DNA from: an uncultured Bacteroidales bacterium
GTDB taxonomy: Bacteria > Bacteroidota > Bacteroidia > Bacteroidales > Paludibacteraceae
DNA length: 64,000 nucleotides
Assembly (NCBI GenBank): GCA_900321605.1
Contig: ONWR01000003.1
Span: 20,153-84,152 of the forward strand
Direction of reading: 5' to 3'
Shown piece after piece: positions 1 to 64,000 of this stretch. The stretch's first letter is position 1, and each line of letters begins with the position of its first letter. The notes beneath the pieces were generated by a model. The model saw only the letters and a list, made by a program, of their open reading frames with translations. It was not told the origin of the DNA and made no database searches. The position numbers were made by a program, and so were the translations under genes.

Positions 1-207
1 TATTCTCCAGCCTATGAAAATAGCGGAGTTGACAGCTATCAACCCCGGTGCGGCTTGCGCCAAAGCAATCATGTTGAGAAACTCCTCTTCGTCAATCCAG
101 CCTTTGGTTTGAACCACTTCGCGCTGAATGAGGGGCAACATGGCGTATCCTCCACCAAGGGTGAAGGTGCCGATTTTCAAATATGTCCAAAAAAGTTGAA
201 AAAACAA
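1..207 (-). CDS. Chromate transporter (CHR family) N-terminus, partial
   Basis: The gene runs off the left edge of the window, so only its first 69 codons are present. The translation contains the CHR-family signature of a glycine-rich turn in the first membrane segment (IGTFTLGGGYAMLPL), then GWIDEEEF and the AQAAPGLIAVNSA loop. These match the opening of short chromate-type transporters, which are half-length proteins often made as adjacent pairs. No ATG lies between the uridine kinase stop (217-219) and the conserved segment. The probable start is the TTG at 207, ten bases downstream of the udk stop, so the two genes are probably cotranscribed. The substrate (chromate, sulfate or another anion) cannot be read from sequence. 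An internal ATG at the GYAM position would remove the conserved motif and is unlikely. Confidence 0.75.
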   Translation of the reverse strand, partial: MFFQLFWTYLKIGTFTLGGGYAMLPLIQREVVQTKGWIDEEEFLNMIALAQAAPGLIAVNSAIFIGWRI

Positions 208-216
208 TTTAACAGT

Positions 217-831
217 TTACTTGTCGCTAAGTTGCTGTTTAACGAACTTGGCAAGCATGTTGATTGCTGCGTTGTTGTGTCCGCCCTGCGGCACAATGAC
301 ATCTGCAAAACGCTTACAAGGCTCGATGAACTGCTCGTGCATCGGTTTGAGCACGCGTTGGTAACGCTCGATCACCGCTTCAGCCGTTCTGCCACGCTCA
401 ATGACATCACGTTTCATGACGCGTATCAGACGGTCATCCGCATCCGCATCCACGAAGATCTTCAGATCCATCTGCTTGCGCATGTTGGGTTCGCGCAACG
501 CCATGATACCCTCAACGATGATCACCTCCTTGGGCTCGATATGAATCGTCTCCTCCGAGCGCGTACACGTTATATAGGAGTATATAGGTTGCTCGATGGC
601 TTGACCCTCCTTGAGCATCGCTATATGCTTCGTCAACAAACTCCAGTCAAACGCGTCCGGATGGTCAAAGTTGATGTTTTGACGCTCCTCTACGGGCACG
701 TTACTGCTGTCTTTGTAATACGAATCCTGAGGGATGACTACCACTTCGCCTTTCGGAAGGCGTTCAATGAGTTTTCTGACTACCGTTGTTTTACCCGAGC
801 CGGTACCGCCCGCAATGCCGATGATAAACAT
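217..831 (-). CDS. udk: Uridine kinase
   Basis: Cytosolic uridine/cytidine kinase (204 aa) of pyrimidine salvage, which phosphorylates uridine or cytidine to UMP or CMP with ATP or GTP. The Walker A loop GIAGGTGSGKTT is at residues 5-16. The segment DHPDAFDW and the following region with RSEETIHIEPKEVIIVEGIMAL, read in two parts, are typical of the family's nucleoside-binding and Walker B parts. Length is normal for bacterial Udk. The ATG at 831 is the only sensible start, and a strong promoter lies 51 bases upstream. A chromate-transporter-like gene follows after a short gap on the same strand. Confidence 0.95.
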   Translation of the reverse strand: MFIIGIAGGTGSGKTTVVRKLIERLPKGEVVVIPQDSYYKDSSNVPVEERQNINFDHPDAFDWSLLTKHIAMLKEGQAIEQPIYSYITCTRSEETIHIEPKEVIIVEGIMALREPNMRKQMDLKIFVDADADDRLIRVMKRDVIERGRTAEAVIERYQRVLKPMHEQFIEPCKRFADVIVPQGGHNNAAINMLAKFVKQQLSDK

Positions 832-881
832 AAAGACATTTACAATTTAGTCATTTACGAATTTTTCATTTATTCGGGGTG

Positions 882-913
882 CAAAGGTAGTGTTTTTTTT
901 TGATATATGCAAA
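882..913 (-). promoter_or_regulatory. Core promoter for udk
   Basis: On the minus strand, TTTG (913-910), a 20-nt spacer reading CATATATC plus an A-tract, and TACCTTTG (889-882). This is the Bacteroidota primary sigma factor consensus TTTG-N20-TAnnTTTG. Confidence 0.85.
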
Positions 914-959
914 TAATCGACGAAAAAATGTAACAAAATAAAAAATAATTGCCAAAAAA

Positions 960-991
960 CTTGCGTATATGAATAATTTGTAGTAATTTTG
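960..991 (+). promoter_or_regulatory. Core promoter for tRNA-Ser and probably the exb operon
   Basis: TTG at 961-963, 20-nt spacer beginning CGTATATG, then TAATTTTG at 984-991. No other promoter of this type is visible before exbB, so the tRNA may be processed from the leader of the exb transcript. Confidence 0.75.
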
Positions 992-1049
992 TAGCCGATT
1001 TTGAAAAATCCCCTTTGTGGGTACCCTGAAAAATGCGTTTTAGGGGTAA

Positions 1050-1137
1050 GGAGAGATGCTCGAGTGGTTGAAGAGGCACGCCTGGAAAGCGTGTAAACTC
1101 CAAAAGGGTTTCCGGGGTTCGAATCCCCGTCTCTCCG
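1050..1137 (+). tRNA. tRNA-Ser (anticodon GGA)
   Basis: Acceptor arms GGAGAGA (1050-1056) and TCTCTCC (1130-1136) pair fully, with discriminator G at 1137. The anticodon stem-loop CGCCTGGAAAGCG presents GGA. A long variable arm and the T-arm GGGGTTCGAATCCCC follow, as expected for a class II serine tRNA. The 3' CCA is not encoded. The last 16 bases, plus the five that follow, are duplicated 118 bp downstream. Confidence 0.95.
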
Positions 1138-1239
1138 CAAGACTTTGACATGATTTGAACGTCCAAGCTCGCTTGAGCGGGCAAACATGGTCAAAGGATT
1201 GCACAGGATGCCTGTGGCAGACTATGGGGATTACGGAGA

Positions 1240-1260
1240 AATCCCCGTCTCTCCGCAAGA
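1240..1260 (+). repeat. Second copy of the tRNA-Ser 3' end (att-like)
   Basis: Positions 1240-1260 repeat 1122-1142 exactly (21 bp), covering the 3' part of the T-arm, the acceptor strand and a few downstream bases. The 97 bp between the copies carries no recognisable gene; a 38-codon ATG frame (1187-1303) crosses the second copy but has no recognisable product. Duplicated tRNA 3' ends are what integration of a tRNA-targeting element leaves behind. Confidence 0.7.
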
Positions 1261-1325
1261 AAAAGAAACACACACATTAACCGAAAAAATAAAACACAAA
1301 TAAATAACTTAATAAAAAGATTCTC

Positions 1326-2144
1326 ATGAAAAAAGTATTTGCAACCCTTACGGTGCTGGCTATGCTGACTTTTGGCAGCGCAGCTCTTATGGCACAAGAG
1401 GCAGCAGCTCCAGTTGAGGAGGCCGCTGTAGAAAACGTAGATGAAGCTGCTCCGGCAGTGGAAGAAGTAGCAGAAGCTCCGGCTGAGGAAGCTGGAGGTA
1501 TGGTCGCTCTTCACAAGACCCTCAAAACCAAATTTATTGAAGGTGGTGCAGGCTTCATGGCTCTGACACTCGTTACCTTGGTATTCGGTTTGGCTCTCTG
1601 TATTGAGCGTATTATCTATCTGTCGCTCAGCAAGACGAACACCAAAGAGCTGCTTGCTAATATCGAGGCTGCTCTCAAGCAAGGTGGTATTGAGAAGGCT
1701 CTGGATGTTTGCCGCAATACTCGCGGTCCGGTGGCTTCGATCTTCTATCAGGGCTTGAGCCGTTACGATGAGGGTATCGACGTAGTAGAGAAGACTGTTG
1801 CTTCTTATGGTGGCGTACAGCTCGGTCTCTTGGAGAAGAACCTCTCTTGGATCTCGCTCTTCATCTCGATCGCTCCGTCTCTCGGATTCTTGGGTACCAT
1901 TATCGGTATGATCGCTGCCTTCGATAAGATCCAGCAAGTTGGTGATATCTCCGCTACTGTTGTTGCCGGTGGTATCAAGGTCGCTCTGTTGACTACGTTG
2001 CTCGGTTTGATTATTGCTATTGTTCTGCAGTTGTTCTACAACTACATTCTCAGCCTCATTGAGGGTCTGGTTAATGAAATGGAGGACAGCTCGATTAGCC
2101 TGCTCGATATCGTAGTAGAGTACGACGCTGCCCAGAAGAAATAA
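1326..2144 (+). CDS. exbB: MotA/TolQ/ExbB proton channel family protein
   Basis: Inner-membrane proton-channel subunit (272 aa) that, with ExbD, energises TonB-dependent outer-membrane transport. It starts with a cleavable-looking signal peptide (about residues 1-23, ending LMAQ). An Ala/Glu-rich low-complexity stretch (about 24-57) probably lies in the periplasm. Three membrane spans are visible near residues 75-97, 165-190 and 205-240. The last two contain the conserved GFLGTIIGMI and LLTTLLGLIIAI segments of the family. The signal peptide and acidic linker are common in Bacteroidota ExbB and absent from the enterobacterial protein. It heads a four-gene operon with a small membrane protein and two ExbD proteins. 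No tonB gene is in the operon. Confidence 0.93.
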   Translation: MKKVFATLTVLAMLTFGSAALMAQEAAAPVEEAAVENVDEAAPAVEEVAEAPAEEAGGMVALHKTLKTKFIEGGAGFMALTLVTLVFGLALCIERIIYLSLSKTNTKELLANIEAALKQGGIEKALDVCRNTRGPVASIFYQGLSRYDEGIDVVEKTVASYGGVQLGLLEKNLSWISLFISIAPSLGFLGTIIGMIAAFDKIQQVGDISATVVAGGIKVALLTTLLGLIIAIVLQLFYNYILSLIEGLVNEMEDSSISLLDIVVEYDAAQKK

Positions 2145-2204
2145 TAATATAAGGTACGCGTACGTACGTGCGCGAACTATAGAACTTATAAATTCTGAGC
2201 AATT

Positions 2205-2684
2205 ATGAAAGATTATAAATTATTACCTAAAATTACCCTTTGGACGCTTTTGGCGTTGGGCATTGTGTTCATCGCAATGTTCTTCCTCGGCGGCTCGAAC
2301 GGTAGTCTGGAGGTAGCCGGTGATTTCTTGGATATCCCGCGTTTCACCGATGCATTCCTCACTTGGGTCTACATCTTGGTAGGTCTGGTAGTGCTGATCA
2401 CCCTTTGTGTGGTTTGTGCCGACTTTGCCAACAACTGGAAGACCAACCGTCGTAAGGCGTATATGACGCTGGGCGTAGTATGCGGATTCGTTGTTCTCGC
2501 ATGCCTCTGCTGGTTCCTCGGTAGCCCTGAGAAAATCAATATTATCGGTTATGAAGGCACAGATAACCAAGGTGCTTGGGCTCAATTGGCCGACGCTGTT
2601 ATCTATGCTTGTTACTTCCTCATCACCGCTACTATCTGTACGATGATTTGGGGTGTAATATATACCAAAAAACTGTCGAAGTAA
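2205..2684 (+). CDS. Four-TM membrane protein of the exb operon, function unknown
   Basis: A 159-aa protein with four hydrophobic stretches (about residues 9-30, 50-72, 86-106 and 130-153) and almost no soluble domain. I do not recognise a named family. It lies 60 bp after exbB and 12 bp before exbD on the same strand, so it is almost certainly cotranscribed. From general knowledge of Bacteroidota, a small membrane protein between ExbB and ExbD is a recurring arrangement, which argues for an accessory subunit or assembly factor of the proton channel. That role is inference. The start ATG at 2205 gives a short N-terminus followed directly by the first membrane span. Confidence 0.8.
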   Translation: MKDYKLLPKITLWTLLALGIVFIAMFFLGGSNGSLEVAGDFLDIPRFTDAFLTWVYILVGLVVLITLCVVCADFANNWKTNRRKAYMTLGVVCGFVVLACLCWFLGSPEKINIIGYEGTDNQGAWAQLADAVIYACYFLITATICTMIWGVIYTKKLSK

Positions 2685-2696
2685 ATCACATTTATC

Positions 2697-3275
2697 ATGG
2701 CAAAGAAAATCCCACAGATTAACGCCAGTTCCATGGCCGACATCTCGTTCCTGTTGCTGATTTTCTTCTTGGTGACCACCTCTATGGATGTAAACCAAGG
2801 ACTGGCTCGCCGTCTGCCTGCTCCTATTCCGCCCGACCAGAAAGTGGAGGATAAGGATATCAATAAGCGCAACCTGATGGTGGTCAAGATCAACTCGGCT
2901 AACCAATTGATGGTGCAGGGTCAGTTGATGGATGTGAAGCAACTTCGCGAGAGGGCTAAAGAGTTCATCTTAAACGAGAATAACGCGGATTTCTATCCGA
3001 AGTTGTTCGAGGAGGATTTCGGTGCTCCCTTCGGCGTACTCAAGTACACCAAGGATCACGTCATCTCCGTTCAGAACGACGTGGATACCCAGTATCAGGC
3101 GTATCTCGATGTGCAGAATGAGCTCGTAGCTGCTTATAATGAATTGCGTGAAGAATGTGCGCAGAAGTATTTCCACAAAGCTTATAGCGAACTCGAAGAG
3201 GATCAACAGAAACAGATCCAAAAGATCTATCCTCAGAAGATTTCGGAAGCTGAACCTAAAAATTACGGTAACTAA
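2697..3275 (+). CDS. exbD: ExbD/TolR family biopolymer transport protein
   Basis: A 192-aa single-pass inner-membrane protein. The N-terminal cytoplasmic stub is followed by one transmembrane helix with the conserved aspartate in ADISFLLLIFFLVTT (about residues 13-28), the residue that carries the proton in ExbD/TolR. The periplasmic part is longer than in E. coli ExbD (about 140 aa) and has a Glu/Lys/Gln-rich C-terminal extension. It is followed one base later by a second ExbD, so the channel may use two different ExbD chains, as in several Bacteroidota. It works with the ExbB protein at 1326. Confidence 0.9.
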   Translation: MAKKIPQINASSMADISFLLLIFFLVTTSMDVNQGLARRLPAPIPPDQKVEDKDINKRNLMVVKINSANQLMVQGQLMDVKQLRERAKEFILNENNADFYPKLFEEDFGAPFGVLKYTKDHVISVQNDVDTQYQAYLDVQNELVAAYNELREECAQKYFHKAYSELEEDQQKQIQKIYPQKISEAEPKNYGN

Positions 3276-3276
3276 T

Positions 3277-3747
3277 ATGGCTAAGATACGTAGAAATGAG
3301 AAACGTGAGATGCCGGCGTTGAATACGTCGTCCCTCCCTGATATTATCTTCATGCTGCTGTTCTTCTTCATGTCCGTTACGTCTATGAAAGAGGTCAGCT
3401 ACAAGGTGCAGTTCAAGAACCCGCAGGCTACTGAGCTCACCAAGCTGGAGAAGAAATCCCTTGTGCGTTATATCTACGTAGGTACGCCTACAGCAGAGTT
3501 CCGCAAGCAGTATGGTGCAGAGACCCGTATCCAGCTCGATGACGCTTTCGCTGAGACCAGCGAGATCGGCGAGTATATCGTCAATGAGCGTTCGTCCATG
3601 AAGGAGTCCGAGCAAGGATTGATGACCGTCTCGATCAAAGCCGACAAGGAGACACGTATGGGTGTCATCGCTGACATCAAACAAGAGCTCCGTCGCGCTT
3701 ATGCACTGAAGATCAGTTACGCTGCAACCCAGCGAACCAGTTACTAA
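3277..3747 (+). CDS. exbD: Second ExbD/TolR family protein
   Basis: A 156-aa ExbD paralogue. The start is the ATG at 3277, one base after the stop of the first exbD (3273-3275). A longer in-frame reading from 3139 overlaps the upstream gene and has no family similarity, so it is rejected. The membrane helix LPDIIFMLLFFFMSVTSM (about residues 21-38) carries the expected aspartate. The C-terminus (ADKETRMGVIADIKQELRRA) resembles the periplasmic ExbD fold in which a beta-strand precedes the final helix. The operon ends here; a hairpin with a T-run lies 18 bp downstream. Confidence 0.92.
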   Translation: MAKIRRNEKREMPALNTSSLPDIIFMLLFFFMSVTSMKEVSYKVQFKNPQATELTKLEKKSLVRYIYVGTPTAEFRKQYGAETRIQLDDAFAETSEIGEYIVNERSSMKESEQGLMTVSIKADKETRMGVIADIKQELRRAYALKISYAATQRTSY

Positions 3748-3764
3748 TCAGTAACCCGATAACA

Positions 3765-3795
3765 GAAAAAAAGCAACGTTTGTTGCTTTTTTTTT
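3765..3795 (+). terminator. Rho-independent terminator of the exb operon
   Basis: AAAAAGCAAC-GTTT-GTTGCTTTTT forms a 10-bp stem with a 4-nt loop and continues into a T-run. It is 18 bp after the second exbD stop. Confidence 0.85.
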
Positions 3796-3823
3796 GTCTA
3801 TTATTAAGGAACTATAGGCAATA

Positions 3824-3855
3824 TTTGCCTATATTGGAGATTTTTTGTAATTTTG
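3824..3855 (+). promoter_or_regulatory. Core promoter for the secreted protein at 3880
   Basis: TTTG (3824-3827), 20-nt spacer, TAATTTTG (3848-3855). The start codon is 25 bases downstream of the -7 element. Confidence 0.8.
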
Positions 3856-3879
3856 TCGCCGTTTTGATAAGATATAGGT

Positions 3880-5508
3880 ATGAAAAAGATTTTCTTTCTG
3901 ATAGCATCGTTGATGCTTAGTATAGGTATTCAAGCGCAGTTAGCATGGGATACCGAGATGACCAAAAATGATTTTGACAACGCCCAAACCGTTATTTCCA
4001 ATACGAGTAATGTCAGTTTCTCCAACCCCGTATTAGGTTTAGGAGGCGGTTTGTCTATTGGTAAATTGACTCTAATTACTCCTTTTACGGACGAGTGTGT
4101 GATTGCTTTATCGCAGACAGGTGTGGCAGAGAAGCTCTCTTTTGCTTGGCAAGGTGGTAGTAGCGGTACGTTCAGCGTCTATCAGTCTGCTGACCATAAT
4201 AACTGGTCTTTGCTGCTCACCAAGCAAGGTAACACCATCTCTACGGACACCAAGGAGGAGTTGGACTTGGCGACGACTACTCGCTATCTGAAATTCGAGG
4301 CATCCGCTCATACTGCGGTTGTATTCCGTAAGATCAAAGTGACGGAACTCAAGGAGCTCTCCGCTTCTACGGATGAGTGGCCTTTCGGTAGCGGTATGGT
4401 GGATGATGCGGAAGGTCAGAAGAACGTGACGGTCACTTGGACCAATATCGTAGCATCGGTCACTTCGACCGATTCGCATTTCTCGGCTTCGCTGACTACT
4501 GTAGGTCAGAAAAACCTCATCAATCAGACCACACAACTCACGATTCGTTATTCGCATTCGGAGGCAGGAGAGCATAGCGGTGAGATCGTCATTGCCGGAG
4601 AGGGACGCGAGGTACGTATCGCCGTGTCCGGTCAGACCAGCAAGTACGACCAGACCCTTACGTGGATCCAAGACATCAATCAGTGCGTAGCGACCGATCA
4701 TATCTCGTTCAATGCGTTCACGTCCTCTTCCTTGGATGTAGTCTATGAGAGTTCGGATGAGAGCGTAGCCTATGTAGAGGGTAACGAACTGGTGGTCGTT
4801 TGTGCCGGAGAGGTGACCCTTACCGCTACGCAGCCCGGTAACTATAAGTTCAATGCGGCGGAGTTTGTCTCCAAGAGTCTGACGATCATCAAAGCCGATC
4901 CGATGATCGGTGTGACGGTGGATGATCTGACGTATGGTCAGCCGCTCAGCGAGGCGCTTATCCATGAGACACTCGGTCAGGTGGAGGGCAGCTTCACGTG
5001 GCTTGAGATAGCTCCGGATTCAGTGCTTAACGCAGGAGACTATGCCCTCTCGTTGCTCTTCAAGCCTGCTGACAGTTGTGTCTATAACGAGCGTACGATC
5101 CCTGTTGGACTGCATGTGAACAAAGCGGTCCAGACGATTGTTTGGGAAGGTCAGGATACTGAACTCATGGTAGGTACCAACGTGCCATCTACGGCGCAGC
5201 TGAGTTCCGGTCTGCCGATCACCTATGCCTATACGTCTTGCCTATTGGCAATCGAGGAAGGTATTATCATTCCGGAGAACGAGGGCGAAGTGACGGTCGT
5301 AGCATACCATCCGGGTAATGAGAACTATCTGCCTACGACGGTGATCATGGAGACCTTCACCATCACCCCGCAATCGGCTCCTACGGGTGTACAACAACAA
5401 TTGTCGCCCGAACAGATCCGTCGGGCGAACAAATGGCTCCATGCCGGTAAGACGTATATCTCTTTCGAGGGAAAAGTATATGATGCGCAGGGCAAACTGC
5501 TGTATTGA
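3880..5508 (+). CDS. Secreted multi-domain beta-rich protein, function unknown
   Basis: A 542-aa protein with a signal peptide (residues 1-20, ending IQAQ). The N-terminal third reads like a beta-sandwich that could be carbohydrate-binding or discoidin-like (segments VYQSADHNNWSLL and TRYLKFEASA). The middle holds two bacterial Ig-like or MBG-type repeats, including TLTWIQDIN, ADPMIGVTVDDLTYGQPLS and KAVQTIVWEG. The last 35 residues end in a short motif of the form GKTYI..EGKVYDAQGKLL, a relative of the tails on other secreted proteins in this window, and may be a sorting signal. No catalytic motif is visible. It has its own promoter and sits alone. Its stop codon abuts the stop of the convergent esterase gene, and a hairpin covers both. 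Confidence 0.75.
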   Translation: MKKIFFLIASLMLSIGIQAQLAWDTEMTKNDFDNAQTVISNTSNVSFSNPVLGLGGGLSIGKLTLITPFTDECVIALSQTGVAEKLSFAWQGGSSGTFSVYQSADHNNWSLLLTKQGNTISTDTKEELDLATTTRYLKFEASAHTAVVFRKIKVTELKELSASTDEWPFGSGMVDDAEGQKNVTVTWTNIVASVTSTDSHFSASLTTVGQKNLINQTTQLTIRYSHSEAGEHSGEIVIAGEGREVRIAVSGQTSKYDQTLTWIQDINQCVATDHISFNAFTSSSLDVVYESSDESVAYVEGNELVVVCAGEVTLTATQPGNYKFNAAEFVSKSLTIIKADPMIGVTVDDLTYGQPLSEALIHETLGQVEGSFTWLEIAPDSVLNAGDYALSLLFKPADSCVYNERTIPVGLHVNKAVQTIVWEGQDTELMVGTNVPSTAQLSSGLPITYAYTSCLLAIEEGIIIPENEGEVTVVAYHPGNENYLPTTVIMETFTITPQSAPTGVQQQLSPEQIRRANKWLHAGKTYISFEGKVYDAQGKLLY

Positions 5509-5518
5509 TTACAGCAGT
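5496..5518. terminator. Bidirectional hairpin spanning two convergent stop codons
   Basis: ACTGCTGTA (5496-5504) and TACAGCAGT (5510-5518) form a perfect 9-bp stem around a 5-nt loop. The stop TGA of the plus-strand gene (5506-5508) and the stop TAA of the minus-strand gene (5511-5509) are adjacent and lie inside the hairpin. There is no long T-run on either side, so termination efficiency is uncertain. Confidence 0.6.
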
Positions 5519-6843
5519 CTCTTGCCCTTCACGCGCAGTTCGCCTACTTCCAGACGTTTGCCTTTCTGCGGTTGACCATTGGAGTCATACCAAGGCAGAA
5601 TACGAATATGCAGCGTCTCGCCTGCAGGTACTAAGATGGGTTGGCCGAGTTCGATCAACTCTTTTTTATTCTTCTTGAGTGCCGTGTTCTCGTAGATAGT
5701 AGTCACGCCTTTGAAACTCTCTCCGAAACCGTAGTTGATATGTATATTCATCCCTGCGCCGCCTTTGGCTTTGATGGGAACGGAGATGGACTCAATGACA
5801 AGTCCTTTCTTCTTCTCCGCAGCGATGGTGTATTCGATATAGCGGTTCGCTACCTCGTCTATCTCTCCGGCAGGCCAAAGACCGCCTGTCGGCATATAGG
5901 CTCGTTTGAGCGTTTCAAGGTTCGAGAGCTTAGTGGGTTGCAGCGTCTCGCTGAACGGTGTGCCTTTGGCAGCGAAAGCGGCTTTCTTGCCGGACTCCTC
6001 TATGCCTCGTGCATAGACAGCGTATTGCTCTTTAGAAGGGAAGACGAGCCAAGGGTGCATCTCAGCCAATTCGGGCGAGTTGATCATCAGTTCGTATGCC
6101 AAGCTTGCTACCACCATACCGCCTTCGGCAGAGGTGTGGGTCTTGTCGCCGCAGTTGAAATAATGGGTCATGCAGTACTCTTTGCCTTGCTGCTCAAAGA
6201 ACTCGCGGCTCCGTTCGGTCATATCCAGAAACGGCACGCTCATCTCTTGTGCTACCTCCCGCATACAACGGACGTAGTTTTTATTAGTCGATGGTCCATT
6301 AGAGGGCGTTAGATCATGTCTGCCTTCGGCATTGATCTTACCGTCCTTGAAATACACACGGCAGATAGGGGACATCAGGATCGGTGTCACGCCTTTCTCT
6401 CGCGCCTCGCGGATATAGGTGCGCAGAAACTCCTTATAGATCGTGTTCGGCTCCGTGCCGCGCATGTCGGTCAGGGTATCCTTACCTTCGGCACGCAGAC
6501 GGGCGTTCTGTTCGTACACATCCTCTCCTTTACATTTCTCGTCGTTATGAGCAAACTGGATGATGAGGTAGTCGCCTTCGTGCATCTGGGTCTTGACGGA
6601 CGGCCAGAGGTTATCCGTGGTGTAGAACGTACGGGTAGAAGCACCCGATTTGCCACGGTTATTGACGGTGACGGAGTCGGGGTTGAAGAATGCTTGCAGG
6701 TACATACCCCATCCTCGTTTAGGGGTAGCAGCGGGTTTGTAGTCGGACATCGTACTGTCGCCTATCGTGTGTACACGTCTCGGGGCGGCTACCATACTAA
6801 GGCACATCGCGGAGAGTGCCAAGAGGGTCAAATGCTTATTCAT
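5509..6843 (-). CDS. SGNH/GDSL hydrolase, rhamnogalacturonan acetylesterase-like (CE12)
   Basis: A 444-aa secreted esterase with a signal peptide (about residues 1-20). The catalytic serine block is GDST (28-31), followed by the oxyanion glycine/asparagine blocks NNRGKSGAS (61-69) and FAHND (97-101). The Asp-His pair is in DKTHTSAEGG. This order of blocks is that of the SGNH fold, and the spacing matches rhamnogalacturonan acetylesterases, which deacetylate pectin side chains in the periplasm. The C-terminal 180 residues form an extra beta-rich region. The start is taken at ATG 6843: the longer reading has 72 extra residues translated from the overlapping helicase gene. It overlaps the helicase stop by 8 bp, suggesting translational coupling. 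Substrate is inferred only from family resemblance. Confidence 0.8.
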   Translation of the reverse strand: MNKHLTLLALSAMCLSMVAAPRRVHTIGDSTMSDYKPAATPKRGWGMYLQAFFNPDSVTVNNRGKSGASTRTFYTTDNLWPSVKTQMHEGDYLIIQFAHNDEKCKGEDVYEQNARLRAEGKDTLTDMRGTEPNTIYKEFLRTYIREAREKGVTPILMSPICRVYFKDGKINAEGRHDLTPSNGPSTNKNYVRCMREVAQEMSVPFLDMTERSREFFEQQGKEYCMTHYFNCGDKTHTSAEGGMVVASLAYELMINSPELAEMHPWLVFPSKEQYAVYARGIEESGKKAAFAAKGTPFSETLQPTKLSNLETLKRAYMPTGGLWPAGEIDEVANRYIEYTIAAEKKKGLVIESISVPIKAKGGAGMNIHINYGFGESFKGVTTIYENTALKKNKKELIELGQPILVPAGETLHIRILPWYDSNGQPQKGKRLEVGELRVKGKRLL

Positions 6844-8098
6844 GACGGTTGTTTTTAGGGTTCTTATTCGGTTTCTTACCGTGCCGGAAACCTCCCGAAC
6901 GGTGGAAACGGTTCTTGTTGGGACGGTTGTTACTGCGTCCGGCATAGGCGTTGTCGTCCGGCGCTTCGCCGAGTGCTTCGGGGATAGGCAGACGTTCGAT
7001 TTCTTTTTTGAGGAACTGCTCAATACGTGCCCAAGGTCGTGCCTCTTCCGGCGAGACAAGGGTCACCGCTTCGCCGCTGTTCTCTGCTCGCGCAGTACGA
7101 CCGATACGATGGACGTAGTCTTCAGGATCATGCGGCACATCGTAGTTGATGACCAGCGGTACATCGGTCACGTCAATACCTCGGGAGACGACATCGGTTG
7201 CTACCAGCACGTCCACCTTGCCGTTTCGGAAATCAAGCATCACCTGATCGCGTTCGTTCTGCTCCAAGTCACTGTGCATCGCACGTGCATCTATCTTGAG
7301 CGTCCGCAGGGTGCGGGTCAGGTCTTTGACCCGCTGTTTCTTTCCGGCGAAGATGATCACTTTCTTGAGGTTCTTGCCCTGCAGAGCCAGTTGCACGAAC
7401 CCGGGTTTCTGTCCCTCATAGAGCCGCGCGCACATCTGGTGGATCGTCTCCGGCGGACGAGAGACCGCTATCTGCACCTCCACCGGATCACGCATGATCG
7501 CTTTCGCCATCTGACGAATCTTAGGAGGCATGGTGGCGGAGAACATAATCGTCTGACGGTCGGCAGGCAGTTTGCGAACGATGGTCATGATGTCGTCATA
7601 GAATCCCATATCGAGCATTCGGTCTGCCTCATCGAGGATGAAATACTTGACGCCGGAGAAATCGATGTCGTATATATTCATTTGGCTGAGGAGTCGTCCC
7701 GGTGTAGCGATGACCACGTCGGCACCGCGTTGCAGTCCCGTCACCTGCGTACCCCATGCCCCATTATCCTTACCGCCGTAGATAGCTACGGACGAGAAGG
7801 GTACGTAAAAACCGAATCCCTCTATCTGCTGGTCTATCTGCTGCGCTAACTCACGCGTAGGCGCCATGATGATCGCGTTCAGTTTGTCGGGATCATGGTC
7901 ATCGTAGGCGAGGTTAGTGAGTAAAGGCAGGATATACGCAGCCGTCTTACCGGTACCCGTCTGGGCACAAGAGATGACGTCCTTGCGATCCAAGATCACC
8001 GGAATCGTCTTTTCCTGCACAGGGGTACACTCATCGAAATGCATGTCCCACAATGCATCCAATACCTCGTCAGAAAGTGCTAATTCATCAAAATACAT
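6836..8098 (-). CDS. DEAD-box RNA helicase
   Basis: A 420-aa ATP-dependent RNA helicase. Visible motifs are the Q motif (FDECTPVQ, about 21-28), motif I AQTGTGKT (45-52), Ia PTRELAQQ, DEAD (156-159), SAT, and HRIGRTAR. The C-terminal tail of about 50 residues is rich in Arg, Lys, Asn and Gly, as in RhlE-type helicases that act on ribosomal or structured RNA. The ATG at 8098 is chosen rather than an upstream in-frame TTG because it follows an AAGGA sequence at the usual distance and begins the conserved MYFDEL segment. The gene follows the epimerase after 5 bases and overlaps the esterase by 8, so all three are probably on one transcript. Confidence 0.93.
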   Translation of the reverse strand: MYFDELALSDEVLDALWDMHFDECTPVQEKTIPVILDRKDVISCAQTGTGKTAAYILPLLTNLAYDDHDPDKLNAIIMAPTRELAQQIDQQIEGFGFYVPFSSVAIYGGKDNGAWGTQVTGLQRGADVVIATPGRLLSQMNIYDIDFSGVKYFILDEADRMLDMGFYDDIMTIVRKLPADRQTIMFSATMPPKIRQMAKAIMRDPVEVQIAVSRPPETIHQMCARLYEGQKPGFVQLALQGKNLKKVIIFAGKKQRVKDLTRTLRTLKIDARAMHSDLEQNERDQVMLDFRNGKVDVLVATDVVSRGIDVTDVPLVINYDVPHDPEDYVHRIGRTARAENSGEAVTLVSPEEARPWARIEQFLKKEIERLPIPEALGEAPDDNAYAGRSNNRPNKNRFHRSGGFRHGKKPNKNPKNNRHE

Positions 8099-8103
8099 TG
8101 TCC

Positions 8104-9681
<1,578 letters not shown>

Positions 9682-9705
9682 ATTGGTGATTTACTATTTT
9701 CGTTT

Positions 9706-11337
9706 TTAGGGTTGAGGGATGTCCTTCTCCTTGCGCTTCCGCTGGAAAAGACGGCTGAGCCGTTTGCGGAGCTTCTCGCGCATCTGAGCTCTCCAGAGTG
9801 CATCTTCCTCCGCTTCATTGGTCATCTGTTTGTAGGTAGCTTCGGCGTCGGTATCGCTGATGACGAGCAGTTGGTCGCCTACCTGCAGTTCACTTGAACC
9901 GGTCGGCACGAAGAAATCCTCTCCCCGACGTACCATCACGATGAGCGTGTGAGGCGGTAGATCTATCTCGCGAGGAGTGTTTCCTTTGGATAACAGTTGA
10001 TCTGTCACCTCTACCTCTCGTGCCGAAGACTGTATCTCGTCCGGCAGATCCAGATCGAAATGCTCCAACGAACGCGATTCTCGTCCGGGGGTGTCCAACG
10101 CTAATTTTTTCGCCATATTTGTCAGTGTGGTACCTTGTATCAGCAGCGAGACGATCGTGCAGAGGAAGACCACATTGAAGATCAGATCTGCATAAGGAAT
10201 ACCATTGGCTTTGCACATGATAGCGAAGATGATCGGCACGGCACCTTTGAGTCCTACCCAGCTGAGCATGATACGGTCTCTTTGTCCGAACTGACGGCGG
10301 AAAGGCAGCATACACAGCCACACAGCTAACGGTCTGGAGATAAAGATCATCACGATACTGATGATCAGACAAGGGATCCATACGCGGTAACGGAACAGTT
10401 CCGCCGGCTCTACCATCAGTCCAAGCATCAGGAACATCGCCAACTGACTGAGCCAAGTCAGACCGTTGAAGAACGACTTGGTCTGCCTTTTGCGGGTGAA
10501 CTTATTATTACCGATGATCAAACCGCCTACGTACACGGCGAGATAGGTGTTACCTTCGAGGTAGTAGGTGATGGAGAAGATGAAGATACAAGCCGTTAGG
10601 ATCATCACGGGGTATAGCGATTCGTTGCCAAGTTTGACACGGCGCATGAGCTGTACCAAGCCTTCACCGAAAGCCAAACCGAGCACGGTACCCATCACTA
10701 ACTGCACGACGATCGTCTGAATGATTGGCAGCGAATCAACGGGACGGGTCAAACCCACAAACGTGTTGACACTCAGTACGACTCCGATGAGGGTAGTGGT
10801 CAGTACGTACGCCATCGGGTCATTGGCACCGGATTCCAACTCGAGCAAGGGACGCAGGTTGTGCTTCAGACCGATGCCGTTGGTACGGAGAACGGAGAAG
10901 ACACTGGCACTATCGGTACTCGACATCGTAGCCGCCATCAGCAGCGCTAACCAGATAGAGACCGTCACCACGGCATTAAGCCAACTGAAGATATAATAGA
11001 TGATCACGCCCGTGATAGCACAAGTCAGCAGCACACCGAGGGTAGCTAAGGTGATACCGGGCAGCAATACCGAACGGATGTCATTCAGCTTGGTCTCCAA
11101 ACCGCCGGTGAAAAGGATGATACACATCGCTACGGTACTCAAGGCTTGTGCCGTGTCGGTGTCTATCTCCAATGAGTTGGTGCCTAACAACGAAGCGGTT
11201 GTGTTCGAACCGAAGATAACACCCACTACCAAGAACAGCAGCAGGGCAGGGACTCCGTATTTATAACCGATCTTGTCCGCAAAGATACTGATGAAGAACA
11301 GCAGCGACAAGAGCAAAAGGATAAACTCAACGTGCAT
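9706..11337 (-). CDS. Potassium/proton antiporter, CPA1 family (NhaP2/CvrA-like)
   Basis: A 543-aa inner-membrane cation/proton antiporter. About twelve membrane spans fill residues 1-395, starting FILLLLSLLFFISIFADKIG. The segment AATMSSTDSASVFSVLR matches the conserved discontinuous helix with the ion-binding aspartates, and GLKGAVPIIFAI matches the conserved late helix of the family. A cytoplasmic TrkA_C-like domain follows (about residues 440-510, with LPPHTLIVMVRRGEDFFVPTG). This layout fits NhaP2/CvrA proteins, which exchange K+ or Na+ for H+ and are gated by the cytoplasmic domain. It begins one base after the thioredoxin-like gene's stop and precedes the epimerase by 24 bp. Ion specificity is inferred. 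Confidence 0.9.
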   Translation of the reverse strand: MHVEFILLLLSLLFFISIFADKIGYKYGVPALLLFLVVGVIFGSNTTASLLGTNSLEIDTDTAQALSTVAMCIILFTGGLETKLNDIRSVLLPGITLATLGVLLTCAITGVIIYYIFSWLNAVVTVSIWLALLMAATMSSTDSASVFSVLRTNGIGLKHNLRPLLELESGANDPMAYVLTTTLIGVVLSVNTFVGLTRPVDSLPIIQTIVVQLVMGTVLGLAFGEGLVQLMRRVKLGNESLYPVMILTACIFIFSITYYLEGNTYLAVYVGGLIIGNNKFTRKRQTKSFFNGLTWLSQLAMFLMLGLMVEPAELFRYRVWIPCLIISIVMIFISRPLAVWLCMLPFRRQFGQRDRIMLSWVGLKGAVPIIFAIMCKANGIPYADLIFNVVFLCTIVSLLIQGTTLTNMAKKLALDTPGRESRSLEHFDLDLPDEIQSSAREVEVTDQLLSKGNTPREIDLPPHTLIVMVRRGEDFFVPTGSSELQVGDQLLVISDTDAEATYKQMTNEAEEDALWRAQMREKLRKRLSRLFQRKRKEKDIPQP

Positions 11338-11338
11338 C

Positions 11339-11764
11339 TTATTCCTTGTTTCCTAACAAAAACTCATCAATGATCTTCACTATCTCCTCCTTGGGGTACA
11401 GTCCTTTGAGCAACATCGGCTTGCCCTCTACCGGTATGTATAATACCTGCGGAATAGAGCTGATATTGAACACGTACGCTAACTCGCGTTCACGCTCGGT
11501 GTCGGCTTTGTAGAACGTCACTTGGTCGCAGTATTTCTGACTCATCTCCTCCATGATCGGAGCAAGACGTTTACAGGGACCGCACCAAGTGGTGTAGAAA
11601 TCAATAACACAAGGCTTATTGCCTTTGTACTTCCAATCTTTCTCTGATTTGTAGTCAAAAATACGCGCACGGAACTGCTCCGTGGTGATGTACACTACGT
11701 CCTCTGCCATGCTCGGCAAGGCAATCAGAACGCATAAAATGGTAATAAAAATATTCTTTTGCAT
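11339..11764 (-). CDS. Secreted thioredoxin-like protein
   Basis: A 141-aa protein with an N-terminal signal or anchor segment (residues 3-20, NIFITILCVLIALPSMA). The thioredoxin fold has the active site WCGPC (Cys61 and Cys64) and the cis-proline in SSIPQVLYIP. This fits a periplasmic disulfide reductase or thiol-exchange protein. The start is the ATG at 11764, which follows an AGGAG-like stretch; a longer TTG-initiated reading adds eight residues and is less likely. The upstream gap to ribD is filled with a CAACTATCAACTTT phrase repeat. It is cotranscribed with the antiporter. Its partner is unknown. Confidence 0.88.
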   Translation of the reverse strand: MQKNIFITILCVLIALPSMAEDVVYITTEQFRARIFDYKSEKDWKYKGNKPCVIDFYTTWCGPCKRLAPIMEEMSQKYCDQVTFYKADTERERELAYVFNISSIPQVLYIPVEGKPMLLKGLYPKEEIVKIIDEFLLGNKE

Positions 11765-11780
11765 ACTACTATAGTTTTCT

Positions 11781-11815
11781 CCTTTCAACTATCAACTTTC
11801 AACTATCAACTTTCA
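11781..11815. repeat. Phrase repeat between ribD and the thioredoxin gene
   Basis: Tandem TTTCAACTATCAAC phrases with small variations. The last bases run into the 3' end of ribD. Confidence 0.8.
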
Positions 11816-12878
11816 CCAAAGTGTATAGTCTATTTCCGTCAAAAGTCTCGAATTCATCGGGTAAATCAATCTTCGGTGCCGGTACTCCTTCGCCGATCTT
11901 CAGGTCGGGTGCTACCTCTACATGTATCTCGTCCCATATACCGGTCTGCAATATATGTGCCAAAAGTGTTGTGCCGCCTTCCACGAGGATCGAATGGATA
12001 TTCCGCTTCGCCAAATCCTCCAATATATACGGCCAATCTGTCCTGTCTCTATAAACAATCACCGGCTCAATCCCGTGGTAATCCGAAGCCCCTCCCCAAA
12101 TCCTTGCGTCATCCGGTATGCGGTGATGCCGGTCAAGGGTCACACGAATAGGGTTTCGTCCTTCCCAATGGGTATTGAGCAGTCTCGGGTTATCCATCAG
12201 CACGGTGTTGGTACCTACCATGATCGCCATGTTCTCTGCCCGCATCTTATGTACCAGTTTCTTCGTCTCCGGTGTCGATATCGTCAATGCACCATTGAGG
12301 TGTAATTTTGAATTTTTAATTTTTAATTTTGAATTCTGACGGTTTCCATCGATGAAACCGTCAGCTGTCTGTGCCCATTTGAGCGTGACGTAAGGTCTTT
12401 TTTTCTCGTATAGACAAAGGAATCGTTTGTTCAACTCGCGGCATTCTTTCTCCAACACGCCTACCACCACTTCGATTCCGGCATCCCGTAACATCTGCAC
12501 CCCTTTGCCTGCTACCAGCGGGTTCGGGTCTAACATCCCGACTACCACACGTCCTACGCCTTCCTCGATAATCAGTTTCGCGCAAGGCGGCGTCTTCCCG
12601 TAATGACTGCACGGCTCAAGGCTGACAAATAGCGTGCAAGTAGAAAGGTCTGAATACTGACTTCTGAATTCTGAATTCTCAAAATGCTTAAAGCAGTTCA
12701 CTTCCGCATGCCCTTCACCATACCGTTCGTGCCACCCTTCTGCAAGGATAACCTCGGAAGAGTCGGGGTTAGGCTTCCCTACCAAAACTGCCCCGACCAT
12801 AGGGTTCGGTGCTACGAAATACTCCCCTCGACGGGCGATTTCGATGCAATGTGCAATATATTTTTCGTAATTATTCAC
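11799..12878 (-). CDS. ribD: Bifunctional riboflavin biosynthesis deaminase/reductase RibD
   Basis: A 359-aa cytosolic enzyme for two riboflavin steps: deamination of the pyrimidine and reduction of the ribose side chain. The N-terminal zinc deaminase has HAE (57-59) and PC..........C (89-99). The C-terminal reductase begins near residue 162 with RPYVTLKWAQTADG and has ENMAIMVGTNTVLMDNPRL. The gene seems to have been enlarged by two repeat-derived in-frame insertions: ENSEFRSQYSDLST (about 68-80) and RQNSKLKIKNSKLHLNG (about 180-196). The start is GTG 12878 or the preceding TTG 12881; no ATG fits. Its best promoter is 230 bp upstream, inside prmC. It heads the minus-strand gene string down to 5509. 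Confidence 0.92.
   Translation of the reverse strand: MNNYEKYIAHCIEIARRGEYFVAPNPMVGAVLVGKPNPDSSEVILAEGWHERYGEGHAEVNCFKHFENSEFRSQYSDLSTCTLFVSLEPCSHYGKTPPCAKLIIEEGVGRVVVGMLDPNPLVAGKGVQMLRDAGIEVVVGVLEKECRELNKRFLCLYEKKRPYVTLKWAQTADGFIDGNRQNSKLKIKNSKLHLNGALTISTPETKKLVHKMRAENMAIMVGTNTVLMDNPRLLNTHWEGRNPIRVTLDRHHRIPDDARIWGGASDYHGIEPVIVYRDRTDWPYILEDLAKRNIHSILVEGGTTLLAHILQTGIWDEIHVEVAPDLKIGEGVPAPKIDLPDEFETFDGNRLYTLVKVDS
12303..12337. repeat. Phrase repeat inside ribD (linker between domains)
   Basis: AATTTTGAATTTTTAATTTTTAATTTTGAATTC-type A/T phrases. In the minus-strand frame this encodes the Asn/Ser/Lys-rich SKLKIKNSKL segment. Confidence 0.8.
12649..12680. repeat. Phrase repeat inside ribD (deaminase domain)
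   Basis: CTGAATACTGACTTCTGAATTCTGAATTCTC phrases encode ENSEFRSQYSD in ribD, between the HAE and PC motifs. Confidence 0.75.
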
Positions 12879-12883
12879 CAAAA

Positions 12884-12915
12884 TTTGTTTATTTGATTTT
12901 TTTGTTGTAATTTTG
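12884..12915 (+). promoter_or_regulatory. Core promoter for prmC
   Basis: TTTG (12884-12887), 20-nt T-rich spacer, TAATTTTG (12908-12915), 54 bases before the prmC ATG. Confidence 0.75.
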
Positions 12916-12944
12916 CAGCGAATTTGAAAAAGTAATTGTTTTTA

Positions 12945-13008
12945 ATTGTTGACCATTGTTGACCCCAAAATGTCAAATATCCAATCTCAAATTTCAAATA
13001 TCCAATCC
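12945..13008. repeat. Phrase repeat at the prmC start
   Basis: Two blocks: a duplicated ATTGTTGACC, then CAAATATCCAATCTCAAATTTCAAATATCCAATC. The second block encodes the first 13 residues of PrmC. Confidence 0.75.
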
Positions 13009-13905
13009 GCCTTGCAGGCGGCTTATCCGGCAGATGAAGCTAATGCCTTAGCTTGGTGGATTGCGGAAGAACTGACCGGTCTTAGTCGTACCGAATTGCA
13101 ATTTGGGTGCAAAGGTACAAATTTTTCTTCACATATGCAAGAAATCGAGACAATAATCGACAGATTATTGCATTTTGAGCCTATTCAGTACATCTTTGGG
13201 CATACTTTATGGAACGGATTAGATCTTAAGGTCACTCCTTCGACCCTTATTCCCCGTCCCGAAACCGCCGAACTGGTGGAACGTATAAATGAGAAAATGC
13301 TAAATGACCAACGACCAACGACTAATGACCAACGACCAACGACTGTCTTGGACATCGGCACCGGTTCCGGTTGTATAGCTATAGCTCTCAAGAAAGCGCA
13401 TCCCGAATGGTCTGTGACCGGTATAGACATCTCCCCCGAAGCCATCGAAGTAGCAAAAGAGAATGCCCGCCGCAATAATGTCGATGTGCATTTCGAAGTC
13501 GCAGATATTTTCTCTGACCAAATGACCAAATATCTCAATAAATGGTACATGGTAAATGACCAAATGGTAAATGAGAAAATGGTAAATATCGTCGTCTCTA
13601 ACCCTCCCTATATCTGTGAGAGCGAAAAAGTCTCGATGAAATCGAATGTTTTGGACTATGAGCCCTCTACTGCCCTCTTTGTTCCCGACTCCGATCCCTT
13701 GCTCTTCTACCGACGCATCGCAGAACTCTTCTTCCGTACACCATACACCATACACCGTACACCAAAATACCTCTTCTTCGAAATCAACGAAGCCTACGGA
13801 CCTCAATTATCCGCCATGCTGAGCGGATTAGGTTACACCGATATACAAATTCACAAAGATATTTATGGCAAAGACCGAATTATCGAAGCTCGAATGGCTC
13901 GCTAA
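12970..13905 (+). CDS. prmC: Peptide chain release factor N5-glutamine methyltransferase
   Basis: A 311-aa SAM-dependent methyltransferase that modifies the GGQ glutamine of release factors. SAM motif I is DIGTGSG (128-134) and the catalytic motif is NPPY (211-214). The N-terminal helical domain includes EPIQYIFG (70-77) and STLIPRPET. The family is usually near 280 aa. The extra length comes from three repeat-like stretches: MLNDQRPTTNDQRPTT (about 110-125), the Met/Val/Asn-rich YMVNDQMVNEKMVN (about 193-206) just before NPPY, and RTPYTIHRTP near the C-terminus. The N-terminus also begins with a repeat (SNIQSQISNIQS). The ATG at 12970 is preferred to an in-frame TTG at 12946. An antisense promoter is embedded at 13110-13141. 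The 3' end overlaps recX by 41 bp. Confidence 0.92.
   Translation: MSNIQSQISNIQSALQAAYPADEANALAWWIAEELTGLSRTELQFGCKGTNFSSHMQEIETIIDRLLHFEPIQYIFGHTLWNGLDLKVTPSTLIPRPETAELVERINEKMLNDQRPTTNDQRPTTVLDIGTGSGCIAIALKKAHPEWSVTGIDISPEAIEVAKENARRNNVDVHFEVADIFSDQMTKYLNKWYMVNDQMVNEKMVNIVVSNPPYICESEKVSMKSNVLDYEPSTALFVPDSDPLLFYRRIAELFFRTPYTIHRTPKYLFFEINEAYGPQLSAMLSGLGYTDIQIHKDIYGKDRIIEARMAR
13110..13141 (-). promoter_or_regulatory. Antisense core promoter inside prmC, probably for ribD
   Basis: Reading the minus strand: TTG (13140-13138), spacer CATATGTGAAGAAAAATTTG (20 nt), TACCTTTG (13117-13110). It matches the window consensus as well as any intergenic site and points at ribD, whose start is about 230 bases downstream. 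In PrmC the sequence encodes a non-conserved stretch near residues 45-56. Confidence 0.75.
13297..13343. repeat. Phrase repeat inside prmC before SAM motif I
   Basis: Alternating TAATGACCAACGACCAACGAC phrases, roughly two copies, in frame, encoding NDQRPTT twice. Confidence 0.85.
13536..13590. repeat. Phrase repeat inside prmC before the NPPY motif
   Basis: AAATGGTAAATGACCAAATGGTAAATGAGAAAATGG phrases, in frame. Nearly the same words occur inside aroC (54713-54775). Confidence 0.85.
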
Positions 13906-14338
13906 AGCCCAAGCCTATTGTGCAAAAGCGGAGCACTGTGCTGCCGACGTGCGGCGTAAGTTATACGAATGGGGACTGCAAGATGCAGAAATAAAAGATT
14001 TCTCGCCCGAAGACGGGCTCGATATCGCCGATTTCATCGAAGAAAATCTCTACTCCGACCACTTCCTTGATGATGCACGTTTCTGTGCCGCCTATGTGCA
14101 TGATAAGGTGGAGTATCAGTCTTGGGGACGACTGAAGATCCAAACGGGTCTACGTGCCCTCCAACTCCCTGAATCAGAGATCTCTCAAGCGCTGAAAAAT
14201 ATCGATGAAATCGCGTATTTTAGCAATTTGCGCAAACTCATTCGTTCCCGTTCTGCCGACTCCGAAGACAAACGTCTCCGTTTTCTCTCCCAACGCGGTT
14301 ACACCTTCGATGAGATCAAAAAGTGTTCAGACCGTTAA
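13865..14338 (+). CDS. recX: Regulatory protein RecX
   Basis: A 157-aa protein of the RecX family, which binds RecA filaments and limits recombination. It is built of three-helix repeats. The first has ELSKLEWLAKAQAYCAKAEH, followed by VRRKLYEWGL, then FIEENLYSDHFLDDARFCAAYVHDKV, YQSWGRLKIQTGLRALQ and the C-terminal LRFLSQRGYTFDEIKKC, in the order typical of RecX. Length is normal. The ATG at 13865 lies inside the end of prmC (41-bp overlap), suggesting coupled translation. No recA is in the window. The 3' end overlaps the convergent regulator gene by 12 bp. Confidence 0.85.
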   Translation: MAKTELSKLEWLAKAQAYCAKAEHCAADVRRKLYEWGLQDAEIKDFSPEDGLDIADFIEENLYSDHFLDDARFCAAYVHDKVEYQSWGRLKIQTGLRALQLPESEISQALKNIDEIAYFSNLRKLIRSRSADSEDKRLRFLSQRGYTFDEIKKCSDR

Positions 14339-15796
14339 GACGTATTTCCTTAACCACGCATCGATATCCTCTATCCGAGGATCAACATGCTTGCGGACGA
14401 TTTGTCTTCGATGATAAATCGTCTGTTTTTGTACATTGAGCACGATAGACATATCGATGTCCGAAGCACCGATAATAGAGAGAATAGCAAACTGCATATC
14501 CGATTCGGTCAAGGCAGGATACTCTTTTTGCAAACGGCTTATAGCTCCGTCCAAAGCTTTGTCTATAGAGGCAATCAGCTCGTCCAGACTCTCTTTGTTC
14601 ATCGTCAGTTTCTCGTCCCGATAGGTCTGCAACCATTTTGGAAACTCCACTTCTTTGCCTCGCATTCGTTGCATCTCTATCTCACGCGTCAGACTCACTT
14701 TCTGTTGCAGCCGTTCCAATGCTAATTGTAACTGCTGTACGTATTTCTCCCGGAGTGCTTGCAGCTGTCCTGCTTGTTCGCGTCGGCGTTGCTGCCAATA
14801 GCGCCAAATGACTATAAACAAGATGATTAATGCTATAATCAGCAAGACCAAGATGGCGGATATGATTCGTTGACCCCTTGCTTTTACTCGTTCGCTTTCC
14901 GCCATCAGTCGCTCGCGTGCGACATCGTAATGTAAGGATAGCGCGTACGTGCGCGACCCTGCGTCGCGTTGCAGTTCGTCTATCTTTCTGTCGTATAGAT
15001 CTAACAATAGGCGGTAGGCTTCATCTGCTTGACCGCGTTGAAGAAGGATCTTGCTTTGCAGATAGGCGTAACTCTGCTCAAACCAATAGGTGTATGCCGA
15101 GTCTGTGGGGCGTAAACGCTCTAAATAGAAGGCGGCAGAGTCCGTAGCATGTTTTGCTAAGAGCAGTTCCACGATCTCCGAATATCGGGTAGGAACCTTG
15201 TACTCTTCGGCTAACTGCTTGCAAACACTCAGACGGTGCGAGACGCTGTCGGGAAAACATATCTGATAGCGGTAAGCATCTATATCCAATAGCAGCAGAT
15301 CACTCTTGGCTTCTTGCGCATACTGTTCTGCTTGTGCGAAATACCAAAGGACGCTGTCCTGTTCGCCGCCGGTGAGTGCCATCGTGCGGGCTATATCGCG
15401 ATAGGCGCAAGCCAAATAAATGGTGTTGCTGTCCGGATTCAGTAGCGGAATAGCCTTGCGGTAATAACTCTGCGCGATGTCATACAGCATCTCGCTTTCC
15501 GAGGTGTTGCCTAATCGGAACCAAGTTAATCCCAATAACCGGTTTCTTCTCTCGGACTGCTGATGGTTGATGTCGGAAGGCTGAATAGTAAGCAAAATCT
15601 CCTCCGAACGCTTCAAGTATTCGGTTGAACTCTCGTACTGACTACTGCTGTTGGAGTATGTTCCCTGACGATATAATTCCTCCGCTTCGTCAAGCCGATT
15701 TTCTACGTTTGTAGAGCCAAATTGGCAACTCTGCAAGCAAAAAATCAAGCCCCAAAGCGCTATTTTTGAAACGCGTACAACTTTATTTTTAGTCAT
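14327..15796 (-). CDS. TPR-containing membrane regulator with C-terminal HTH
   Basis: A 489-aa protein. It begins with a lipoprotein-type signal (IALWGLIFCLQSC), then TPR-like helical repeats to about residue 300, one transmembrane helix (about 310-332, IISAILVLLIIALIILFIVI in part), a Gln/Arg-rich coiled coil (about 335-385), and a C-terminal region with YPALTESDMQFAILSIIGAS, SIVLNVQKQTIYHRRQIVRK that resembles a LuxR-like helix-turn-helix. This layout matches Bacteroidota membrane-spanning transcription regulators with periplasmic TPRs and a cytoplasmic DNA-binding end. The ATG at 15796 is chosen over an upstream TTG. It is divergent from the LRR/adhesin locus with about 200 bp between start codons, so it may regulate that locus; this is inference. 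Confidence 0.8.
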   Translation of the reverse strand: MTKNKVVRVSKIALWGLIFCLQSCQFGSTNVENRLDEAEELYRQGTYSNSSSQYESSTEYLKRSEEILLTIQPSDINHQQSERRNRLLGLTWFRLGNTSESEMLYDIAQSYYRKAIPLLNPDSNTIYLACAYRDIARTMALTGGEQDSVLWYFAQAEQYAQEAKSDLLLLDIDAYRYQICFPDSVSHRLSVCKQLAEEYKVPTRYSEIVELLLAKHATDSAAFYLERLRPTDSAYTYWFEQSYAYLQSKILLQRGQADEAYRLLLDLYDRKIDELQRDAGSRTYALSLHYDVARERLMAESERVKARGQRIISAILVLLIIALIILFIVIWRYWQQRRREQAGQLQALREKYVQQLQLALERLQQKVSLTREIEMQRMRGKEVEFPKWLQTYRDEKLTMNKESLDELIASIDKALDGAISRLQKEYPALTESDMQFAILSIIGASDIDMSIVLNVQKQTIYHRRQIVRKHVDPRIEDIDAWLRKYVLTV

Positions 15797-15863
15797 ATTT
15801 TGTAAGTTATTGATTATCAATGGTCTTTATTTTGTTAAAATCGGCACTCGTACAACACCTAAA

Positions 15864-15895
15864 TTTGCACATGTCAAAAAAAAGCAGTACCTTTG
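15864..15895 (+). promoter_or_regulatory. Core promoter for the LRR/adhesin operon
   Basis: TTTG (15864-15867), spacer CACATGTC plus an A8 tract (20 nt), TACCTTTG (15888-15895). The leader before the first gene is about 95 nt. Confidence 0.85.
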
Positions 15896-15993
15896 CACCG
15901 GATTTCTAATCTTGGATTAGGGATCCTCGAACGATTGTTTCAAAATTTATTTTGGAGCGCAAAATTAGTAAAACTTTTTAACATATGCAAATT

Positions 15994-18225
15994 ATGGAAA
16001 AGAAAAATTGTTTTTGTCTGCTTTTTGTAGCCTTTTTACTGTTAAAAGGAACATGCGCCTACGCGCAAAAGGTTTTTATTGACAGCGTTTATTATACGCT
16101 GGACAACACAGCCATGACAGCACAAATAGCGGTACAGAGTAGTAGTACCGCCGTTGGTGACATCGTTATTAATGACACAGTGACGTACGAGGGCGCGAAT
16201 TACGCGGTTACGAGTATGGCAGACGATGCTTTTGCCTATTGCAATCAACTGACATCTATCGTATTGCCTCAAACCCTGCGTAATTTAGGTAAAAATGCTT
16301 TTCTGAGCTGCACGAGGCTTACCTCCTGTATCATTCCGGACAGTACGATCACGGAGATTCCGTTTGAGGCGTTCTTGAAAGCAGGACTCATTGAGTTCCG
16401 CGTGCCGGAAGGCGTGACATATATCGAGCAACGTTCGTTTGAGCAGATGCCCAACTTGCTGCGCATACACCTTGCTAATTCGGTGAAGTCTGTAAGTCCG
16501 TGGGCATTCTATATATTAGACGCGCTTCAAGATCCCATTTACAACGACAGCATGTTTGTGTTGATGCCGATGAATTATCAAGGTGCCTATACGATACCGA
16601 CGGGCATTCAGGCTATATGCAGTAGTGCTTTCTACGGATGTACAAAAATTACGAGCCTTACCATACCGGAAGGCGTGAAGCGTATTGAACACTACGGGCT
16701 GATGTTCAGTCTCAATGCTGTCATTAAAACGCTCCATCTACCGGCTTCGTTGGAATATGTTACTCCAGGGGCGATTTTTGGCGGATCATTACGGAAAATC
16801 TCTGTTGCTGAAGGCAACACGCACTACACCACTTGGAACAACATGCTTATGACTATCAACATGGATACCGTAATATGTTGTCCGGCGGCAATAAATGCCG
16901 CTTACACTTTGCCGGAAAGTGTCGTGCATGTTGCTGCTAGTGCTTTCTCTGTTTCCGCAGTTGATCTGACCATGACCAACGTGCGCTCTATCGGCGAATA
17001 CGCTTTCGAGGCCAACAGCCTTGGGAAGTATGACAGCAACAGACATTATGTCATACCTGAAACGGTGGAAGAAATAGGCGACGAGGCATTCTACCGCTCT
17101 TATTCCATGGAGCAGGTAACGATACCTTCCTCGCTTAAACAGATGGGTGAACAGGTATTTGCTGATAGTCCGAAGCTCAAGAAAGCAATCATCAATAGTC
17201 CCATGATCGGTAAAGGACAATTCCGAATCTGCAATAATCTGGAAATCATTGAGATAGGTGACAGTCTCAGAGAGATAGGCGCTTATGCTTTCCATAAATG
17301 TCCCGCACTATGGTACATCCGGATGCCGAAAGCCAACGCGCATTTCCGCGCGATAGACGGGGTGCTCTATTCGGCAGACACGACGGCGTTGGCGCTCTAT
17401 CCGTGCAAGCATGACGGAGAGGAGTTCGTGCTACCGGAAGAAGTAAACACCTTGCGTTCCTCTTCGCTCAGAGCGGTGAAGCTCCGTAAGCTGGTATTGC
17501 CGAAAGGTCTGAGTCTAATAGAGAACGAGTTGTTCGGCGGCTATTACTTGGGTAACGATGACACACCGCTGCTTGATACCATTGTGGCTCCGATGATGTC
17601 TGTTCCAGCGGCACAAAGTAATTCGTTCAATCTTCTTAACCAAGCACAAACGGTGCTTTTAGTACCTTGTGACTCGCTTGCGGAGATCTATCGTGCCAAC
17701 AGCATCTGGAGGGGCTTTAACATCCAAGTGGACAGTACACTTCTGGAGCTGCCGGAAAAAGAGCAGGAAGTAGGGACGCAACCCGACGAGCACAGTGTGC
17801 AGTTCACATGGCCGGCCGTGGAAGGAGCCACATACTATACTCTCATCATCTGGGCGAATGAAGAGCGCACGGAGAAGATTTGTACGCTGACGTTCAACTC
17901 CATGGGACAGCTCGTTGAGATCGACTTCTCCAAGCACGCACCTGTACGTCGGGCGATGAACACCGCTGCTTCCTTCTCGTTCCGTTACAACGGTTTGAGT
18001 GAGGGCACCGACTATTGGTTCACGATGACAGCCTCCGATGATAACAACAATGAACTCTATTCCGCATCCGGTTCATTCAAAACACTTGGTGAAACTGGGA
18101 CTACAACGTATTTAGACCAAATCCCGAGTGACCAAGTACAATGCACAAAGGCGCTGCGCGACGGACAAATCTATATAATGTACAAAGGGACAATGTACAA
18201 TGTACAAGGAAACCGGATAAAATAA
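15994..18225 (+). CDS. BspA-like leucine-rich repeat surface protein
   Basis: A 743-aa secreted protein. The signal peptide (CFCLLFVAFLLLKGTCAYA) is followed by LRR_5-type repeats of the form aFxxcxxLtsixLPxslxxIgxxAF, for example AFAYCNQLTSIVLPQTLRNL, to about residue 590. A fibronectin-III-like domain follows (about 600-700, VQFTWPAVEGATYYTL). The C-terminal tail ends KALRDGQIYIMYKGTMYNVQG, a motif shared with other proteins here. BspA-type proteins mediate adhesion to host or other bacteria. The second ATG (15994) is chosen because it aligns with the start of the next gene, whose signal peptide is nearly the same at DNA level. The next gene begins 20 bp downstream. Confidence 0.85.
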   Translation: MEKKNCFCLLFVAFLLLKGTCAYAQKVFIDSVYYTLDNTAMTAQIAVQSSSTAVGDIVINDTVTYEGANYAVTSMADDAFAYCNQLTSIVLPQTLRNLGKNAFLSCTRLTSCIIPDSTITEIPFEAFLKAGLIEFRVPEGVTYIEQRSFEQMPNLLRIHLANSVKSVSPWAFYILDALQDPIYNDSMFVLMPMNYQGAYTIPTGIQAICSSAFYGCTKITSLTIPEGVKRIEHYGLMFSLNAVIKTLHLPASLEYVTPGAIFGGSLRKISVAEGNTHYTTWNNMLMTINMDTVICCPAAINAAYTLPESVVHVAASAFSVSAVDLTMTNVRSIGEYAFEANSLGKYDSNRHYVIPETVEEIGDEAFYRSYSMEQVTIPSSLKQMGEQVFADSPKLKKAIINSPMIGKGQFRICNNLEIIEIGDSLREIGAYAFHKCPALWYIRMPKANAHFRAIDGVLYSADTTALALYPCKHDGEEFVLPEEVNTLRSSSLRAVKLRKLVLPKGLSLIENELFGGYYLGNDDTPLLDTIVAPMMSVPAAQSNSFNLLNQAQTVLLVPCDSLAEIYRANSIWRGFNIQVDSTLLELPEKEQEVGTQPDEHSVQFTWPAVEGATYYTLIIWANEERTEKICTLTFNSMGQLVEIDFSKHAPVRRAMNTAASFSFRYNGLSEGTDYWFTMTASDDNNNELYSASGSFKTLGETGTTTYLDQIPSDQVQCTKALRDGQIYIMYKGTMYNVQGNRIK

Positions 18226-18245
18226 TCATCAAAAATAGTAGAGTT

Positions 18246-21200
18246 ATGAAAACGAAAAATGTTTTTTGTCTGCTTTTTGTGGTGTTTTTGCTATTAAAAG
18301 GAACATGCGCCTACGCGACGCCTTGGAACGGCGCAACGACTGCACCGGGTCTGTTGGGAACGACCTATACCGTCACTACGGCGGAACAGCTGGCGTGGGT
18401 GGCGCAGCAGAGCCAGACGGATGACTTCGCCGGTTATACCATCCGTCTGGAAGCGGACATTGACCTCGGCGGCGCGCAGGAGACCCCTCCGAGCTGGACG
18501 CCGATAGGCAATGCGGCACACCCGTTTATGGGCGAACTGGACGGCAACAACCATGTGATATACAACCTGTATATCCTCAATTCGTTTCCTAGCGGTGCGG
18601 GGCTGTTTGCCGAGACAGGAGTCAGTGCGGTGATTCATCATACGGGTCTTGCGCAAGGTCAGATCATGACCGACGCGACGAGCAATGTGGGCGGTTTCAT
18701 CGGGATAAATCGCGGCTACCTGCACCACTGCTTCAACATGGCGCAGATCATTGCGCACAACGGGGACAATGTGGGTGGTCTGACGGGGACCAACTATGGT
18801 CAGATAGCGTACTCGTACAACACGGGTATCATCACCGACGCCAACAACCATGTAGGCGGTCTGGCAGGCGTGAACAAAGCCTCCGCGGTGCTGAACGAGT
18901 GTTACAACACGGGTTACTGCAAGGGTTCCGACCATGCCGGCGCCCTGTTCGGTCTGAACGAAGCGCCCGCTTCACAGCTCACCCGTGTCTATTTCGACCA
19001 GCAGGTCACCCGGACCTACGTCACCGGCTACGGAGTGAACGATGTGCTGGACAACACCCTCTATGCCGTGGAGAAAACAGGCACTTTCACTTCCAAGAAC
19101 AACCCCTTCAACCAACTGCCGGAGTGGAACATCATCCGTGACGGGTACTACCGCTATCCCCGTCTGCAATGTTTCGGAGACCATGAGGCGGCACTGGTGT
19201 CCGTCAACTGCATCCTACTGGACGCGGACAATCTGCCGGTCGAGCGCGCCGAAGGAGTGGGCGCTCCGAAGGAAGGCAACGCGCCGCGCAAGCAGTTCGC
19301 TCTGTTCGGTGCCAGCGGTTCCGTGTGGTTCTCGCCGAGCGACGAGGTCATCCATATACGGAGCAACAGCACGGCGGAGGTCGTCCGTCCGTGCGGCAAT
19401 CAGGAAGTGATCCTCACGGTCACGGAAGGCAGTACCACCAAGCAGATTTACACCATCGTCAAAGGCTATGAGAAGTTCGACGCCGGCAGGATGGAGGGCG
19501 TGAAGACTGCCTGCTGGCGAGAGGAGACCAAACTGATCTCCGCCAACCATGACGGCAAGGAACCCTTGGGCGGCAAGGATGACGAACAGGGCGGCGTGTA
19601 CGGCTACCAGTACATGATTATCCGCGACACGGTGGTCTATGACGAACACATGAACCCCGTATCCTATACGCCGATGGACACGTTCTATATGGAGCACAAG
19701 CCATACAGCAACTGGAACATGCCGACAGATGTCTCCGGAACGTACGCTTTCAGGCGCTACACTCATGACTACCAGTGCAAGACGGACTGGACGGAGTCGC
19801 CCGGACGGGTCTATATGACGGTTCTCGGTGATTTCGACGCCGGCAAACTGTACGATAAACCCGACACGCTGTACGGCGTACTGCCCATCACGTTCACCAT
19901 AGAGAGCGAACGGGACGCGTCGGGCGGTGCAGGGATATTCAGCTACTTGTGGAAGATGAAAACGGAAAAAGAGACAAAGAATCCGCTCTATATAGACGGC
20001 GTGCCGGTGAACACCGCGTCTTTCAACTTCACGTTCGAGCAACCGGGTACCTATGTGTTCACACGCCGCGCGAGCGATGCGATGTGCAGTACCAGCCCCA
20101 TCGAGTCGGAATCGCCGCATACCGTGGTGGTGTACGAGGCGATTGACCCTGGGGCGGTGGACTCGTTCGCCATGACCCTATGCAATCCGAAATACTATGG
20201 TTCCATCGAAGAAAAATCCCCTGTTTCGGGCGGTAACGGCAATTATATTTACCGCTGGACATGCAACGGCGAAGCCATGCTGCACAGCGACACCGTCAGC
20301 CTGCCGCTCAACGATTTTGTGATGACGAACGGCAGCAGGTATGTCTTCCGCCGTCAGGTGAAGGATGACAGCGGTCTCATGGACTGGCTCACTTCGGAGG
20401 GGGCGGTGACGCTGTTCGCGGACGGGCTGAGCGACTCCTGCATGGCGGTCTGCTCGCAGAAGAAGACCGTGAACGTGACGGTCTGCATGTCCGACCTGCC
20501 CTATACGGACACCTATACGTTCATAGACGGCCACGCGGAGACCTACACGCTGAGTGCGGACAACGAAACGGTGGTGATGCACGACCATACGATAGACGGC
20601 TGCCCGATGGAGGTGAGTATCGTCTGTCAGGCGTCCGCCGTTCCGGTGGTGGACATACAACCGGTGGTGGACCTCTGCCCGTCCGATTCCGCCCTGACCA
20701 TCCTTTTCGCCGTCCGCGAAGGTAAACCCGACCGATACGACCTTGTCTTCCCCACCGACGCACAGCAGGCAGGCTTTGTCTCCCGTACAGGAGAGACCCT
20801 TCCGGCAGACGGACGGATAGCTGTTCCGATGCCTCAGGGCGTGTCCGCAGGCACGTATTACATGTCCGTCGTCTTCTATGCCGGCAAAGGCAACTGGTCG
20901 TGCAAGAGTGAGACCTACTTCTTCCCTTTCACGCTGCTCACGGACGGTTTCGTGCACCGCAAGTGGAATGACGTGGTTTTCGTGGACAGCAGTGACAAGA
21001 ACTGTGAGCCGGATTGTGACGGCGACCTGCAATTCACTGCTTATCAATGGTACAAGGACGGGGAACGCGTAGAAGGAGCCACCGGGCAGTACTACCACGA
21101 GACAGGCGGTCTGAACGGGTTCTACCAGGTGGAGATGACCGGTTCGGACGGCACCGTCTATCGCAGCTGCGTGTATGAGATGCGTCCGACGGAAGGAATA

Positions 21201-21317
21201 GACCAAGTACAAAGGGACGATGTACGATGTACGAAGGTCATCCGGGACGGACATCTGTATTTGATGGTCGGGGAGAAAATCTATAGTGTTTTCGGACAGG
21301 AAATCAAAGGCTTATGA
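18246..21317 (+). CDS. Large secreted adhesin-like protein with GLUG repeats
   Basis: A 1023-aa protein. The signal peptide (VFCLLFVVFLLLKGTCAYA) nearly duplicates that of the upstream gene. Residues about 45-250 have GLUG-type repeats (VGGFIGINRGYLHHCFN, VGGLTGTNYGQIAYSYNTG, VGGLAGVNKASAVLNECYNTG), a beta-solenoid repeat found in surface proteins. The long middle part has Ig/PKD-like sandwiches. The C-terminal block has KWNDVVFVD and YQWYKDGERVEGA, shared with two other large proteins here, and then a short tail with VIRDGHLYLMVGEKIYSVFG. The gene is visibly richer in G+C than the LRR genes around it. Its stop overlaps the next start (ATGA), so it is coupled to the OmpA-type barrel gene. Confidence 0.8.
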   Translation: MKTKNVFCLLFVVFLLLKGTCAYATPWNGATTAPGLLGTTYTVTTAEQLAWVAQQSQTDDFAGYTIRLEADIDLGGAQETPPSWTPIGNAAHPFMGELDGNNHVIYNLYILNSFPSGAGLFAETGVSAVIHHTGLAQGQIMTDATSNVGGFIGINRGYLHHCFNMAQIIAHNGDNVGGLTGTNYGQIAYSYNTGIITDANNHVGGLAGVNKASAVLNECYNTGYCKGSDHAGALFGLNEAPASQLTRVYFDQQVTRTYVTGYGVNDVLDNTLYAVEKTGTFTSKNNPFNQLPEWNIIRDGYYRYPRLQCFGDHEAALVSVNCILLDADNLPVERAEGVGAPKEGNAPRKQFALFGASGSVWFSPSDEVIHIRSNSTAEVVRPCGNQEVILTVTEGSTTKQIYTIVKGYEKFDAGRMEGVKTACWREETKLISANHDGKEPLGGKDDEQGGVYGYQYMIIRDTVVYDEHMNPVSYTPMDTFYMEHKPYSNWNMPTDVSGTYAFRRYTHDYQCKTDWTESPGRVYMTVLGDFDAGKLYDKPDTLYGVLPITFTIESERDASGGAGIFSYLWKMKTEKETKNPLYIDGVPVNTASFNFTFEQPGTYVFTRRASDAMCSTSPIESESPHTVVVYEAIDPGAVDSFAMTLCNPKYYGSIEEKSPVSGGNGNYIYRWTCNGEAMLHSDTVSLPLNDFVMTNGSRYVFRRQVKDDSGLMDWLTSEGAVTLFADGLSDSCMAVCSQKKTVNVTVCMSDLPYTDTYTFIDGHAETYTLSADNETVVMHDHTIDGCPMEVSIVCQASAVPVVDIQPVVDLCPSDSALTILFAVREGKPDRYDLVFPTDAQQAGFVSRTGETLPADGRIAVPMPQGVSAGTYYMSVVFYAGKGNWSCKSETYFFPFTLLTDGFVHRKWNDVVFVDSSDKNCEPDCDGDLQFTAYQWYKDGERVEGATGQYYHETGGLNGFYQVEMTGSDGTVYRSCVYEMRPTEGIDQVQRDDVRCTKVIRDGHLYLMVGEKIYSVFGQEIKGL

Positions 21318-22696
21318 AACGGGTTGTTTATCTGATGACCGTATTGGTGGTCAGTTGCGGGCTGTACGCCCAAAAGCATTATATCGACCTGCACGCCGGA
21401 GTGGGTGTGGGCAGTTGGGGTTATACGCTCCAAGGCGGTTCTACACAGTTCGGAAACACCTATAGTGCCGGGGTGGGTTACACCTGGTTTTTCCATCCCT
21501 GTGTCGGTCTGCAGACCGGCGTACAGGCGGTGCGCCTCTCGTCCTACGGATCGCTGACGGAGGGCGTCGAGTACGGTCCGCTGACGGATTATCAGGGGGA
21601 ACAGTACATGCACCGCGTTGCGCTCTCCGGCTGGCGCGAACAGCAGGAAGGCTGGCTGCTTGAGGTGCCGCTTGGTCTGCGTTTCCGTTATTTTGCAGAC
21701 GAGGAAAGCCGCGTCGGACTGCATGCTGCTTTCGGTGCTTCTCTGGCAGTGCCGGTTCATGCCGTGTACCGCGTTTCGGGAACAGCCGCCCATTCGGCAT
21801 GGTACGAATGGTGGCAGCTGGAACTGCATGACCTGCCCGGACGCTTCGGAACGGAGGACGTGAAACAGGAGGAGAGTTGCAAGTCACTCCTCGCCACTTT
21901 CAATGCCATGGCGTACGCGGAGTTGGGTATGGCTTTCCGTGCCGGACGGCGCACGCAGATTGTCCTTGCCGCCTATGCGCAGTACGGCATTACGGACTTT
22001 TCCAAGGTCAAAAAAGAGGAGCGCACGACTTTGGGTTTTGCCAACAAGGAGAACGGTTATACGTTCATGCCGGAGTACCATGGACTGCTCGGAACGGACT
22101 GCGTTGCGGCGATGCGTCCTTGGACGGCTGGGCTCAAAATCGGACTGTCCGTATGGCCCGGCAAGACGGACGAGCAGAAAAAGAAGCAGCTGAAGAAACT
22201 GGCGGAGCAGTATCCGAAACTGATGCCGGTCCGCGAACAACACGACACCGTCTATCTACGCGACACCGTGTATATGCGTGACACCCTTGTGCTGCATGAC
22301 ACCGCCGTGTTGAGCGATATTGAGCAAAAGATGCCGATGACGCGCGAACAGGCGCAGCTGGACGAACTGCTGTCCTCCGCCGTCATCTGGTTCCATTTCG
22401 ACGAGTACAAGCCTGTCCTCGAACCGGCTTATATCCTCGATTCCGTGGCGGCGATGATGCAGCGTCATCCGAGCTTGCGTATTCAGGTGAACGGACATGC
22501 GTGCAGCATAGGCACCGAGCGTTACAACAAACGCCTTGCCTTGCGCCGTGCGCAGGCCGTGGCGGCGCTGCTGGAACAGAAAATGGTCAGCAGAAAACGC
22601 ATGAAAGTGGCATCCTACGGCGCGTCACAGCCCTACCGATATAATCCGAAGCACTCCTATGCCAAGGACCGCCGCGTGGAGATCATTCCGGAATAA
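21314..22696 (+). CDS. OmpA family outer-membrane protein with N-terminal beta-barrel
   Basis: A 460-aa protein with a signal peptide (about residues 1-19). The N-terminal region, starting KHYIDLHAGVGVGSWGY, has alternating aromatic strands of an outer-membrane beta-barrel with the motif YTWFFHPCVGLQTG. A linker with D-T-V repeats (RDTVYMRDTLVLHDT) precedes an OmpA C-terminal peptidoglycan-binding domain (about 345-460, with IQVNGHACSIGTERYNKRLA and the final RRVEIIPE). It therefore probably ties the outer membrane to peptidoglycan. It is translationally coupled to the adhesin at 18246 and closely resembles the protein at 34916, which also neighbours a large secreted protein. A role in anchoring or displaying the adhesin is inferred. 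Confidence 0.85.
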   Translation: MKRVVYLMTVLVVSCGLYAQKHYIDLHAGVGVGSWGYTLQGGSTQFGNTYSAGVGYTWFFHPCVGLQTGVQAVRLSSYGSLTEGVEYGPLTDYQGEQYMHRVALSGWREQQEGWLLEVPLGLRFRYFADEESRVGLHAAFGASLAVPVHAVYRVSGTAAHSAWYEWWQLELHDLPGRFGTEDVKQEESCKSLLATFNAMAYAELGMAFRAGRRTQIVLAAYAQYGITDFSKVKKEERTTLGFANKENGYTFMPEYHGLLGTDCVAAMRPWTAGLKIGLSVWPGKTDEQKKKQLKKLAEQYPKLMPVREQHDTVYLRDTVYMRDTLVLHDTAVLSDIEQKMPMTREQAQLDELLSSAVIWFHFDEYKPVLEPAYILDSVAAMMQRHPSLRIQVNGHACSIGTERYNKRLALRRAQAVAALLEQKMVSRKRMKVASYGASQPYRYNPKHSYAKDRRVEIIPE

Positions 22697-22737
22697 GTAC
22701 AAAATATGCCAAAATGAACGGAAATGATTTGCATATA

Positions 22738-22769
22738 TCAAAAAAAAGTATTATATTTGCAGCGTAGTT
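22738..22769 (+). promoter_or_regulatory. Core promoter for the second LRR operon
   Basis: TTTG (22738-22741), spacer CATATATC plus A8 (20 nt), TATATTTG (22762-22769). The leader to the first LRR gene is about 300 nt and contains an orphan tail-coding fragment. Confidence 0.85.
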
Positions 22770-22856
22770 TTTTCGAGAACGTAAAAAACGCGTGTAATTT
22801 ACTGAAAATAAAATGAATAGGACGATTTAAGAAAGAACAAAGTCTAGGATGATATA

Positions 22857-23069
22857 GTGGTGATACACATCCGGGGACGCAATGCAGAAGAAAAAGCAGT
22901 AGAAAGCACCCACGGTTCGTTCCGCACAAAAGGAGAGGGCGAAAGTACAGAAGGCCTCATGGATGTACAAGGGGACGATGTACAATGTACAAAGGTGCTT
23001 CGCGACGGACAGATCTATATAATGTACAAAGGGACAATGTACAATGTACAAGGAAACCAGATAAAATAA
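22857..23069 (+). pseudogene. Orphan C-terminal tail fragment of a secreted LRR protein
   Basis: An open frame of 70 codons with no ATG start (GTG 22857 at best) and no signal peptide. Its last 38 residues are almost identical to the C-terminal tail of the next gene (KVLRDGQIYIMYKGTMYNVQG plus NQIK). The first half is low-complexity and matches nothing here. The DNA from about 22959 to 23121, covering this tail, the intergenic bases and the next signal peptide, is nearly the same as 25029-25191. This looks like the remnant of a deleted or duplicated surface-protein gene, though it could be transcribed from the promoter at 22738. Confidence 0.7.
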
Positions 23070-23121
23070 TATACGATCATGAAAACGAAAGTATCTATTA
23101 TTCTTGTTTGCCTGATTTGGA
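22959..23121 (+). repeat. Direct repeat, copy 1 (tail + signal peptide cassette)
   Basis: About 160 bp nearly identical to 25029-25191, offset exactly 2070 bp. It spans a tail-coding end, a 9-bp gap and the first 14 codons of the following LRR gene. It contains the palindromic word TTGTACATTGTAC. Confidence 0.85.
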
Positions 23122-25139
23122 TGGCAAGCAGCATGTACGCAACGGTATATACCGGCGTGTGCGGAGAGCATCTGACATGGACACTGAATTCCGAGGACAG
23201 CACTCTGGTCATCAGCGGACGTGGAGACATGTCGGGTTGGACGTTCGGAGATTACGCTTCGCGTGTTTATATCAAGCACATTGTTTTTCCCGAGGGAATG
23301 ACATCCGTTTATGGCAGAGCCTTTAGTGATTGTCCTGCGTTGGAGTCGGTGACTCTGCCGGACAGTGTTGTAACCATCGGTATCAGAGCTTTTGAAAGCT
23401 GTGGGAGTTTGAGAGTGGCGCGTTTGGGCAAAAATGTCCGGACGATAGAGCAAGAGGCCTTCAGAAATTGCTCCGCGTTAAAGCACCTGGAACTATCGGA
23501 TAGTCTAGAATCCATCGGCGTTAGGGCCTTCAATAATTGCGTATCTCTTACGGACACCGTTGTTTTTCCGGAAACGCTGTCTTCGATCGGTGGAAATGCT
23601 TTCGGAGGCGACAGAATAGGCGGTTCCGTTGCCGTATGGAAAGCGCGTCATTGCCAGACCGGAGAAATAGCAACACCGATGAAACACTTCGCGCATGTTG
23701 TTTTTGGAGACAAAGTGGAGTATATCGGTCCGAACTTGTTTTCCAATGCGTTATTGGACACGGTTATACTACCGGCGAGTATAGATACAATAGAGCACCA
23801 TGCATTCTATGCAAGCGGGTTAAGCTATATCGAATTGCCACCATCACTTGTGTATATCGGAAGTGAAGCATTTTACAGAAACCTGTCGTTGAAATCGCTC
23901 GTTATTCCTGAAAATATAACCTCTATTCCGAGCTCCATGTGTGGCTGGTGTAGCGCTCTTGAATCAGTCACATTACCAGACGGGCTTCAAATAATCGGCG
24001 AATTCGCTTTTTCCAACTGCTCAGTTTTAAAGCGTTGCGATATTCCCACAACGGTTCAAACCATCGGAAATGGTGCTTTTTGTTATTGCTCTTCCTTGCC
24101 ATCTGTCACCCTGCCAGAAGGCATGACCAGTATTGCAGATATTGCTTTCCAAAGCTGTAATATGCTAAAAGAGGTTCATTTCCCTCAATCTCTGACTACC
24201 ATTGGTGACGGTTCTTTTCAAGGGTGTGCCATAGACTCGTTAGGTTTGCCGCCATCCCTCAACACTATCGGCGAATATGCATTCTTAAATCTGGTCAATT
24301 TGAAAGAACTGATTATTCCTGACGAAGTGCGACAGATTAAGTCCCGTGCCTTTGAAGGTTGTTCGGGGTTAAAGAAAGTGGTCATCGGTAAAAAGACGGC
24401 AATGATCGATGCCGATGCATTCAAGAATGACTATATGCTCATAGAGATCCGTAGCCGTGCGGCGTACCCGCCGTTAGTACAGAGTTATACTTTTGCAGGC
24501 GTGCCTGATAGCACCTGGCTTTTCGTGCCGGTTCAGAGTATTGCCGCTTACGCGGAGGATCCTGTTTGGGGACGATTCCGGATGCCGAAAGAAGAGGAGA
24601 TCAACTATGTGACCGTCGATGCCGAAGAGACCACGGCAAACTTTGTCTGGCCGACGGATAGCACCGCTTCTTCCTACCAGATAGATATCTACAAGGACGG
24701 CGCAGTGTTCTGTAAACTGACGTTGGGCAACAGAGGACAGCTGTTAGGAATCTCATTCAACGCCCCGTCGCGGAGCAATCCGGGAAGCACCATTCCGGTT
24801 TCGCTTTCGTTCAATGTAACCGGTTTGGATGAAGCCACGCGGTATAACTACGTACTCTCCGCGTTGAGCGCAAACGGCACACCTATTCACGTCTATACCG
24901 GAGCTTTCGCGACAACCGGCTATTCGGGTGATAAACCCGTTGGTGACGGTCAGGAGGTCATCCCGACACCGCCTGTCATTCCCGCGGATCCTGAAGCATC
25001 AGAAACACCCACCGGAGTGGAAGGTCTCACGGATGTACAAGGAGACGATGTACAATGTACAAAGGTGCTTCGCGACGGACAACTCTATTTGATGTACAAA
25101 GGGACGATGTACAATGTACAAGGAAATCAACTGAAATAA
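23079..25139 (+). CDS. BspA-like leucine-rich repeat surface protein
   Basis: A 686-aa secreted protein. The signal peptide (about 1-22, SIILVCLIWMASSMYA) is followed by LRR_5 repeats from about residue 60 to 470 (for example AFSDCPALESVTLPDSVVTI), a fibronectin-III-like domain (about 520-620, with SYQIDIYKDGAVFCKLTLGN), a Pro-rich linker (GDGQEVIPTPPVIPADPEAS) and the tail KVLRDGQLYLMYKGTMYNVQG. The protein is flanked at DNA level by the 160-bp direct repeat, so homologous recombination could delete or duplicate it precisely. It is 9 bp upstream of a close paralogue. Function is probably adhesion or matrix binding; the ligand is unknown. Confidence 0.87.
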   Translation: MKTKVSIILVCLIWMASSMYATVYTGVCGEHLTWTLNSEDSTLVISGRGDMSGWTFGDYASRVYIKHIVFPEGMTSVYGRAFSDCPALESVTLPDSVVTIGIRAFESCGSLRVARLGKNVRTIEQEAFRNCSALKHLELSDSLESIGVRAFNNCVSLTDTVVFPETLSSIGGNAFGGDRIGGSVAVWKARHCQTGEIATPMKHFAHVVFGDKVEYIGPNLFSNALLDTVILPASIDTIEHHAFYASGLSYIELPPSLVYIGSEAFYRNLSLKSLVIPENITSIPSSMCGWCSALESVTLPDGLQIIGEFAFSNCSVLKRCDIPTTVQTIGNGAFCYCSSLPSVTLPEGMTSIADIAFQSCNMLKEVHFPQSLTTIGDGSFQGCAIDSLGLPPSLNTIGEYAFLNLVNLKELIIPDEVRQIKSRAFEGCSGLKKVVIGKKTAMIDADAFKNDYMLIEIRSRAAYPPLVQSYTFAGVPDSTWLFVPVQSIAAYAEDPVWGRFRMPKEEEINYVTVDAEETTANFVWPTDSTASSYQIDIYKDGAVFCKLTLGNRGQLLGISFNAPSRSNPGSTIPVSLSFNVTGLDEATRYNYVLSALSANGTPIHVYTGAFATTGYSGDKPVGDGQEVIPTPPVIPADPEASETPTGVEGLTDVQGDDVQCTKVLRDGQLYLMYKGTMYNVQGNQLK

Positions 25140-25191
25140 TATACGATCATGAAAACGAAAGTATCTATTATTCTTGTTTGCCTGACGATGA
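25029..25191 (+). repeat. Direct repeat, copy 2 (tail + signal peptide cassette)
   Basis: Second copy of the repeat at 22959-23121. It joins the end of the first LRR gene to the start of the second. Confidence 0.85.
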
Positions 25192-27215
25192 TGGCAAATA
25201 GCTTGTATGCGACGGTTTATAACGGCGTGTGCGGGGAACATCTGACATGGAGTTATGACACGGAGACGGCGCACATGACCATTGAGGGCTACGGCGAGTT
25301 GAAGAACACAGTCGATAGTCTCTGGTGGAACAAACAGGTGTTGCAGGCTTCGTCGTGGTCAACGAACTATAAGACGTACTATCCTTATAACTCGTGCAAA
25401 ACGATTTCGCTGCCGGAAGGGCTGACGGGATTCAGCGGTGCGACATTCCGGGATTGGTGGAACCTGACGGCGTGCGAGATCCCCGAAGGCGTGACAAAAA
25501 TACCTGCTTACCTATTTGAGAGCTGTTACCAGCTGAAAGAGATCAAACTGCCTAACTCGGTGGACACCGTGGGACAATACGCCTTCAGCAACTGTACGAC
25601 GATGGTAAAGTGCGATTTGGGCAAAGGGGTTAAGTATATCGGTCAGATGGCCTTCCAGAACTGCTATCACTTGAACTCTGTTCGCTGGTCGGACTGTCTG
25701 GAGGAGATAGACGGCAGTATTTTTGACGGCGAACCCGATAGAGCGTCATACGACCAAAATAGTGTAGCCACTATTCCGCTTCGGGACACGCTGTTTTTCC
25801 CGGCGACGTTCCTCTCAAACAAACAGATCTCGTGGTGCTACCACGATAGTCCTGTTATTGTTTGGAATGCCAAGAACCCTCCGGCTTCTTCGTCGGTATT
25901 TTATAATCTTTACTGCTATTGGAGGGGCGATTTTATCTTCGGTCCGGATGTAGAGTTTGTGCCGTCAGGTCTATGCCAGCAGGTACTCATGAAGAAAATC
26001 GTGCTGCCTGAGGGCTGTAAATATATCGGTTCAGGCGCCTTCTTGGGTAACAACAAGTTGGATACAGTTATCCTTCCTTCTACGCTGACAGCTATTCACC
26101 AAGAGGCTTTCAAGGGATGTACGAAGATTCAGCGAATCACTATACCTCAGAAAGTGAAAGCCATCAATTCTTCCGTATTCAACGGGTGTTCAGCCTTGAG
26201 GCGAGTCGAGATACCGGATAGCGTCAGCACTATCGGGGATAATGCCTTCTCAGGATGTCCGAACTTGGATTCTATCGTACTGCCGAAAGAACTGACCATG
26301 ATCGGCGGAAGTGCGTTCTCGGGGGTTAAGTTGCAAGATTCGCTGGTTATTCCCGACAAGGTAATCTCCATTGGCACGAACGCCTTTGAAAACTGGAGTG
26401 CGCTCAAGGAGTTGTCGATTGGCAAAAACGTCGTTCTCATCGGGGATAATGCCTTCAAGGGCGACAGCGCGATAACACATATTTCCGTCTGGGCAGCTAC
26501 TCCTCCTGCGGTAAGCGAAGGGACATTGGCGGACATTCCTGACAGTACTTTATTGAGTGTGTTACCTGATAGCCGTAAACTTTATCGCGAGCACCCTTAT
26601 TGGGGACGGTTCCGTATGAGCGATGTACCGGATTCGGCGATGATCCAACGTACCGTGACTGTGGATGCTGCGGAAACGACAGCGGATTTCACATGGCCGA
26701 CAGACAGCGCGGCGCATAGTTATCAGATAGATATATACAAAGACGGCGCGGTGTTCTGCAAGCTGACGTTAGGCAACAGAGGACAGCTGTTAGGCATCTC
26801 CTTCTCCGCGCCGGGCAGAAAAATGTCCAATATGCAATCTCAAATCTCAAATGCTGACGATAGTCAGCCCTATACCCTCTCCTTCAAAGTGACAGGTCTC
26901 GATGCTGCTTCGCGGTATAACTACGTCCTCTCTACCCTCGATGCAACCGGAACGCCTATTCACGTCTATACCGGAGCTTTTGCGACCACCGGCTATTCGG
27001 GCGAAAAGCCTGTTGGTGACGGTCAGGAGATCATCCCGACACCGCCTGTCATTCCCGCGGATCCCGAAGCATCAGAAACACCCACCGGCATCGAAGAATT
27101 ATCCGATGAAACCGGCACTTTTGAGGGTTCGAACGGCAAGATTCTCCGTAATGGTCAACTCCTCATCCGTCACGGCAAAAACTGCTACACCCTCACTGGT
27201 CAGGAAATGAAATAA
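25149..27215 (+). CDS. BspA-like leucine-rich repeat surface protein
   Basis: A 688-aa paralogue of the preceding protein. The first 14 codons are the same at DNA level, the LRR body (about 70-480) has diverged, and the fibronectin-III-like domain and Pro-rich linker (GDGQEIIPTPPVIPADPEAS) are again close. In the Fn3-like domain a short phrase repeat encodes MSNMQSQISNADDS where the sister protein has a different loop. The tail (ILRNGQLLIRHGKNCYTLTG) is of the same type but clearly different in DNA. This is a mosaic: conserved ends, variable middle. The gene ends 11 bp before the structured repeat element. Confidence 0.87.
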   Translation: MKTKVSIILVCLTMMANSLYATVYNGVCGEHLTWSYDTETAHMTIEGYGELKNTVDSLWWNKQVLQASSWSTNYKTYYPYNSCKTISLPEGLTGFSGATFRDWWNLTACEIPEGVTKIPAYLFESCYQLKEIKLPNSVDTVGQYAFSNCTTMVKCDLGKGVKYIGQMAFQNCYHLNSVRWSDCLEEIDGSIFDGEPDRASYDQNSVATIPLRDTLFFPATFLSNKQISWCYHDSPVIVWNAKNPPASSSVFYNLYCYWRGDFIFGPDVEFVPSGLCQQVLMKKIVLPEGCKYIGSGAFLGNNKLDTVILPSTLTAIHQEAFKGCTKIQRITIPQKVKAINSSVFNGCSALRRVEIPDSVSTIGDNAFSGCPNLDSIVLPKELTMIGGSAFSGVKLQDSLVIPDKVISIGTNAFENWSALKELSIGKNVVLIGDNAFKGDSAITHISVWAATPPAVSEGTLADIPDSTLLSVLPDSRKLYREHPYWGRFRMSDVPDSAMIQRTVTVDAAETTADFTWPTDSAAHSYQIDIYKDGAVFCKLTLGNRGQLLGISFSAPGRKMSNMQSQISNADDSQPYTLSFKVTGLDAASRYNYVLSTLDATGTPIHVYTGAFATTGYSGEKPVGDGQEIIPTPPVIPADPEASETPTGIEELSDETGTFEGSNGKILRNGQLLIRHGKNCYTLTGQEMK
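26820..26854. repeat. Phrase repeat inside the LRR gene
   Basis: TCCAATATGCAATCTCAAATCTCAAAT phrases, in frame. Close to the words at the prmC start (12970-13008). Confidence 0.75.
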
Positions 27216-27225
27216 CTTACTCTCG

Positions 27226-27394
27226 TTAATCAATAAGGAATCATTAAGGAATATATAAGGAATCACTAAAGATTTAAACGTTCTGTATTATATACTATGT
27301 ATATAATACTATATAGATCCATGTATAAAAATTTCTCATGGCAGAAATGGCATAAATGGCAAAAGTTTTGCCATTTCTGCCACTTTTGCCAATG
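27226..27394 (+). repeat. Structured repeat element, copy 1
   Basis: The 329-bp gap between genes is filled by this element and a promoter. In order: degenerate AAGGAATATAT units, a hairpin GTATTATATA-CTATG-TATATAATAC (27284-27308), TAGATCCATGTATAAAAATTTCTCATGG, read as a linker, and a GGCAGAAATGG/ATTTCTGCC palindromic block ending near 27390. An inverted copy of about 93% identity by eye is at 52917-53142. No ORF is inside. Confidence 0.85.
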
Positions 27395-27453
27395 CAAAAA
27401 ATCAGTTTAACCATAAAAAATAACGAATTAGAAGATTTTTTTTATTCTTTTCC

Positions 27454-27484
27454 TTGCGTATATCAAAAAAAAGCAGTACTTTTG
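27454..27484 (+). promoter_or_regulatory. Core promoter for the 27544 gene
   Basis: TTG (27454-27456), spacer CGTATATC plus A8 and GCAG (20 nt), TACTTTTG (27477-27484). A short phrase repeat (27499-27540) fills the leader. Confidence 0.85.
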
Positions 27485-27543
27485 CATCCGCAAAGGTGAA
27501 AATGACCAAATGGGCTAACGACTAACGACCATCGACTTACAAA

Positions 27544-30500
27544 ATGAAACGTTTCTGGAGCATAGTTTTTGGGATATTGCTTGCGATGCCGGTGGTGGCG
27601 CAGGAGGAGCCGCTGTTTACGGACGGAACGCTTCTCTTCCGTGAGGATTTCGGCGGTAATGACCCGAACGATCCGGAAGTGATTTCTGATGCCAACGCTG
27701 CGCGGGCGGCTGTACTTGGCATGTCCTCTGGTTATATTCCCTGTTTGAGCCGGACAAGCGGGATGAGTAGCGGAAAGTTTTTGGTAACCAAACAAGGATA
27801 CCAAAATGGGATTCAGTGGCATATCATGGATGACCACACTTATCCGAACGACAAGACAAAAGGCTATCTCTTGCAGATAGACGGACGAGGGGATGATGCG
27901 CCGTTCTATACCACCACGATAGAAGATCTCTGCCCCGGTTCGCGTCTCACCTTCTCCGCTTATGTGGCGAATGTCATGACTTGGGGACATTATACGAACC
28001 CTAACAGGCATGATATCTATCCGCGGATGAAGTTTGTGCTGACCGATCCCTCTTCGGGGACCGAACTGGCAACCTACGACACAGGTGATATACCATTTGA
28101 CTCCGCATCCATCGGAGATAATTCGTGTTGGCAGAATTCTGCACATTGGCGGCTCATCGGTATGAACTTCACCGTGCCGAACGGCACATATCGCGTGAAA
28201 CTCACTATTTATAATAATGTAGCGCAGAATGGCAGCGGTAATGACTTTGTGTTGGATGATATTGAGATTCACCTCTGCACACCACCGGTGACGATAGAAG
28301 GAGAGACGGAAGTGTGTGAAAACACAGCGACCACCCTCACCGCTAACTTCAATAACGATGGTACGTTTGCAGAGCCATTAGCTTATAAATGGTGGCACTC
28401 TTTAGATAGCGTCACATGGTCGGAAATGTCCGGTTTCAACGGAGAAATTCTCACTTTCAATGCCGTACAAAAAAACGACTCGGGTTGGTATAAAGTTGCC
28501 GTTTCCGGCGACGGGAATATTGAGAATATCAACTGCCGTGCAATGAGTGAACCTTTCCGACTGCGCGTGAGCGAATGTGCTGAGAATCTTTGCATCGACG
28601 GAACGCTTCTCTTCCGTGAGGATTTCGGCGGTAATGACCCGTCCGATCCGGATGTTAGCATGGTGAATGTGCCGGGCATGAGCTCGCAGTACTACAACTC
28701 CGGCAACAGCTTGGGTAGCGGTAATTATACGATTCGCAAGGAGGGTTGGTTAAATGGCATCCAATGGCATCGGCAGGATGACCATACCTATCCCGACGAT
28801 AAGACCCGAGGCTATCTCTTGGAGGTGGACGGGATGGGAGGCGCGGAGCCGTTCTACAGCACGACAATAGACGGACTTTGTGCCGGAAGCAAACTGACCT
28901 TCAGCGCCTATGTGGTCAATGCGCACTATGCAGGACAGCTCGATTATTTCGGCGGCAGATACATCTATCCGCGAATGAAATTTGTGCTCAAAGACCCGAC
29001 TACCGGCAGTATTTTAGCCGAGAAATCTACCGGTGACATTCAGCCCGATTGGCGTTATGGTACGCCGGAGACTTGGAAATATGCCCGCGAGAACAGCCTG
29101 TCTGCGGAGTGGCAGTTGATCGGTATGAACTTTATTGTGCCGGATGGTATCGAGTCGATTCAGATGTTTATCTACAATGATGTTGAGCGAAACGGCACCG
29201 GAAATGATTTTGCATTAGATGACATCGAGATCCACCTGTGCGCACCACCGGTGGCGATAGAAGGAGAGACGGAAGTGTGTGAAAACGTGGCAACAACCCT
29301 GACCGCCAACTTGACCAACGATGGTACGTTTGCGGAACCTTTAGCTTATAAATGGTGGCACTCTTTAGATAGTGTCACATGGTCGGAAATGTCCGGTTTC
29401 AACGGAGAAATCCTCACTTTCAGCACCATCCAGAAAGCCGACTCGGGATGGTATAAAGTGGCTGTCTCCAGCGCAGAAAACATCGAGAGCGAGAACTGCC
29501 GTGCGATGAGTGAACCCTTCCGACTGAGAGTGAACAAATGTACGGAGGATCTCTGCACCGACGGCATACTCCTTTTCCGAGAGGACTTCGGCGGCAATGA
29601 TCCGTCCGATCCGAGGGTAGGTACCAACCCCGTGCCGGGCATGAGTTATACGCAGGCAACCAATGACGTTTTCCGTACTATGGGTTCCGGCAAATATATT
29701 GTCACCAAATCCGGTTACTGTAACGGCGATACCACCGGATGGTCTTTGCCCGGTGCGGACCAATCCACCTATCGCTCCCAATGGTACATTCAGGATGACC
29801 ATACCTATCCGAACGATTACTCTCGTGGGTATTTTATGGAGATAGACGGTAGCGGGGGTAATCAGCAGTTCTACCAAACGGAGATAAGCGGTCTTTGCGA
29901 AGGTATCGAATTGACTTTCAGCGCCTATGTGGCAAATGTGTTCACATGGTTTCAATACGATTGGTACACCCGAAACAGGGGGCCGGTTATTGCTCCATGT
30001 CTGAAGTTCGTGCTGACGAATCCACAGACAGGTGAGACCTTGGTGGAAAAGAACACGCAGCAGATTCCGTTTGCGGAGGACTTATCCGTTAAGACCGATT
30101 GGCAGTATTCATCACCATGGTATCTGGTGGGTATGAATTTCATTGTACCGACCGGTATACCCGCTATCCGGCTTACTATTTACAACAATGTGACCAATGG
30201 TAACGGTAATGATTTTGCGTTAGACGATATAGAGATTCGTCTTTGCATGACGCCGGACACGATACGGACGGACACGACGGTGTGCGACACGCTTCAGCAG
30301 ATTGCATGGCGCGGAAAGGAGTATGCCGTTGCGGCTACTCTGCGGGATACGGTATATAGTCACTGCGGGTTTGATAGTATTTACTATGAGTTACACGTAG
30401 CCACGAAGCATTGCGAGCCGCCTTGCCCGGAGTTGATCACTATTACGGTGGATACGGTGGTTTGCGACACGCTGATGCCGTACCGATGGCGGGATACGCT

Positions 30501-31344
30501 GTTTACAGAACCTGCTACCTATGAGATTCTGTATAAGAACGAACGGGGCTGTGACAGTCTGCTCCGTGTACTGACTCTTAATACCCAGATCTGCTGTCCG
30601 AAGATGGTGACTATTACCGCTGACACCATGGTTTGTGACACGTTGATGCCGTATCGCTGGCGAGACACGCTGTTTACAGAACCTGCTACCTATGAGATTC
30701 TGTATAAGAACGAACGGGGCTGTGACAGTCTGCTCCGTTTACTGACTTTAGGTACACAAGTGTGTTGTCCCAATGTGGTGACTATCACTGCGGACACCAC
30801 GGTCTGCGACACCTTGATGCCTTTTACGTGGACGATAGGCGGTCAGACTTTTGTGTTTGAACAAGCAGAGACGCAAGAACGGGAAATGCCACACCCGAAA
30901 TGGACGGAGTGTACCGGTACGAACTATGTGCTGCGTCTGGATACGTTCCATTGCGAGAAATTGTGGCAGATCATCGTCAATAAATACAACTGGCAGCTGT
31001 TGTTGGACAATGTGAGTTTGTCTCGTTTCTTTCCCCAAAACGCTGCGCGTACGTATCAATGGTACAAGAACGAAGCCCCGATACCCGGTGCTAACGGCGA
31101 TGATTACTCCGAGCAGAACGAGCTCTGCGGACGATTCCAACTGCGGGTAGAGATGGATGATGGTCAGACGATCTGGTCGAATCTCTTGGAGATAGGAAAA
31201 CCGCAGGTGGAAGAGCCGGTTCGCGTGCGGATCTACGACAGTCATGGTGTACCGGTGCAGGAAAACCAAGTGTCACACGGAGTGTATCTCTACCGCTATG
31301 AGCAGGGAGATCGGAAATGGACGGAGAAGAGACTGATACCATGA
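27544..31344 (+). CDS. Large repeat-containing T9SS-type surface protein
   Basis: A 1266-aa protein with a signal peptide (about 1-20). Three homologous blocks of about 330 residues each open with LLFREDFGGNDP and contain a lectin/jelly-roll-like region ending in GNDF.LDDIEIHLC; between them are Ig-like domains (ETEVCEN.ATTLTANF). Near residue 920 begins an array of 57-residue repeats with CDTLMPYRWRDTLFTEPAT, two of them nearly identical in DNA (171-bp period). A YQWYKNEAPIPGA Ig-like block and a T9SS type A-like tail (VYLYRYEQGDRKWTEKRLIP) close the protein. It is probably exported through the T9SS and attached to the surface. The stop overlaps the next start (ATGA). Confidence 0.82.
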   Translation: MKRFWSIVFGILLAMPVVAQEEPLFTDGTLLFREDFGGNDPNDPEVISDANAARAAVLGMSSGYIPCLSRTSGMSSGKFLVTKQGYQNGIQWHIMDDHTYPNDKTKGYLLQIDGRGDDAPFYTTTIEDLCPGSRLTFSAYVANVMTWGHYTNPNRHDIYPRMKFVLTDPSSGTELATYDTGDIPFDSASIGDNSCWQNSAHWRLIGMNFTVPNGTYRVKLTIYNNVAQNGSGNDFVLDDIEIHLCTPPVTIEGETEVCENTATTLTANFNNDGTFAEPLAYKWWHSLDSVTWSEMSGFNGEILTFNAVQKNDSGWYKVAVSGDGNIENINCRAMSEPFRLRVSECAENLCIDGTLLFREDFGGNDPSDPDVSMVNVPGMSSQYYNSGNSLGSGNYTIRKEGWLNGIQWHRQDDHTYPDDKTRGYLLEVDGMGGAEPFYSTTIDGLCAGSKLTFSAYVVNAHYAGQLDYFGGRYIYPRMKFVLKDPTTGSILAEKSTGDIQPDWRYGTPETWKYARENSLSAEWQLIGMNFIVPDGIESIQMFIYNDVERNGTGNDFALDDIEIHLCAPPVAIEGETEVCENVATTLTANLTNDGTFAEPLAYKWWHSLDSVTWSEMSGFNGEILTFSTIQKADSGWYKVAVSSAENIESENCRAMSEPFRLRVNKCTEDLCTDGILLFREDFGGNDPSDPRVGTNPVPGMSYTQATNDVFRTMGSGKYIVTKSGYCNGDTTGWSLPGADQSTYRSQWYIQDDHTYPNDYSRGYFMEIDGSGGNQQFYQTEISGLCEGIELTFSAYVANVFTWFQYDWYTRNRGPVIAPCLKFVLTNPQTGETLVEKNTQQIPFAEDLSVKTDWQYSSPWYLVGMNFIVPTGIPAIRLTIYNNVTNGNGNDFALDDIEIRLCMTPDTIRTDTTVCDTLQQIAWRGKEYAVAATLRDTVYSHCGFDSIYYELHVATKHCEPPCPELITITVDTVVCDTLMPYRWRDTLFTEPATYEILYKNERGCDSLLRVLTLNTQICCPKMVTITADTMVCDTLMPYRWRDTLFTEPATYEILYKNERGCDSLLRLLTLGTQVCCPNVVTITADTTVCDTLMPFTWTIGGQTFVFEQAETQEREMPHPKWTECTGTNYVLRLDTFHCEKLWQIIVNKYNWQLLLDNVSLSRFFPQNAARTYQWYKNEAPIPGANGDDYSEQNELCGRFQLRVEMDDGQTIWSNLLEIGKPQVEEPVRVRIYDSHGVPVQENQVSHGVYLYRYEQGDRKWTEKRLIP
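30461..30771 (+). repeat. 171-bp tandem coding repeat in the surface protein gene
   Basis: Two nearly identical units starting near 30461 and 30632, each encoding 57 residues with paired cysteines. A long central stretch is identical between the units. A third, diverged unit follows. Confidence 0.85.
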
Positions 31345-32249
31345 GAAGACTGTTCTACATACTGATGGTTTTGCCGATGATGGTTCATGCCGAGCACCTG
31401 TTTGAAATGGGTATTCACGGCGGTGTTGCAGGCTGGTCTTCGAAAATGGTCTATGTGAACAAACAAGTTGGTTTTCAGGGCGGTGCGCAGGTTTATTATA
31501 CCTATCTCTCGCCGTACGTGATTGGTTTTCGAACGGGTCTGAGCTTGGATTGCCACCAAGCTGGCTTTGCCAAGACGAATTACGAAGACCAATATACGAC
31601 TATCGATTTTGATAACCAACGAATGGAGATCGACTATACTATCGGTCGCCTCACCGAACGCTATATTTCTTGGTCAGTTGGCGTGCCGCTGCAAGTAGCG
31701 CTTTCGTATGACCGTTTCTTGTTTTATGTAGGCGCCAAAGCGGTCTTCCCGATGTCCACATCGTGGAAACAGAAAGCCGCTCATACCGCGCTCTCGGTCT
31801 ATTATCCGGATTATAACAACCGCGTGGAGGAGTCGTTCCCTTTGGCGGCTTCGCGGGATTTTGAGATGAGTAACAGCGGCAAAACAGACCTGCCGAAAGT
31901 GCAATGGTGGTTAGCCACGGAGCTGAGTTATCGGATCCCTTTGCATACATGGTCGCGCAATCATCGTTCGTACCTCATCGTAGGCGCCTATTTCGACTAC
32001 TGTTTTACGCCTTACTCGCCGGTTCATAGCTCTGTCGAGAGTATGATTATGCTGAGTGACACACGTGACGGTTTTCCGTTGCAAAGGCTCCTCACACCGG
32101 TCATGGAAGCTACTCGTCAAGGAAGGCAGTTAGTGAGCCAATGTGCGCTTTTTGATGTCGGTATCAAACTCTCTTATGCCCTCTCTCCCTATGACCGCGA
32201 GACCCGCCAAAAGAGCTTTCCTTGCCGCTGTCTTCCCTTCAGCAGATAG
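31341..32249 (+). CDS. Outer-membrane beta-barrel protein paired with the T9SS protein
   Basis: A 302-aa protein with a signal peptide (about 1-18, RRLFYILMVLPMMVHA). The rest is made of alternating strands typical of an outer-membrane barrel: HLFEMGIHGGVAGWS, QVYYTYLSPYVIGFRTGLSL, and repeated aromatic strand ends. It resembles the barrel parts of the OmpA proteins at 21314 and 34916 but lacks the OmpA domain. The start ATG (31341) overlaps the stop of the preceding gene, so the two are made together. A partner role for the large protein (as PorP/SprF proteins have for T9SS adhesins) is inferred from context; I cannot assign it to the PorP/SprF family. The gene is followed by a strong terminator. 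Confidence 0.75.
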   Translation: MRRLFYILMVLPMMVHAEHLFEMGIHGGVAGWSSKMVYVNKQVGFQGGAQVYYTYLSPYVIGFRTGLSLDCHQAGFAKTNYEDQYTTIDFDNQRMEIDYTIGRLTERYISWSVGVPLQVALSYDRFLFYVGAKAVFPMSTSWKQKAAHTALSVYYPDYNNRVEESFPLAASRDFEMSNSGKTDLPKVQWWLATELSYRIPLHTWSRNHRSYLIVGAYFDYCFTPYSPVHSSVESMIMLSDTRDGFPLQRLLTPVMEATRQGRQLVSQCALFDVGIKLSYALSPYDRETRQKSFPCRCLPFSR

Positions 32250-32255
32250 CCAAAC

Positions 32256-32279
32256 GCACCCTCTTGGGTGCTTTTTTTG
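32256..32279 (+). terminator. Rho-independent terminator
   Basis: GCACCC-TCTT-GGGTGC followed by seven T residues, directly after the barrel gene. Confidence 0.9.
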
Positions 32280-32297
32280 TAAAAAAATCTTCATTTA

Positions 32298-32329
32298 TTT
32301 GCATATATCCCAAAAAATTATTACCTTTG
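32298..32329 (+). promoter_or_regulatory. Core promoter for rfbC-rfbD
   Basis: TTTG (32298-32301), spacer CATATATCCC plus A-tract (20 nt), TACCTTTG (32322-32329). A phrase repeat (32341-32378) lies in the leader. Confidence 0.85.
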
Positions 32330-32381
32330 CACACTTTTTTATAAATTGTACATCGTAAATTGTTAAATCGTACATAAACTA

Positions 32382-32930
32382 ATGAATATTATTAAGACTC
32401 CGATTGAGGGATTGTTGGTGATTGAGCCGCAGGTATTCAAGGATGCACGCGGGTATTTCGTGGAGACGTACAACGAGCAGCGTTACCGCGAGGCAGGGAT
32501 AGATGCGCAGTTCGTGCAGGACAACCAGAGTTGTTCGTCTTACGGTGTGGTACGCGGTTTGCATTTCCAGCGTCCTCCTTATACGCAGGCTAAGTTAGTG
32601 TGCTGCACGGTAGGCAGGGTGTTGGATGTAGCGGTGGATCTGCGAAAGGACAGCCCCACTTTCGGACAATGGTACAGCGTGGAGTTGAGCGAGGAGAACA
32701 AACGGCAGTTCTTTATCCCGAAAGGTTTTGCACACGGCTTCTCGGTGTTGAGCAATCAGGCTATTTTTACCTATAAATGCGATAACCTCTATCACCCCGA
32801 GGCAGATGGCGGACTGCTGCTGAGCGACCCGGATTTGGCGATCGATTGGCAAGTCCCGGCAGAGTTGCGCATTATAAGCCCCAAAGACACCAAACATCCT
32901 AAAATGGCAGAATTCAAAACGCCATTTTGA
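32382..32930 (+). CDS. rfbC: dTDP-4-dehydrorhamnose 3,5-epimerase
   Basis: A 182-aa cupin-fold enzyme of dTDP-L-rhamnose synthesis. It converts dTDP-4-keto-6-deoxyglucose to the rhamno epimer. Family features are DARGYFVETYN, the substrate-binding run QDNQSCSSYGVVRGLHFQ (catalytic His in GLHFQ), and FFIPKGFAHGF. Length is normal. It is followed by rfbD after 138 bp of phrase repeats. The rfbA and rfbB partners are not in the window. The product feeds rhamnose-containing surface polysaccharides. Confidence 0.95.
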   Translation: MNIIKTPIEGLLVIEPQVFKDARGYFVETYNEQRYREAGIDAQFVQDNQSCSSYGVVRGLHFQRPPYTQAKLVCCTVGRVLDVAVDLRKDSPTFGQWYSVELSEENKRQFFIPKGFAHGFSVLSNQAIFTYKCDNLYHPEADGGLLLSDPDLAIDWQVPAELRIISPKDTKHPKMAEFKTPF

Positions 32931-33066
32931 TTGACGATTTGACGATTGACGAGGTACGATTGATGGACGATTGAGAATAATTGACGATTGTCCGCCGCGT
33001 AAATCGTAAATAAATAAAACTCGTAAATAAATCGTAAATCGTAAATGACCAAATCGTAAATAAAGA
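32930..33066. repeat. Phrase-repeat block between rfbC and rfbD
   Basis: The whole gap is made of two word families: TTGACGATT variants (to about 32990) and CGTAAATAAAT/CGTAAATCG variants (about 33000-33066). No promoter or terminator is recognisable in it. Confidence 0.85.
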
Positions 33067-33068
33067 AG

Positions 33069-33932
33069 ATGAATATACTTGTAACCGGAAGTAACGGACA
33101 GTTAGGCAATGAGATGCGTGTGTTGAGTAAAGAGCACGCGAAACATCGGTATTTCTTCACGGACGTAGTTCCGGCGGAAGAGACGTTCGCATTGGATATA
33201 TGCGACAAAGCAGCTGTGTCTGCGTTCGTGGAAGCGCAAGCGATCGATCTGATTGTCAATTGTGCTGCTTATACGAATGTAGATAAGGCGGAGGAAGACG
33301 AGGCAACGGCGATGAAGATCAATGCTGACGCCTTGGGCGTGTTGGGTACGCAGGGTGTGAAGGTCATTCATGTGAGCACCGATTATGTGTTCTCCGGCGA
33401 TGAGCATGTGCCTTGCCGAGAAACGGATCCGGTGGCTCCGCGTACGGCGTACGGACGTACCAAATACGCCGGTGAGAAGACCCTGTTGGGGGTTTGTCCC
33501 GAGGCGGTGATCCTGCGTACGGCGTGGTTGTACTCGACATACGGCAATAACTTCGTGAAGACGATGATCCGTTTGGGCAAAGAGAAAAAAGAGTTAGGCG
33601 TGGTCTTTGACCAGATCGGAACCCCGACTTATGCAGCCGACCTCGCACAAGCGATCTTTGCCGTGATTGAGTCGCCTGTTTGGCACGCAGGTATCTATCA
33701 TTTCACGAACGAAGGTGTGTGCTCGTGGTACGATTTTACCCTCGCAATCCACGAGGCTGCAGGTATCAACGGATGTCAAGTTCGCCCGATTTTATCGGAA
33801 GAATATCAGTACAAGACCCCGCGTCCGCACTACAGCGTACTCGATAAGTCGAAGTTCAAGAAGACTTTCAACGTTACCATACCTCACTGGCGTGAGAGTT
33901 TAGAACGTTGCGTTAAACTGTTAAATAGTTAA
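33069..33932 (+). CDS. rfbD: dTDP-4-dehydrorhamnose reductase
   Basis: A 287-aa short-chain dehydrogenase that performs the last step of dTDP-L-rhamnose synthesis. The N-terminal nucleotide-binding motif is TGSNGQLGNE (residues 6-15). The family segments NCAAYTNVDKAEED and STDYVFSGD and the catalytic YGRTKYAGE (YxxxK) are all present. Length is normal. ATG 33069 directly follows the repeat block. The stop (33930-33932) is at the start of another repeat with two small hairpins. Confidence 0.95.
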   Translation: MNILVTGSNGQLGNEMRVLSKEHAKHRYFFTDVVPAEETFALDICDKAAVSAFVEAQAIDLIVNCAAYTNVDKAEEDEATAMKINADALGVLGTQGVKVIHVSTDYVFSGDEHVPCRETDPVAPRTAYGRTKYAGEKTLLGVCPEAVILRTAWLYSTYGNNFVKTMIRLGKEKKELGVVFDQIGTPTYAADLAQAIFAVIESPVWHAGIYHFTNEGVCSWYDFTLAIHEAAGINGCQVRPILSEEYQYKTPRPHYSVLDKSKFKKTFNVTIPHWRESLERCVKLLNS

Positions 33933-33993
33933 AATGGTTCACTACGTGAACGTTAAAGAGTTAAAATGGTCGCTACGCGACGTTAAATGGTTA
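33912..33993. repeat. Phrase repeat with two hairpins after rfbD
   Basis: Words GTTAAA and TTAAAATGG alternate. Two hairpins share flanks and a TAC loop but have different stems: GTTCAC/GTGAAC (33937-33951) and GTCGC/GCGAC (33969-33981). Confidence 0.8.
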
Positions 33994-33994
33994 G

Positions 33995-34708
33995 ATGAGA
34001 GAGACCTTAGAATTTTTGGCAGAGTTGGCGGTAAATAACAACAAAGATTGGTTTGACGCTAACAGAGCTCGGTATCAAGCGTGCCGAGATCGATTTGTGG
34101 CGTTTTCAACGGAATATATCGCCCGTCTGACGGAGTTCGATCCAACGCTCAAAGGGCTTCAGCCGAAGGACTGCATCTGGCGCATCAACCGTGACATCCG
34201 TTTCTCGGCTGACAAGCGTCCGTATAAAGAGTGGTTTGGGGTCTTTCCGGCTACCGGTGTACCCGGGCAACCGAAGACGTGGGGCAAGAAATCCATGCGC
34301 GGCGGTTATTACGTACATATTCAGCCCGGACAGTGTATGTTTGCTGCCGGTATATGGGATCCGGGCAAAGAGTTGTTGAAAGCTTTGCGCACGGAGATAG
34401 AAGCCAACTACGAAGAGGTGGAGCAGATCATGGGTTCCAAATCATGGAAGAAATACTTCGCGCAGGATTTTGACAGTTATTGGGGTACGGGTCTGAAGAA
34501 AGTGCCCGCGGGTTTTGATCCGAATTTTATACATGCCGAATGGCTCAAGCATAAGATGTACACGGTGTCGGTGCCGCTGAGCGATGAAATGGTGACTTCT
34601 CCCGATTTCATCGAACAAATCATCGACATCGCCAAAGCTGCCAAACCGATGAATGACTTCCTCAATTACACCTTCGAGGAATACGGGGAATTCCCGAGTA
34701 GGTGCTAA
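33995..34708 (+). CDS. DUF2461 (TIGR02453) family protein
   Basis: A 237-aa cytosolic protein of unknown biochemical role. The family signature is clear: FLAELAVNNNKDWFDANRARYQ (in two parts) at the N-terminus, then RINRDIRFSADKRPYKEWFG (about 63-82), and GGYYVHIQPGQCMFAAGIWDP. Length is normal for the family. It lies 62 bp after rfbD across a phrase repeat and just before tRNA-Arg. The context does not suggest a function. Confidence 0.88.
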   Translation: MRETLEFLAELAVNNNKDWFDANRARYQACRDRFVAFSTEYIARLTEFDPTLKGLQPKDCIWRINRDIRFSADKRPYKEWFGVFPATGVPGQPKTWGKKSMRGGYYVHIQPGQCMFAAGIWDPGKELLKALRTEIEANYEEVEQIMGSKSWKKYFAQDFDSYWGTGLKKVPAGFDPNFIHAEWLKHKMYTVSVPLSDEMVTSPDFIEQIIDIAKAAKPMNDFLNYTFEEYGEFPSRC

Positions 34709-34716
34709 AGGCACTC

Positions 34717-34788
34717 GGTCTCTTAGTTCAATGGATAGAACAGGGCTCTCCTAAAGCTCAGATTTGGGTTCGATTCCCAAAGGGACTA
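34717..34788 (+). tRNA. tRNA-Arg (anticodon CCT)
   Basis: Acceptor GGTCTCT pairs with AGGGACT (one terminal G-U pair), discriminator A at 34788. Anticodon loop CTCCTAA gives CCT. The T-arm is TTGGG-TTCGATT-CCCAA. It follows the DUF2461 stop by 8 bases. CCA is not encoded. Confidence 0.93.
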
Positions 34789-34793
34789 CATGT

Positions 34794-34893
34794 GAAGGAT
34801 TAGTGGGTTAGAGGATTAGTGGGTTAGAGGATAATGTAATTTTGTCTGTACTCTGTCAGGCGAAGCCGGTCTGTACTCTGTCAGGCGAAGCGG
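34794..34893. repeat. Two phrase repeats before the OmpA gene
   Basis: First, GGATTAGTGGGTTAGA in two copies (34796-34830). Second, CTGTACTCTGTCAGGCGAAG in two copies (34846-34893). A TAATTTTG at 34837-34844 could be a -7 element, but no TTTG stands 20 bases upstream. Confidence 0.8.
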
Positions 34894-34915
34894 TCAACAA
34901 CAAACAAACTATATC

Positions 34916-36463
34916 ATGAGACACAGAAACGAAGTTAATCGTGCCCTTGTGGCAAAGAAATGGGTTTTCTTATTGGCACTCTTGTTTCAGATGCCAGTGG
35001 TCGCGCAAAACGACACGATTATCCGTCATTACAATGACACGGTCATCCGTACCGTTACGGATACTGTGGTGAGTACAGTGGAGGTACCGGACAGCGTTGC
35101 TAAACAACGTGAGGTGGTTATTGCTGCCGATTCGACCGACCGCCGAGGACATTATATCCAAGCGCATGTGGGTTTGGGTTATGGAAGCCTTGGGTATAAG
35201 TTGGAAGGACCGGACAACCGCGTGAACGGTTCATTCAGCGCCTTGCTCCAACTGCAGTACGCTTATTTCTTTCACCCGAACTGGGGCGTAGGAGCCGGTC
35301 TTTGGTTTACTAATTATGTATCGTACGCGCATATAGGCGGTCGGTATCACTGGCAAGATCAGACCGATACGGACTATGAGCAGCATTATGACCACACCTC
35401 GGCGGTGGACACTTGGCGTGAGCGTGAGGCGATATATAACATCGGTATTCCTATCTCGATGCAGTTCCAGATGCGCAAGGAGCATTGGAAAGCCGGTATC
35501 TTCGCTGCCGTAGGTATAGCACCGTCTTTCTCTGTCTCCAAACGGTACAAGGTGCAGGAAGGTGTGATTGACCATTCGGGTTATTATCCGGCATGGAACC
35601 TGACGCTGACCGATATGCATGAGTTCGGACGCAAGGACTATAAGGATGCCCCGCAGTCGAAAGGTAAGATGAGTGTTCGTCCGCAGGCTACGTTCTTTGT
35701 GGATCTCGGCGCTTTGTTCCCCGTGACGAAACAGATAGATGTGTTGGTAGGCGGATATTTCAATATATCGATGAATAATGCCAATAGTTCGACCAAAGAA
35801 GACCTCGGTTGGAAGGACGATACATACACCTTCATGAACGAATACAAGGGTGCCTATGCCACCACTTTGGCAAACGCCTCTCATCCTTGGGAAGCAGGTG
35901 TGAAGATCGGTCTCCATTGGCATTATATCAAGCCGGAGAAGCATGAGACGGAGGATTATTTCGAGCCGTTCATGCGTGTGGATACCAACCGTACCTATGT
36001 GACCCGTCAGGATACGATCCTCATCGCTCGTGCGGACACAACGATTCAGCCGCAAGAGGAAGAGGCAAAACCCGTTCCGGCACATATCCGCAAGGTGGCG
36101 GAAGAGGTGGAGCGGTTTAATAAGATCTATTTCGCTTTTGACAGCTATCAGTTGACCAATAAGGCGATGTTCTACCTCAACTCCATCGTAGAGGCGCTGA
36201 ACCGTGTGCCGGATGCTAAGATCATGATTGACGGTCACGCTTCGTCGGAAGGTCAGGACGAGTACAACGATATACTCTCTGCTAACCGCGCACGAACGGT
36301 CGCAAATTACTTAGCAAGCTGCGGTGTGGACAAGAACCGCATCGTGACGGCAGGTCATGGTTCGCGTATCCCGAACGAAGACACGGAACGCGAAGAGATG
36401 CGTCGTGACCGCCGTGTGGAGATCAAAGTGGTATATAACGAAAATGTGGTAATCGAACAATAA
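34916..36463 (+). CDS. OmpA family outer-membrane protein with N-terminal beta-barrel
   Basis: A 515-aa protein. The N-terminal basic stretch RHRNEVNRALVAKK is unusual and is shared with the next gene; the hydrophobic signal (WVFLLALLFQMPVVAQ) follows. A D-T-V-I-R repeat region (about 33-65) leads into a beta-barrel with GHYIQAHVGLGYGSLGYKL and YAYFFHPNWGVGAG, homologous to the barrel at 21314. An OmpA peptidoglycan-binding domain closes the protein (about 395-515, KIMIDGHASSEGQDEYNDIL, RRVEIKVV). It stands 12 bp before a large T9SS-type surface protein and probably helps to anchor or display it (inference). Confidence 0.85.
   Translation: MRHRNEVNRALVAKKWVFLLALLFQMPVVAQNDTIIRHYNDTVIRTVTDTVVSTVEVPDSVAKQREVVIAADSTDRRGHYIQAHVGLGYGSLGYKLEGPDNRVNGSFSALLQLQYAYFFHPNWGVGAGLWFTNYVSYAHIGGRYHWQDQTDTDYEQHYDHTSAVDTWREREAIYNIGIPISMQFQMRKEHWKAGIFAAVGIAPSFSVSKRYKVQEGVIDHSGYYPAWNLTLTDMHEFGRKDYKDAPQSKGKMSVRPQATFFVDLGALFPVTKQIDVLVGGYFNISMNNANSSTKEDLGWKDDTYTFMNEYKGAYATTLANASHPWEAGVKIGLHWHYIKPEKHETEDYFEPFMRVDTNRTYVTRQDTILIARADTTIQPQEEEAKPVPAHIRKVAEEVERFNKIYFAFDSYQLTNKAMFYLNSIVEALNRVPDAKIMIDGHASSEGQDEYNDILSANRARTVANYLASCGVDKNRIVTAGHGSRIPNEDTEREEMRRDRRVEIKVVYNENVVIEQ
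34929..34959 (+). repeat. Repeated NEVNRALVAKK-coding element, copy 1
   Basis: About 30 bp containing CGTGCCCTTGTGGCAAAGAA. Copies also occur at 36483-36512 (coding) and 42033-42062 (non-coding, after gap). Confidence 0.8.
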
Positions 36464-36475
36464 GGAGGGACTACT

Positions 36476-39400
36476 ATGAAGAACGAAGTTAATCGTGCCC
36501 TTGTGGCTAAGAAGAACGTTAAATATATAGTTTTAGGCTTATTGATGAGCATGACGCTGAGCGTGAATGCACGAATGTACACAGCAGGCGAACAGGTGTA
36601 TCTCAACTCCGACCAGAGTGCCTCCGAAGAGGGAGATCAGAAATTCAATTGGAAGAACGATAATGCTAAGTTGTTCCTTTATTTCTTCCAGAGTACCAAC
36701 GCCTCTAACAACGAATGGATGACGCTGAACCCCACGGAGCCGGGCAGCAATGTGTTTGTAGGCACGATGAGCGGCAGTAACCCGTGGTACGACCGTGTGA
36801 TCGTGGTTCGTAAGGATCCGAGCGGTACGGCAGGTAACTGGGATAATAAATGGAATCAGAGTTGCGACATCAACATACCGGACAACGGTGATTGTAGCTG
36901 CAACTTTATCAATATCTACTGCGGAGCAACGGCTAACTGGAAAGGATTTGCGCCGAAAGCCGGTACGCTTCCTTCGGCTTCCTCGATCGTGAGCGGCGGT
37001 GTGACGATGGAGCAGATCAGTATATGCCCGAACGACCTGAACGGACCGTTCTCGCTGCGGGTCAAGCTGAATGCCACCAAGACGCAGTACGTCTATAGCG
37101 ACGTGAAAGGGCACGGGTGGTATATGTCGTACGATGGTATCACGTGGACGGAAGTGCTGTCCGGTACTACGGGCATAGCGATGGACGGTATCGACGATCA
37201 GATTGATCAGAACAAAAACCAGTTACCGGCTACATTGCCTAACGGCGAGATCTATTATTATCTGCACTCCAGTATCCCCTCCGGAAGGAGACTGATTCAG
37301 ATCAAGACCAATTCCACCAGTTGTGACCTCGATTGCGAGATCACCTCTTTTGAGACAGCGGTCTCGAATGTGAACGCCGATGATAACACCTACACGCTGG
37401 ACGGTATGGTGGCTTTCGGCAAGGCAAGCGGTGATCTGGTGATCTCTTGCGACGGTGTCTCGACGACGATCACCGACCCGAAGAGTCCGCAGGCTTTCTC
37501 GCTGTACGGTGTGCCGGCTGCTACTGAGGACGGAAAGAAAACTACGGCAACGGCTTATTTCACAGGCGATCAGTCCAACTGCTCCAAGCAAATCACCATT
37601 GATGTACCGAATGCCCGCGAGGCGGTGGAAGTGGTGAATGTGGATTCGTTGACGGGAAAGACCTTTGTGCTCACACCGAAAGACTATGACCCGGCGAACA
37701 CCTATGTCTGGCTCGCTAACGGCGATACGATCGAAGGCGCACCGCAGGTACTCGTCATCAATCCGTACTCCAAGGACTCTACCACCACCTATACCTACAA
37801 GGAGTATTATCCTGCCAGCGGTTCGATGGAGGATATCATCAAGAACGGCGACTATGAGGACGCTACCGGTTATGGTACCTACAAGCACCAGAGTACCATC
37901 AGCGATAATAATTTCTGGGGCATATACAACAACAGCGCTTCGCAGATGAATTTCTACGATACCTGTTCGTTGGCAGAGAGCGAGAAGAGCAACGGTTTTG
38001 CGGTAGTCCGCAGTGCCTATCATTTCTACCCGACGTACGCCAAGGTAGAAGCTAAATCCGGTACGAACTTCGCCCTCTTTGATGCAGCAACGGGTGAGGA
38101 AGGAGCCAATAAGAAAGCGTGGTACGCAACGACGGCTACCAGCAGTAAGTTGAAACTGCAGAAAGGTACGACCTATGTGCTCTCTTTCTGGGCAGCGAAC
38201 ATCAATAACTACGGCGAGATGGACAATGCCGCACGGTTCAAATTCCGTATCGAGTATAACTCAAAAGTGTGGGAGTCGAGAGAACTGAACTTGGCAGACC
38301 CCGAGTTCCGCAATAATATCTGGCATCAATGTTCGCAAACGTTCTTCGCCGACGAGGATTGTAATAATGTGACGATCTCCGTGGTGAACCTCAATAACAA
38401 CGTTCTCAATGTAGGTAATGACTTTGCTTTGGATGACATCCAGTTTCATCCCATCAGCACGGTGTCGAAAGTGGTGAAGTCGCAACAACAGTTCGTCGTC
38501 ACCGCCCATGAGCCGAAAGTAGATGCCTTCACGGCAACGGTAGTGCCTTTGGATTGCGACGCCGAGCCGAACTACACCGTGAAGATGCATGTGGAGTACC
38601 AGAACCCCAAAGGACAGCTGGTCATCAAGGATGTGACGACGAACACGGAGTACCCCTATGCGGTCTCTGCTCCTTTTGACACGCCGACCACCTTGGATAC
38701 GAATATCGTCATCACCGGTCTGATTCCGGCTACTCATACGTGGGACGCCTATTTCGAGGATTGGACGACGGCTCAGATCAGCGGTGTGACGACCGATGCG
38801 CCGGTGGTACCGACGATAGACACACTCCATATCTCGTTCAGCGACCCGGGATGTACCGAGTTGACGACGACCTTGACCTTCGATCTGGACTACACCTACC
38901 AGCGAGGTACAATGACCTATTGGGTGGATGCACTGCCTAAACAGACAGCGACCTATACTATCGACGATCCTACCAAACAGACCCTGACCGGTCTGACGGT
39001 GGCGAACATCCCTGCGGACGGCAAGAACAACCATGTGCTGCATGTGTCGTTTGACGGCACGAACAGTTGCGTCAAGGACTATGCCTTGCCGACCGTTCCT
39101 TTCTCACCGGTGATCAGTTCGGTGACGGTGAGTGTTCCGACTACAGTGCAATGCAAAGACAATGATTATCCCGTTTCGGTATCGTTAGTGACTCCGTACG
39201 ATGCGACAGGACGTAATATCGTGCTCTCCGGCTCGAAAGACACGACTATTGTTGCTACAGGAACCAGTACGACCGTCGCTTTCAAACTGACGGATATCGG
39301 TGCTGCCGTATCGCACACGGTGATAGCTGCATATGAGGCTACTCCGACCTGTACGACCTCCAGCACTCCGTTCACTCCGCCGACACGTGTCAGCTGCGAG

Positions 39401-40174
39401 AAATTGGATACCACTATCTGTGAGGGTCAGACCGTGACTTGGAAAGGCACCGTTTATTCAGGAACGGTAGGACAGACGGATACAATCGTGGTAGGTCTTG
39501 ACAGCCTTATCCTCACCGTTTATGCCGTACCGGCTATCACGATCAAACCGATGGATATGTTCTGCGACAACGAGGCGAACATCCTCATTCCGTTTAAGAC
39601 TACAGCAGGTAATCCGGATGTGTTTGACGTGGTGATCAACGATGTGCATTATGCCGGTACAGCCGTGGGTTCGGACATCTCCTTCACGCGCGGTGCCGAA
39701 CTGGTAGCAGGTGATTATACCGCTACGGTGACGGTAGGCGAGTCGGGTTCGGAATGCTCGTCGCAAGCTACGGTGAACTTCACCTTGGCTGCCGGAGATC
39801 TGATGTACAGCAAATGGACGGACGTGCTCTTTATCAGCAATGCCGATAACCGTTTTGTCTCCTATCAGTGGTATCGCAACGGTTCGCTGATGTACGGCGA
39901 GACCCAGCAGAGACTGTATTACAGCAAAGGACTGAAGGGTACCTATCAGTGCGTCATGACCACCAAGGACGGCAAGACCATCTACACCTGTCCGCAGGAC
40001 TTCGAGGACGTGCAGCCGAGCCGTAGTGCAGGACCGGAACCGAATAAGGTGCAGACCGAGATGTACGACGCGATGGGTCGTGCGATCAAGGGGCAACCGA
40101 GTAAAGGTATCTACGTCGTTATCGAAGAGATAGACGGTGAGCGTACTGCCAAAAAAATCATCGTGAATGAGTAA
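36476..40174 (+). CDS. Very large T9SS-type surface protein
   Basis: A 1232-aa protein. It starts MKNEVNRALVAKKNVKYIV, so the same basic prefix as the previous gene precedes its signal peptide (about 14-33). The body is a chain of beta-sandwich domains without catalytic motifs. One region (about 520-660) resembles the GNDFALDDI-ending lectin-like block of the 27544 protein (GNDFALDDIQFHP). The end has KWTDVLFIS, YQWYRNGSLMYGE and LKGTYQCVMTTKDGK, then a T9SS type A tail (YDAMGRAIKGQPSKGIYVV and KKIIVNE). An AAGGAGGG sequence precedes the ATG, rare in this genome. It overlaps rnhA by 8 bp. Confidence 0.82.
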   Translation: MKNEVNRALVAKKNVKYIVLGLLMSMTLSVNARMYTAGEQVYLNSDQSASEEGDQKFNWKNDNAKLFLYFFQSTNASNNEWMTLNPTEPGSNVFVGTMSGSNPWYDRVIVVRKDPSGTAGNWDNKWNQSCDINIPDNGDCSCNFINIYCGATANWKGFAPKAGTLPSASSIVSGGVTMEQISICPNDLNGPFSLRVKLNATKTQYVYSDVKGHGWYMSYDGITWTEVLSGTTGIAMDGIDDQIDQNKNQLPATLPNGEIYYYLHSSIPSGRRLIQIKTNSTSCDLDCEITSFETAVSNVNADDNTYTLDGMVAFGKASGDLVISCDGVSTTITDPKSPQAFSLYGVPAATEDGKKTTATAYFTGDQSNCSKQITIDVPNAREAVEVVNVDSLTGKTFVLTPKDYDPANTYVWLANGDTIEGAPQVLVINPYSKDSTTTYTYKEYYPASGSMEDIIKNGDYEDATGYGTYKHQSTISDNNFWGIYNNSASQMNFYDTCSLAESEKSNGFAVVRSAYHFYPTYAKVEAKSGTNFALFDAATGEEGANKKAWYATTATSSKLKLQKGTTYVLSFWAANINNYGEMDNAARFKFRIEYNSKVWESRELNLADPEFRNNIWHQCSQTFFADEDCNNVTISVVNLNNNVLNVGNDFALDDIQFHPISTVSKVVKSQQQFVVTAHEPKVDAFTATVVPLDCDAEPNYTVKMHVEYQNPKGQLVIKDVTTNTEYPYAVSAPFDTPTTLDTNIVITGLIPATHTWDAYFEDWTTAQISGVTTDAPVVPTIDTLHISFSDPGCTELTTTLTFDLDYTYQRGTMTYWVDALPKQTATYTIDDPTKQTLTGLTVANIPADGKNNHVLHVSFDGTNSCVKDYALPTVPFSPVISSVTVSVPTTVQCKDNDYPVSVSLVTPYDATGRNIVLSGSKDTTIVATGTSTTVAFKLTDIGAAVSHTVIAAYEATPTCTTSSTPFTPPTRVSCEKLDTTICEGQTVTWKGTVYSGTVGQTDTIVVGLDSLILTVYAVPAITIKPMDMFCDNEANILIPFKTTAGNPDVFDVVINDVHYAGTAVGSDISFTRGAELVAGDYTATVTVGESGSECSSQATVNFTLAAGDLMYSKWTDVLFISNADNRFVSYQWYRNGSLMYGETQQRLYYSKGLKGTYQCVMTTKDGKTIYTCPQDFEDVQPSRSAGPEPNKVQTEMYDAMGRAIKGQPSKGIYVVIEEIDGERTAKKIIVNE
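36483..36512 (+). repeat. Repeated NEVNRALVAKK-coding element, copy 2
   Basis: Contains CGTGCCCTTGTGGCTAAGAA at the start of the gene, before the hydrophobic signal segment. Confidence 0.8.
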
Positions 40175-40796
40175 GAAAAAAGCAGCATATTACGTCGTGT
40201 GGTCCGGTAAGACCCCCGGTATCTATGATACATGGGAGGACTGCGAAGCACAGGTCAAGGGTGTTCAGGGAGCGAAATACAAAGGTTTCGCTTCCCGTCC
40301 CGAAGCCGAGCAGGCTTTCGCCTCTTCGCCGGAGAACTACATCATCCGCAAACCGAAGGCAGAGAAAGAAGAAAATGGTCAACTCTCCAATCCTATTCTC
40401 CCTGCTTTGGCGGTCGATGCCGCATGTAGCGGCAACCCGGGTGTGATGGAGTTTCGGGGCGTGATAGCCGACACCGGTACCGAGGTCTTCCACCGCGGAC
40501 CGTTCAACGGCGGAACAAATAACATCGGTGAGTTCTTGGCCATCGTGCTCGGTTTGGCGTACCTCAAGCAGAACAACCTGCCGTGGGTACTTTATACCGA
40601 CAGCCGTACGGCGCTTTCATGGCTTAAAAAAGGTCACGCGGATACCAAGATCGAATGGAATGCCCAAAACCAAGACCTCTTTTTCATGCTCCGCAAGGCG
40701 GAGATGTGGCTTCATGATAACACTTGGACAACCCCTATCTATAAATGGGACACAAAATCGTGGGGAGAGATTCCTGCGGACTTTGGACGCAAATAA
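40167..40796 (+). CDS. Ribonuclease H with N-terminal viroplasmin domain
   Basis: A 209-aa RNase HI-type protein that cuts RNA in RNA-DNA hybrids. The first 50 residues form the caulimovirus viroplasmin/RNase H N-terminal domain that binds hybrids (KAAYYVVWSGKTPGIYDTWE, GAKYKGFASRPEAEQAF). The catalytic domain has the first Asp in VDAACSGNPG, the Glu in GTNNIGEFLAI, and the third acid in LYTDSRTALSW. Length and order match the Bacteroidota version. It overlaps the preceding gene by 8 bp, although no functional link is likely. Confidence 0.92.
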   Translation: MSKKKAAYYVVWSGKTPGIYDTWEDCEAQVKGVQGAKYKGFASRPEAEQAFASSPENYIIRKPKAEKEENGQLSNPILPALAVDAACSGNPGVMEFRGVIADTGTEVFHRGPFNGGTNNIGEFLAIVLGLAYLKQNNLPWVLYTDSRTALSWLKKGHADTKIEWNAQNQDLFFMLRKAEMWLHDNTWTTPIYKWDTKSWGEIPADFGRK

Positions 40797-40848
40797 AGCG
40801 CTTTTTTGCAAAAAAAACATTACAAAATTAAGATTTTTGTACGATTTA

Positions 40849-40880
40849 TTTGCATACATGCGAAAAAAGTAGTAATTTTG
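40849..40880 (+). promoter_or_regulatory. Core promoter for gap
   Basis: TTTG (40849-40852), spacer CATACATGCGAAAAAAGTAG (20 nt), TAATTTTG (40873-40880). The leader is about 75 nt and A-rich before the ATG. Confidence 0.88.
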
Positions 40881-40961
40881 TAGCGCTTTTCAAAGAAAAG
40901 AGTTTTGGAAACACAGACAAACGAAATCAAACAAAAATAACAATTAAAACAATTTATTACT

Positions 40962-42029
40962 ATGACAAAAGTAGCAATTAACGGTTTCGGCCGTATTGGT
41001 CGTCTGGCATTCCGTCAGATGTTCGAAGCTGAGGGTTATGAGGTAGTTGCAATCAACGACCTGACCAGCCCGAAGATGTTGGCACACCTTCTGAAGTACG
41101 ACACCGCTCAGGGTGGTTTCGCAGGCAAGTTCGGTGAGGGCAAGCACACTGTAGCATACAAAGACGCAGTTCTCGCAGAGGACGGTAAGACCGTCGTTAC
41201 TCCGGGTTCGATCACTGTTGACGGCAAGGAGATCACTATCTACGCTAAGCCGAATGCAGCTGAGCTGCCTTGGGGTGAGCTGGGCATCGACGTAGTTCTC
41301 GAGTGCACCGGTTTCTATACCTCGAAAGCAAAAGCTGAGGCTCATATCCAAGCCGGCGCTAAGAAAGTAGTTATCTCTGCTCCCGCAGGTAACGACCTTC
41401 CGACCATCGTTTACAACGTTAACCACAAGACCCTGACCCCGGCAGATAAAGTTATCTCCGCAGCTTCTTGTACGACCAACTGCCTCGCTCCGATGGCAGC
41501 AGCTCTTCACAAATACGCTCCGATCCAGAGCGGTATCATGAGTACTATCCACGCTTACACCGGTGACCAGATGATTCTGGACGGTCCGCAACGTAAGGGT
41601 GACCTCCGTCGTAGCCGTGCGGGTGCTCAGAACATCGTTCCGAACAGCACCGGTGCTGCTAAGGCTATCGGTCTCGTTATCCCTGAGCTGAACGGCAAGC
41701 TGATCGGTAGCGCACAGCGCGTTCCGACTCCGACCGGTTCTACCACTATCTTGGTAGCAGTAGTTAAGGGTAAAGACATCACCAAAGAGGGTATCAACGC
41801 AGCTATGAAGGCTGCTCAGACCGAGTCCTTCGGTTACACCGAGGATGAGATCGTATCGAGCGATGTAATCGGTATGAAGTTCGGTTCGCTCTTCGACGCT
41901 ACTCAGACCATGGTAGCTAAGATCGACGAGGATACCTATCAGGTACAGGTAGTTAGCTGGTACGACAACGAGAACAGCTATACCAGCCAGATGGTTCGTA
42001 CTATCAAGTACCTCGCTGAGCTGCACTAA
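40962..42029 (+). CDS. gap: Glyceraldehyde-3-phosphate dehydrogenase
   Basis: A 355-aa glycolytic enzyme that oxidises glyceraldehyde 3-phosphate with NAD+ and phosphate. The Rossmann motif is [10 protein letters not shown] (residues 6-15). The active-site cysteine is in [13 protein letters not shown], and the catalytic histidine region is [26 protein letters not shown] is the usual C-terminal signature. Length is slightly above the common 335 aa because of an insert after the Rossmann fold. It is monocistronic, with its own promoter and a hairpin terminator. Confidence 0.97.
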
Positions 42030-42032
42030 TCA

Positions 42033-42062
42033 GCGAAGTACGTCGTGCCCCTGTGGCTAAGA
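42033..42062 (+). repeat. Repeated CGTGCCC-element, copy 3, with a short gap 3' duplication
   Basis: CGTGCCCCTGTGGCTAAGA occurs just after the gap stop. It is followed by GCTGAGCTGAAGTAATC (42070-42088), a near copy of the last codons of gap (GCTGAGCTGCACTAATC). Confidence 0.7.
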
Positions 42063-42084
42063 CGTACTCAGCTGAGCTGAAGTA

Positions 42085-42147
42085 ATCCGCCAATCTTGGC
42101 GGATACAAAAAAAAATGACGTACGTACTTGCGTATGTCATTTTTTTT
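42085..42147 (+). terminator. Terminator region of gap, overlapping the next promoter
   Basis: Hairpin ATCCGCCAA-TC-TTGGCGGAT (42085-42104) is followed by a second hairpin with a 10-bp stem (42115-42140, one G-U pair), bounded by an A-run and an 8-T run. The second hairpin overlaps the promoter of the next gene. Confidence 0.75.
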
Positions 42148-42158
42148 GTGTATCTTTG
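42127..42158 (+). promoter_or_regulatory. Core promoter for the DUF2130 gene
   Basis: CTTG (42127-42130), 20-nt spacer that is the descending arm and T-run of the gap terminator, TATCTTTG (42151-42158). Confidence 0.8.
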
Positions 42159-42180
42159 CACCGCAAAACGGTCACGTAGT

Positions 42181-43341
42181 ATGAAAGAGTTAAAATGTCC
42201 CAAATGCGGCAACACGTTCAGCGTTGATGAAGCGGATTATGCCTTGCTGCTTAATCAGGTGAAAAACAGTGAGTTTGAGCAAGAGTTAGCTCGTCGGATC
42301 CATGAGTTAGAGCGTGCGCAGCAGGCTCGTCAGGAGGCGGAGTTGGCTTCTATCAAAGCGCAGTTATCCGAGCAAAAGAGCCGTTCGGAGCTTCAGTTGC
42401 AGACGATGCAGGCACAGTTACAACAAGCCGACCAGCAGAAACAGATTGCGGTCATGCAGTTACGCCAACAGGCTACCGAGGCATATGCCAAGAAAGAGCA
42501 AGAGTTGGCTGTCCTGCGCAATCAGATGGCGGAGCAAGTCAAGGCGCTGCAAGACCAAGTGGCGTATTACAAGGATATGAAACTGCGTCTGTCCACGAAG
42601 ATGGTCGGAGAGACCCTCGAGCAGCATTGTGCTACCGAGTTCGCACGCATCCGTCCGCTCTTCCCCTATGCGTATTTCGAGAAGGACAACGAGGTGGTGG
42701 AAGGTACGAAAGGCGATTTTGTCTTCCGTGACAGTTCAGACGACGGGGTGGAGTATATCTCCATCATGTTCGAGATGAAGAACGAGAACGATGAGACCGC
42801 CACCAAGCATAAGAACGAGGATTTCCTGACCAAGTTAGACGCCGACCGCCGCAAGAAAGGATGCGAGTATGCGGTCTTAGTCTCGCTCTTGGAGCCGGAT
42901 AGCGATCTGTACAACGGCGGTATCGTCGATATGAGTCACCGTTATGAGAAGATGTACGTCATCCGTCCGCAGTTCTTTGTGCCGCTCATCACGCTCTTAT
43001 GCCAGACGAGCCGGAAGAGCCTCGATGCCAAACGCGAGTTGGCGTTGGTCAAAGCGCAGCAGGTGGACGTAACGAATTTCGAAGAGAAACTGATGGCGTT
43101 CAAGGACGGTTTCGGACGCAATGTGCGGCTTGCCAATGAGCGGTTCCAAGATGCGATAGACGAGATAGACAAGACTATCGCTCACCTCACCAAGGTACGT
43201 GAGAACCTGATCAAATCGGGTGATAACCTCAATGCGGCGGATAAGAAACTACAAGACGTGACCATCAAACGTCTCACGTACGGCAACCCGACCATGAAAG
43301 CTAAGTTCGAAGAGGCTCAAGCAAAGAGCAATCCTACCTGA
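42181..43341 (+). CDS. DUF2130 domain-containing protein
   Basis: A 386-aa cytosolic protein of unknown function. It opens with a zinc-ribbon-like LKCPKCGNTFSV, has a Gln/Glu/Arg-rich coiled coil (about 25-140), and then the DUF2130 domain (about 145-375, with LEQHCATEFARIRPLFPYAYFEKDNEVVEGTKGDFVFRD in pieces, and SIMFEMKNEND). The domain has acidic residues and a Glu-x-Lys (EMK) arrangement reminiscent of nuclease folds, but catalysis is not established. The ATG at 42181 follows a promoter by 22 bases; a longer upstream reading crosses the promoter and is rejected. Its 3' end overlaps feoB antiparallel by 25 bp. Confidence 0.85.
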   Translation: MKELKCPKCGNTFSVDEADYALLLNQVKNSEFEQELARRIHELERAQQARQEAELASIKAQLSEQKSRSELQLQTMQAQLQQADQQKQIAVMQLRQQATEAYAKKEQELAVLRNQMAEQVKALQDQVAYYKDMKLRLSTKMVGETLEQHCATEFARIRPLFPYAYFEKDNEVVEGTKGDFVFRDSSDDGVEYISIMFEMKNENDETATKHKNEDFLTKLDADRRKKGCEYAVLVSLLEPDSDLYNGGIVDMSHRYEKMYVIRPQFFVPLITLLCQTSRKSLDAKRELALVKAQQVDVTNFEEKLMAFKDGFGRNVRLANERFQDAIDEIDKTIAHLTKVRENLIKSGDNLNAADKKLQDVTIKRLTYGNPTMKAKFEEAQAKSNPT

Positions 43342-44978
43342 TAGACGATAAACGAGATCAGCCAAGCGAGGAAAAGGGAGTTGAAGACCGTGAACCACGC
43401 CCATTTTCTGCCTGCTTCGCGGTGCAGCGTAGCGATAGTGGCGATGCAGGGGAAATAGAGCAGTACGAACAGCATAAAACTGAAGGCGGTCAGCGGTGTG
43501 AAACCGGCGGAAGACAGATCGCCACCATAGAGAATCGCAAGGGTCGAGACGATGGCTTCTTTGGCAGGCAGACCCGTGAGCAGGCAGACCGACATTTTCC
43601 AATCAAAGCCCAGCGGCGCCATGATCGGCGAGACAAACTGACCGATAGCAGCGAGGTACGAGTGCTCCAAGTCGTCCAAGTCCTGCGTCGGGAAATACTC
43701 CAATGCCCAGATGATGATCGATGCCCAGAGGATGACTGTGCAGATCTTCTGCAGATAGTCCGCCACGCGTTCCCAGATATGCGCAAGGGTGTTATGGAAC
43801 CTCGGCATATGGAACTCCGGTAACTCGTTTACGGTGTCGTCGTTGTCCTGCCGGAACCATTGGGTACGTTTCATGATGATCGCAAACAGCACGGACAGGC
43901 AGATACCTATCGCGTAGAGCGAGATCATCACCAAGGCTTTGTGGTGCTCGAAGAACGTGTCCACAAACAGCATATATACCGGCAGTCGAGCCGAGCACGA
44001 CATGAACGGCACCATCAGCATCGTCAGCACACGGTCTTTGGGATTCTGTATCTCTTTCGCCGCCATGATAGCAGGTACGTTACAGCCAAAACCCATCAAC
44101 ATCGGCACGAAGCTTCGACCGTGCAGACCTACGTGGTGCATGATCCTATCCATGATATACGCCTCACGCGCCATGTAACCGGAGTCCTCCATGAGGCTGA
44201 TGAAGAAGAAAAGGATGATGATATTCGGCAGGAACGCCAAGACGGCTCCTACGCCTTCTAACACACCGTCAATGAGCAGACTGCTCCACCAACTCGGTTC
44301 CACTAATTCGCTAATCCAATCAGATGAAATCTCGACCGTCTCCTCTATCCAATCCTGTGGATAGGAGCCGAGCGTGAAGGTACACCAGAACACAAAATAG
44401 AGCAGTGCCATCATGATCGGGAAACCTAACCACGGATTCGTCAGCACTTTATCGATACGCTCCAACCTCGTCTGATGCTGGTCGTTCTTGGCGTGCTTCA
44501 GGGTCTCCGTCAGGATACCATGTACGTACGCGCGGTAGCTCTCTTCGTCCGCCTGATCACGTAAGTGATGAATAGGGTGTGCGTGCGAGACGCGACGCGA
44601 GGCGACATCCTGCAAAATAGACAGACAGTTGGACAGTCCGTTGTTCCATTTCACCGACACACGGCAGGTAGGCACACCGATGAGTTGCTCTAATTTGGGG
44701 ATGTTAAGCGAGTGATCGGTCTCCAACAGCAGGTCGTATCGGCAAATAGCCAGAACGATCTTCTCCTGCTCGTCGATGATGTGCGTAGCGAGCACCAAGG
44801 ACTCTTCCAGCCTCGTGGCATCAACTACCTGTAAGACAGCATCGTACACGTGACCGTGCAACGCATCGTGCTCATGCACTTCCTCAAACTGCAAAGAGTC
44901 ACCTGCCAGACTCTGAAGTGCCTGACAAAGCGAGCTCTTGCCGCTTTTGGGTAATCCTATGACTGCTATCTTCTGCAT
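43317..44978 (-). CDS. feoB: FeoB-type ferrous iron transporter with reduced G domain
   Basis: A 553-aa membrane protein. The permease part (about 190-553) carries the FeoB signatures NPWLGFPIMMALLYFVFW, the Gate region with EDSGYMAREAYIMDR, MGFGCNVPAIMAAK and the second Gate half TGLPAKEAIVSTLAIL. The N-terminal G domain is shortened: the P-loop GLPKSGKSS (8-16) is intact, but the G3 DxPG motif is missing and the G4 NxxD is replaced by CRYD (79-82). Classic FeoB proteins are about 650-770 aa. It is alone, with no FeoA nearby. A palindrome overlaps its promoter. Iron as substrate is inferred from the permease. Confidence 0.85.
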   Translation of the reverse strand: MQKIAVIGLPKSGKSSLCQALQSLAGDSLQFEEVHEHDALHGHVYDAVLQVVDATRLEESLVLATHIIDEQEKIVLAICRYDLLLETDHSLNIPKLEQLIGVPTCRVSVKWNNGLSNCLSILQDVASRRVSHAHPIHHLRDQADEESYRAYVHGILTETLKHAKNDQHQTRLERIDKVLTNPWLGFPIMMALLYFVFWCTFTLGSYPQDWIEETVEISSDWISELVEPSWWSSLLIDGVLEGVGAVLAFLPNIIILFFFISLMEDSGYMAREAYIMDRIMHHVGLHGRSFVPMLMGFGCNVPAIMAAKEIQNPKDRVLTMLMVPFMSCSARLPVYMLFVDTFFEHHKALVMISLYAIGICLSVLFAIIMKRTQWFRQDNDDTVNELPEFHMPRFHNTLAHIWERVADYLQKICTVILWASIIIWALEYFPTQDLDDLEHSYLAAIGQFVSPIMAPLGFDWKMSVCLLTGLPAKEAIVSTLAILYGGDLSSAGFTPLTAFSFMLFVLLYFPCIATIATLHREAGRKWAWFTVFNSLFLAWLISFIVYQVGLLFA

Positions 44979-44984
44979 AAAAAT

Positions 44985-45012
44985 CCTTTGTCGCCAAAAT
45001 CGGCGACAAAGG
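44985..45012. promoter_or_regulatory. Palindrome over the feoB promoter -7 element
   Basis: CCTTTGTCGCC (44985-44995), 6-nt centre, GGCGACAAAGG (45002-45012): a perfect 11-bp inverted repeat covering the -7 element and the expected transcript start. Candidate operator or leader hairpin. Confidence 0.6.
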
Positions 45013-45037
45013 TACTGCTTTTTTGGGACGTGTGCAA
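45007..45037 (-). promoter_or_regulatory. Core promoter for feoB
   Basis: Minus strand: TTG (45037-45035), spacer CACACGTCCCAAAAAAGCAG (20 nt), TACCTTTG (45014-45007). Confidence 0.85.
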
Positions 45038-45054
45038 TCCCTAAAAATGGGGAT

Positions 45055-45969
45055 TTATTGCAGCACTCTGTTAAATTCTTTGGGAACGGGACTCTCGAAT
45101 CGCACTTTTTTCTCTGTTACGGGATGAATAAACTCCAACACTTTAGCATGCAGACACAGACGGTCAATAGGACTGGATTCGTTGCCGTGACCATACTTGC
45201 GGTCTCCGACCACCGGACAGCCTTTGGAAGCAAGGTGTACGCGGATCTGGTTCGTGCGTCCGGTCTCCAGATGCAGCTCCACGAGGGAATAGCCTTTCGC
45301 CTCTAACCCATCGCCTTTTGCCGTACGCAACACCTTATAATTGGTAATAGCTATGTCTCCGCCGTCATCCACGGGTGAGGAATAGACTACCGCATTGCGT
45401 TTGTCCTCGGTCAGCCAAGTGGTGATCTTACCTTCGCGGGGCTCTAAGATCCCTTCCGCCAAAGCGATATACGTACGCTCGGTGACGAGCTCACGCCAAT
45501 ACTGACGCATATAGTGTTGCAACTCCTCAGAGCGTGCAAAGACAAGCAGACCCGATGTCTCACGATCCAGACGGTGTACCACATAGACACCCGCGCGCGC
45601 GTTCTGTTTCTTAACGTACGCGCGCAGGATAGAGTAGGCAGTCGTTTCCGACGAACCCGGCGTAGCTGCAACGGTCAACAGTCCCGGTTGCTTATTGACC
45701 ACAATGAGGTCGTCATCTTCATAGACGATCTTCAATTTCGGGTGCGTCAACTGGCTGTTACCCCGTCCGGAAGAGACGGTGACAACATCCCCGGCTTTGA
45801 GCGCGAAGTCATGACGCGTTTGTACTGCATTACCTACTTTGACGCGCCGTTGACCCAAAAGCTGCTTCACCGACGATTTGGTCATGCCTCCCATCTTAGC
45901 GATGAGAAATTCCATCAGAGCCACCTGCTCTGACACTTTTAAGATCGTGTCTGCTTTTCTTTTTATCAT
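45055..45969 (-). CDS. RluA/RluD family pseudouridine synthase
   Basis: A 304-aa RNA-modifying enzyme. An N-terminal S4-like RNA-binding domain (about 12-70, SSVKQLLGQRRVKVGNAV) precedes the catalytic domain. The catalytic aspartate is in HRLDRETSGLLVFA (about 132-145). GYSLVELHLETGRTNQIRVH and GDRKYG are further family motifs. It isomerises uridines in rRNA or tRNA; whether the target is the RluD set of 23S rRNA cannot be read. Length is normal. The gene after it is separated by a perfect 22-bp palindrome. Confidence 0.93.
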   Translation of the reverse strand: MIKRKADTILKVSEQVALMEFLIAKMGGMTKSSVKQLLGQRRVKVGNAVQTRHDFALKAGDVVTVSSGRGNSQLTHPKLKIVYEDDDLIVVNKQPGLLTVAATPGSSETTAYSILRAYVKKQNARAGVYVVHRLDRETSGLLVFARSEELQHYMRQYWRELVTERTYIALAEGILEPREGKITTWLTEDKRNAVVYSSPVDDGGDIAITNYKVLRTAKGDGLEAKGYSLVELHLETGRTNQIRVHLASKGCPVVGDRKYGHGNESSPIDRLCLHAKVLEFIHPVTEKKVRFESPVPKEFNRVLQ

Positions 45970-45984
45970 AATTATTTTCGTGAT

Positions 45985-46006
45985 CTCGGGATCACGTGAT
46001 CCCGAG
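45985..46006. repeat. Perfect 22-bp palindrome between two genes
   Basis: CTCGGGATCACGTGATCCCGAG, exactly self-complementary, in the 39-bp gap before the pseudouridine synthase gene. Related CGTGAT/ATCACG words recur at 48291-48321. Confidence 0.9.
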
Positions 46007-46008
46007 GT

Positions 46009-46770
46009 TTATTTCTTCAAAAAAATGTGTGCCCAATTGTAGTTTTCCTTCTTGGTTGCTTTGATCCACGCCAAGCAAGCCATGCCGTTGATGACGAAGA
46101 AGAACGTGAACAGCACAATAGAGAACGGGTTGCGGATGAGGATAAACAGTCCGATACCTGCTACGCTGTACAGCAACCAATAGACCCAGCTGTCCGTCTT
46201 GCGGTAGATAAGCCAGTAGTTGGCGAGGAACGACGAGGAGATCAGCACACCGTTCAGCAGTTTGGGAACGAGGTTATCCATGATCGGCTCGTGGTAAATA
46301 GCGATCGATGCCATGATCCAATCGCCTATGGTGATGATCAGGAAAATACCGATAGACAGGAACAGACGTGGGGTATCGAGGAACTTAGGTTCAAAACTCG
46401 CTCCGCCTTCGTCTTTCTTACGGCTCCATTTATAGATCGACATCATCTGGAACGGGATGAAGATCATAAAGAAGAGAAACGCACTGTCGTAACCTCCTTG
46501 CAGTACAAACTGAATACCGAGCAGTATGGACATCAAAATACCTGCGAAGAACCCCGTGTAGTTCTGCGGGTCACGAACAGTGAGAATATATGCAACGCCG
46601 ATGATGGAAGCCGGAATACCGACTACCCAAGCTGGATCGTGCCATTTGAGAAGTTGAACGGTGCCTAAGCACGATTCAACAATCCACAGGAGACCTAACA
46701 AGGCTCCGAAAAGGATGATTGAGATAATAAAATTGCGGCCTAAGGCCTTCCAAAGTTGTGTGTTTTCCAT
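46009..46770 (-). CDS. PnuC-like nicotinamide riboside/mononucleotide transporter
   Basis: A 253-aa membrane protein with about seven hydrophobic spans. Features that recall PnuC are the Trp-rich segment IPFQMMSIYKWSRK and the later SSFLANYWLIYRKTDSWVYWL, in the family's positions. PnuC proteins import nicotinamide riboside or, in some branches, thiamine; no thiamine riboswitch is visible upstream, so the vitamin cannot be named. The ATG at 46770 is preferred: the longer reading adds 66 residues that come from the region of the bL31 gene and carry no hydrophobicity. A terminator of the upstream gene lies between. Confidence 0.65.
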   Translation of the reverse strand: MENTQLWKALGRNFIISIILFGALLGLLWIVESCLGTVQLLKWHDPAWVVGIPASIIGVAYILTVRDPQNYTGFFAGILMSILLGIQFVLQGGYDSAFLFFMIFIPFQMMSIYKWSRKKDEGGASFEPKFLDTPRLFLSIGIFLIITIGDWIMASIAIYHEPIMDNLVPKLLNGVLISSSFLANYWLIYRKTDSWVYWLLYSVAGIGLFILIRNPFSIVLFTFFFVINGMACLAWIKATKKENYNWAHIFLKK

Positions 46771-46810
46771 AATCTTCAAAATTTTAAATCTTCCAATCTT
46801 TAAATAAACA

Positions 46811-46842
46811 AATAAGAGCGGACATGCTTGTCCGCTCTTATT
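46811..46842 (-). terminator. Hairpin terminator of rpmE
   Basis: AATAAGAGCGGACA-TGCT-TGTCCGCTCTTATT, a perfect 14-bp stem 13 bp after the bL31 stop. The symmetric A/T ends could work in both directions. Confidence 0.85.
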
Positions 46843-46855
46843 ATCCTTCGCATGA

Positions 46856-47110
46856 TTACTTGCGAGTACGATTTCCGTAGCGAGACATAAACTTGTCCAC
46901 GCGACCTGCGGTGTCCACGAGTTTGGACTTACCGGTGTAGAACGGGTGACTCGTGTTCGAGATCTCAAGCTTGATCAGCGGATACTGAACGCCGTCGATT
47001 TCGATGGTGTCCTTCGTTGCAGCGGTTGAGCGGCTGAAGAACTGAGTACCGTCAGACATATCTTTGAAAACTACTACACGGTAGTTCTCGGGATGAATTC
47101 CTTTTTTCAT
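46856..47110 (-). CDS. rpmE: 50S ribosomal protein bL31, type B
   Basis: An 84-aa ribosomal protein. The sequence MKKGIHPENYRVVVFKDMS, STAATKDTIEIDG and ISNTSHPFYTGK are diagnostic. The zinc-binding CxxC of type A bL31 is absent, so this is the zinc-independent type B. It follows rplI on the same strand after a CTTTAAACTTTAAAC phrase repeat. Confidence 0.97.
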   Translation of the reverse strand: MKKGIHPENYRVVVFKDMSDGTQFFSRSTAATKDTIEIDGVQYPLIKLEISNTSHPFYTGKSKLVDTAGRVDKFMSRYGNRTRK

Positions 47111-47117
47111 AAGTCTT

Positions 47118-47154
47118 TTCCTTTAAACTTTAAACATTAAACTTTAAACTTTAC
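47118..47154. repeat. Phrase repeat between rplI and rpmE
   Basis: TTTAAACTTTAAACATTAAAC words, about four copies, fill most of the 45-bp gap. Confidence 0.85.
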
Positions 47155-47155
47155 G

Positions 47156-47599
47156 TTACTCAGCTACTACATTCAGCTTGATATCAGCTTTTACCTCACG
47201 ATGGAGACGAGCCTGTGCGGTGTACTCACCTACTTGCTTGATCGGCTCAGCGATGGTGATCACCTTCTTGTCGATCAGGATCTCCTGTGCTTTGAGAGCG
47301 TCAGAGATGTTCTGAGTGGTTACTGTACCGAAGATCTTACCGTCCTCGTTAGCTTTTACTTTTACCTCGATTATGGTCTCAGCCAACTTAGCCTCCAGTG
47401 CCTGAGCATCTGCGAGGATCTTAGCTGCTTTGTGAGCCTGCTGTTTGAGGTTCTCAGCCAGCTGTTTGCGGTTACTCTCGTTTGCGATGATAGCAATCTT
47501 CTGCGGCAGCAGGTAGTTACGTCCGTAGCCGTCACGTACTTTTACGATGTCGTTCTTGAAACCGAGGTTTGCAAGGTCTTGAATCAGAATTACTTCCAT
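47156..47599 (-). CDS. rplI: 50S ribosomal protein bL9
   Basis: A 147-aa ribosomal protein with MEVILIQDLANLGFKNDIV and DGYGRNYLLPQKIA in the N-terminal rRNA-binding domain, a long connecting helix and a C-terminal domain. Length is normal. It is the third gene of the rpsF-rpsR-rplI string, with spacing of 33 bp from rpsR. Confidence 0.98.
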   Translation of the reverse strand: MEVILIQDLANLGFKNDIVKVRDGYGRNYLLPQKIAIIANESNRKQLAENLKQQAHKAAKILADAQALEAKLAETIIEVKVKANEDGKIFGTVTTQNISDALKAQEILIDKKVITIAEPIKQVGEYTAQARLHREVKADIKLNVVAE

Positions 47600-47632
47600 A
47601 CTTTTTTCCTTTCAATTAAGTCGGTTAAACAA

Positions 47633-47899
47633 TTATTTCATCATGTCGGTTACGTAAGGCAGCAGAGCCAAGTGGCGTGCTTTCTTAACGGCCTGAGCAA
47701 CTTTACGCTGGAACTTCAACGAAGTACCGGTAATACGACGAGGCAGGATCTTACCTTGCTCGTTCAGGAACTTCTTGAGGAACTCAGGATCTTTGTAATC
47801 GATGTACTTGATACCGCTCTTTTTGAAACGGCAGTACTTTTTCTTCTTCTGATCCGTGCCTTGCGGAGTCAGATAGCGGATTTCGTCATTCTGTGCCAT
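47633..47899 (-). CDS. rpsR: 30S ribosomal protein bS18
   Basis: An 88-aa ribosomal protein with [20 protein letters not shown] and [20 protein letters not shown]. It pairs with bS6 in the ribosome. It follows rpsF after three bases and precedes rplI, the standard bacterial order. Confidence 0.98.
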
Positions 47900-47902
47900 A
47901 AC

Positions 47903-48244
47903 TTAAGCCTCCTTTTTAAAGTTGTTACGACGCTTCTCAGCGTACTCGAATGCGTACTTGTCAAGACGCGTTGTCAGGAAGCGGATTACACGCTCGTCAC
48001 GACGGAACTCGGTCTCGAGGGTAGCGATTACTGCGGGTTCTGCATCAAACTGAAGAATGAAATAGAAACCCGAATTTTTACCTTGGATAGGGTAAGCCAA
48101 CTGCTTCAAACCCCACTCCTCACGGTTCAAAATGGTACCGCCATTCGATGTGAGAAGATTCTCGAATTTTTCTACTGCCTCCTTTGTCTGCGGTTCAGAC
48201 AAAACGGGTGTCAGAACGAAGGCAGTTTCATAATGATTTACCAT
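47903..48244 (-). CDS. rpsF: 30S ribosomal protein bS6
   Basis: A 113-aa ribosomal protein. [15 protein letters not shown] at the N-terminus and [20 protein letters not shown] in the middle are diagnostic. First gene of the rpsF-rpsR-rplI cluster, driven by the promoter at 48346. Confidence 0.98.
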
Positions 48245-48290
48245 TGTAGTAAATTGTTAATTTAATTTGTTAATAATAGTTTACTTTTTT

Positions 48291-48321
48291 CGTGATCACG
48301 TGATTACGTAATTACGTAATT
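48291..48321. repeat. Palindromic phrase repeat in the rpsF leader
   Basis: CGTGATCACG followed by overlapping ATTACGTAAT palindromes. The words are related to the palindrome at 45985-46006. Confidence 0.75.
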
Positions 48322-48345
48322 TATCGGTCTGCGACAAAAAGCCTG

Positions 48346-48376
48346 CAAAGATACTGCTTTTTTTTGATATAGCCAA
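48346..48376 (-). promoter_or_regulatory. Core promoter for rpsF-rpsR-rplI
   Basis: Minus strand: TTG (48376-48374), 20-nt spacer with GCTATATC and A8, TATCTTTG (48353-48346). The leader is about 100 nt. Confidence 0.85.
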
Positions 48377-48431
48377 GAAAAACAGCTAAAAAATGCTTTT
48401 TTTGTGCATTTTGTAAGGTAAATTGCTCATT

Positions 48432-50450
48432 TTAGCCGTTTATCGCTTGCAATTTGTTCTGCATCTCTAACATCTCATCCCTCAGCCGAGCAGCCATTTC
48501 AAAGTCCGTAGCTTTAGCAGCAGCAAGCATTTGTTTGCGTTTGGTATCAATCGCTTTCTCCAGTTTCTTGGCGTCCATCTTCTGCCAATCAGCCGTCTTC
48601 CAACTCTCACGGATAGCCGCCTCCACACGTTGTTTCTCCGCCTCCGGATCTTTGTAAAGCGAAGCCAAAGCCGAGGTGTTGATCTCTTTCTTAATCGGCG
48701 TCGGCGTGATCCCGTGCTCTTCGTTGTACCGCATCTGAATAGCGCGGCGGCGGTTCGTCTCGTTGATGGTTGCCTGCATAGCCGGAGTGATCTTATCGCC
48801 GTACAGCAACGCCTTGCCGTGTACATGACGAGCCGCACGACCTACTGTCTGCGTCAGACTTCGTTGGTCTCTCAGGAAACCCGTCTTATCGGCATCCAAA
48901 ATCGCTACCAGACTGACTTCCGGCAGGTCGAGACCTTCGCGAAGCAGGTTCACACCCACCAACACATCGTATTCACCTCTTCGCAAGTCCTCCATGATCT
49001 TCACGCGCTCAATCGTGTCGATGTCGCTGTGGATATAAGCCGACTTGATGCCGTAACGACGCAGGTACTCGTCCAGCTCCTCCGCCATGCGTTTGGTGAG
49101 GGTAGTAACGAGGCACCTCTCGTTGCGATGGATACGCGTCTTGATCTCGTCCATGAGATCGTCCACTTGGTTCTCCGTCGGACGCACCTCGATCTCCGGA
49201 TCAAGCAGACCCGTCGGACGGATAAGCTGGTCAATAACGATACCCTCACTCCGCTCTAACTCATATTCGTCCGGCGTTGCAGACACATAAATGGTCTGCC
49301 CCGTTTTCTGCTCAAACTCATCGAACTTCAGCGGTCGGTTGTCACGGGCTGCCGGCAACCGGAAACCGTAGGTCACAAGGTTGTCCTTACGCGCTTTATC
49401 ACCGCCGTACATGCCGCGTATCTGCGGAACGGTCACGTGGCTCTCATCAATCACGAGCAGCATGTCTTTCGGGAAATAATCCAACAGACAATAAGGCGGC
49501 GTGCCTTCTTCCCGACCGTCGAAATAACGGCTGTAGTTCTCCACACCGGAGCAGTAACCAAGCTCGTCCAACATCTCCAAATCGTACTTCACGCGCTCCT
49601 CGATACGCTTTGCGTATAACTCTTCACCAATATTGGTGAAGTACTCTATCTGTTTCGCCAAATCCGCTTTGATCTGCTCTTTGGCAGCAGCAATCCGTTC
49701 AGCACTCGTCAAGAAAATCGTTGCCGGAGAGAGGTTGTATTGCTCAAACTCCTCCAACACCTGTCCGCTGATCGGATCAACGGTCAGAATGGCGTCTATC
49801 TCATTGCCGAAGAACTCAATGCGTACCAAGTAATCCGCGTACGCCAACGCAATATCGATCGTGTCGCCTTTCACGCGGAAGCGTCCGCGCGCGAGTTCTA
49901 TATCATTACGCACGTATTGCGCGCTCACGAGCTGTTTGAGCAACGCGTCCATCGGGATCTCCATGCCCCGTTTGAGTTCGATGACGTTAGCCGTGAAGTC
50001 CTGCGGACTGCCCAAACCATATATACAACTGACCGATGAAACGATGATCACATCCTTTCGTCCGCTCAGTAGCGCCGCTACTGCACTCAGCCTCAACCGG
50101 TCGATCTCTTCGTTGATACTCAGGTCTTTCTCGATATACAGATCCGTACTCGGGATATACGCCTCAGGCTGATAGTAGTCGTAATAACTCACGAAATACT
50201 CCACCGCATTGTGCGGAAAGAACGCTTTCATCTCCGAGTATAACTGTGCCGCAAGGGTCTTGTTATGACTCATGATCAGCGTCGGGCGGTTCAGCTGCTG
50301 GATGACATTAGCGACCGTAAAAGTCTTACCGCTACCCGTCACACCGAGCAACACCTGTGCTTCTGCACCCGATTGCACACCTTCGACCAACGCCTTGATC
50401 GCTTCCGGCTGATCGCCTGTCGGTTTATATGGACTCTCTAATTGAAACAT
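48432..50450 (-). CDS. uvrB: Excinuclease ABC subunit B
   Basis: A 672-aa DNA-repair helicase of nucleotide excision repair, which works with UvrA and UvrC. Walker A is GVTGSGKT (about 38-45), with the family segments MSHNKTLAAQLYSEMK, the beta-hairpin region YYDYYQPEAYIP, DESHVTVPQI, the helicase motif VGRAARH and a C-terminal UVR motif (KKLEKAIDTKRKQMLAAAKA) that binds UvrC. Length is normal. The start ATG overlaps the stop of the SDR gene (ATGA), so the two are cotranscribed. Confidence 0.98.
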   Translation of the reverse strand: MFQLESPYKPTGDQPEAIKALVEGVQSGAEAQVLLGVTGSGKTFTVANVIQQLNRPTLIMSHNKTLAAQLYSEMKAFFPHNAVEYFVSYYDYYQPEAYIPSTDLYIEKDLSINEEIDRLRLSAVAALLSGRKDVIIVSSVSCIYGLGSPQDFTANVIELKRGMEIPMDALLKQLVSAQYVRNDIELARGRFRVKGDTIDIALAYADYLVRIEFFGNEIDAILTVDPISGQVLEEFEQYNLSPATIFLTSAERIAAAKEQIKADLAKQIEYFTNIGEELYAKRIEERVKYDLEMLDELGYCSGVENYSRYFDGREEGTPPYCLLDYFPKDMLLVIDESHVTVPQIRGMYGGDKARKDNLVTYGFRLPAARDNRPLKFDEFEQKTGQTIYVSATPDEYELERSEGIVIDQLIRPTGLLDPEIEVRPTENQVDDLMDEIKTRIHRNERCLVTTLTKRMAEELDEYLRRYGIKSAYIHSDIDTIERVKIMEDLRRGEYDVLVGVNLLREGLDLPEVSLVAILDADKTGFLRDQRSLTQTVGRAARHVHGKALLYGDKITPAMQATINETNRRRAIQMRYNEEHGITPTPIKKEINTSALASLYKDPEAEKQRVEAAIRESWKTADWQKMDAKKLEKAIDTKRKQMLAAAKATDFEMAARLRDEMLEMQNKLQAING

Positions 50451-51229
50451 CAGTAAACCTTTCCTACTATCCAGTTAACCAATCGTTTAGGTAATATCCT
50501 ATCAAGGAAACAGAAGATCTTGTACTGCGCACCGCCTATGTATTGCGGAGCCGGACAAGCGCAGGTCGCAATCGAGAACAGCTCTTTTGCCATCTGACGA
50601 GGACTCATTCCTCCTTGCTCATCTTTCTCCATCGCCGAAACAGCCTTGCGGATGTTGCCGTAAGCGTCTATACCTTCTTCGGATTTCTTGCGGGCTGCCG
50701 TAAAACCGGTGGACACATCGCCGGGCATCAACACGCTCACATGGATCCCGAAAGCACGCACCTCGTTCTGCAACGCTAACGCTAAGGCGTTAATAGCAGC
50801 TTTCGAAGCGCTATAGAAACTCTGATAAGGAATACTCAGTACGGCGGCTACGCTGCTCGTGAAGATAATACGTCCTGCTTTCTTCTCGCGCATATACGGC
50901 AAAACGGCTTGTACGCCGTTGAGGGCACCGAAGAAATTGACCTCCATCTGCCGATGGGCGTCTTCGGAACTGGTGAACTCCACCGCTCCGCTGATACCGA
51001 ATCCGGCATTGGAGATGAATACATCGATCTGTCCGGCTTCTTCGATCACTTGCCTTGCTGCCGCCTTTGACTCTTCCGGTTTGGTCACGTCGCAAGCTAT
51101 ATGTGTGATCGTCTCGGTCGATTGTCCGCTGCGTGACCACTCATATACCCGCCATCTCTTTTCGGCAAACAGCTCCGCTGTCGCTTTTCCGATACCCGAT
51201 GACCCTCCTGTGATTACTACTGTTTCCAT
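50450..51229 (-). CDS. Short-chain dehydrogenase/reductase
   Basis: A 259-aa classical SDR. The nucleotide-binding motif is TGGSSGIGKATAELFA (residues 7-22), NAG is in the segment VFISNAGFGISG, and the catalytic YxxxK is in YSASKAAINALA with Ser in the SSVAAVLSIPYQ part. The substrate is unknown. The C-terminus has an extra hydrophobic stretch (YKIFCFLDRILPKRLVNWIV) that may touch the membrane. It is coupled to uvrB by an ATGA overlap. Confidence 0.88.
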   Translation of the reverse strand: METVVITGGSSGIGKATAELFAEKRWRVYEWSRSGQSTETITHIACDVTKPEESKAAARQVIEEAGQIDVFISNAGFGISGAVEFTSSEDAHRQMEVNFFGALNGVQAVLPYMREKKAGRIIFTSSVAAVLSIPYQSFYSASKAAINALALALQNEVRAFGIHVSVLMPGDVSTGFTAARKKSEEGIDAYGNIRKAVSAMEKDEQGGMSPRQMAKELFSIATCACPAPQYIGGAQYKIFCFLDRILPKRLVNWIVGKVY

Positions 51230-51274
51230 ATTCCTTTCACTTTTTCACCTTTCCCTTTTCACTAAAATTCTGCG

Positions 51275-51305
51275 CAAAGATACACTTTTTTTTGCACATG
51301 TGCAA
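51275..51305 (-). promoter_or_regulatory. Core promoter for SDR-uvrB
   Basis: Minus strand: TTG (51305-51303), spacer CACATGTGC plus an A-tract (20 nt), TATCTTTG (51282-51275). Confidence 0.82.
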
Positions 51306-51331
51306 GGAAAATTAAAAATATAGTAGAAAAA

Positions 51332-51363
51332 TTTGTGTATGTCATTCTTTTTTTGTAATTTTG
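51332..51363 (+). promoter_or_regulatory. Core promoter for the 51509 gene
   Basis: TTTG (51332-51335), spacer TGTATGTCATTC plus T-tract (20 nt), TAATTTTG (51356-51363). The roughly 140-nt leader has an ATAAGC/GCTTAT hairpin (51449-51462) and a 7-codon ATG frame at 51425. Confidence 0.8.
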
Positions 51364-51508
51364 CAGTCGAGAAAATTTATATCAATAGATAAATAAAAAT
51401 TTTCACAATTAAAAATCATTAATCATGAAGGTTCGTGCAAGTCGGGTATAAGCTTGCTTATGCAGCTCGACGAAGCTGAAGCTCCAAATTTTAAATTAAT
51501 TTAAAATC

Positions 51509-52915
51509 ATGAAGAAATTCTGTACTTTATTTGCTTTGGTAGTATTTGCTATCTCAGTTAGTGCCGATGTTATCTGGAGTGAATCCTTGGACATGAACGG
51601 CAGTTACATCAACAAGGCTGATTTCAGTAACAACTGGCCTTATGCAACCCAGTGGTATGGGAAAGGGAACTTTATTTATGAGTACGACTCTGTAGGAAGC
51701 TACAGCTGCTCTGTTCGTAACAAAAAACTGAATGGTGATACCGAGAACTCGATCGGTTTCTTCTTTGGTGCAAACAAGGCTGCTGACCAGTGCTATCTCT
51801 ATCTGGGTGGTAAAGAAGGTGCTATCGTTGAGAGCGCAGTTGGTTGCAAACTGATGTTTGACATCTGCTCGTCTGAGTCTAATGGTGGTGACCTGAGCAC
51901 GATGGCTGTTACCGTTAACGGTACAACGTTCCCGACTATTGATCTCGCTTTGGGTAACAAGCTTGTTACCTCTCCGGTTGAGTTCAATCTTCCTGATGGC
52001 GACATTGAGTATATCAAGATCTCATTTGACAATGTTCCTTCACAGAAGTTCATAGCTCATCTTCGTATTGAGGGTGAAGGTGGTACTGCTCATGGAACAA
52101 ATGGCTTTATTCCTCCGGTAGAAATTCGTGATACCCTTTCTGGAAAGGAAGCCCTTGCTGAGATTGCTAATATAGATGAAGGAATGACTACTGTCGATTA
52201 TTACGTTGTTAAAGGTTATATTAATGAAATCATAACACCATATGATCCACAATCAGGTTCTATGTCATTTATGTTGGGAGATAAATTCAATTCTAGGTTG
52301 GGTATTAACTTCAATTCTTGGAGGGGTATTCTCCAATGTTCTCAAGCTAAAATTTCAAGGATAAATGCAGAGAAAGCTGTTGAAGGTGCTTATGTTTATG
52401 TATTAGGTAATTTGAAGAACGAAGCTTCTAATCCTCAAGTAGTGCAAGGTCGGATTATTATTGCTGAGGCTCCGAAGATAGATACCGTTGCTATCACCGT
52501 TGCTCAGGCGTTAGAGCTTGTTGCGCCCCTCAATAAAGGAGAAGAACTGGACACCTTCTATGCAGTAACCGGTTATGTGGCTGGGATTATTGAGTGGATT
52601 AATGAGTCAGGATATCAGACCTTCTGGATGAGTGATAGTAAAACAGCAACCGAAGGTGATCTCTTTATCGACATGGTGAAGATTGCTAATGAAGCTCCAG
52701 AGCATCAGAAAATATGTGTATATGGTTGGTTAGATAAAGATACTGATGGCGATGCTCGTATTCTCACTGGTGAAGCCGTGTTTGTTCCCGAAGAGGCTAC
52801 AGGTATCACGAACATTATTTTGCCAGAAAAGGTGCAGAAGGTAGTGGTTGACGGTGTAATGTACATCGTACGCGATGGTAAGCTCTTCAGCATTCAAGGT
52901 GCCCAAGTTCGCTAA
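51509..52915 (+). CDS. Secreted protein with OB-like repeats and short C-terminal tail
   Basis: A 468-aa protein with a signal peptide (about 1-19, KKFCTLFALVVFAISVSA). The N-terminal half resembles a lectin-like jelly roll (IWSESLDMNGSYINK). The C-terminal half has two similar segments of about 100 residues: VDYYVVKGYINEIITPYDPQ and FYAVTGYVAGIIEWINESG, each followed by a VYGWL- or YVLGNL-type strand, which suggest OB-fold-like domains (DUF5689 type). The final 40 residues end KVVVDGVMYIVRDGKLFSIQG, one of the short tails seen on the LRR proteins. No enzyme motif is visible. Codon use looks more A/T-rich from about 52,180 on than in neighbours. It ends just before the inverted repeat element. 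Confidence 0.75.
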   Translation: MKKFCTLFALVVFAISVSADVIWSESLDMNGSYINKADFSNNWPYATQWYGKGNFIYEYDSVGSYSCSVRNKKLNGDTENSIGFFFGANKAADQCYLYLGGKEGAIVESAVGCKLMFDICSSESNGGDLSTMAVTVNGTTFPTIDLALGNKLVTSPVEFNLPDGDIEYIKISFDNVPSQKFIAHLRIEGEGGTAHGTNGFIPPVEIRDTLSGKEALAEIANIDEGMTTVDYYVVKGYINEIITPYDPQSGSMSFMLGDKFNSRLGINFNSWRGILQCSQAKISRINAEKAVEGAYVYVLGNLKNEASNPQVVQGRIIIAEAPKIDTVAITVAQALELVAPLNKGEELDTFYAVTGYVAGIIEWINESGYQTFWMSDSKTATEGDLFIDMVKIANEAPEHQKICVYGWLDKDTDGDARILTGEAVFVPEEATGITNIILPEKVQKVVVDGVMYIVRDGKLFSIQGAQVR

Positions 52916-52916
52916 T

Positions 52917-53142
52917 CATTGGCAAAAGTGGCATAAATGGCAAAACTTTTGCCATTTCTGCCATTTATGCCATGAGAAATTTTTATACATGGATCTATAT
53001 AGTATTATATACTTTGTATATAATACAGAGCGTTTCAATCTTTAGTGATTCTTTATATATTCCTTATATATTCCTTATATATTCCTTATATATTCCTTAT
53101 ATATTCCTTATATATTCCTTATATATTGGTTAATCATTAACG
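52917..53142 (-). repeat. Structured repeat element, copy 2 (inverted)
   Basis: Reverse complement of the element at 27226-27394. The GGCAAAA block is at 52921-52972, the GTATTATATA hairpin at 53001-53025, and the AAGGAATATAT units at 53050-53127, here as about seven tandem 11-bp copies. It fills most of the 322-bp gap after the secreted protein; the rest is a CTCAAACC phrase repeat and a terminator. Confidence 0.85.
53050..53127 (+). repeat. 11-bp tandem array (TATATATTCCT)
   Basis: About seven almost perfect units at the distal end of repeat element copy 2. Copy 1 has only two to three degenerate units, so the array length varies between copies. Confidence 0.9.
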
Positions 53143-53159
53143 GTCCTATTAAGCACTCG

Positions 53160-53183
53160 GCTCAAACCCTCAAACCCTCAAAC
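53160..53183. repeat. CTCAAACC phrase repeat
   Basis: Three tandem CTCAAACC(C/A) words next to the rplS terminator. Confidence 0.75.
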
Positions 53184-53211
53184 AAGGACGAAGTCCCAAA
53201 CCTCCAAACAC

Positions 53212-53238
53212 AAAAAAAAGGGGCGAACCCCTTTTTTT
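53212..53238 (-). terminator. Terminator of rplS
   Basis: AAAAAAAAGGGG-CGAA-CCCCTTTTTTT, a GC stem inside A/T runs; on the minus strand it ends in an 8-T run. It overlaps the last stop codon of rplS by two bases. Confidence 0.85.
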
Positions 53239-53590
53239 ACTTAGCTCGGCGCTCTTGGATGCGGGCTTTCTTACCCGTACGCTCGCGGAGATAATACAGT
53301 TTAGCACGACGTACTTTACCGTACTTGTTCACAGTAATGCTCTCAATGAAGGGGCTGTCCATCGGGAAGATACGCTCTACACCAACGTTGCCGCTCATCT
53401 TGCGAACCGTGAAGCGCTTCTTGTCGCCGCTACCGTGGATGCAGATCACATCACCGCGGAACTCCTGTACACGCTCTTTGTTACCCTCTTTAATACGGTA
53501 ACCTACCGTAATCTGATCACCTGCCTTGAATGCAGGGAACTCTTTCTTCTCGCCGGCAAATGCTTGCTCAGCTACTTTAATCAAATCCAT
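53237..53590 (-). CDS. rplS: 50S ribosomal protein bL19
   Basis: A 117-aa ribosomal protein. FKAGDQITVGYRIKEGNKER, EFRGDVICIHGSG and MSGNVGVERIFPMDSPFIES are diagnostic. Length is normal. It is monocistronic, with its own promoter and terminator. Confidence 0.98.
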   Translation of the reverse strand: MDLIKVAEQAFAGEKKEFPAFKAGDQITVGYRIKEGNKERVQEFRGDVICIHGSGDKKRFTVRKMSGNVGVERIFPMDSPFIESITVNKYGKVRRAKLYYLRERTGKKARIQERRAK

Positions 53591-53699
53591 TTCGTTTCTT
53601 TTTATTATGGATTAGTAATAACATTTTGAGCATATACTACTATTCGGTCGTTCACTCGATAAACGCCTATTTCAATCGCTAGAGGCTCAAAACGGGCTG

Positions 53700-53731
53700 C
53701 AAAATTACTGCTTTTTTTTGAATTGACCAAA
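53700..53731 (-). promoter_or_regulatory. Core promoter for rplS
   Basis: Minus strand: TTTG (53731-53728), spacer GTCAATTC plus A8 and GCAG (20 nt), TAATTTTG (53707-53700). Confidence 0.85.
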
Positions 53732-53746
53732 TTTTTAGCGATTTTT

Positions 53747-53778
53747 TTTGTTTATTTGCGAAAAAAGTAGTACTTTTG
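53747..53778 (+). promoter_or_regulatory. Core promoter for aroC
   Basis: TTTG (53747-53750), 20-nt spacer, TACTTTTG (53771-53778), 21 bases before the aroC start. It is back-to-back with the rplS promoter. Confidence 0.78.
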
Positions 53779-53798
53779 TGCTCAAATTTCAGATCGTT

Positions 53799-54881
53799 AT
53801 GAATATTTTTGGCGATAAATGGACTTTCACTTCCTTTGGGGAGTCTCACGGAGCAGCTATCGGCGGCGTGCTCGACGGCGTGCCTGCCGGCTTGCACATC
53901 GACTTGCAGATGGTACACACGGAATTGGAGCGTAGAGCAGGAAAAAAGCCTAACCCCAACAATGTTTTGAAAGGAAGGGAGGTGGGAGTCTCTCCTCGTG
54001 CGGCGCGTGAGCCGGATGAGGTGGAGTGGCTCTCCGGTGTAATTCGGTCCGTCAGTCTGGAGGACGGTCTGTCAGCGGAGCGGTCTGTCAGTGAAACGGT
54101 CTGTCAGCAAGGCGATCTCGTTACTCTCGGAACACCTATTGCTTTTCTTATCCGCAATAAAGACGCACGCCCCGAAGACTACGAATGGCTCAAGCATTCT
54201 TACCGCGTCGGTCACGCCGACCGTGTCTATGAGCAGAAATACGGCATCCGCGATTGGAGAGGAGGCGGAAGAGCCAGTGCCCGCGAAACGGCAGCACGCG
54301 TCGTTGCCGGATCGCTTGCCAAACAGGAATTGGCTACCAAAGGAGTGTGCATCCATGCACACTTAGTCCAAGTCGGCGCAGAGACCGATCCTTCTAAATT
54401 CGCCGACGTGATAGCCGCTTATCAGCACGAAGGAGATTCGATAGGCGGCATCGTGGAGTGCCGTATTACCGGTCTGCCGGTCGGAACAGGCGAACCCATC
54501 TTCGATAAGCTCCAAGCTCATCTGGCATACGCCGTAATGAGTATCAATGCCTGCAAAGGTTTTGAGTACGGCACAGGTTTTGGCGGCGTGACGCAACCCG
54601 GTAGTGTTATCAATGCGATCTCCGGCGGTATCTCCGGCGGCATCTCTGATGGTACGGACGTGGTCTTCCGTTGTGTCTTCAAACCTACCGCTTCTACACC
54701 CAAAGCATTCGCTCAATTACAAAATGCCCAATTACAAAATGACCAAATGGTAAATGAGCAAATGGTAAATCAAAGCGACCAACCTGATCCAGTTGGTCGC
54801 CATGATGCGTGTGTTGCCACTCGAGCCGTGCCTGTTGTCGAGGCGATGACAGCTCTCGCTCTTATCAATCTTTTGGATTAG
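53799..54881 (+). CDS. aroC: Chorismate synthase
   Basis: A 360-aa FMN-dependent enzyme that makes chorismate from EPSP, the last shikimate step. Motifs are FTSFGESHG (about 10-18), the [15 protein letters not shown] block and the final [18 protein letters not shown]. The sequence carries two repeat-derived stretches: about 25 extra residues ([20 protein letters not shown]) between WLSG and TLGTPIAFL, where most AroC proteins run straight on, and [20 protein letters not shown] near the C-terminus, replacing the usual loop before GRHD. A conserved loop earlier in the C-terminal half is shortened. Start ATG 53799. The 3' end overlaps pnp by four bases. Confidence 0.93.
54046..54108. repeat. Phrase repeat inside aroC, N-terminal half
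   Basis: CGGTCTGTCAG recurs with CGGAG/TGAAA spacers. Related words (CTGTCAGGCGAAG) occur before the OmpA gene at 34846-34893. Confidence 0.8.
54713..54775. repeat. Phrase repeat inside aroC, C-terminal half
   Basis: CAATTACAAAATG twice, then AAATGGTAAATGAGC/AAATGACC words as in prmC (13536-13590). In frame. Confidence 0.85.
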
Positions 54882-57148
54882 TGTTTCTCGGGACGCGGAC
54901 CACGACGCTCAGGACGCGGGCCTCTGTCCAGACGTGCTCCATCGGAATTACCGTTACGGTCGCCACGCGGTGCGCGAGCAGGACGCTCCGGCTCTACGTA
55001 GCCTTCCGGTTTCTCTTTGAGCGCACGTGCGGAGAGACGGAACTTACCGGTCTTCGGATCAATCTCTAACAGTTTGATGCGGATGTGATCGCCTTCCTTT
55101 ATTCCGGTCTCTTCCATGGTCTCATAACGCTTCCAATCGATCTCGCTGATGTGCAGCAGACCTTCCTTACCCGGCATGAACTCTACGAAGCAACCGTACG
55201 GCATAAGGCTCTTAACCACCGAGTCGTACTCTTCGCCAACTTCCGGCAGAGCCACAATCGCTTTGATCTTCGCGATAGCTGCTGCCATCTGTTCGCCGTT
55301 ATTGGATGCTACCTCAACCTTACCGCCCTTCTCATCTTCGTCGATAGAGATGACAGCTCCGGTCTCAGCCTGAATACCTTGGATAATCTTACCGCCCGGG
55401 CCAATAACAGCACCGATCATATCTTTCGGGATATAGAAAGAGGTGATACGCGGTGCGTGCGGCTTGAGGTCAGCACGCGGAGCAGGCATACACTCAAGGA
55501 TCTTACCGAGGATATACATACGTGCCTCGTGCGCCTGTGCCAGCGCGTTCTCTAATATCTCGTAGCTCAGACCATCTACCTTGATATCCATCTGGCAAGC
55601 GGTCAGACCGTCCTTCGTACCGGTGGTCTTGAAGTCCATATCACCGAGGTGGTCCTCGTCACCGAGTATATCGCTCAAGATGGCGTAGTTCTTACCTTGG
55701 TTCTCCGAGATCAGACCCATAGCAATACCGGAAACCGGTTTCTTCATCGGCACGCCGGCATCCATCAGGGCAAGCGTACCTGCGCAAACGGTAGCCATAG
55801 AGCTGGAACCGTTCGACTCAAGGATGTCAGAAACGACACGTACGGTATAAGGGAAGTCCTCCGGAATCATGTTCTTCAGCGCACGGCAAGCGAGGTTACC
55901 GTGACCGATCTCACGACGTCCTACACCACGCTGAGCTTTTGCCTCACCCGTCGAGAACGGCGGGAAGTTATAGTGCAGCAGGAACTTATCGGTGCCTTGG
56001 ATCAATGCCTCATCCACGATCTTCTCATCGCGGCTTGTACCGAGTGTAACGGTACTCAAGCTCTGAGTCTCACCACGGGTGAAGATCGAACTTCCGTGAG
56101 GGCCGGGCAGGTAACCTACCTCGCACCAGATCGGACGGATCTCAGTCGTCTTACGACCGTCCAGACGCTTGCCCTCATCGAGAACCGCGCGACGCATTGC
56201 CTCTTTCTCTACATCGTGGTAGTAACGGTCAACCAGTGCAGCTACCTCATCAATATCGATGCCCAATGCCTCTGCACGTTGAGCCATATACTCTGCTTTC
56301 TCGGTCTTGAAGTCCTCGCAAATCTGGCTAAACATCTCCTCGCGGTGATGTTTGTCGGTGTCTGCGGAAGTAGCCTGTGCATAAGCGCGAGCATAGCTGT
56401 AGTCATGAACAGCCTGTTTCAACTCCTCATCATTTACCTCATGGCAGTACTCACGTTTGGTCTCCTTGCCGTAAGCCTTCATCATCTCGTTGATTGCCAG
56501 ACACTGCGGTTTGATCGCTTCGTGCGCAGCCTTAATAGCCTCCAGCATAACGGACTCCGGCACTTCTTTCATCTCGCCTTCGACCATCATGATGTTGTCA
56601 TACGTAGCAGCCACCATCAGCTCGAGGTCAGCGTGCTCGCATTGCTCGAAGGTAGGGTTGATAACCATCTTACCATCTACACGTGCTACACGTACCTCAC
56701 TCACCGGACCCTCGAAAGGAATGTCGGAACAAGCGAGAGCTGCGCCGGCTGCGAGACCTGCGATAGACTCCGGCATGTCGATACCGTCAGCCGAATACAT
56801 CGTGACGTTAACGAAGGTCTCTGCGTGATAGTTAGAAGGGAAAAGGGGACGAAGGGCGCGGTCGATCAGACGTGCAATCAGGATCTCATAATCCGATGCT
56901 TTGCCTTCGCGGCGGGTAAAACCGCCCGGGAAGCGTCCTGCGGACGCAAATTTCTCTTTGTACTCTACGGTCAAGGGCATAAAATCGGTGCCCGGAACCG
57001 CATCTTTTGCGGAGCAGACAGTAGCTAAGATCATCGTGTTGCCGAGGGTCGCCATCACTGCGCCATCAGCCTGTTTAGCCAACTTGCCTGTCTCCAATTT
57101 GATCACTCGTCCATCGGGGAGAGCAATCTCTTTAGTTACAATATTCAT
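54878..57148 (-). CDS. pnp: Polyribonucleotide nucleotidyltransferase (PNPase)
   Basis: A 756-aa phosphorolytic 3'-5' exoribonuclease of mRNA decay. Two RNase PH domains are present, with [18 protein letters not shown] and [15 protein letters not shown], a KH domain ([17 protein letters not shown], about 570-590) and an S1 domain ([19 protein letters not shown]). The C-terminal 35 residues are Arg/Gly/Pro-rich. Length is slightly above the E. coli 711 aa because of this tail. It has its own promoter. Confidence 0.98.
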
Positions 57149-57214
57149 TCTTTATTCATCATTTTTGGTCGCCGTTTGCGACCTGTTAATTATTAAGACC
57201 CATAAAAAGTCGCG

Positions 57215-57245
57215 CAAAGGTACTACATTTTTTTGATATACGCAA
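57215..57245 (-). promoter_or_regulatory. Core promoter for pnp
   Basis: Minus strand: TTG (57245-57243), spacer CGTATATC plus A7 (20 nt), TACCTTTG (57222-57215). Confidence 0.87.
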
Positions 57246-57286
57246 GAGAAATTTTCGTTTTGCAAGCAAAATGGGACATTTTACAC

Positions 57287-57315
57287 AAAAAATCGCCCTA
57301 AATGAGCGATTTTTT
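57287..57315 (-). terminator. Terminator of the 57320 gene
   Basis: AAAAAATCGC - 9-nt loop - GCGATTTTTT. The stem has A/T runs on both ends. Confidence 0.85.
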
Positions 57316-57319
57316 GAAA

Positions 57320-58423
57320 TCAGAGCAATACTATTTCTACCCTTCTGTTCATCTGACGGTTCTCATCGGAGTTGTTCGGAACGATAGGATCTCGTTCTCC
57401 ACGACCGTCAATCTCAATCCGTCCGGGAGTGATGCCACGATTGATCATCGCCTGACGAACCTCTTTGCATCGTCCTTCGGAGAGAATCTGGTTAGAGCGG
57501 TCGGAACCGATATTGTCCGTGTGACCTACGATTCGGATCCGTTGGTTCGGACGAGCGGTGAGGAATTGGTATAACTCATTAAGCGCCGCTTCGGAAGATG
57601 GCAGAATACGCGTCTTGCCGGTCGCAAAATAAATATTATGCAGCACGAACGACTTGATCTCTTTCGGTAACATCATCACGCCTGCGTAAGGCACGTGTGC
57701 GCGAACCGTATCTACGCGCGGGAAATAGTCGATAGCAGTTGCATGGACGGTGTAGTACGGAATGCGGTCGTCCAAGAGCATCGCCAAGGTCGCATGTATA
57801 CTATCGGACGTCGTTTGCAGGGTACGCTGTCCGGTGGCGGCACGAACGATGATGTTGGCCGATACCGGGCGAGAGGTCAGGCTGTCGGTTACGGTGAACG
57901 TGACGCGTGTCTCGGGGTAGAGTGCTACCACTACGCTGTCCTCGTCTTCCTTATGGTTGAAATAGATGGTGTCTGCAGGGAAATAACCGATTTTAGCTGC
58001 GTGTACCCAATACTTACCTGCGGGCAGTCCTTTGGAGACACGTGCGCGTTTGGCGTCGGTCGCTTTGTTGATTTTTGGTTTCTTGTTCGGCCGTGCGTTC
58101 ACATCCTGCACAGTAATATGCGTAGCAGGCAGTCGTTCGCCTGTCTGTAGGTCGTATGAATAGACGTAGAACAGCGGTTTGCCCTCTTTGATGCGTTGTT
58201 TCTTAGCCGCTTTCGCTTTAGCAGCACGTTGTTTCTCTATCTTGGCTTTCTTGGCGGCTTTCGCTTTGGATGCCTTACGTTTGGCGGCTTCGCGTTTCTT
58301 CTGAGCAGGGCTCAGCTTCTTCTGCGTGCTCTGCGAGGCTTGATCCTTTGGCGCAGCGCAAACCGGCTCCCCGATGATCGTGAGCGTGAAGAATGCGAGT
58401 ACTATGAGCCAAAACTGTTTCAT
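57320..58423 (-). CDS. OmpA-domain protein with Lys/Ala-rich N-terminal region
   Basis: A 367-aa protein with a signal peptide (about 1-23). Residues 35-80 are almost purely Lys, Ala, Arg and Gln (for example KRKASKAKAAKKAKIEK), like a histone H1 tail or a charged helical spacer. Two carboxypeptidase-regulatory or Ig-like domains follow (VYSYDLQTGERLPATHI; RVTFTVTDSLTSRPVSANI). An OmpA peptidoglycan-binding domain ends the protein (about 255-367, RIRIVGHTDNIGSDRSNQIL, NRRVEIVLL). It is probably a periplasmic or outer-membrane protein tied to the cell wall, with the basic segment binding an acidic polymer; that role is inference. Confidence 0.85.
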   Translation of the reverse strand: MKQFWLIVLAFFTLTIIGEPVCAAPKDQASQSTQKKLSPAQKKREAAKRKASKAKAAKKAKIEKQRAAKAKAAKKQRIKEGKPLFYVYSYDLQTGERLPATHITVQDVNARPNKKPKINKATDAKRARVSKGLPAGKYWVHAAKIGYFPADTIYFNHKEDEDSVVVALYPETRVTFTVTDSLTSRPVSANIIVRAATGQRTLQTTSDSIHATLAMLLDDRIPYYTVHATAIDYFPRVDTVRAHVPYAGVMMLPKEIKSFVLHNIYFATGKTRILPSSEAALNELYQFLTARPNQRIRIVGHTDNIGSDRSNQILSEGRCKEVRQAMINRGITPGRIEIDGRGERDPIVPNNSDENRQMNRRVEIVLL

Positions 58424-58441
58424 TGTCTGTTCTTTAAACTA

Positions 58442-58472
58442 ACAGGAGGATAGTCGCGGGACTATCCTCCTG
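58442..58472. other. Long hairpin between tRNA-Met and the OmpA gene
   Basis: CAGGAGGATAGTC-GCGG-GACTATCCTCCTG, a perfect 13-bp stem four bases from the tRNA 3' end. No T-run on the minus strand; it may be a processing or termination signal for the tRNA transcript. Confidence 0.65.
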
Positions 58473-58475
58473 TCG

Positions 58476-58550
58476 TGGTCCCACTTGGGCTTGAACCAAG
58501 GACCCCCTGATTATGAGTCAGGTGCTACTAACCAACTGAGCTATGGGACC
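58476..58550 (-). tRNA. tRNA-Met (anticodon CAT)
   Basis: Acceptor GGTCCCA pairs with TGGGACC, discriminator A. The anticodon arm CTGACTCATAATCAG presents CAT; the T-arm is CTTGG-TTCAAGC-CCAAG. The D-arm has one extra base compared with the commonest form. CAT-anticodon tRNAs include elongator Met, initiator Met and Ile2; elongator-type Met is preferred because the acceptor pairs fully at 1-72, but Ile2 is not excluded. Confidence 0.85.
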
Positions 58551-58561
58551 CTCGCAATCAG

Positions 58562-60163
58562 TTATTTGAACTGATGCGACATTCCGTAGAGCACAAGGCT
58601 CTCTTCTTTGGTGATTGCCAACTCCTCTTTGGTCAATTCCGGAATCTCCAGAACCGTTCCTTCGATGAGGGCATTCGGATTCTCGATGCGGTCGATATTA
58701 GCCATGTAGAGGTATACCCAGCAGTACATATTGTCATAGTACTGTTTTGCCAACTTGGACAGTGAGGTACCCTTATCCACGGTTACATACTCGTGCTTGC
58801 GGCTCTTATAGGTGTTGATCTGAGCCTTGCGTGCGCTCTCGGAGAGAGGTATAGTCTGTGTATCTACTACACGCATCTCTTTCTTCTCATCGAGGTTCTG
58901 TTTCAGACGCTCGAAGGTCTCTTTATCCACGAGGCGGATCTGTGCACGGCGGTTCGGTGCATAAGCAGCTGCCTGTTTGCCGCGTCCTACCACCTTACCC
59001 ATACCCATTGCATAGAGGTGATTGTTAGCTACGCCGTATTCGTAACGGAGCTCTTCGATCACGTTAGCCGCACGTTTGTCGCCAAGGATATAGTTGAGGC
59101 TGCTCGAACCTGTGTTGTCGCAGAAACCGGTAACGACTGCATAGAGGTCTTCGTCTTCGTTCAGACGGTCAGCCACCTGTTGGATCGTAACCAGACCCTT
59201 GTCATCCAGATCCGATACATTGTTGTCGAAATAAACGTAGTAGTACTGATCCTGCGATGCAGTCTCCTCAATACGCTCTACACGCTCACGAACGATGATA
59301 GAGTCGTGACGGTGGATGATGACGGTGTCGTGAATCGGCTTCTCCTGCATCTTCTCCACAGTCTCCAAACTGGAGATGTTACGAACGTGAGTATCTTTGA
59401 TCGGCTCGATCTTCCAACGCAGACCGATGGTGAAATCGAAGATACCATCGTTGTTCTTGGATGCTAACGCTGCCTCGGTAGCGAAACCACGGTTGTCCAC
59501 ATAGTCGTTCATGGCGTAGTCGTACGTAGCGCGTACACCGAGTGCCAACGAACGGTTGAGGTTGAACTCGAAGTTAACACCGGCTTTGATGAAGAACACG
59601 CCTTTGTATTTATCCATCGAAGCGGGTTCGAAGTCCGCAGTGTGCATTCTGGTAGAGTCCGCATACATGGTCGAATTACGATACCACATATATCCGGCAC
59701 CTACGAGGGGTTGCATATTGAATATCTTGCGTTTTGCGCGCGGGAAGAAGAGGTTGATCAGATCCACCGAGAGGTAGAGGTCTGTCTTGTGCATGTATCC
59801 CTTCAGCAACTTGTCTGCGTGCTGATGAGAAGCAACGTTCTTACCGGTCACTTGGTACATATCAAAGGTGTACTCAACGCCGATTGCCCATGCTGGGGTA
59901 AAGCTGTACTCTACGCTCAAACCTACCGACGGGAAAGAAACAGCGTGTTTCTTCTCAGAGGTGAAGTCGCCATCGAACACGTTGAAACCGATGCGCGGAG
60001 TGATAGACCAGTGCGCAAATCCCTCTTGGAACTTCTTGTTCTCATCCAACTTGTAAGGGTGATAACCCTTGATCGAGTCCTGCTTGTTCTCCTGAGTATT
60101 TTCCTCGGCAAACATAGTCACCGAGGCGCACAAAAGAGCTATTATAAAAAGACTTTTCTTCAT
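58562..60163 (-). CDS. OmpA family protein with N-terminal barrel and C-terminal LysM-like domain
   Basis: A 533-aa outer-membrane protein. The ATG at 60163 begins a signal peptide (KKSLFIIALLCASVTMFA). An outer-membrane barrel (about 40-265, WSITPRIGFNVFDGDFTSE, PLVGAGYMWYRNS) is followed by a short helix, an OmpA-like domain (about 305-430, VYFDNNVSDLDDKGLVTIQQ, GFCDNTGSSSLNYIL), and a C-terminal LysM-like domain (about 465-525, EYVTVDKGTSLSKLAKQYYDN). It therefore probably binds peptidoglycan twice. It resembles major OmpA proteins of Bacteroidales. It has its own strong promoter. Confidence 0.87.
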   Translation of the reverse strand: MKKSLFIIALLCASVTMFAEENTQENKQDSIKGYHPYKLDENKKFQEGFAHWSITPRIGFNVFDGDFTSEKKHAVSFPSVGLSVEYSFTPAWAIGVEYTFDMYQVTGKNVASHQHADKLLKGYMHKTDLYLSVDLINLFFPRAKRKIFNMQPLVGAGYMWYRNSTMYADSTRMHTADFEPASMDKYKGVFFIKAGVNFEFNLNRSLALGVRATYDYAMNDYVDNRGFATEAALASKNNDGIFDFTIGLRWKIEPIKDTHVRNISSLETVEKMQEKPIHDTVIIHRHDSIIVRERVERIEETASQDQYYYVYFDNNVSDLDDKGLVTIQQVADRLNEDEDLYAVVTGFCDNTGSSSLNYILGDKRAANVIEELRYEYGVANNHLYAMGMGKVVGRGKQAAAYAPNRRAQIRLVDKETFERLKQNLDEKKEMRVVDTQTIPLSESARKAQINTYKSRKHEYVTVDKGTSLSKLAKQYYDNMYCWVYLYMANIDRIENPNALIEGTVLEIPELTKEELAITKEESLVLYGMSHQFK

Positions 60164-60217
60164 AATAGAAAAGAGTTTGTTAGTTACGTAAGAATTACAA
60201 AATTCACAATTCGGCTG

Positions 60218-60249
60218 CAAAGGTACAACTTTTTTTTGAATTGACCAAA
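60218..60249 (-). promoter_or_regulatory. Core promoter for the 58562 gene
   Basis: Minus strand: TTTG (60249-60246), spacer GTCAATTC plus A8 (20 nt), TACCTTTG (60225-60218). Confidence 0.85.
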
Positions 60250-60285
60250 TATTTTAGCAAAAAAATTTTTTTTTTGTTATTAGTA

Positions 60286-60316
60286 TTGCATATATGGAAT
60301 AATTTTTGTACTTTTG
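60286..60316 (+). promoter_or_regulatory. Core promoter for pta-ackA
   Basis: TTG (60286-60288), spacer CATATATGGAATAATTTTTG (20 nt), TACTTTTG (60309-60316). The leader is about 60 nt. Confidence 0.85.
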
Positions 60317-60376
60317 CAGTCGGAATAGGTAAGACTACTCCATTTAAACCGATTAATCAATTAAATTACTATAGAT

Positions 60377-61375
60377 ATGGACATTTTAAATCAAATGATT
60401 GCGCGCGCGAAAGCTAACCCGCAGCGCATTGTGTTGCCGGAGGGCGACGAACCTCGTACGTTGGAAGCTGCTAATATTTTGTTGAAAGACAAGATTGCGC
60501 AGCTTATTTTGATTGGAGACCCCGAGAAAATCAAAAGCATGGCTGCTGAGAAGGGGTACGAGTATATCAAAGAGGCAAAGATCGTTGATCCGATCCATGA
60601 CCCGAAGATGCCGGAGTACGCAAACCTGCTCTTTGAGCTCCGTAAGGCAAAAGGTATGACGGAGGAAGAGGCTGCTAAGAAAGCTCAGGATCCTTTGTAC
60701 TTGGGTTGTTTGATGATCAAAGCCGGTGACGCAGACGGTGAACTCGCCGGAGCGCGTGGTACGACCGCAGATACGATCCGTCCTGCCTTCCAGATCCTGA
60801 AAACCAAACCGGGTTGCTCGATCGTCAGTGGCGCATTCCTTATGTTCACACCGGCTAAGCATTTAGGTGAGAACGGCTTCCTGCTCTTTGCAGACTGCGC
60901 CGTGAACCCGAATCCGGATGCAAAACAGTTGGCAGAGATCGCTATCTCGACCGCTGAGACCGCACGCTCTATAGCAGGCATCGAGCCGCGTGTAGCGATG
61001 CTGAGCTTCTCCACCAAGGGTAGCGCTAAGCACGAACTCGTGGACAAAGTGCAAGAGGCAACGAAGCTGGCAAAGGAAATGGCACCGGACTTGGCGCTCG
61101 ATGGTGAGTTGCAAGCGGATGCAGCCTTGGTTGAGAGCGTAGCGAAGACCAAAGCACCGGGTAGCTCGGTAGCGGGCAAAGCAAACGTACTCGTCTTCCC
61201 GGATCTGCAGGCAGGTAATATCGGCTACAAACTCGTAGAGCGTTTCTCGGGCGCAGACGCAGTAGGTCCGATCCTCCAAGGTATCGCTGCTCCGGTCAAT
61301 GACCTCAGCCGTGGTTGCAAAGTACAGGACATCGTACAGATGGTGGTTATTACCGCTAATCAAGCGATAAAATAA
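60377..61375 (+). CDS. pta: Phosphate acetyltransferase
   Basis: A 332-aa enzyme that interconverts acetyl-CoA and acetyl phosphate. It is the short, single-domain Pta form. Typical segments are RIVLPEGDEPRTLEAANIL, GLLMIK-like YLGCLMIKAGDADGELAG, FADCAVNPNPDAKQLAEIA, FSTKGSAKHELVDKV and LQADAALVESVAKTKAPGS. Length fits. Together with ackA downstream (138 bp) it makes acetate and ATP during fermentation. Confidence 0.97.
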   Translation: MDILNQMIARAKANPQRIVLPEGDEPRTLEAANILLKDKIAQLILIGDPEKIKSMAAEKGYEYIKEAKIVDPIHDPKMPEYANLLFELRKAKGMTEEEAAKKAQDPLYLGCLMIKAGDADGELAGARGTTADTIRPAFQILKTKPGCSIVSGAFLMFTPAKHLGENGFLLFADCAVNPNPDAKQLAEIAISTAETARSIAGIEPRVAMLSFSTKGSAKHELVDKVQEATKLAKEMAPDLALDGELQADAALVESVAKTKAPGSSVAGKANVLVFPDLQAGNIGYKLVERFSGADAVGPILQGIAAPVNDLSRGCKVQDIVQMVVITANQAIK

Positions 61376-61376
61376 A

Positions 61377-61411
61377 TTATAATTCACAATTCACAATTCA
61401 CAAAGTGACCT
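61377..61411. repeat. Phrase repeat after pta
   Basis: AATTCACAATTCACAATTCACA, three copies. A second block, TTAATTGTTCATTATTAATTGTTAATTG, lies at 61481-61513 just before ackA. Confidence 0.8.
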
Positions 61412-61513
61412 ACGAAGTTCTGTACAAACATAGGAGTCCGTACGGATTCTAAAATACAGTACCAAACTCCATTAGCCCTTTGTTAATTGTTCATTATTAA
61501 TTGTTAATTGAAT

Positions 61514-62704
61514 ATGAAGATATTGGTTTTGAACTGCGGAAGTAGCAGTATTAAGTATAAGCTCTTTGAGATGGAGAGCAAGAAAGTGATGGCACAAGGC
61601 GGTATCGAGAAGATCGGTTTGCCGGATTCTTTCCTGCTGGTGAAACTGCCGAACGGAGAGAAAGTGAAATTCGAGAAATCGATGCCCGAACATACCGTAG
61701 GTATCGAGCTCATCTTGGAGAAACTCGTCGATCCTCAGATCGGTTGCATCAAAGATCTCAAGGAGATCAACGCAGTAGGTCACCGCGTAGTCCATGGTGG
61801 TGAGAAATTCAATAAGTCCGTGCTCATCACTCCGGAAGTAAAGGAGATGATCATTAAGTGCGTGGAGTTAGCTCCGCTGCACAACCCTGCTAACCTGAAG
61901 GGTATTGATGCGATCGAGAAGATCCTGCCGGGTGTACCGCAGGTGGCTGTCTTCGATACTGCTTTCCACCAGACCATGCCGGACTACGCGTACATGTACG
62001 CGCTTCCTTATGAGTTATACGAGAAATACGCTATTCGCCGTTATGGCTTCCACGGAACGAGTCACCGTTACGTGAGCGCGCGCGTATGCGAATATTTAGG
62101 TGTAGATCCCAAAGGCAAGAAGATCGTGACCGCTCATATCGGTGGTGGCGGTAGCTGTACGGCTGTCATGGACGGTAAGAGTGTGGACACCTCTATGGGT
62201 CTCACACCGGTAGAAGGACTCGTGATGGGTACACGTGCCGGTGACCTCGACCTCGGTGCCGCTACTTTCATCATGGACAAAGAGCATCTGAGTACAGCTG
62301 AGTTCAACAACCTCGTGAATAAGAAATCCGGTCTGCTTGGCATCTCGGGTGTTTCGAGTGACTGCCGTGACATCGAGGCGGCTATCAATCAGGGCAACAA
62401 ACGTGCTGATCTGGCGCGTAAGATGTTCATCTATCGTCTGAAGAAATACATCGGTGCTTACGCTGCAGCTATGAACGGTCTCGACATCCTCGTCTTCACA
62501 GCCGGTATTGGAGAGAACGATCCGTATATCCGCGCAGAGGTGATGAAAGGTCTGTCGTTCCTCGGCATCGAGTTGGACGAAGAGGCGAACAACGTACGCG
62601 GCGAAGAGCGTATCATCTCCAAACCGGGCAGCAAAGTGACGGTGGTTCTCATTCCGACGGACGAGGAGCTGATGATCGCTATGGATACGGAGGCACTCGT
62701 ATAA
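61514..62704 (+). CDS. ackA: Acetate kinase
   Basis: A 396-aa enzyme that transfers phosphate between acetyl phosphate and ADP. The N-terminal signature is LVLNCGSSSIKYKLFEM, and later signatures are VGHRVVHGGEKF, YGFHGTSHRYVS, AHIGGGGSCTAV and FTAGIGENDPYIR. Length is normal. The ATG at 61514 is preferred to a TTG six bases upstream. It follows pta and probably shares its transcript. Confidence 0.98.
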   Translation: MKILVLNCGSSSIKYKLFEMESKKVMAQGGIEKIGLPDSFLLVKLPNGEKVKFEKSMPEHTVGIELILEKLVDPQIGCIKDLKEINAVGHRVVHGGEKFNKSVLITPEVKEMIIKCVELAPLHNPANLKGIDAIEKILPGVPQVAVFDTAFHQTMPDYAYMYALPYELYEKYAIRRYGFHGTSHRYVSARVCEYLGVDPKGKKIVTAHIGGGGSCTAVMDGKSVDTSMGLTPVEGLVMGTRAGDLDLGAATFIMDKEHLSTAEFNNLVNKKSGLLGISGVSSDCRDIEAAINQGNKRADLARKMFIYRLKKYIGAYAAAMNGLDILVFTAGIGENDPYIRAEVMKGLSFLGIELDEEANNVRGEERIISKPGSKVTVVLIPTDEELMIAMDTEALV

Positions 62705-62763
62705 ATCGACCATGCATGGTCGATGAAAACACTATACCATTTAGAAAAACACACAAACAAAAT

Positions 62764-63942
62764 ATGATCAATAAACCGATTATTTACCAGCTCTTCCCTC
62801 GTTGGTTTGCGAACTATAACGAGACGCGCAAACACAATGGAACGAAGGAGGAGAATGGTTGCGGACGGTTCTGTGACATCAACGAGCGTGCGCTCAAAGC
62901 CATCGTGGATTTGGGCGTTACGCACGTTTGGTACACCGGAGTCATCCGTCACGCAACAGCGCAGTATAACAACCCTGCTATCACCAAAGGTCTCGCCGGT
63001 TCGCCTTACGCTATTACGGATTACTACGACGTAGATCCGGACTTGGCGAAGAACGAGAGCAAACGAATGGCGGAGTTTGAAGACCTCGTTAAACGGACAC
63101 ACGATGCTGGCTTATCTGTTATCATCGATTTCGTCCCTAATCACGTGAGCCGTGAGTACAAGAGCGTGTGCAAACCTGCCGGCGTGGAGGATTTAGGCGA
63201 GACCGATCATCCCGAATGGGCTTTCTCTCCGCTGAATAATTTCTATTATCTGCCGGGCGAACGCTTCACGATGGATAAGGATCTGCAGGGCTACGACGAG
63301 TATCCTGCGAAAGTGACCGGAAACGACTGCTTCACCTCGCACCCGGGGTTGAATGATTGGTACGAGACGGTCAAACTGAACTACGGCGTGTACTATCAGG
63401 GAGGCGGAGAGAAGCAGTTCGATCCTATCCCCAACACGTGGATCAAGATGCGCGATATACTGCTCTTCTGGGCAGGAAAAGGTATCGACGGTGTTCGGGT
63501 TGATATGGCGGAGATGGTGCCGGTGGAGTTCTTCCAATGGGCAATCTCGCAGGTGAAGAAGAAATACAAGAAGTTCATCTTCATCGGTGAGTGTTACGAC
63601 CCGGGTAAGTACGACTCCTATCTGGCGGCAGGCTTTGACTACCTCTACGACAAGGTAGGGATGTACGACTACCTGCGCGGTGTGATGAGCAAAGGCTGGG
63701 GTGCCGATGGTATCACCAATCAGTGGATGCAGCACGGAGACGAGCGAATCAAACATATGCTCTATTTCCTTGAGAACCACGACGAGCAGCGTCTGGCAAG
63801 CGGATTCTTCTGCGGGGACGGTCATTGTGCCGAACCGGCGATGATAGTGGTTGCGACCCTCAACCAGTGCCCCGTGATGATCTACTCCGGTCAGGAGTTA
63901 GGCGAACGAGGAATGGATTTGGAGGGCTTTGGAGACGTATGA
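62764..63942 (+). CDS. GH13 alpha-amylase family protein, C-terminally shortened
   Basis: A 392-aa glycoside hydrolase of clan GH13. The catalytic motifs are present: DFVPNH (122-127), GVRVDMAE with the nucleophile Asp247, the acid Glu276 in FIGECYD, and NHD (338-340). It starts at ATG 62764, with no signal peptide, so it is probably cytosolic. The reading stops soon after SGQELGERGMDLEGF, where related proteins continue with the last barrel strand and a C-terminal beta-domain; roughly 200 residues seem missing. The stop TGA overlaps the next start (ATGA). This may be a deletion fused to the next gene, so activity is doubtful. Confidence 0.75.
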   Translation: MINKPIIYQLFPRWFANYNETRKHNGTKEENGCGRFCDINERALKAIVDLGVTHVWYTGVIRHATAQYNNPAITKGLAGSPYAITDYYDVDPDLAKNESKRMAEFEDLVKRTHDAGLSVIIDFVPNHVSREYKSVCKPAGVEDLGETDHPEWAFSPLNNFYYLPGERFTMDKDLQGYDEYPAKVTGNDCFTSHPGLNDWYETVKLNYGVYYQGGGEKQFDPIPNTWIKMRDILLFWAGKGIDGVRVDMAEMVPVEFFQWAISQVKKKYKKFIFIGECYDPGKYDSYLAAGFDYLYDKVGMYDYLRGVMSKGWGADGITNQWMQHGDERIKHMLYFLENHDEQRLASGFFCGDGHCAEPAMIVVATLNQCPVMIYSGQELGERGMDLEGFGDV

Positions 63943-64000
63943 GCAAATGCATAAAGATACTTTTTATCTGCCACGGCAATAGGCGACAATTTATCATCAA
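63939..64000 (+). CDS. Start of a possible low-molecular-weight protein phosphatase, partial
   Basis: Only 20 codons are present. MSKCIKILFICHGN resembles the first strand and the start of the phosphate loop of low-molecular-weight tyrosine phosphatases, which normally continue ICRSP; here RRQFII follows. That may be a repeat insertion, as in other genes in this window, or the resemblance may be fortuitous. The ATG overlaps the amylase stop. Confidence 0.4.
   Translation, partial: MSKCIKILFICHGNRRQFII

Follow-up and report, generated by a model that had tools for sequence, protein, structure and literature searches.

A palindrome-plus-array family of small interspersed repeats, restricted to one genus of uncultured Paludibacteraceae among the genomes searched

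The DNA analysed here (the window) is a stretch of 64,000 nucleotides from a 2.3-Mb assembly (G000) of an uncultured Bacteroidales bacterium. It holds two copies of a repeat block, copy 1 downstream of a gene encoding a BspA-type leucine-rich-repeat (LRR) protein and copy 2 downstream of a 468-aa gene (window 51509-52915) with no Pfam match, which is missing from the orthologous place in G125, the genome of RUG454 and the closest relative found. Elsewhere in the window, a 97-nt repeat (GACGATGTACAATGTACAAAGG...) occurs in four copies of 61-93% identity at the ends of adjacent large ORFs (18130-25140), and a 1266-aa ORF (27544-31344) has internal repeats every ~950-1020 nt, with weak matches to immunoglobulin-like domains below the Pfam cut-offs. 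The parts of the two copies are the following:

27226..27262, + strand: copy 1, 11-bp direct-repeat array, unit ATAAGGAATAT, about three units plus degenerate ones
27263..27284, + strand: copy 1, 22-bp spacer between array and palindrome, array boundary set by analogy (22-bp linker in 70/90 common-type elements)
27285..27309, no strand: copy 1, palindrome GTATTATATAC-TAT-GTATATAATAC, from the palindrome scan (G000:C25:47437-47461)
27339..27391, no strand: copy 1, hairpin of 9-bp units (TGGCANAAA), a separate module
52920..52972, no strand: copy 2, hairpin of 9-bp units, directly past the ORF end at 52915
53002..53026, no strand: copy 2, palindrome GTATTATATAC-TTT-GTATATAATAC, core at G000:C25:73158-73174
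53027..53048, - strand: copy 2, 22-bp spacer between palindrome and array, boundary by analogy
53049..53142, - strand: copy 2, 11-bp array of seven units, TTCCTTATATA on the + strand, end ...ATTAACGG; the relative G125 (L072) has 2-3 units at the same site

The initial annotation had described the block at 27226-27394 as recurring in reverse complement at 52917-53142, and this was confirmed: BLAST pairs 27233-27394 with 52917-53078 (162 nt, 93.2%, 243 bits), and the arms of the inverted repeat extend over 27228-27394 and 52917-53083 (167 nt, 92% complementary) around a spacer of 25,522 nt. When the window was shuffled five times in 2-base blocks, the best-scoring inverted match reached at most 31 nt, and one shuffle gave none. 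The fixed order of modules that had been reported was also located in both copies, comprising 11-bp units, an A/T palindrome and a GGCAAAA/TTTTGCC block, as was the inequality of the two arrays. Each copy had been said to start within ~12 bp of an upstream ORF end and to hold no ORF; the distances are 10 nt past 27215 for copy 1 and 1 nt past 52915 for copy 2, and none of the listed ORFs of at least 100 aa overlaps either copy. Relative to their upstream genes, the two copies have opposite orientations. An assembly artefact is an unlikely source of the pair, since related pieces lie on many G000 contigs and the palindrome is present in 32/101 genomes of the genus. The suggested inversion of the 25 kb between the copies is unsupported: in G125, a single contig carries the matches to window 47241-51335 and 53103-56937 on either side of the element, in unchanged order, making the right-hand junction collinear, while G125 contigs end at the left junction.

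The block had been taken for a single structured element of 150-200 bp. Against its own assembly, copy 1 gives 38 BLAST matches, including itself, copy 2 at 93% and one of 70% over positions 1-166; the remainder are shorter pieces on many contigs, often stopping near position 92 or carrying the array, the palindrome or the hairpin alone. These partial pieces show that the window block is a mosaic in which three modules are combined: an array of 11-bp direct repeats, the palindrome GTATTATATAC-NNN-GTATATAATAC and a 9-bp-unit hairpin. The true family unit is the palindrome plus the array, whereas the GGCAAAA hairpin is a module of its own, which other copies lack or have replaced. In the window, two family elements are joined to 9-bp-unit hairpins in opposite orientation, and we take the symmetry of the pair to be incidental.

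The GGCAAAA block is itself a member of a class of 9-bp-unit hairpins. Among 50 hairpins with arms of at least 20, a clear period was found in 25, and it was 9 in 20 of those. Seven unique 9-bp hairpins contain several different units (e.g., TGGCANAAA, TGACCGTTT, TTGACACTT and TGGCGATAT); the unit varies between copies while the arms remain complementary, as in both window blocks, L006 and L247. Between L006 and L247, a locus of a close relative, one such hairpin block has been swapped for another between conserved TATAAAAA boxes.

Family elements are small (~100-125 bp) non-coding interspersed repeats. Each has a 25-bp palindrome whose arms measure 11 bp, joined in most cases by a linker of 22 bp to a series of 11-bp direct repeats, usually five in number. 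Two main array types were found among 132 unique palindromes analysed with their flanks, one with the unit TAAGTGCGTGA, which is the common type, and the other with the window's ATAAGGAATAT. The consensus of the common type, from 90 copies selected for at least three unit matches, shows a palindrome of 11+3+11, a 22-bp linker in 70/90 and five units in 70 copies (three in 1, four in 11, six in 8), the first unit being TAGTGCGTGAT in 79/90. Its left end is conserved (caac.ct.ca), and conservation is low beyond ~12 bp past the array. Palindrome, linker and array together hold an 11-bp step.

The limits of the palindrome were examined with a shorter core, TATATACNNNGTATATA, in 167 unique copies. 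Beyond this core, 140/167 pair exactly four further positions (99, 95, 88 and 92% paired), and the base pair just outside the arms is Watson-Crick in 4%, where a quarter would be expected by chance; the full 25-bp palindrome had served to fetch many of the loci, which partly builds in the high arm pairing but not the drop to 4%. Some arm pairs are altered on both sides (T-A to A-T), and the loops are TAT/ATA (101), TAC/GTA (42) or TTT/AAA (15). Of the repeat lags beside the palindrome, 11 scores best in 147/167, and in 107 of the 109 palindromes with at least 55% matches; 5/167 control draws from the same loci reach 55%, four of them at lag 11, and these draws may land in elements. The 167 copies are relatives, and the lag and pairing counts are not independent. 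Away from elements, there is no general excess of 11-bp arrays, with 17 of period 11 vs 58 of period 7 outside long ORFs (TRF, with 250 bp around palindromes masked).

With at most one mismatch, the palindrome occurs in 32/101 genomes of the genus, nine copies being in G000. The core is more widespread, with 520 copies in 59/101 (maximum 24 per genome) and five hits in all for the reversed control; it is absent from 42/101 and present as a single copy in 13. In 148 other genomes of the order, six have one core each and the control gives five hits, which is chance level; the one genome of another genus of the same family included there has none. The family is thus restricted to one genus among the genomes searched. 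Within that genus, three or more cores are found in 30/32 genomes whose best match to the window's rplS region is at least 86%, vs 11/57 below 86% (89 genomes with a match, G000 excluded). Downstream of rplS, relatives (L188, L190, L193, L195 and L199) bear AT palindromes of other sequence, e.g., ATAATATATATTAATATATATTAT. In named genomes, the palindrome was found in at least 117 stretches; the 80 matches listed are uncultured Bacteroidales or Paludibacteraceae MAGs, and their sample sources, where given, are rumen, omasum, reticulum and other gut. A viral or plasmid origin was rejected after exact scans of viral_contigs for the palindrome or array, and BLAST searches of one common-type copy against plasmids and of window copy 1 against phages, gave no match.

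Comparison of orthologous sites shows presence and absence of the element as well as variable copy number. In the sister pair G112/G111, site L339 contains 341 bp with palindrome and array in G112 vs 30 bp in G111, between flanks of 97 and 96% identity. This difference has blurred edges without a visible duplication, and it could be a deletion, gain and loss not being told apart. Four of the six perfect G112 palindromes occupy places common with G111, another (L342) matches a G111 locus only in pieces, and the sixth is L339. Conversely, the sixth G111 palindrome, which precedes a gene that we take to be ybeY, has no counterpart in the ybeY-holding stretch of G112. Empty sites in relatives, one of the checks proposed for the block, are seen for L339 and at the ybeY site surveyed below, whether by loss or by gain.

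The ybeY site lies between a Gate-domain gene and ybeY, and was matched in 95/101 genomes; among the best 30 of these, 27 had both flanks, and their states were labelled by eye. Seven carry this palindrome with an array, five a related palindrome with other 11-bp units and four an array alone; of the rest, five have at most 30 bp between the flank alignments, five are of other kinds and one is unreliable. The related palindromes are of the GTATATATAC type and are accompanied, in other species (L261, L271, L275 and L280), by arrays of GTATCCTATGG, also 11 bp. On the tree of the Gate-domain gene, in which 7/27 inner branches are well supported and the unreliable locus is scored as empty, the palindrome state requires five changes, vs a shuffled mean of 6.4 (as low in 64/500), so repeated gain at this site is not demonstrated.

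Two RUG454 loci are ~95-96% like G000 loci, and G125 holds the element at the places of G000 L002, L003, L005, L006 and L007, matched on one or both flanks (one for L003), which indicates that movement is slow at best. Neighbouring modules have been replaced between the two genomes at L003 and L006, and the neighbouring hairpin at L007 differs by one 9-bp unit. At L002, which is window copy 2, G125 has no 468-aa gene and 2-3 array units vs 7. The site of L004 was rejected as a clean empty site, as G125 carries a different array without palindrome there and a single flank is matched. For window copy 1, the G125 relative of gene 27544 is preceded by 455 bp that contain no palindrome, the other neighbour being on another contig. 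In G000, a composite occurs in three copies, which share ~430-550 bp at ~82-96%.

We propose, with a probability of about 0.5, that these elements are a new, genus-specific family of small interspersed repeats spread in trans by machinery encoded elsewhere. Such machinery would move or copy them after seeing the palindrome as a dimer site or an extruded hairpin, and the array, with about one unit per helical turn, would line up several copies of a protein along the same face of the helix. That a protein binds, that hairpins extrude and that elements move is inferred here. The earlier suggestion of a non-autonomous mobile element agrees with the several copies per genome, the location outside genes, both orientations and the filled and empty site in sister genomes, which support it short of proof. 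Searches for target duplications and for terminal inverted repeats gave neither. Over all pairs of offsets at the ends, the best exact inverted match of five bases is found in 4% of 93 elements; none of the 4-mer direct repeats stands out as a target duplication, the best at any offset pair occurring in 9% of the 93 vs 8% in a mixed-element control, and element ends are not exactly fixed, so that a variable duplication could escape. A search for a mobilising enzyme, covering Y1 transposases, identified none. Arrays are more alike within genomes than between them (0.70 vs 0.55; 21/2000 label permutations as high), although the size of the effect is rough, since 50 copies were compared without gaps and some were out of register; this likeness could instead come from gene conversion.

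The main rival to spread in trans is a resident site on the chromosome, maintained by selection, where protein binds in a nucleoid-organising or regulatory role, with a dimer on the palindrome, more subunits on the phased array, and gains and losses as ordinary site turnover. We consider it possible, although less probable. With one mismatch permitted, in 17 genomes listed in full, 2/74 palindromes have mismatched arms; these near-invariant arms look like selection for function rather than parasite decay, and count against a mobile parasite. The arms are identical in the seven species with this palindrome at the ybeY site, a class defined by the palindrome itself (the five related-palindrome species being counted apart), whereas the 11-bp units there differ between species, which a resident site does not readily explain. 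Pairing that ends with the arms (4% of 167) and five units in 70/90 copies also suit a binding site. Conversely, the absence of the core from 42/101 genomes and its single copy in 13 indicate that such a site is not needed across the whole genus, and the elements have no preferred gene arrangement. Spread in trans and resident binding alike predict a protein that recognises the palindrome and the phased 11-bp sites.

A further reading of the sequences, which we regard as unlikely, is that the palindrome is the substrate of an enzyme that loads at the phased array, cuts one base outside the 11-bp stem and can reinsert the 27-bp unit reversed. Just outside the arms, read in array orientation, 96 common-type copies have the flank bases A..C (53), G..T (20), T..T (14), A..A (7), G..C (1) and A..T (1). 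A..C is the reverse complement of G..T, and A..A that of T..T; free mixing would give 22 A..T, 12 G..C and 8 T..C, vs 1, 1 and 0 observed. Eight copies at the ybeY site are A..C (seven with loop TAT, TAC or TGT, one with GTA), and three are G..T with the reverse-complement loops GTA or ATA. Overall, the loop agrees with the foot for A..C and G..T (34:18 vs 6:13; Fisher p = 0.015, uncorrected for relatedness). The T..T and A..A loops do not mirror each other, which counts against a simple flip for those two classes. No flip is seen in the window's type (23/24 A..A, one A..G), and inspection of close ortholog pairs by eye revealed one-base loop changes and no flips. If this reading is true, carriers would possess a new hairpin-processing recombination system.

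It is more doubtful still that the elements are transcript ends or structured RNAs, acting as two-way terminators or processing hairpins. The palindrome folds into an RNA stem of 11 bp (-8.4 kcal/mol), the 9-bp-unit block makes a long stem on either strand, and both window copies lie close behind ORF ends. Nevertheless, the bidirectional transcript end raised by the initial annotation is not favoured by gene placement. Nearly all elements (122/123) lie outside ORFs of at least 110 aa, and two neighbouring ORFs overlap the palindrome side by 14 and 37 nt. The gene arrangements at 97 elements (48 tandem, 33 divergent and 16 convergent) show no difference, with any of three length cut-offs, from those at background gaps in the same loci. 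There is no convergent excess (16/97 vs 25/158 background gaps of at least 60 bp, p = 1.0), and the 33/97 elements between divergent genes do not fit a terminator. For the common type, the palindrome-side gene is directed away from the element in 53/86, a weak signal (p = 0.04, uncorrected). As for structured RNA, the arms of the main type retain their letters instead of covarying, and Rfam at gathering cut-offs matches no known family at the element; its matches in the window are two tRNAs alone.

Among 233 neighbouring ORFs, the largest cluster (15) consists of LRR proteins resembling the gene upstream of copy 1. A family of 140-145-aa proteins (L043:963-1400:-; L060:1673-2095:+) is encoded after the palindrome and array in the fetched loci, its gene following the element in 9/9 members of its cluster and in 16/16 matches over all loci. 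Two members have no Pfam match, and one has no match in plasmids or phages. The family was rejected as a partner of the element, as the loci were fetched by the palindrome and the association is biased.

A classical MITE or a RAYT-driven REP family is very improbable: the elements are small, palindromic and outside genes, with up to tens of copies and empty sites in relatives (G111 vs G112; ybeY site), but terminal inverted repeats and target duplications are undetected, and RAYT mobilisation was rejected because Y1 transposases, found in 11/101 genomes of the genus and not in G000 (E 1e-5), occur in 3 of the 44 genomes with at least three cores.

Many known families of small interspersed repeats in bacteria are linked to an IS end or a RAYT. 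The family described here was tied to neither in this analysis and keeps its 11-bp architecture over many species, posing the question of what recognises a palindrome with 11-bp arms beside about five helically phased sites. A gene-content search for the partner is feasible, since the one genus includes species rich in the palindrome and species free of it. In the literature searched, mostly open-access and including a review of MITEs (PMC10969869), no title or abstract start described the palindrome-plus-array family.

GTAG/CGTC-tagged REPs are short palindromes with small loops, the GTAG stems being 6-13 bp (PMC3733652). The palindrome here is also short and small-looped, but no GTAG or CGTC stands next to the stem in the consensus (left ...caac.ct.ca, right cAAcg), a phased array adjoins it, and 41/44 genomes with at least three cores have no Y1 transposase. 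In Streptococcus pneumoniae, BOX elements end in terminal inverted repeats, are flanked by target duplications and are over-represented between convergent genes (PMC3049150); none of these features was detected here. Both BOX and the present family are modular, small and probably non-autonomous, and they share exchangeable modules and a variable unit number (7 vs 2-3 at the same site).

Porphyromonas gingivalis is a member of Bacteroidales. Its BrickBuilt and MITE464 (PgRS) elements, with 19 copies in one strain, are always intergenic and have a narrow host range; their units are of 23 or 41 nt, and their terminal inverted repeats resemble those of the IS5 family (PMC4596501). The present family differs from them in its 11-bp units, its perfect palindrome at one end and the absence of detected terminal inverted repeats, and resembles them in its Bacteroidales host, intergenic location, tandem direct repeats within a small element and narrow host range.
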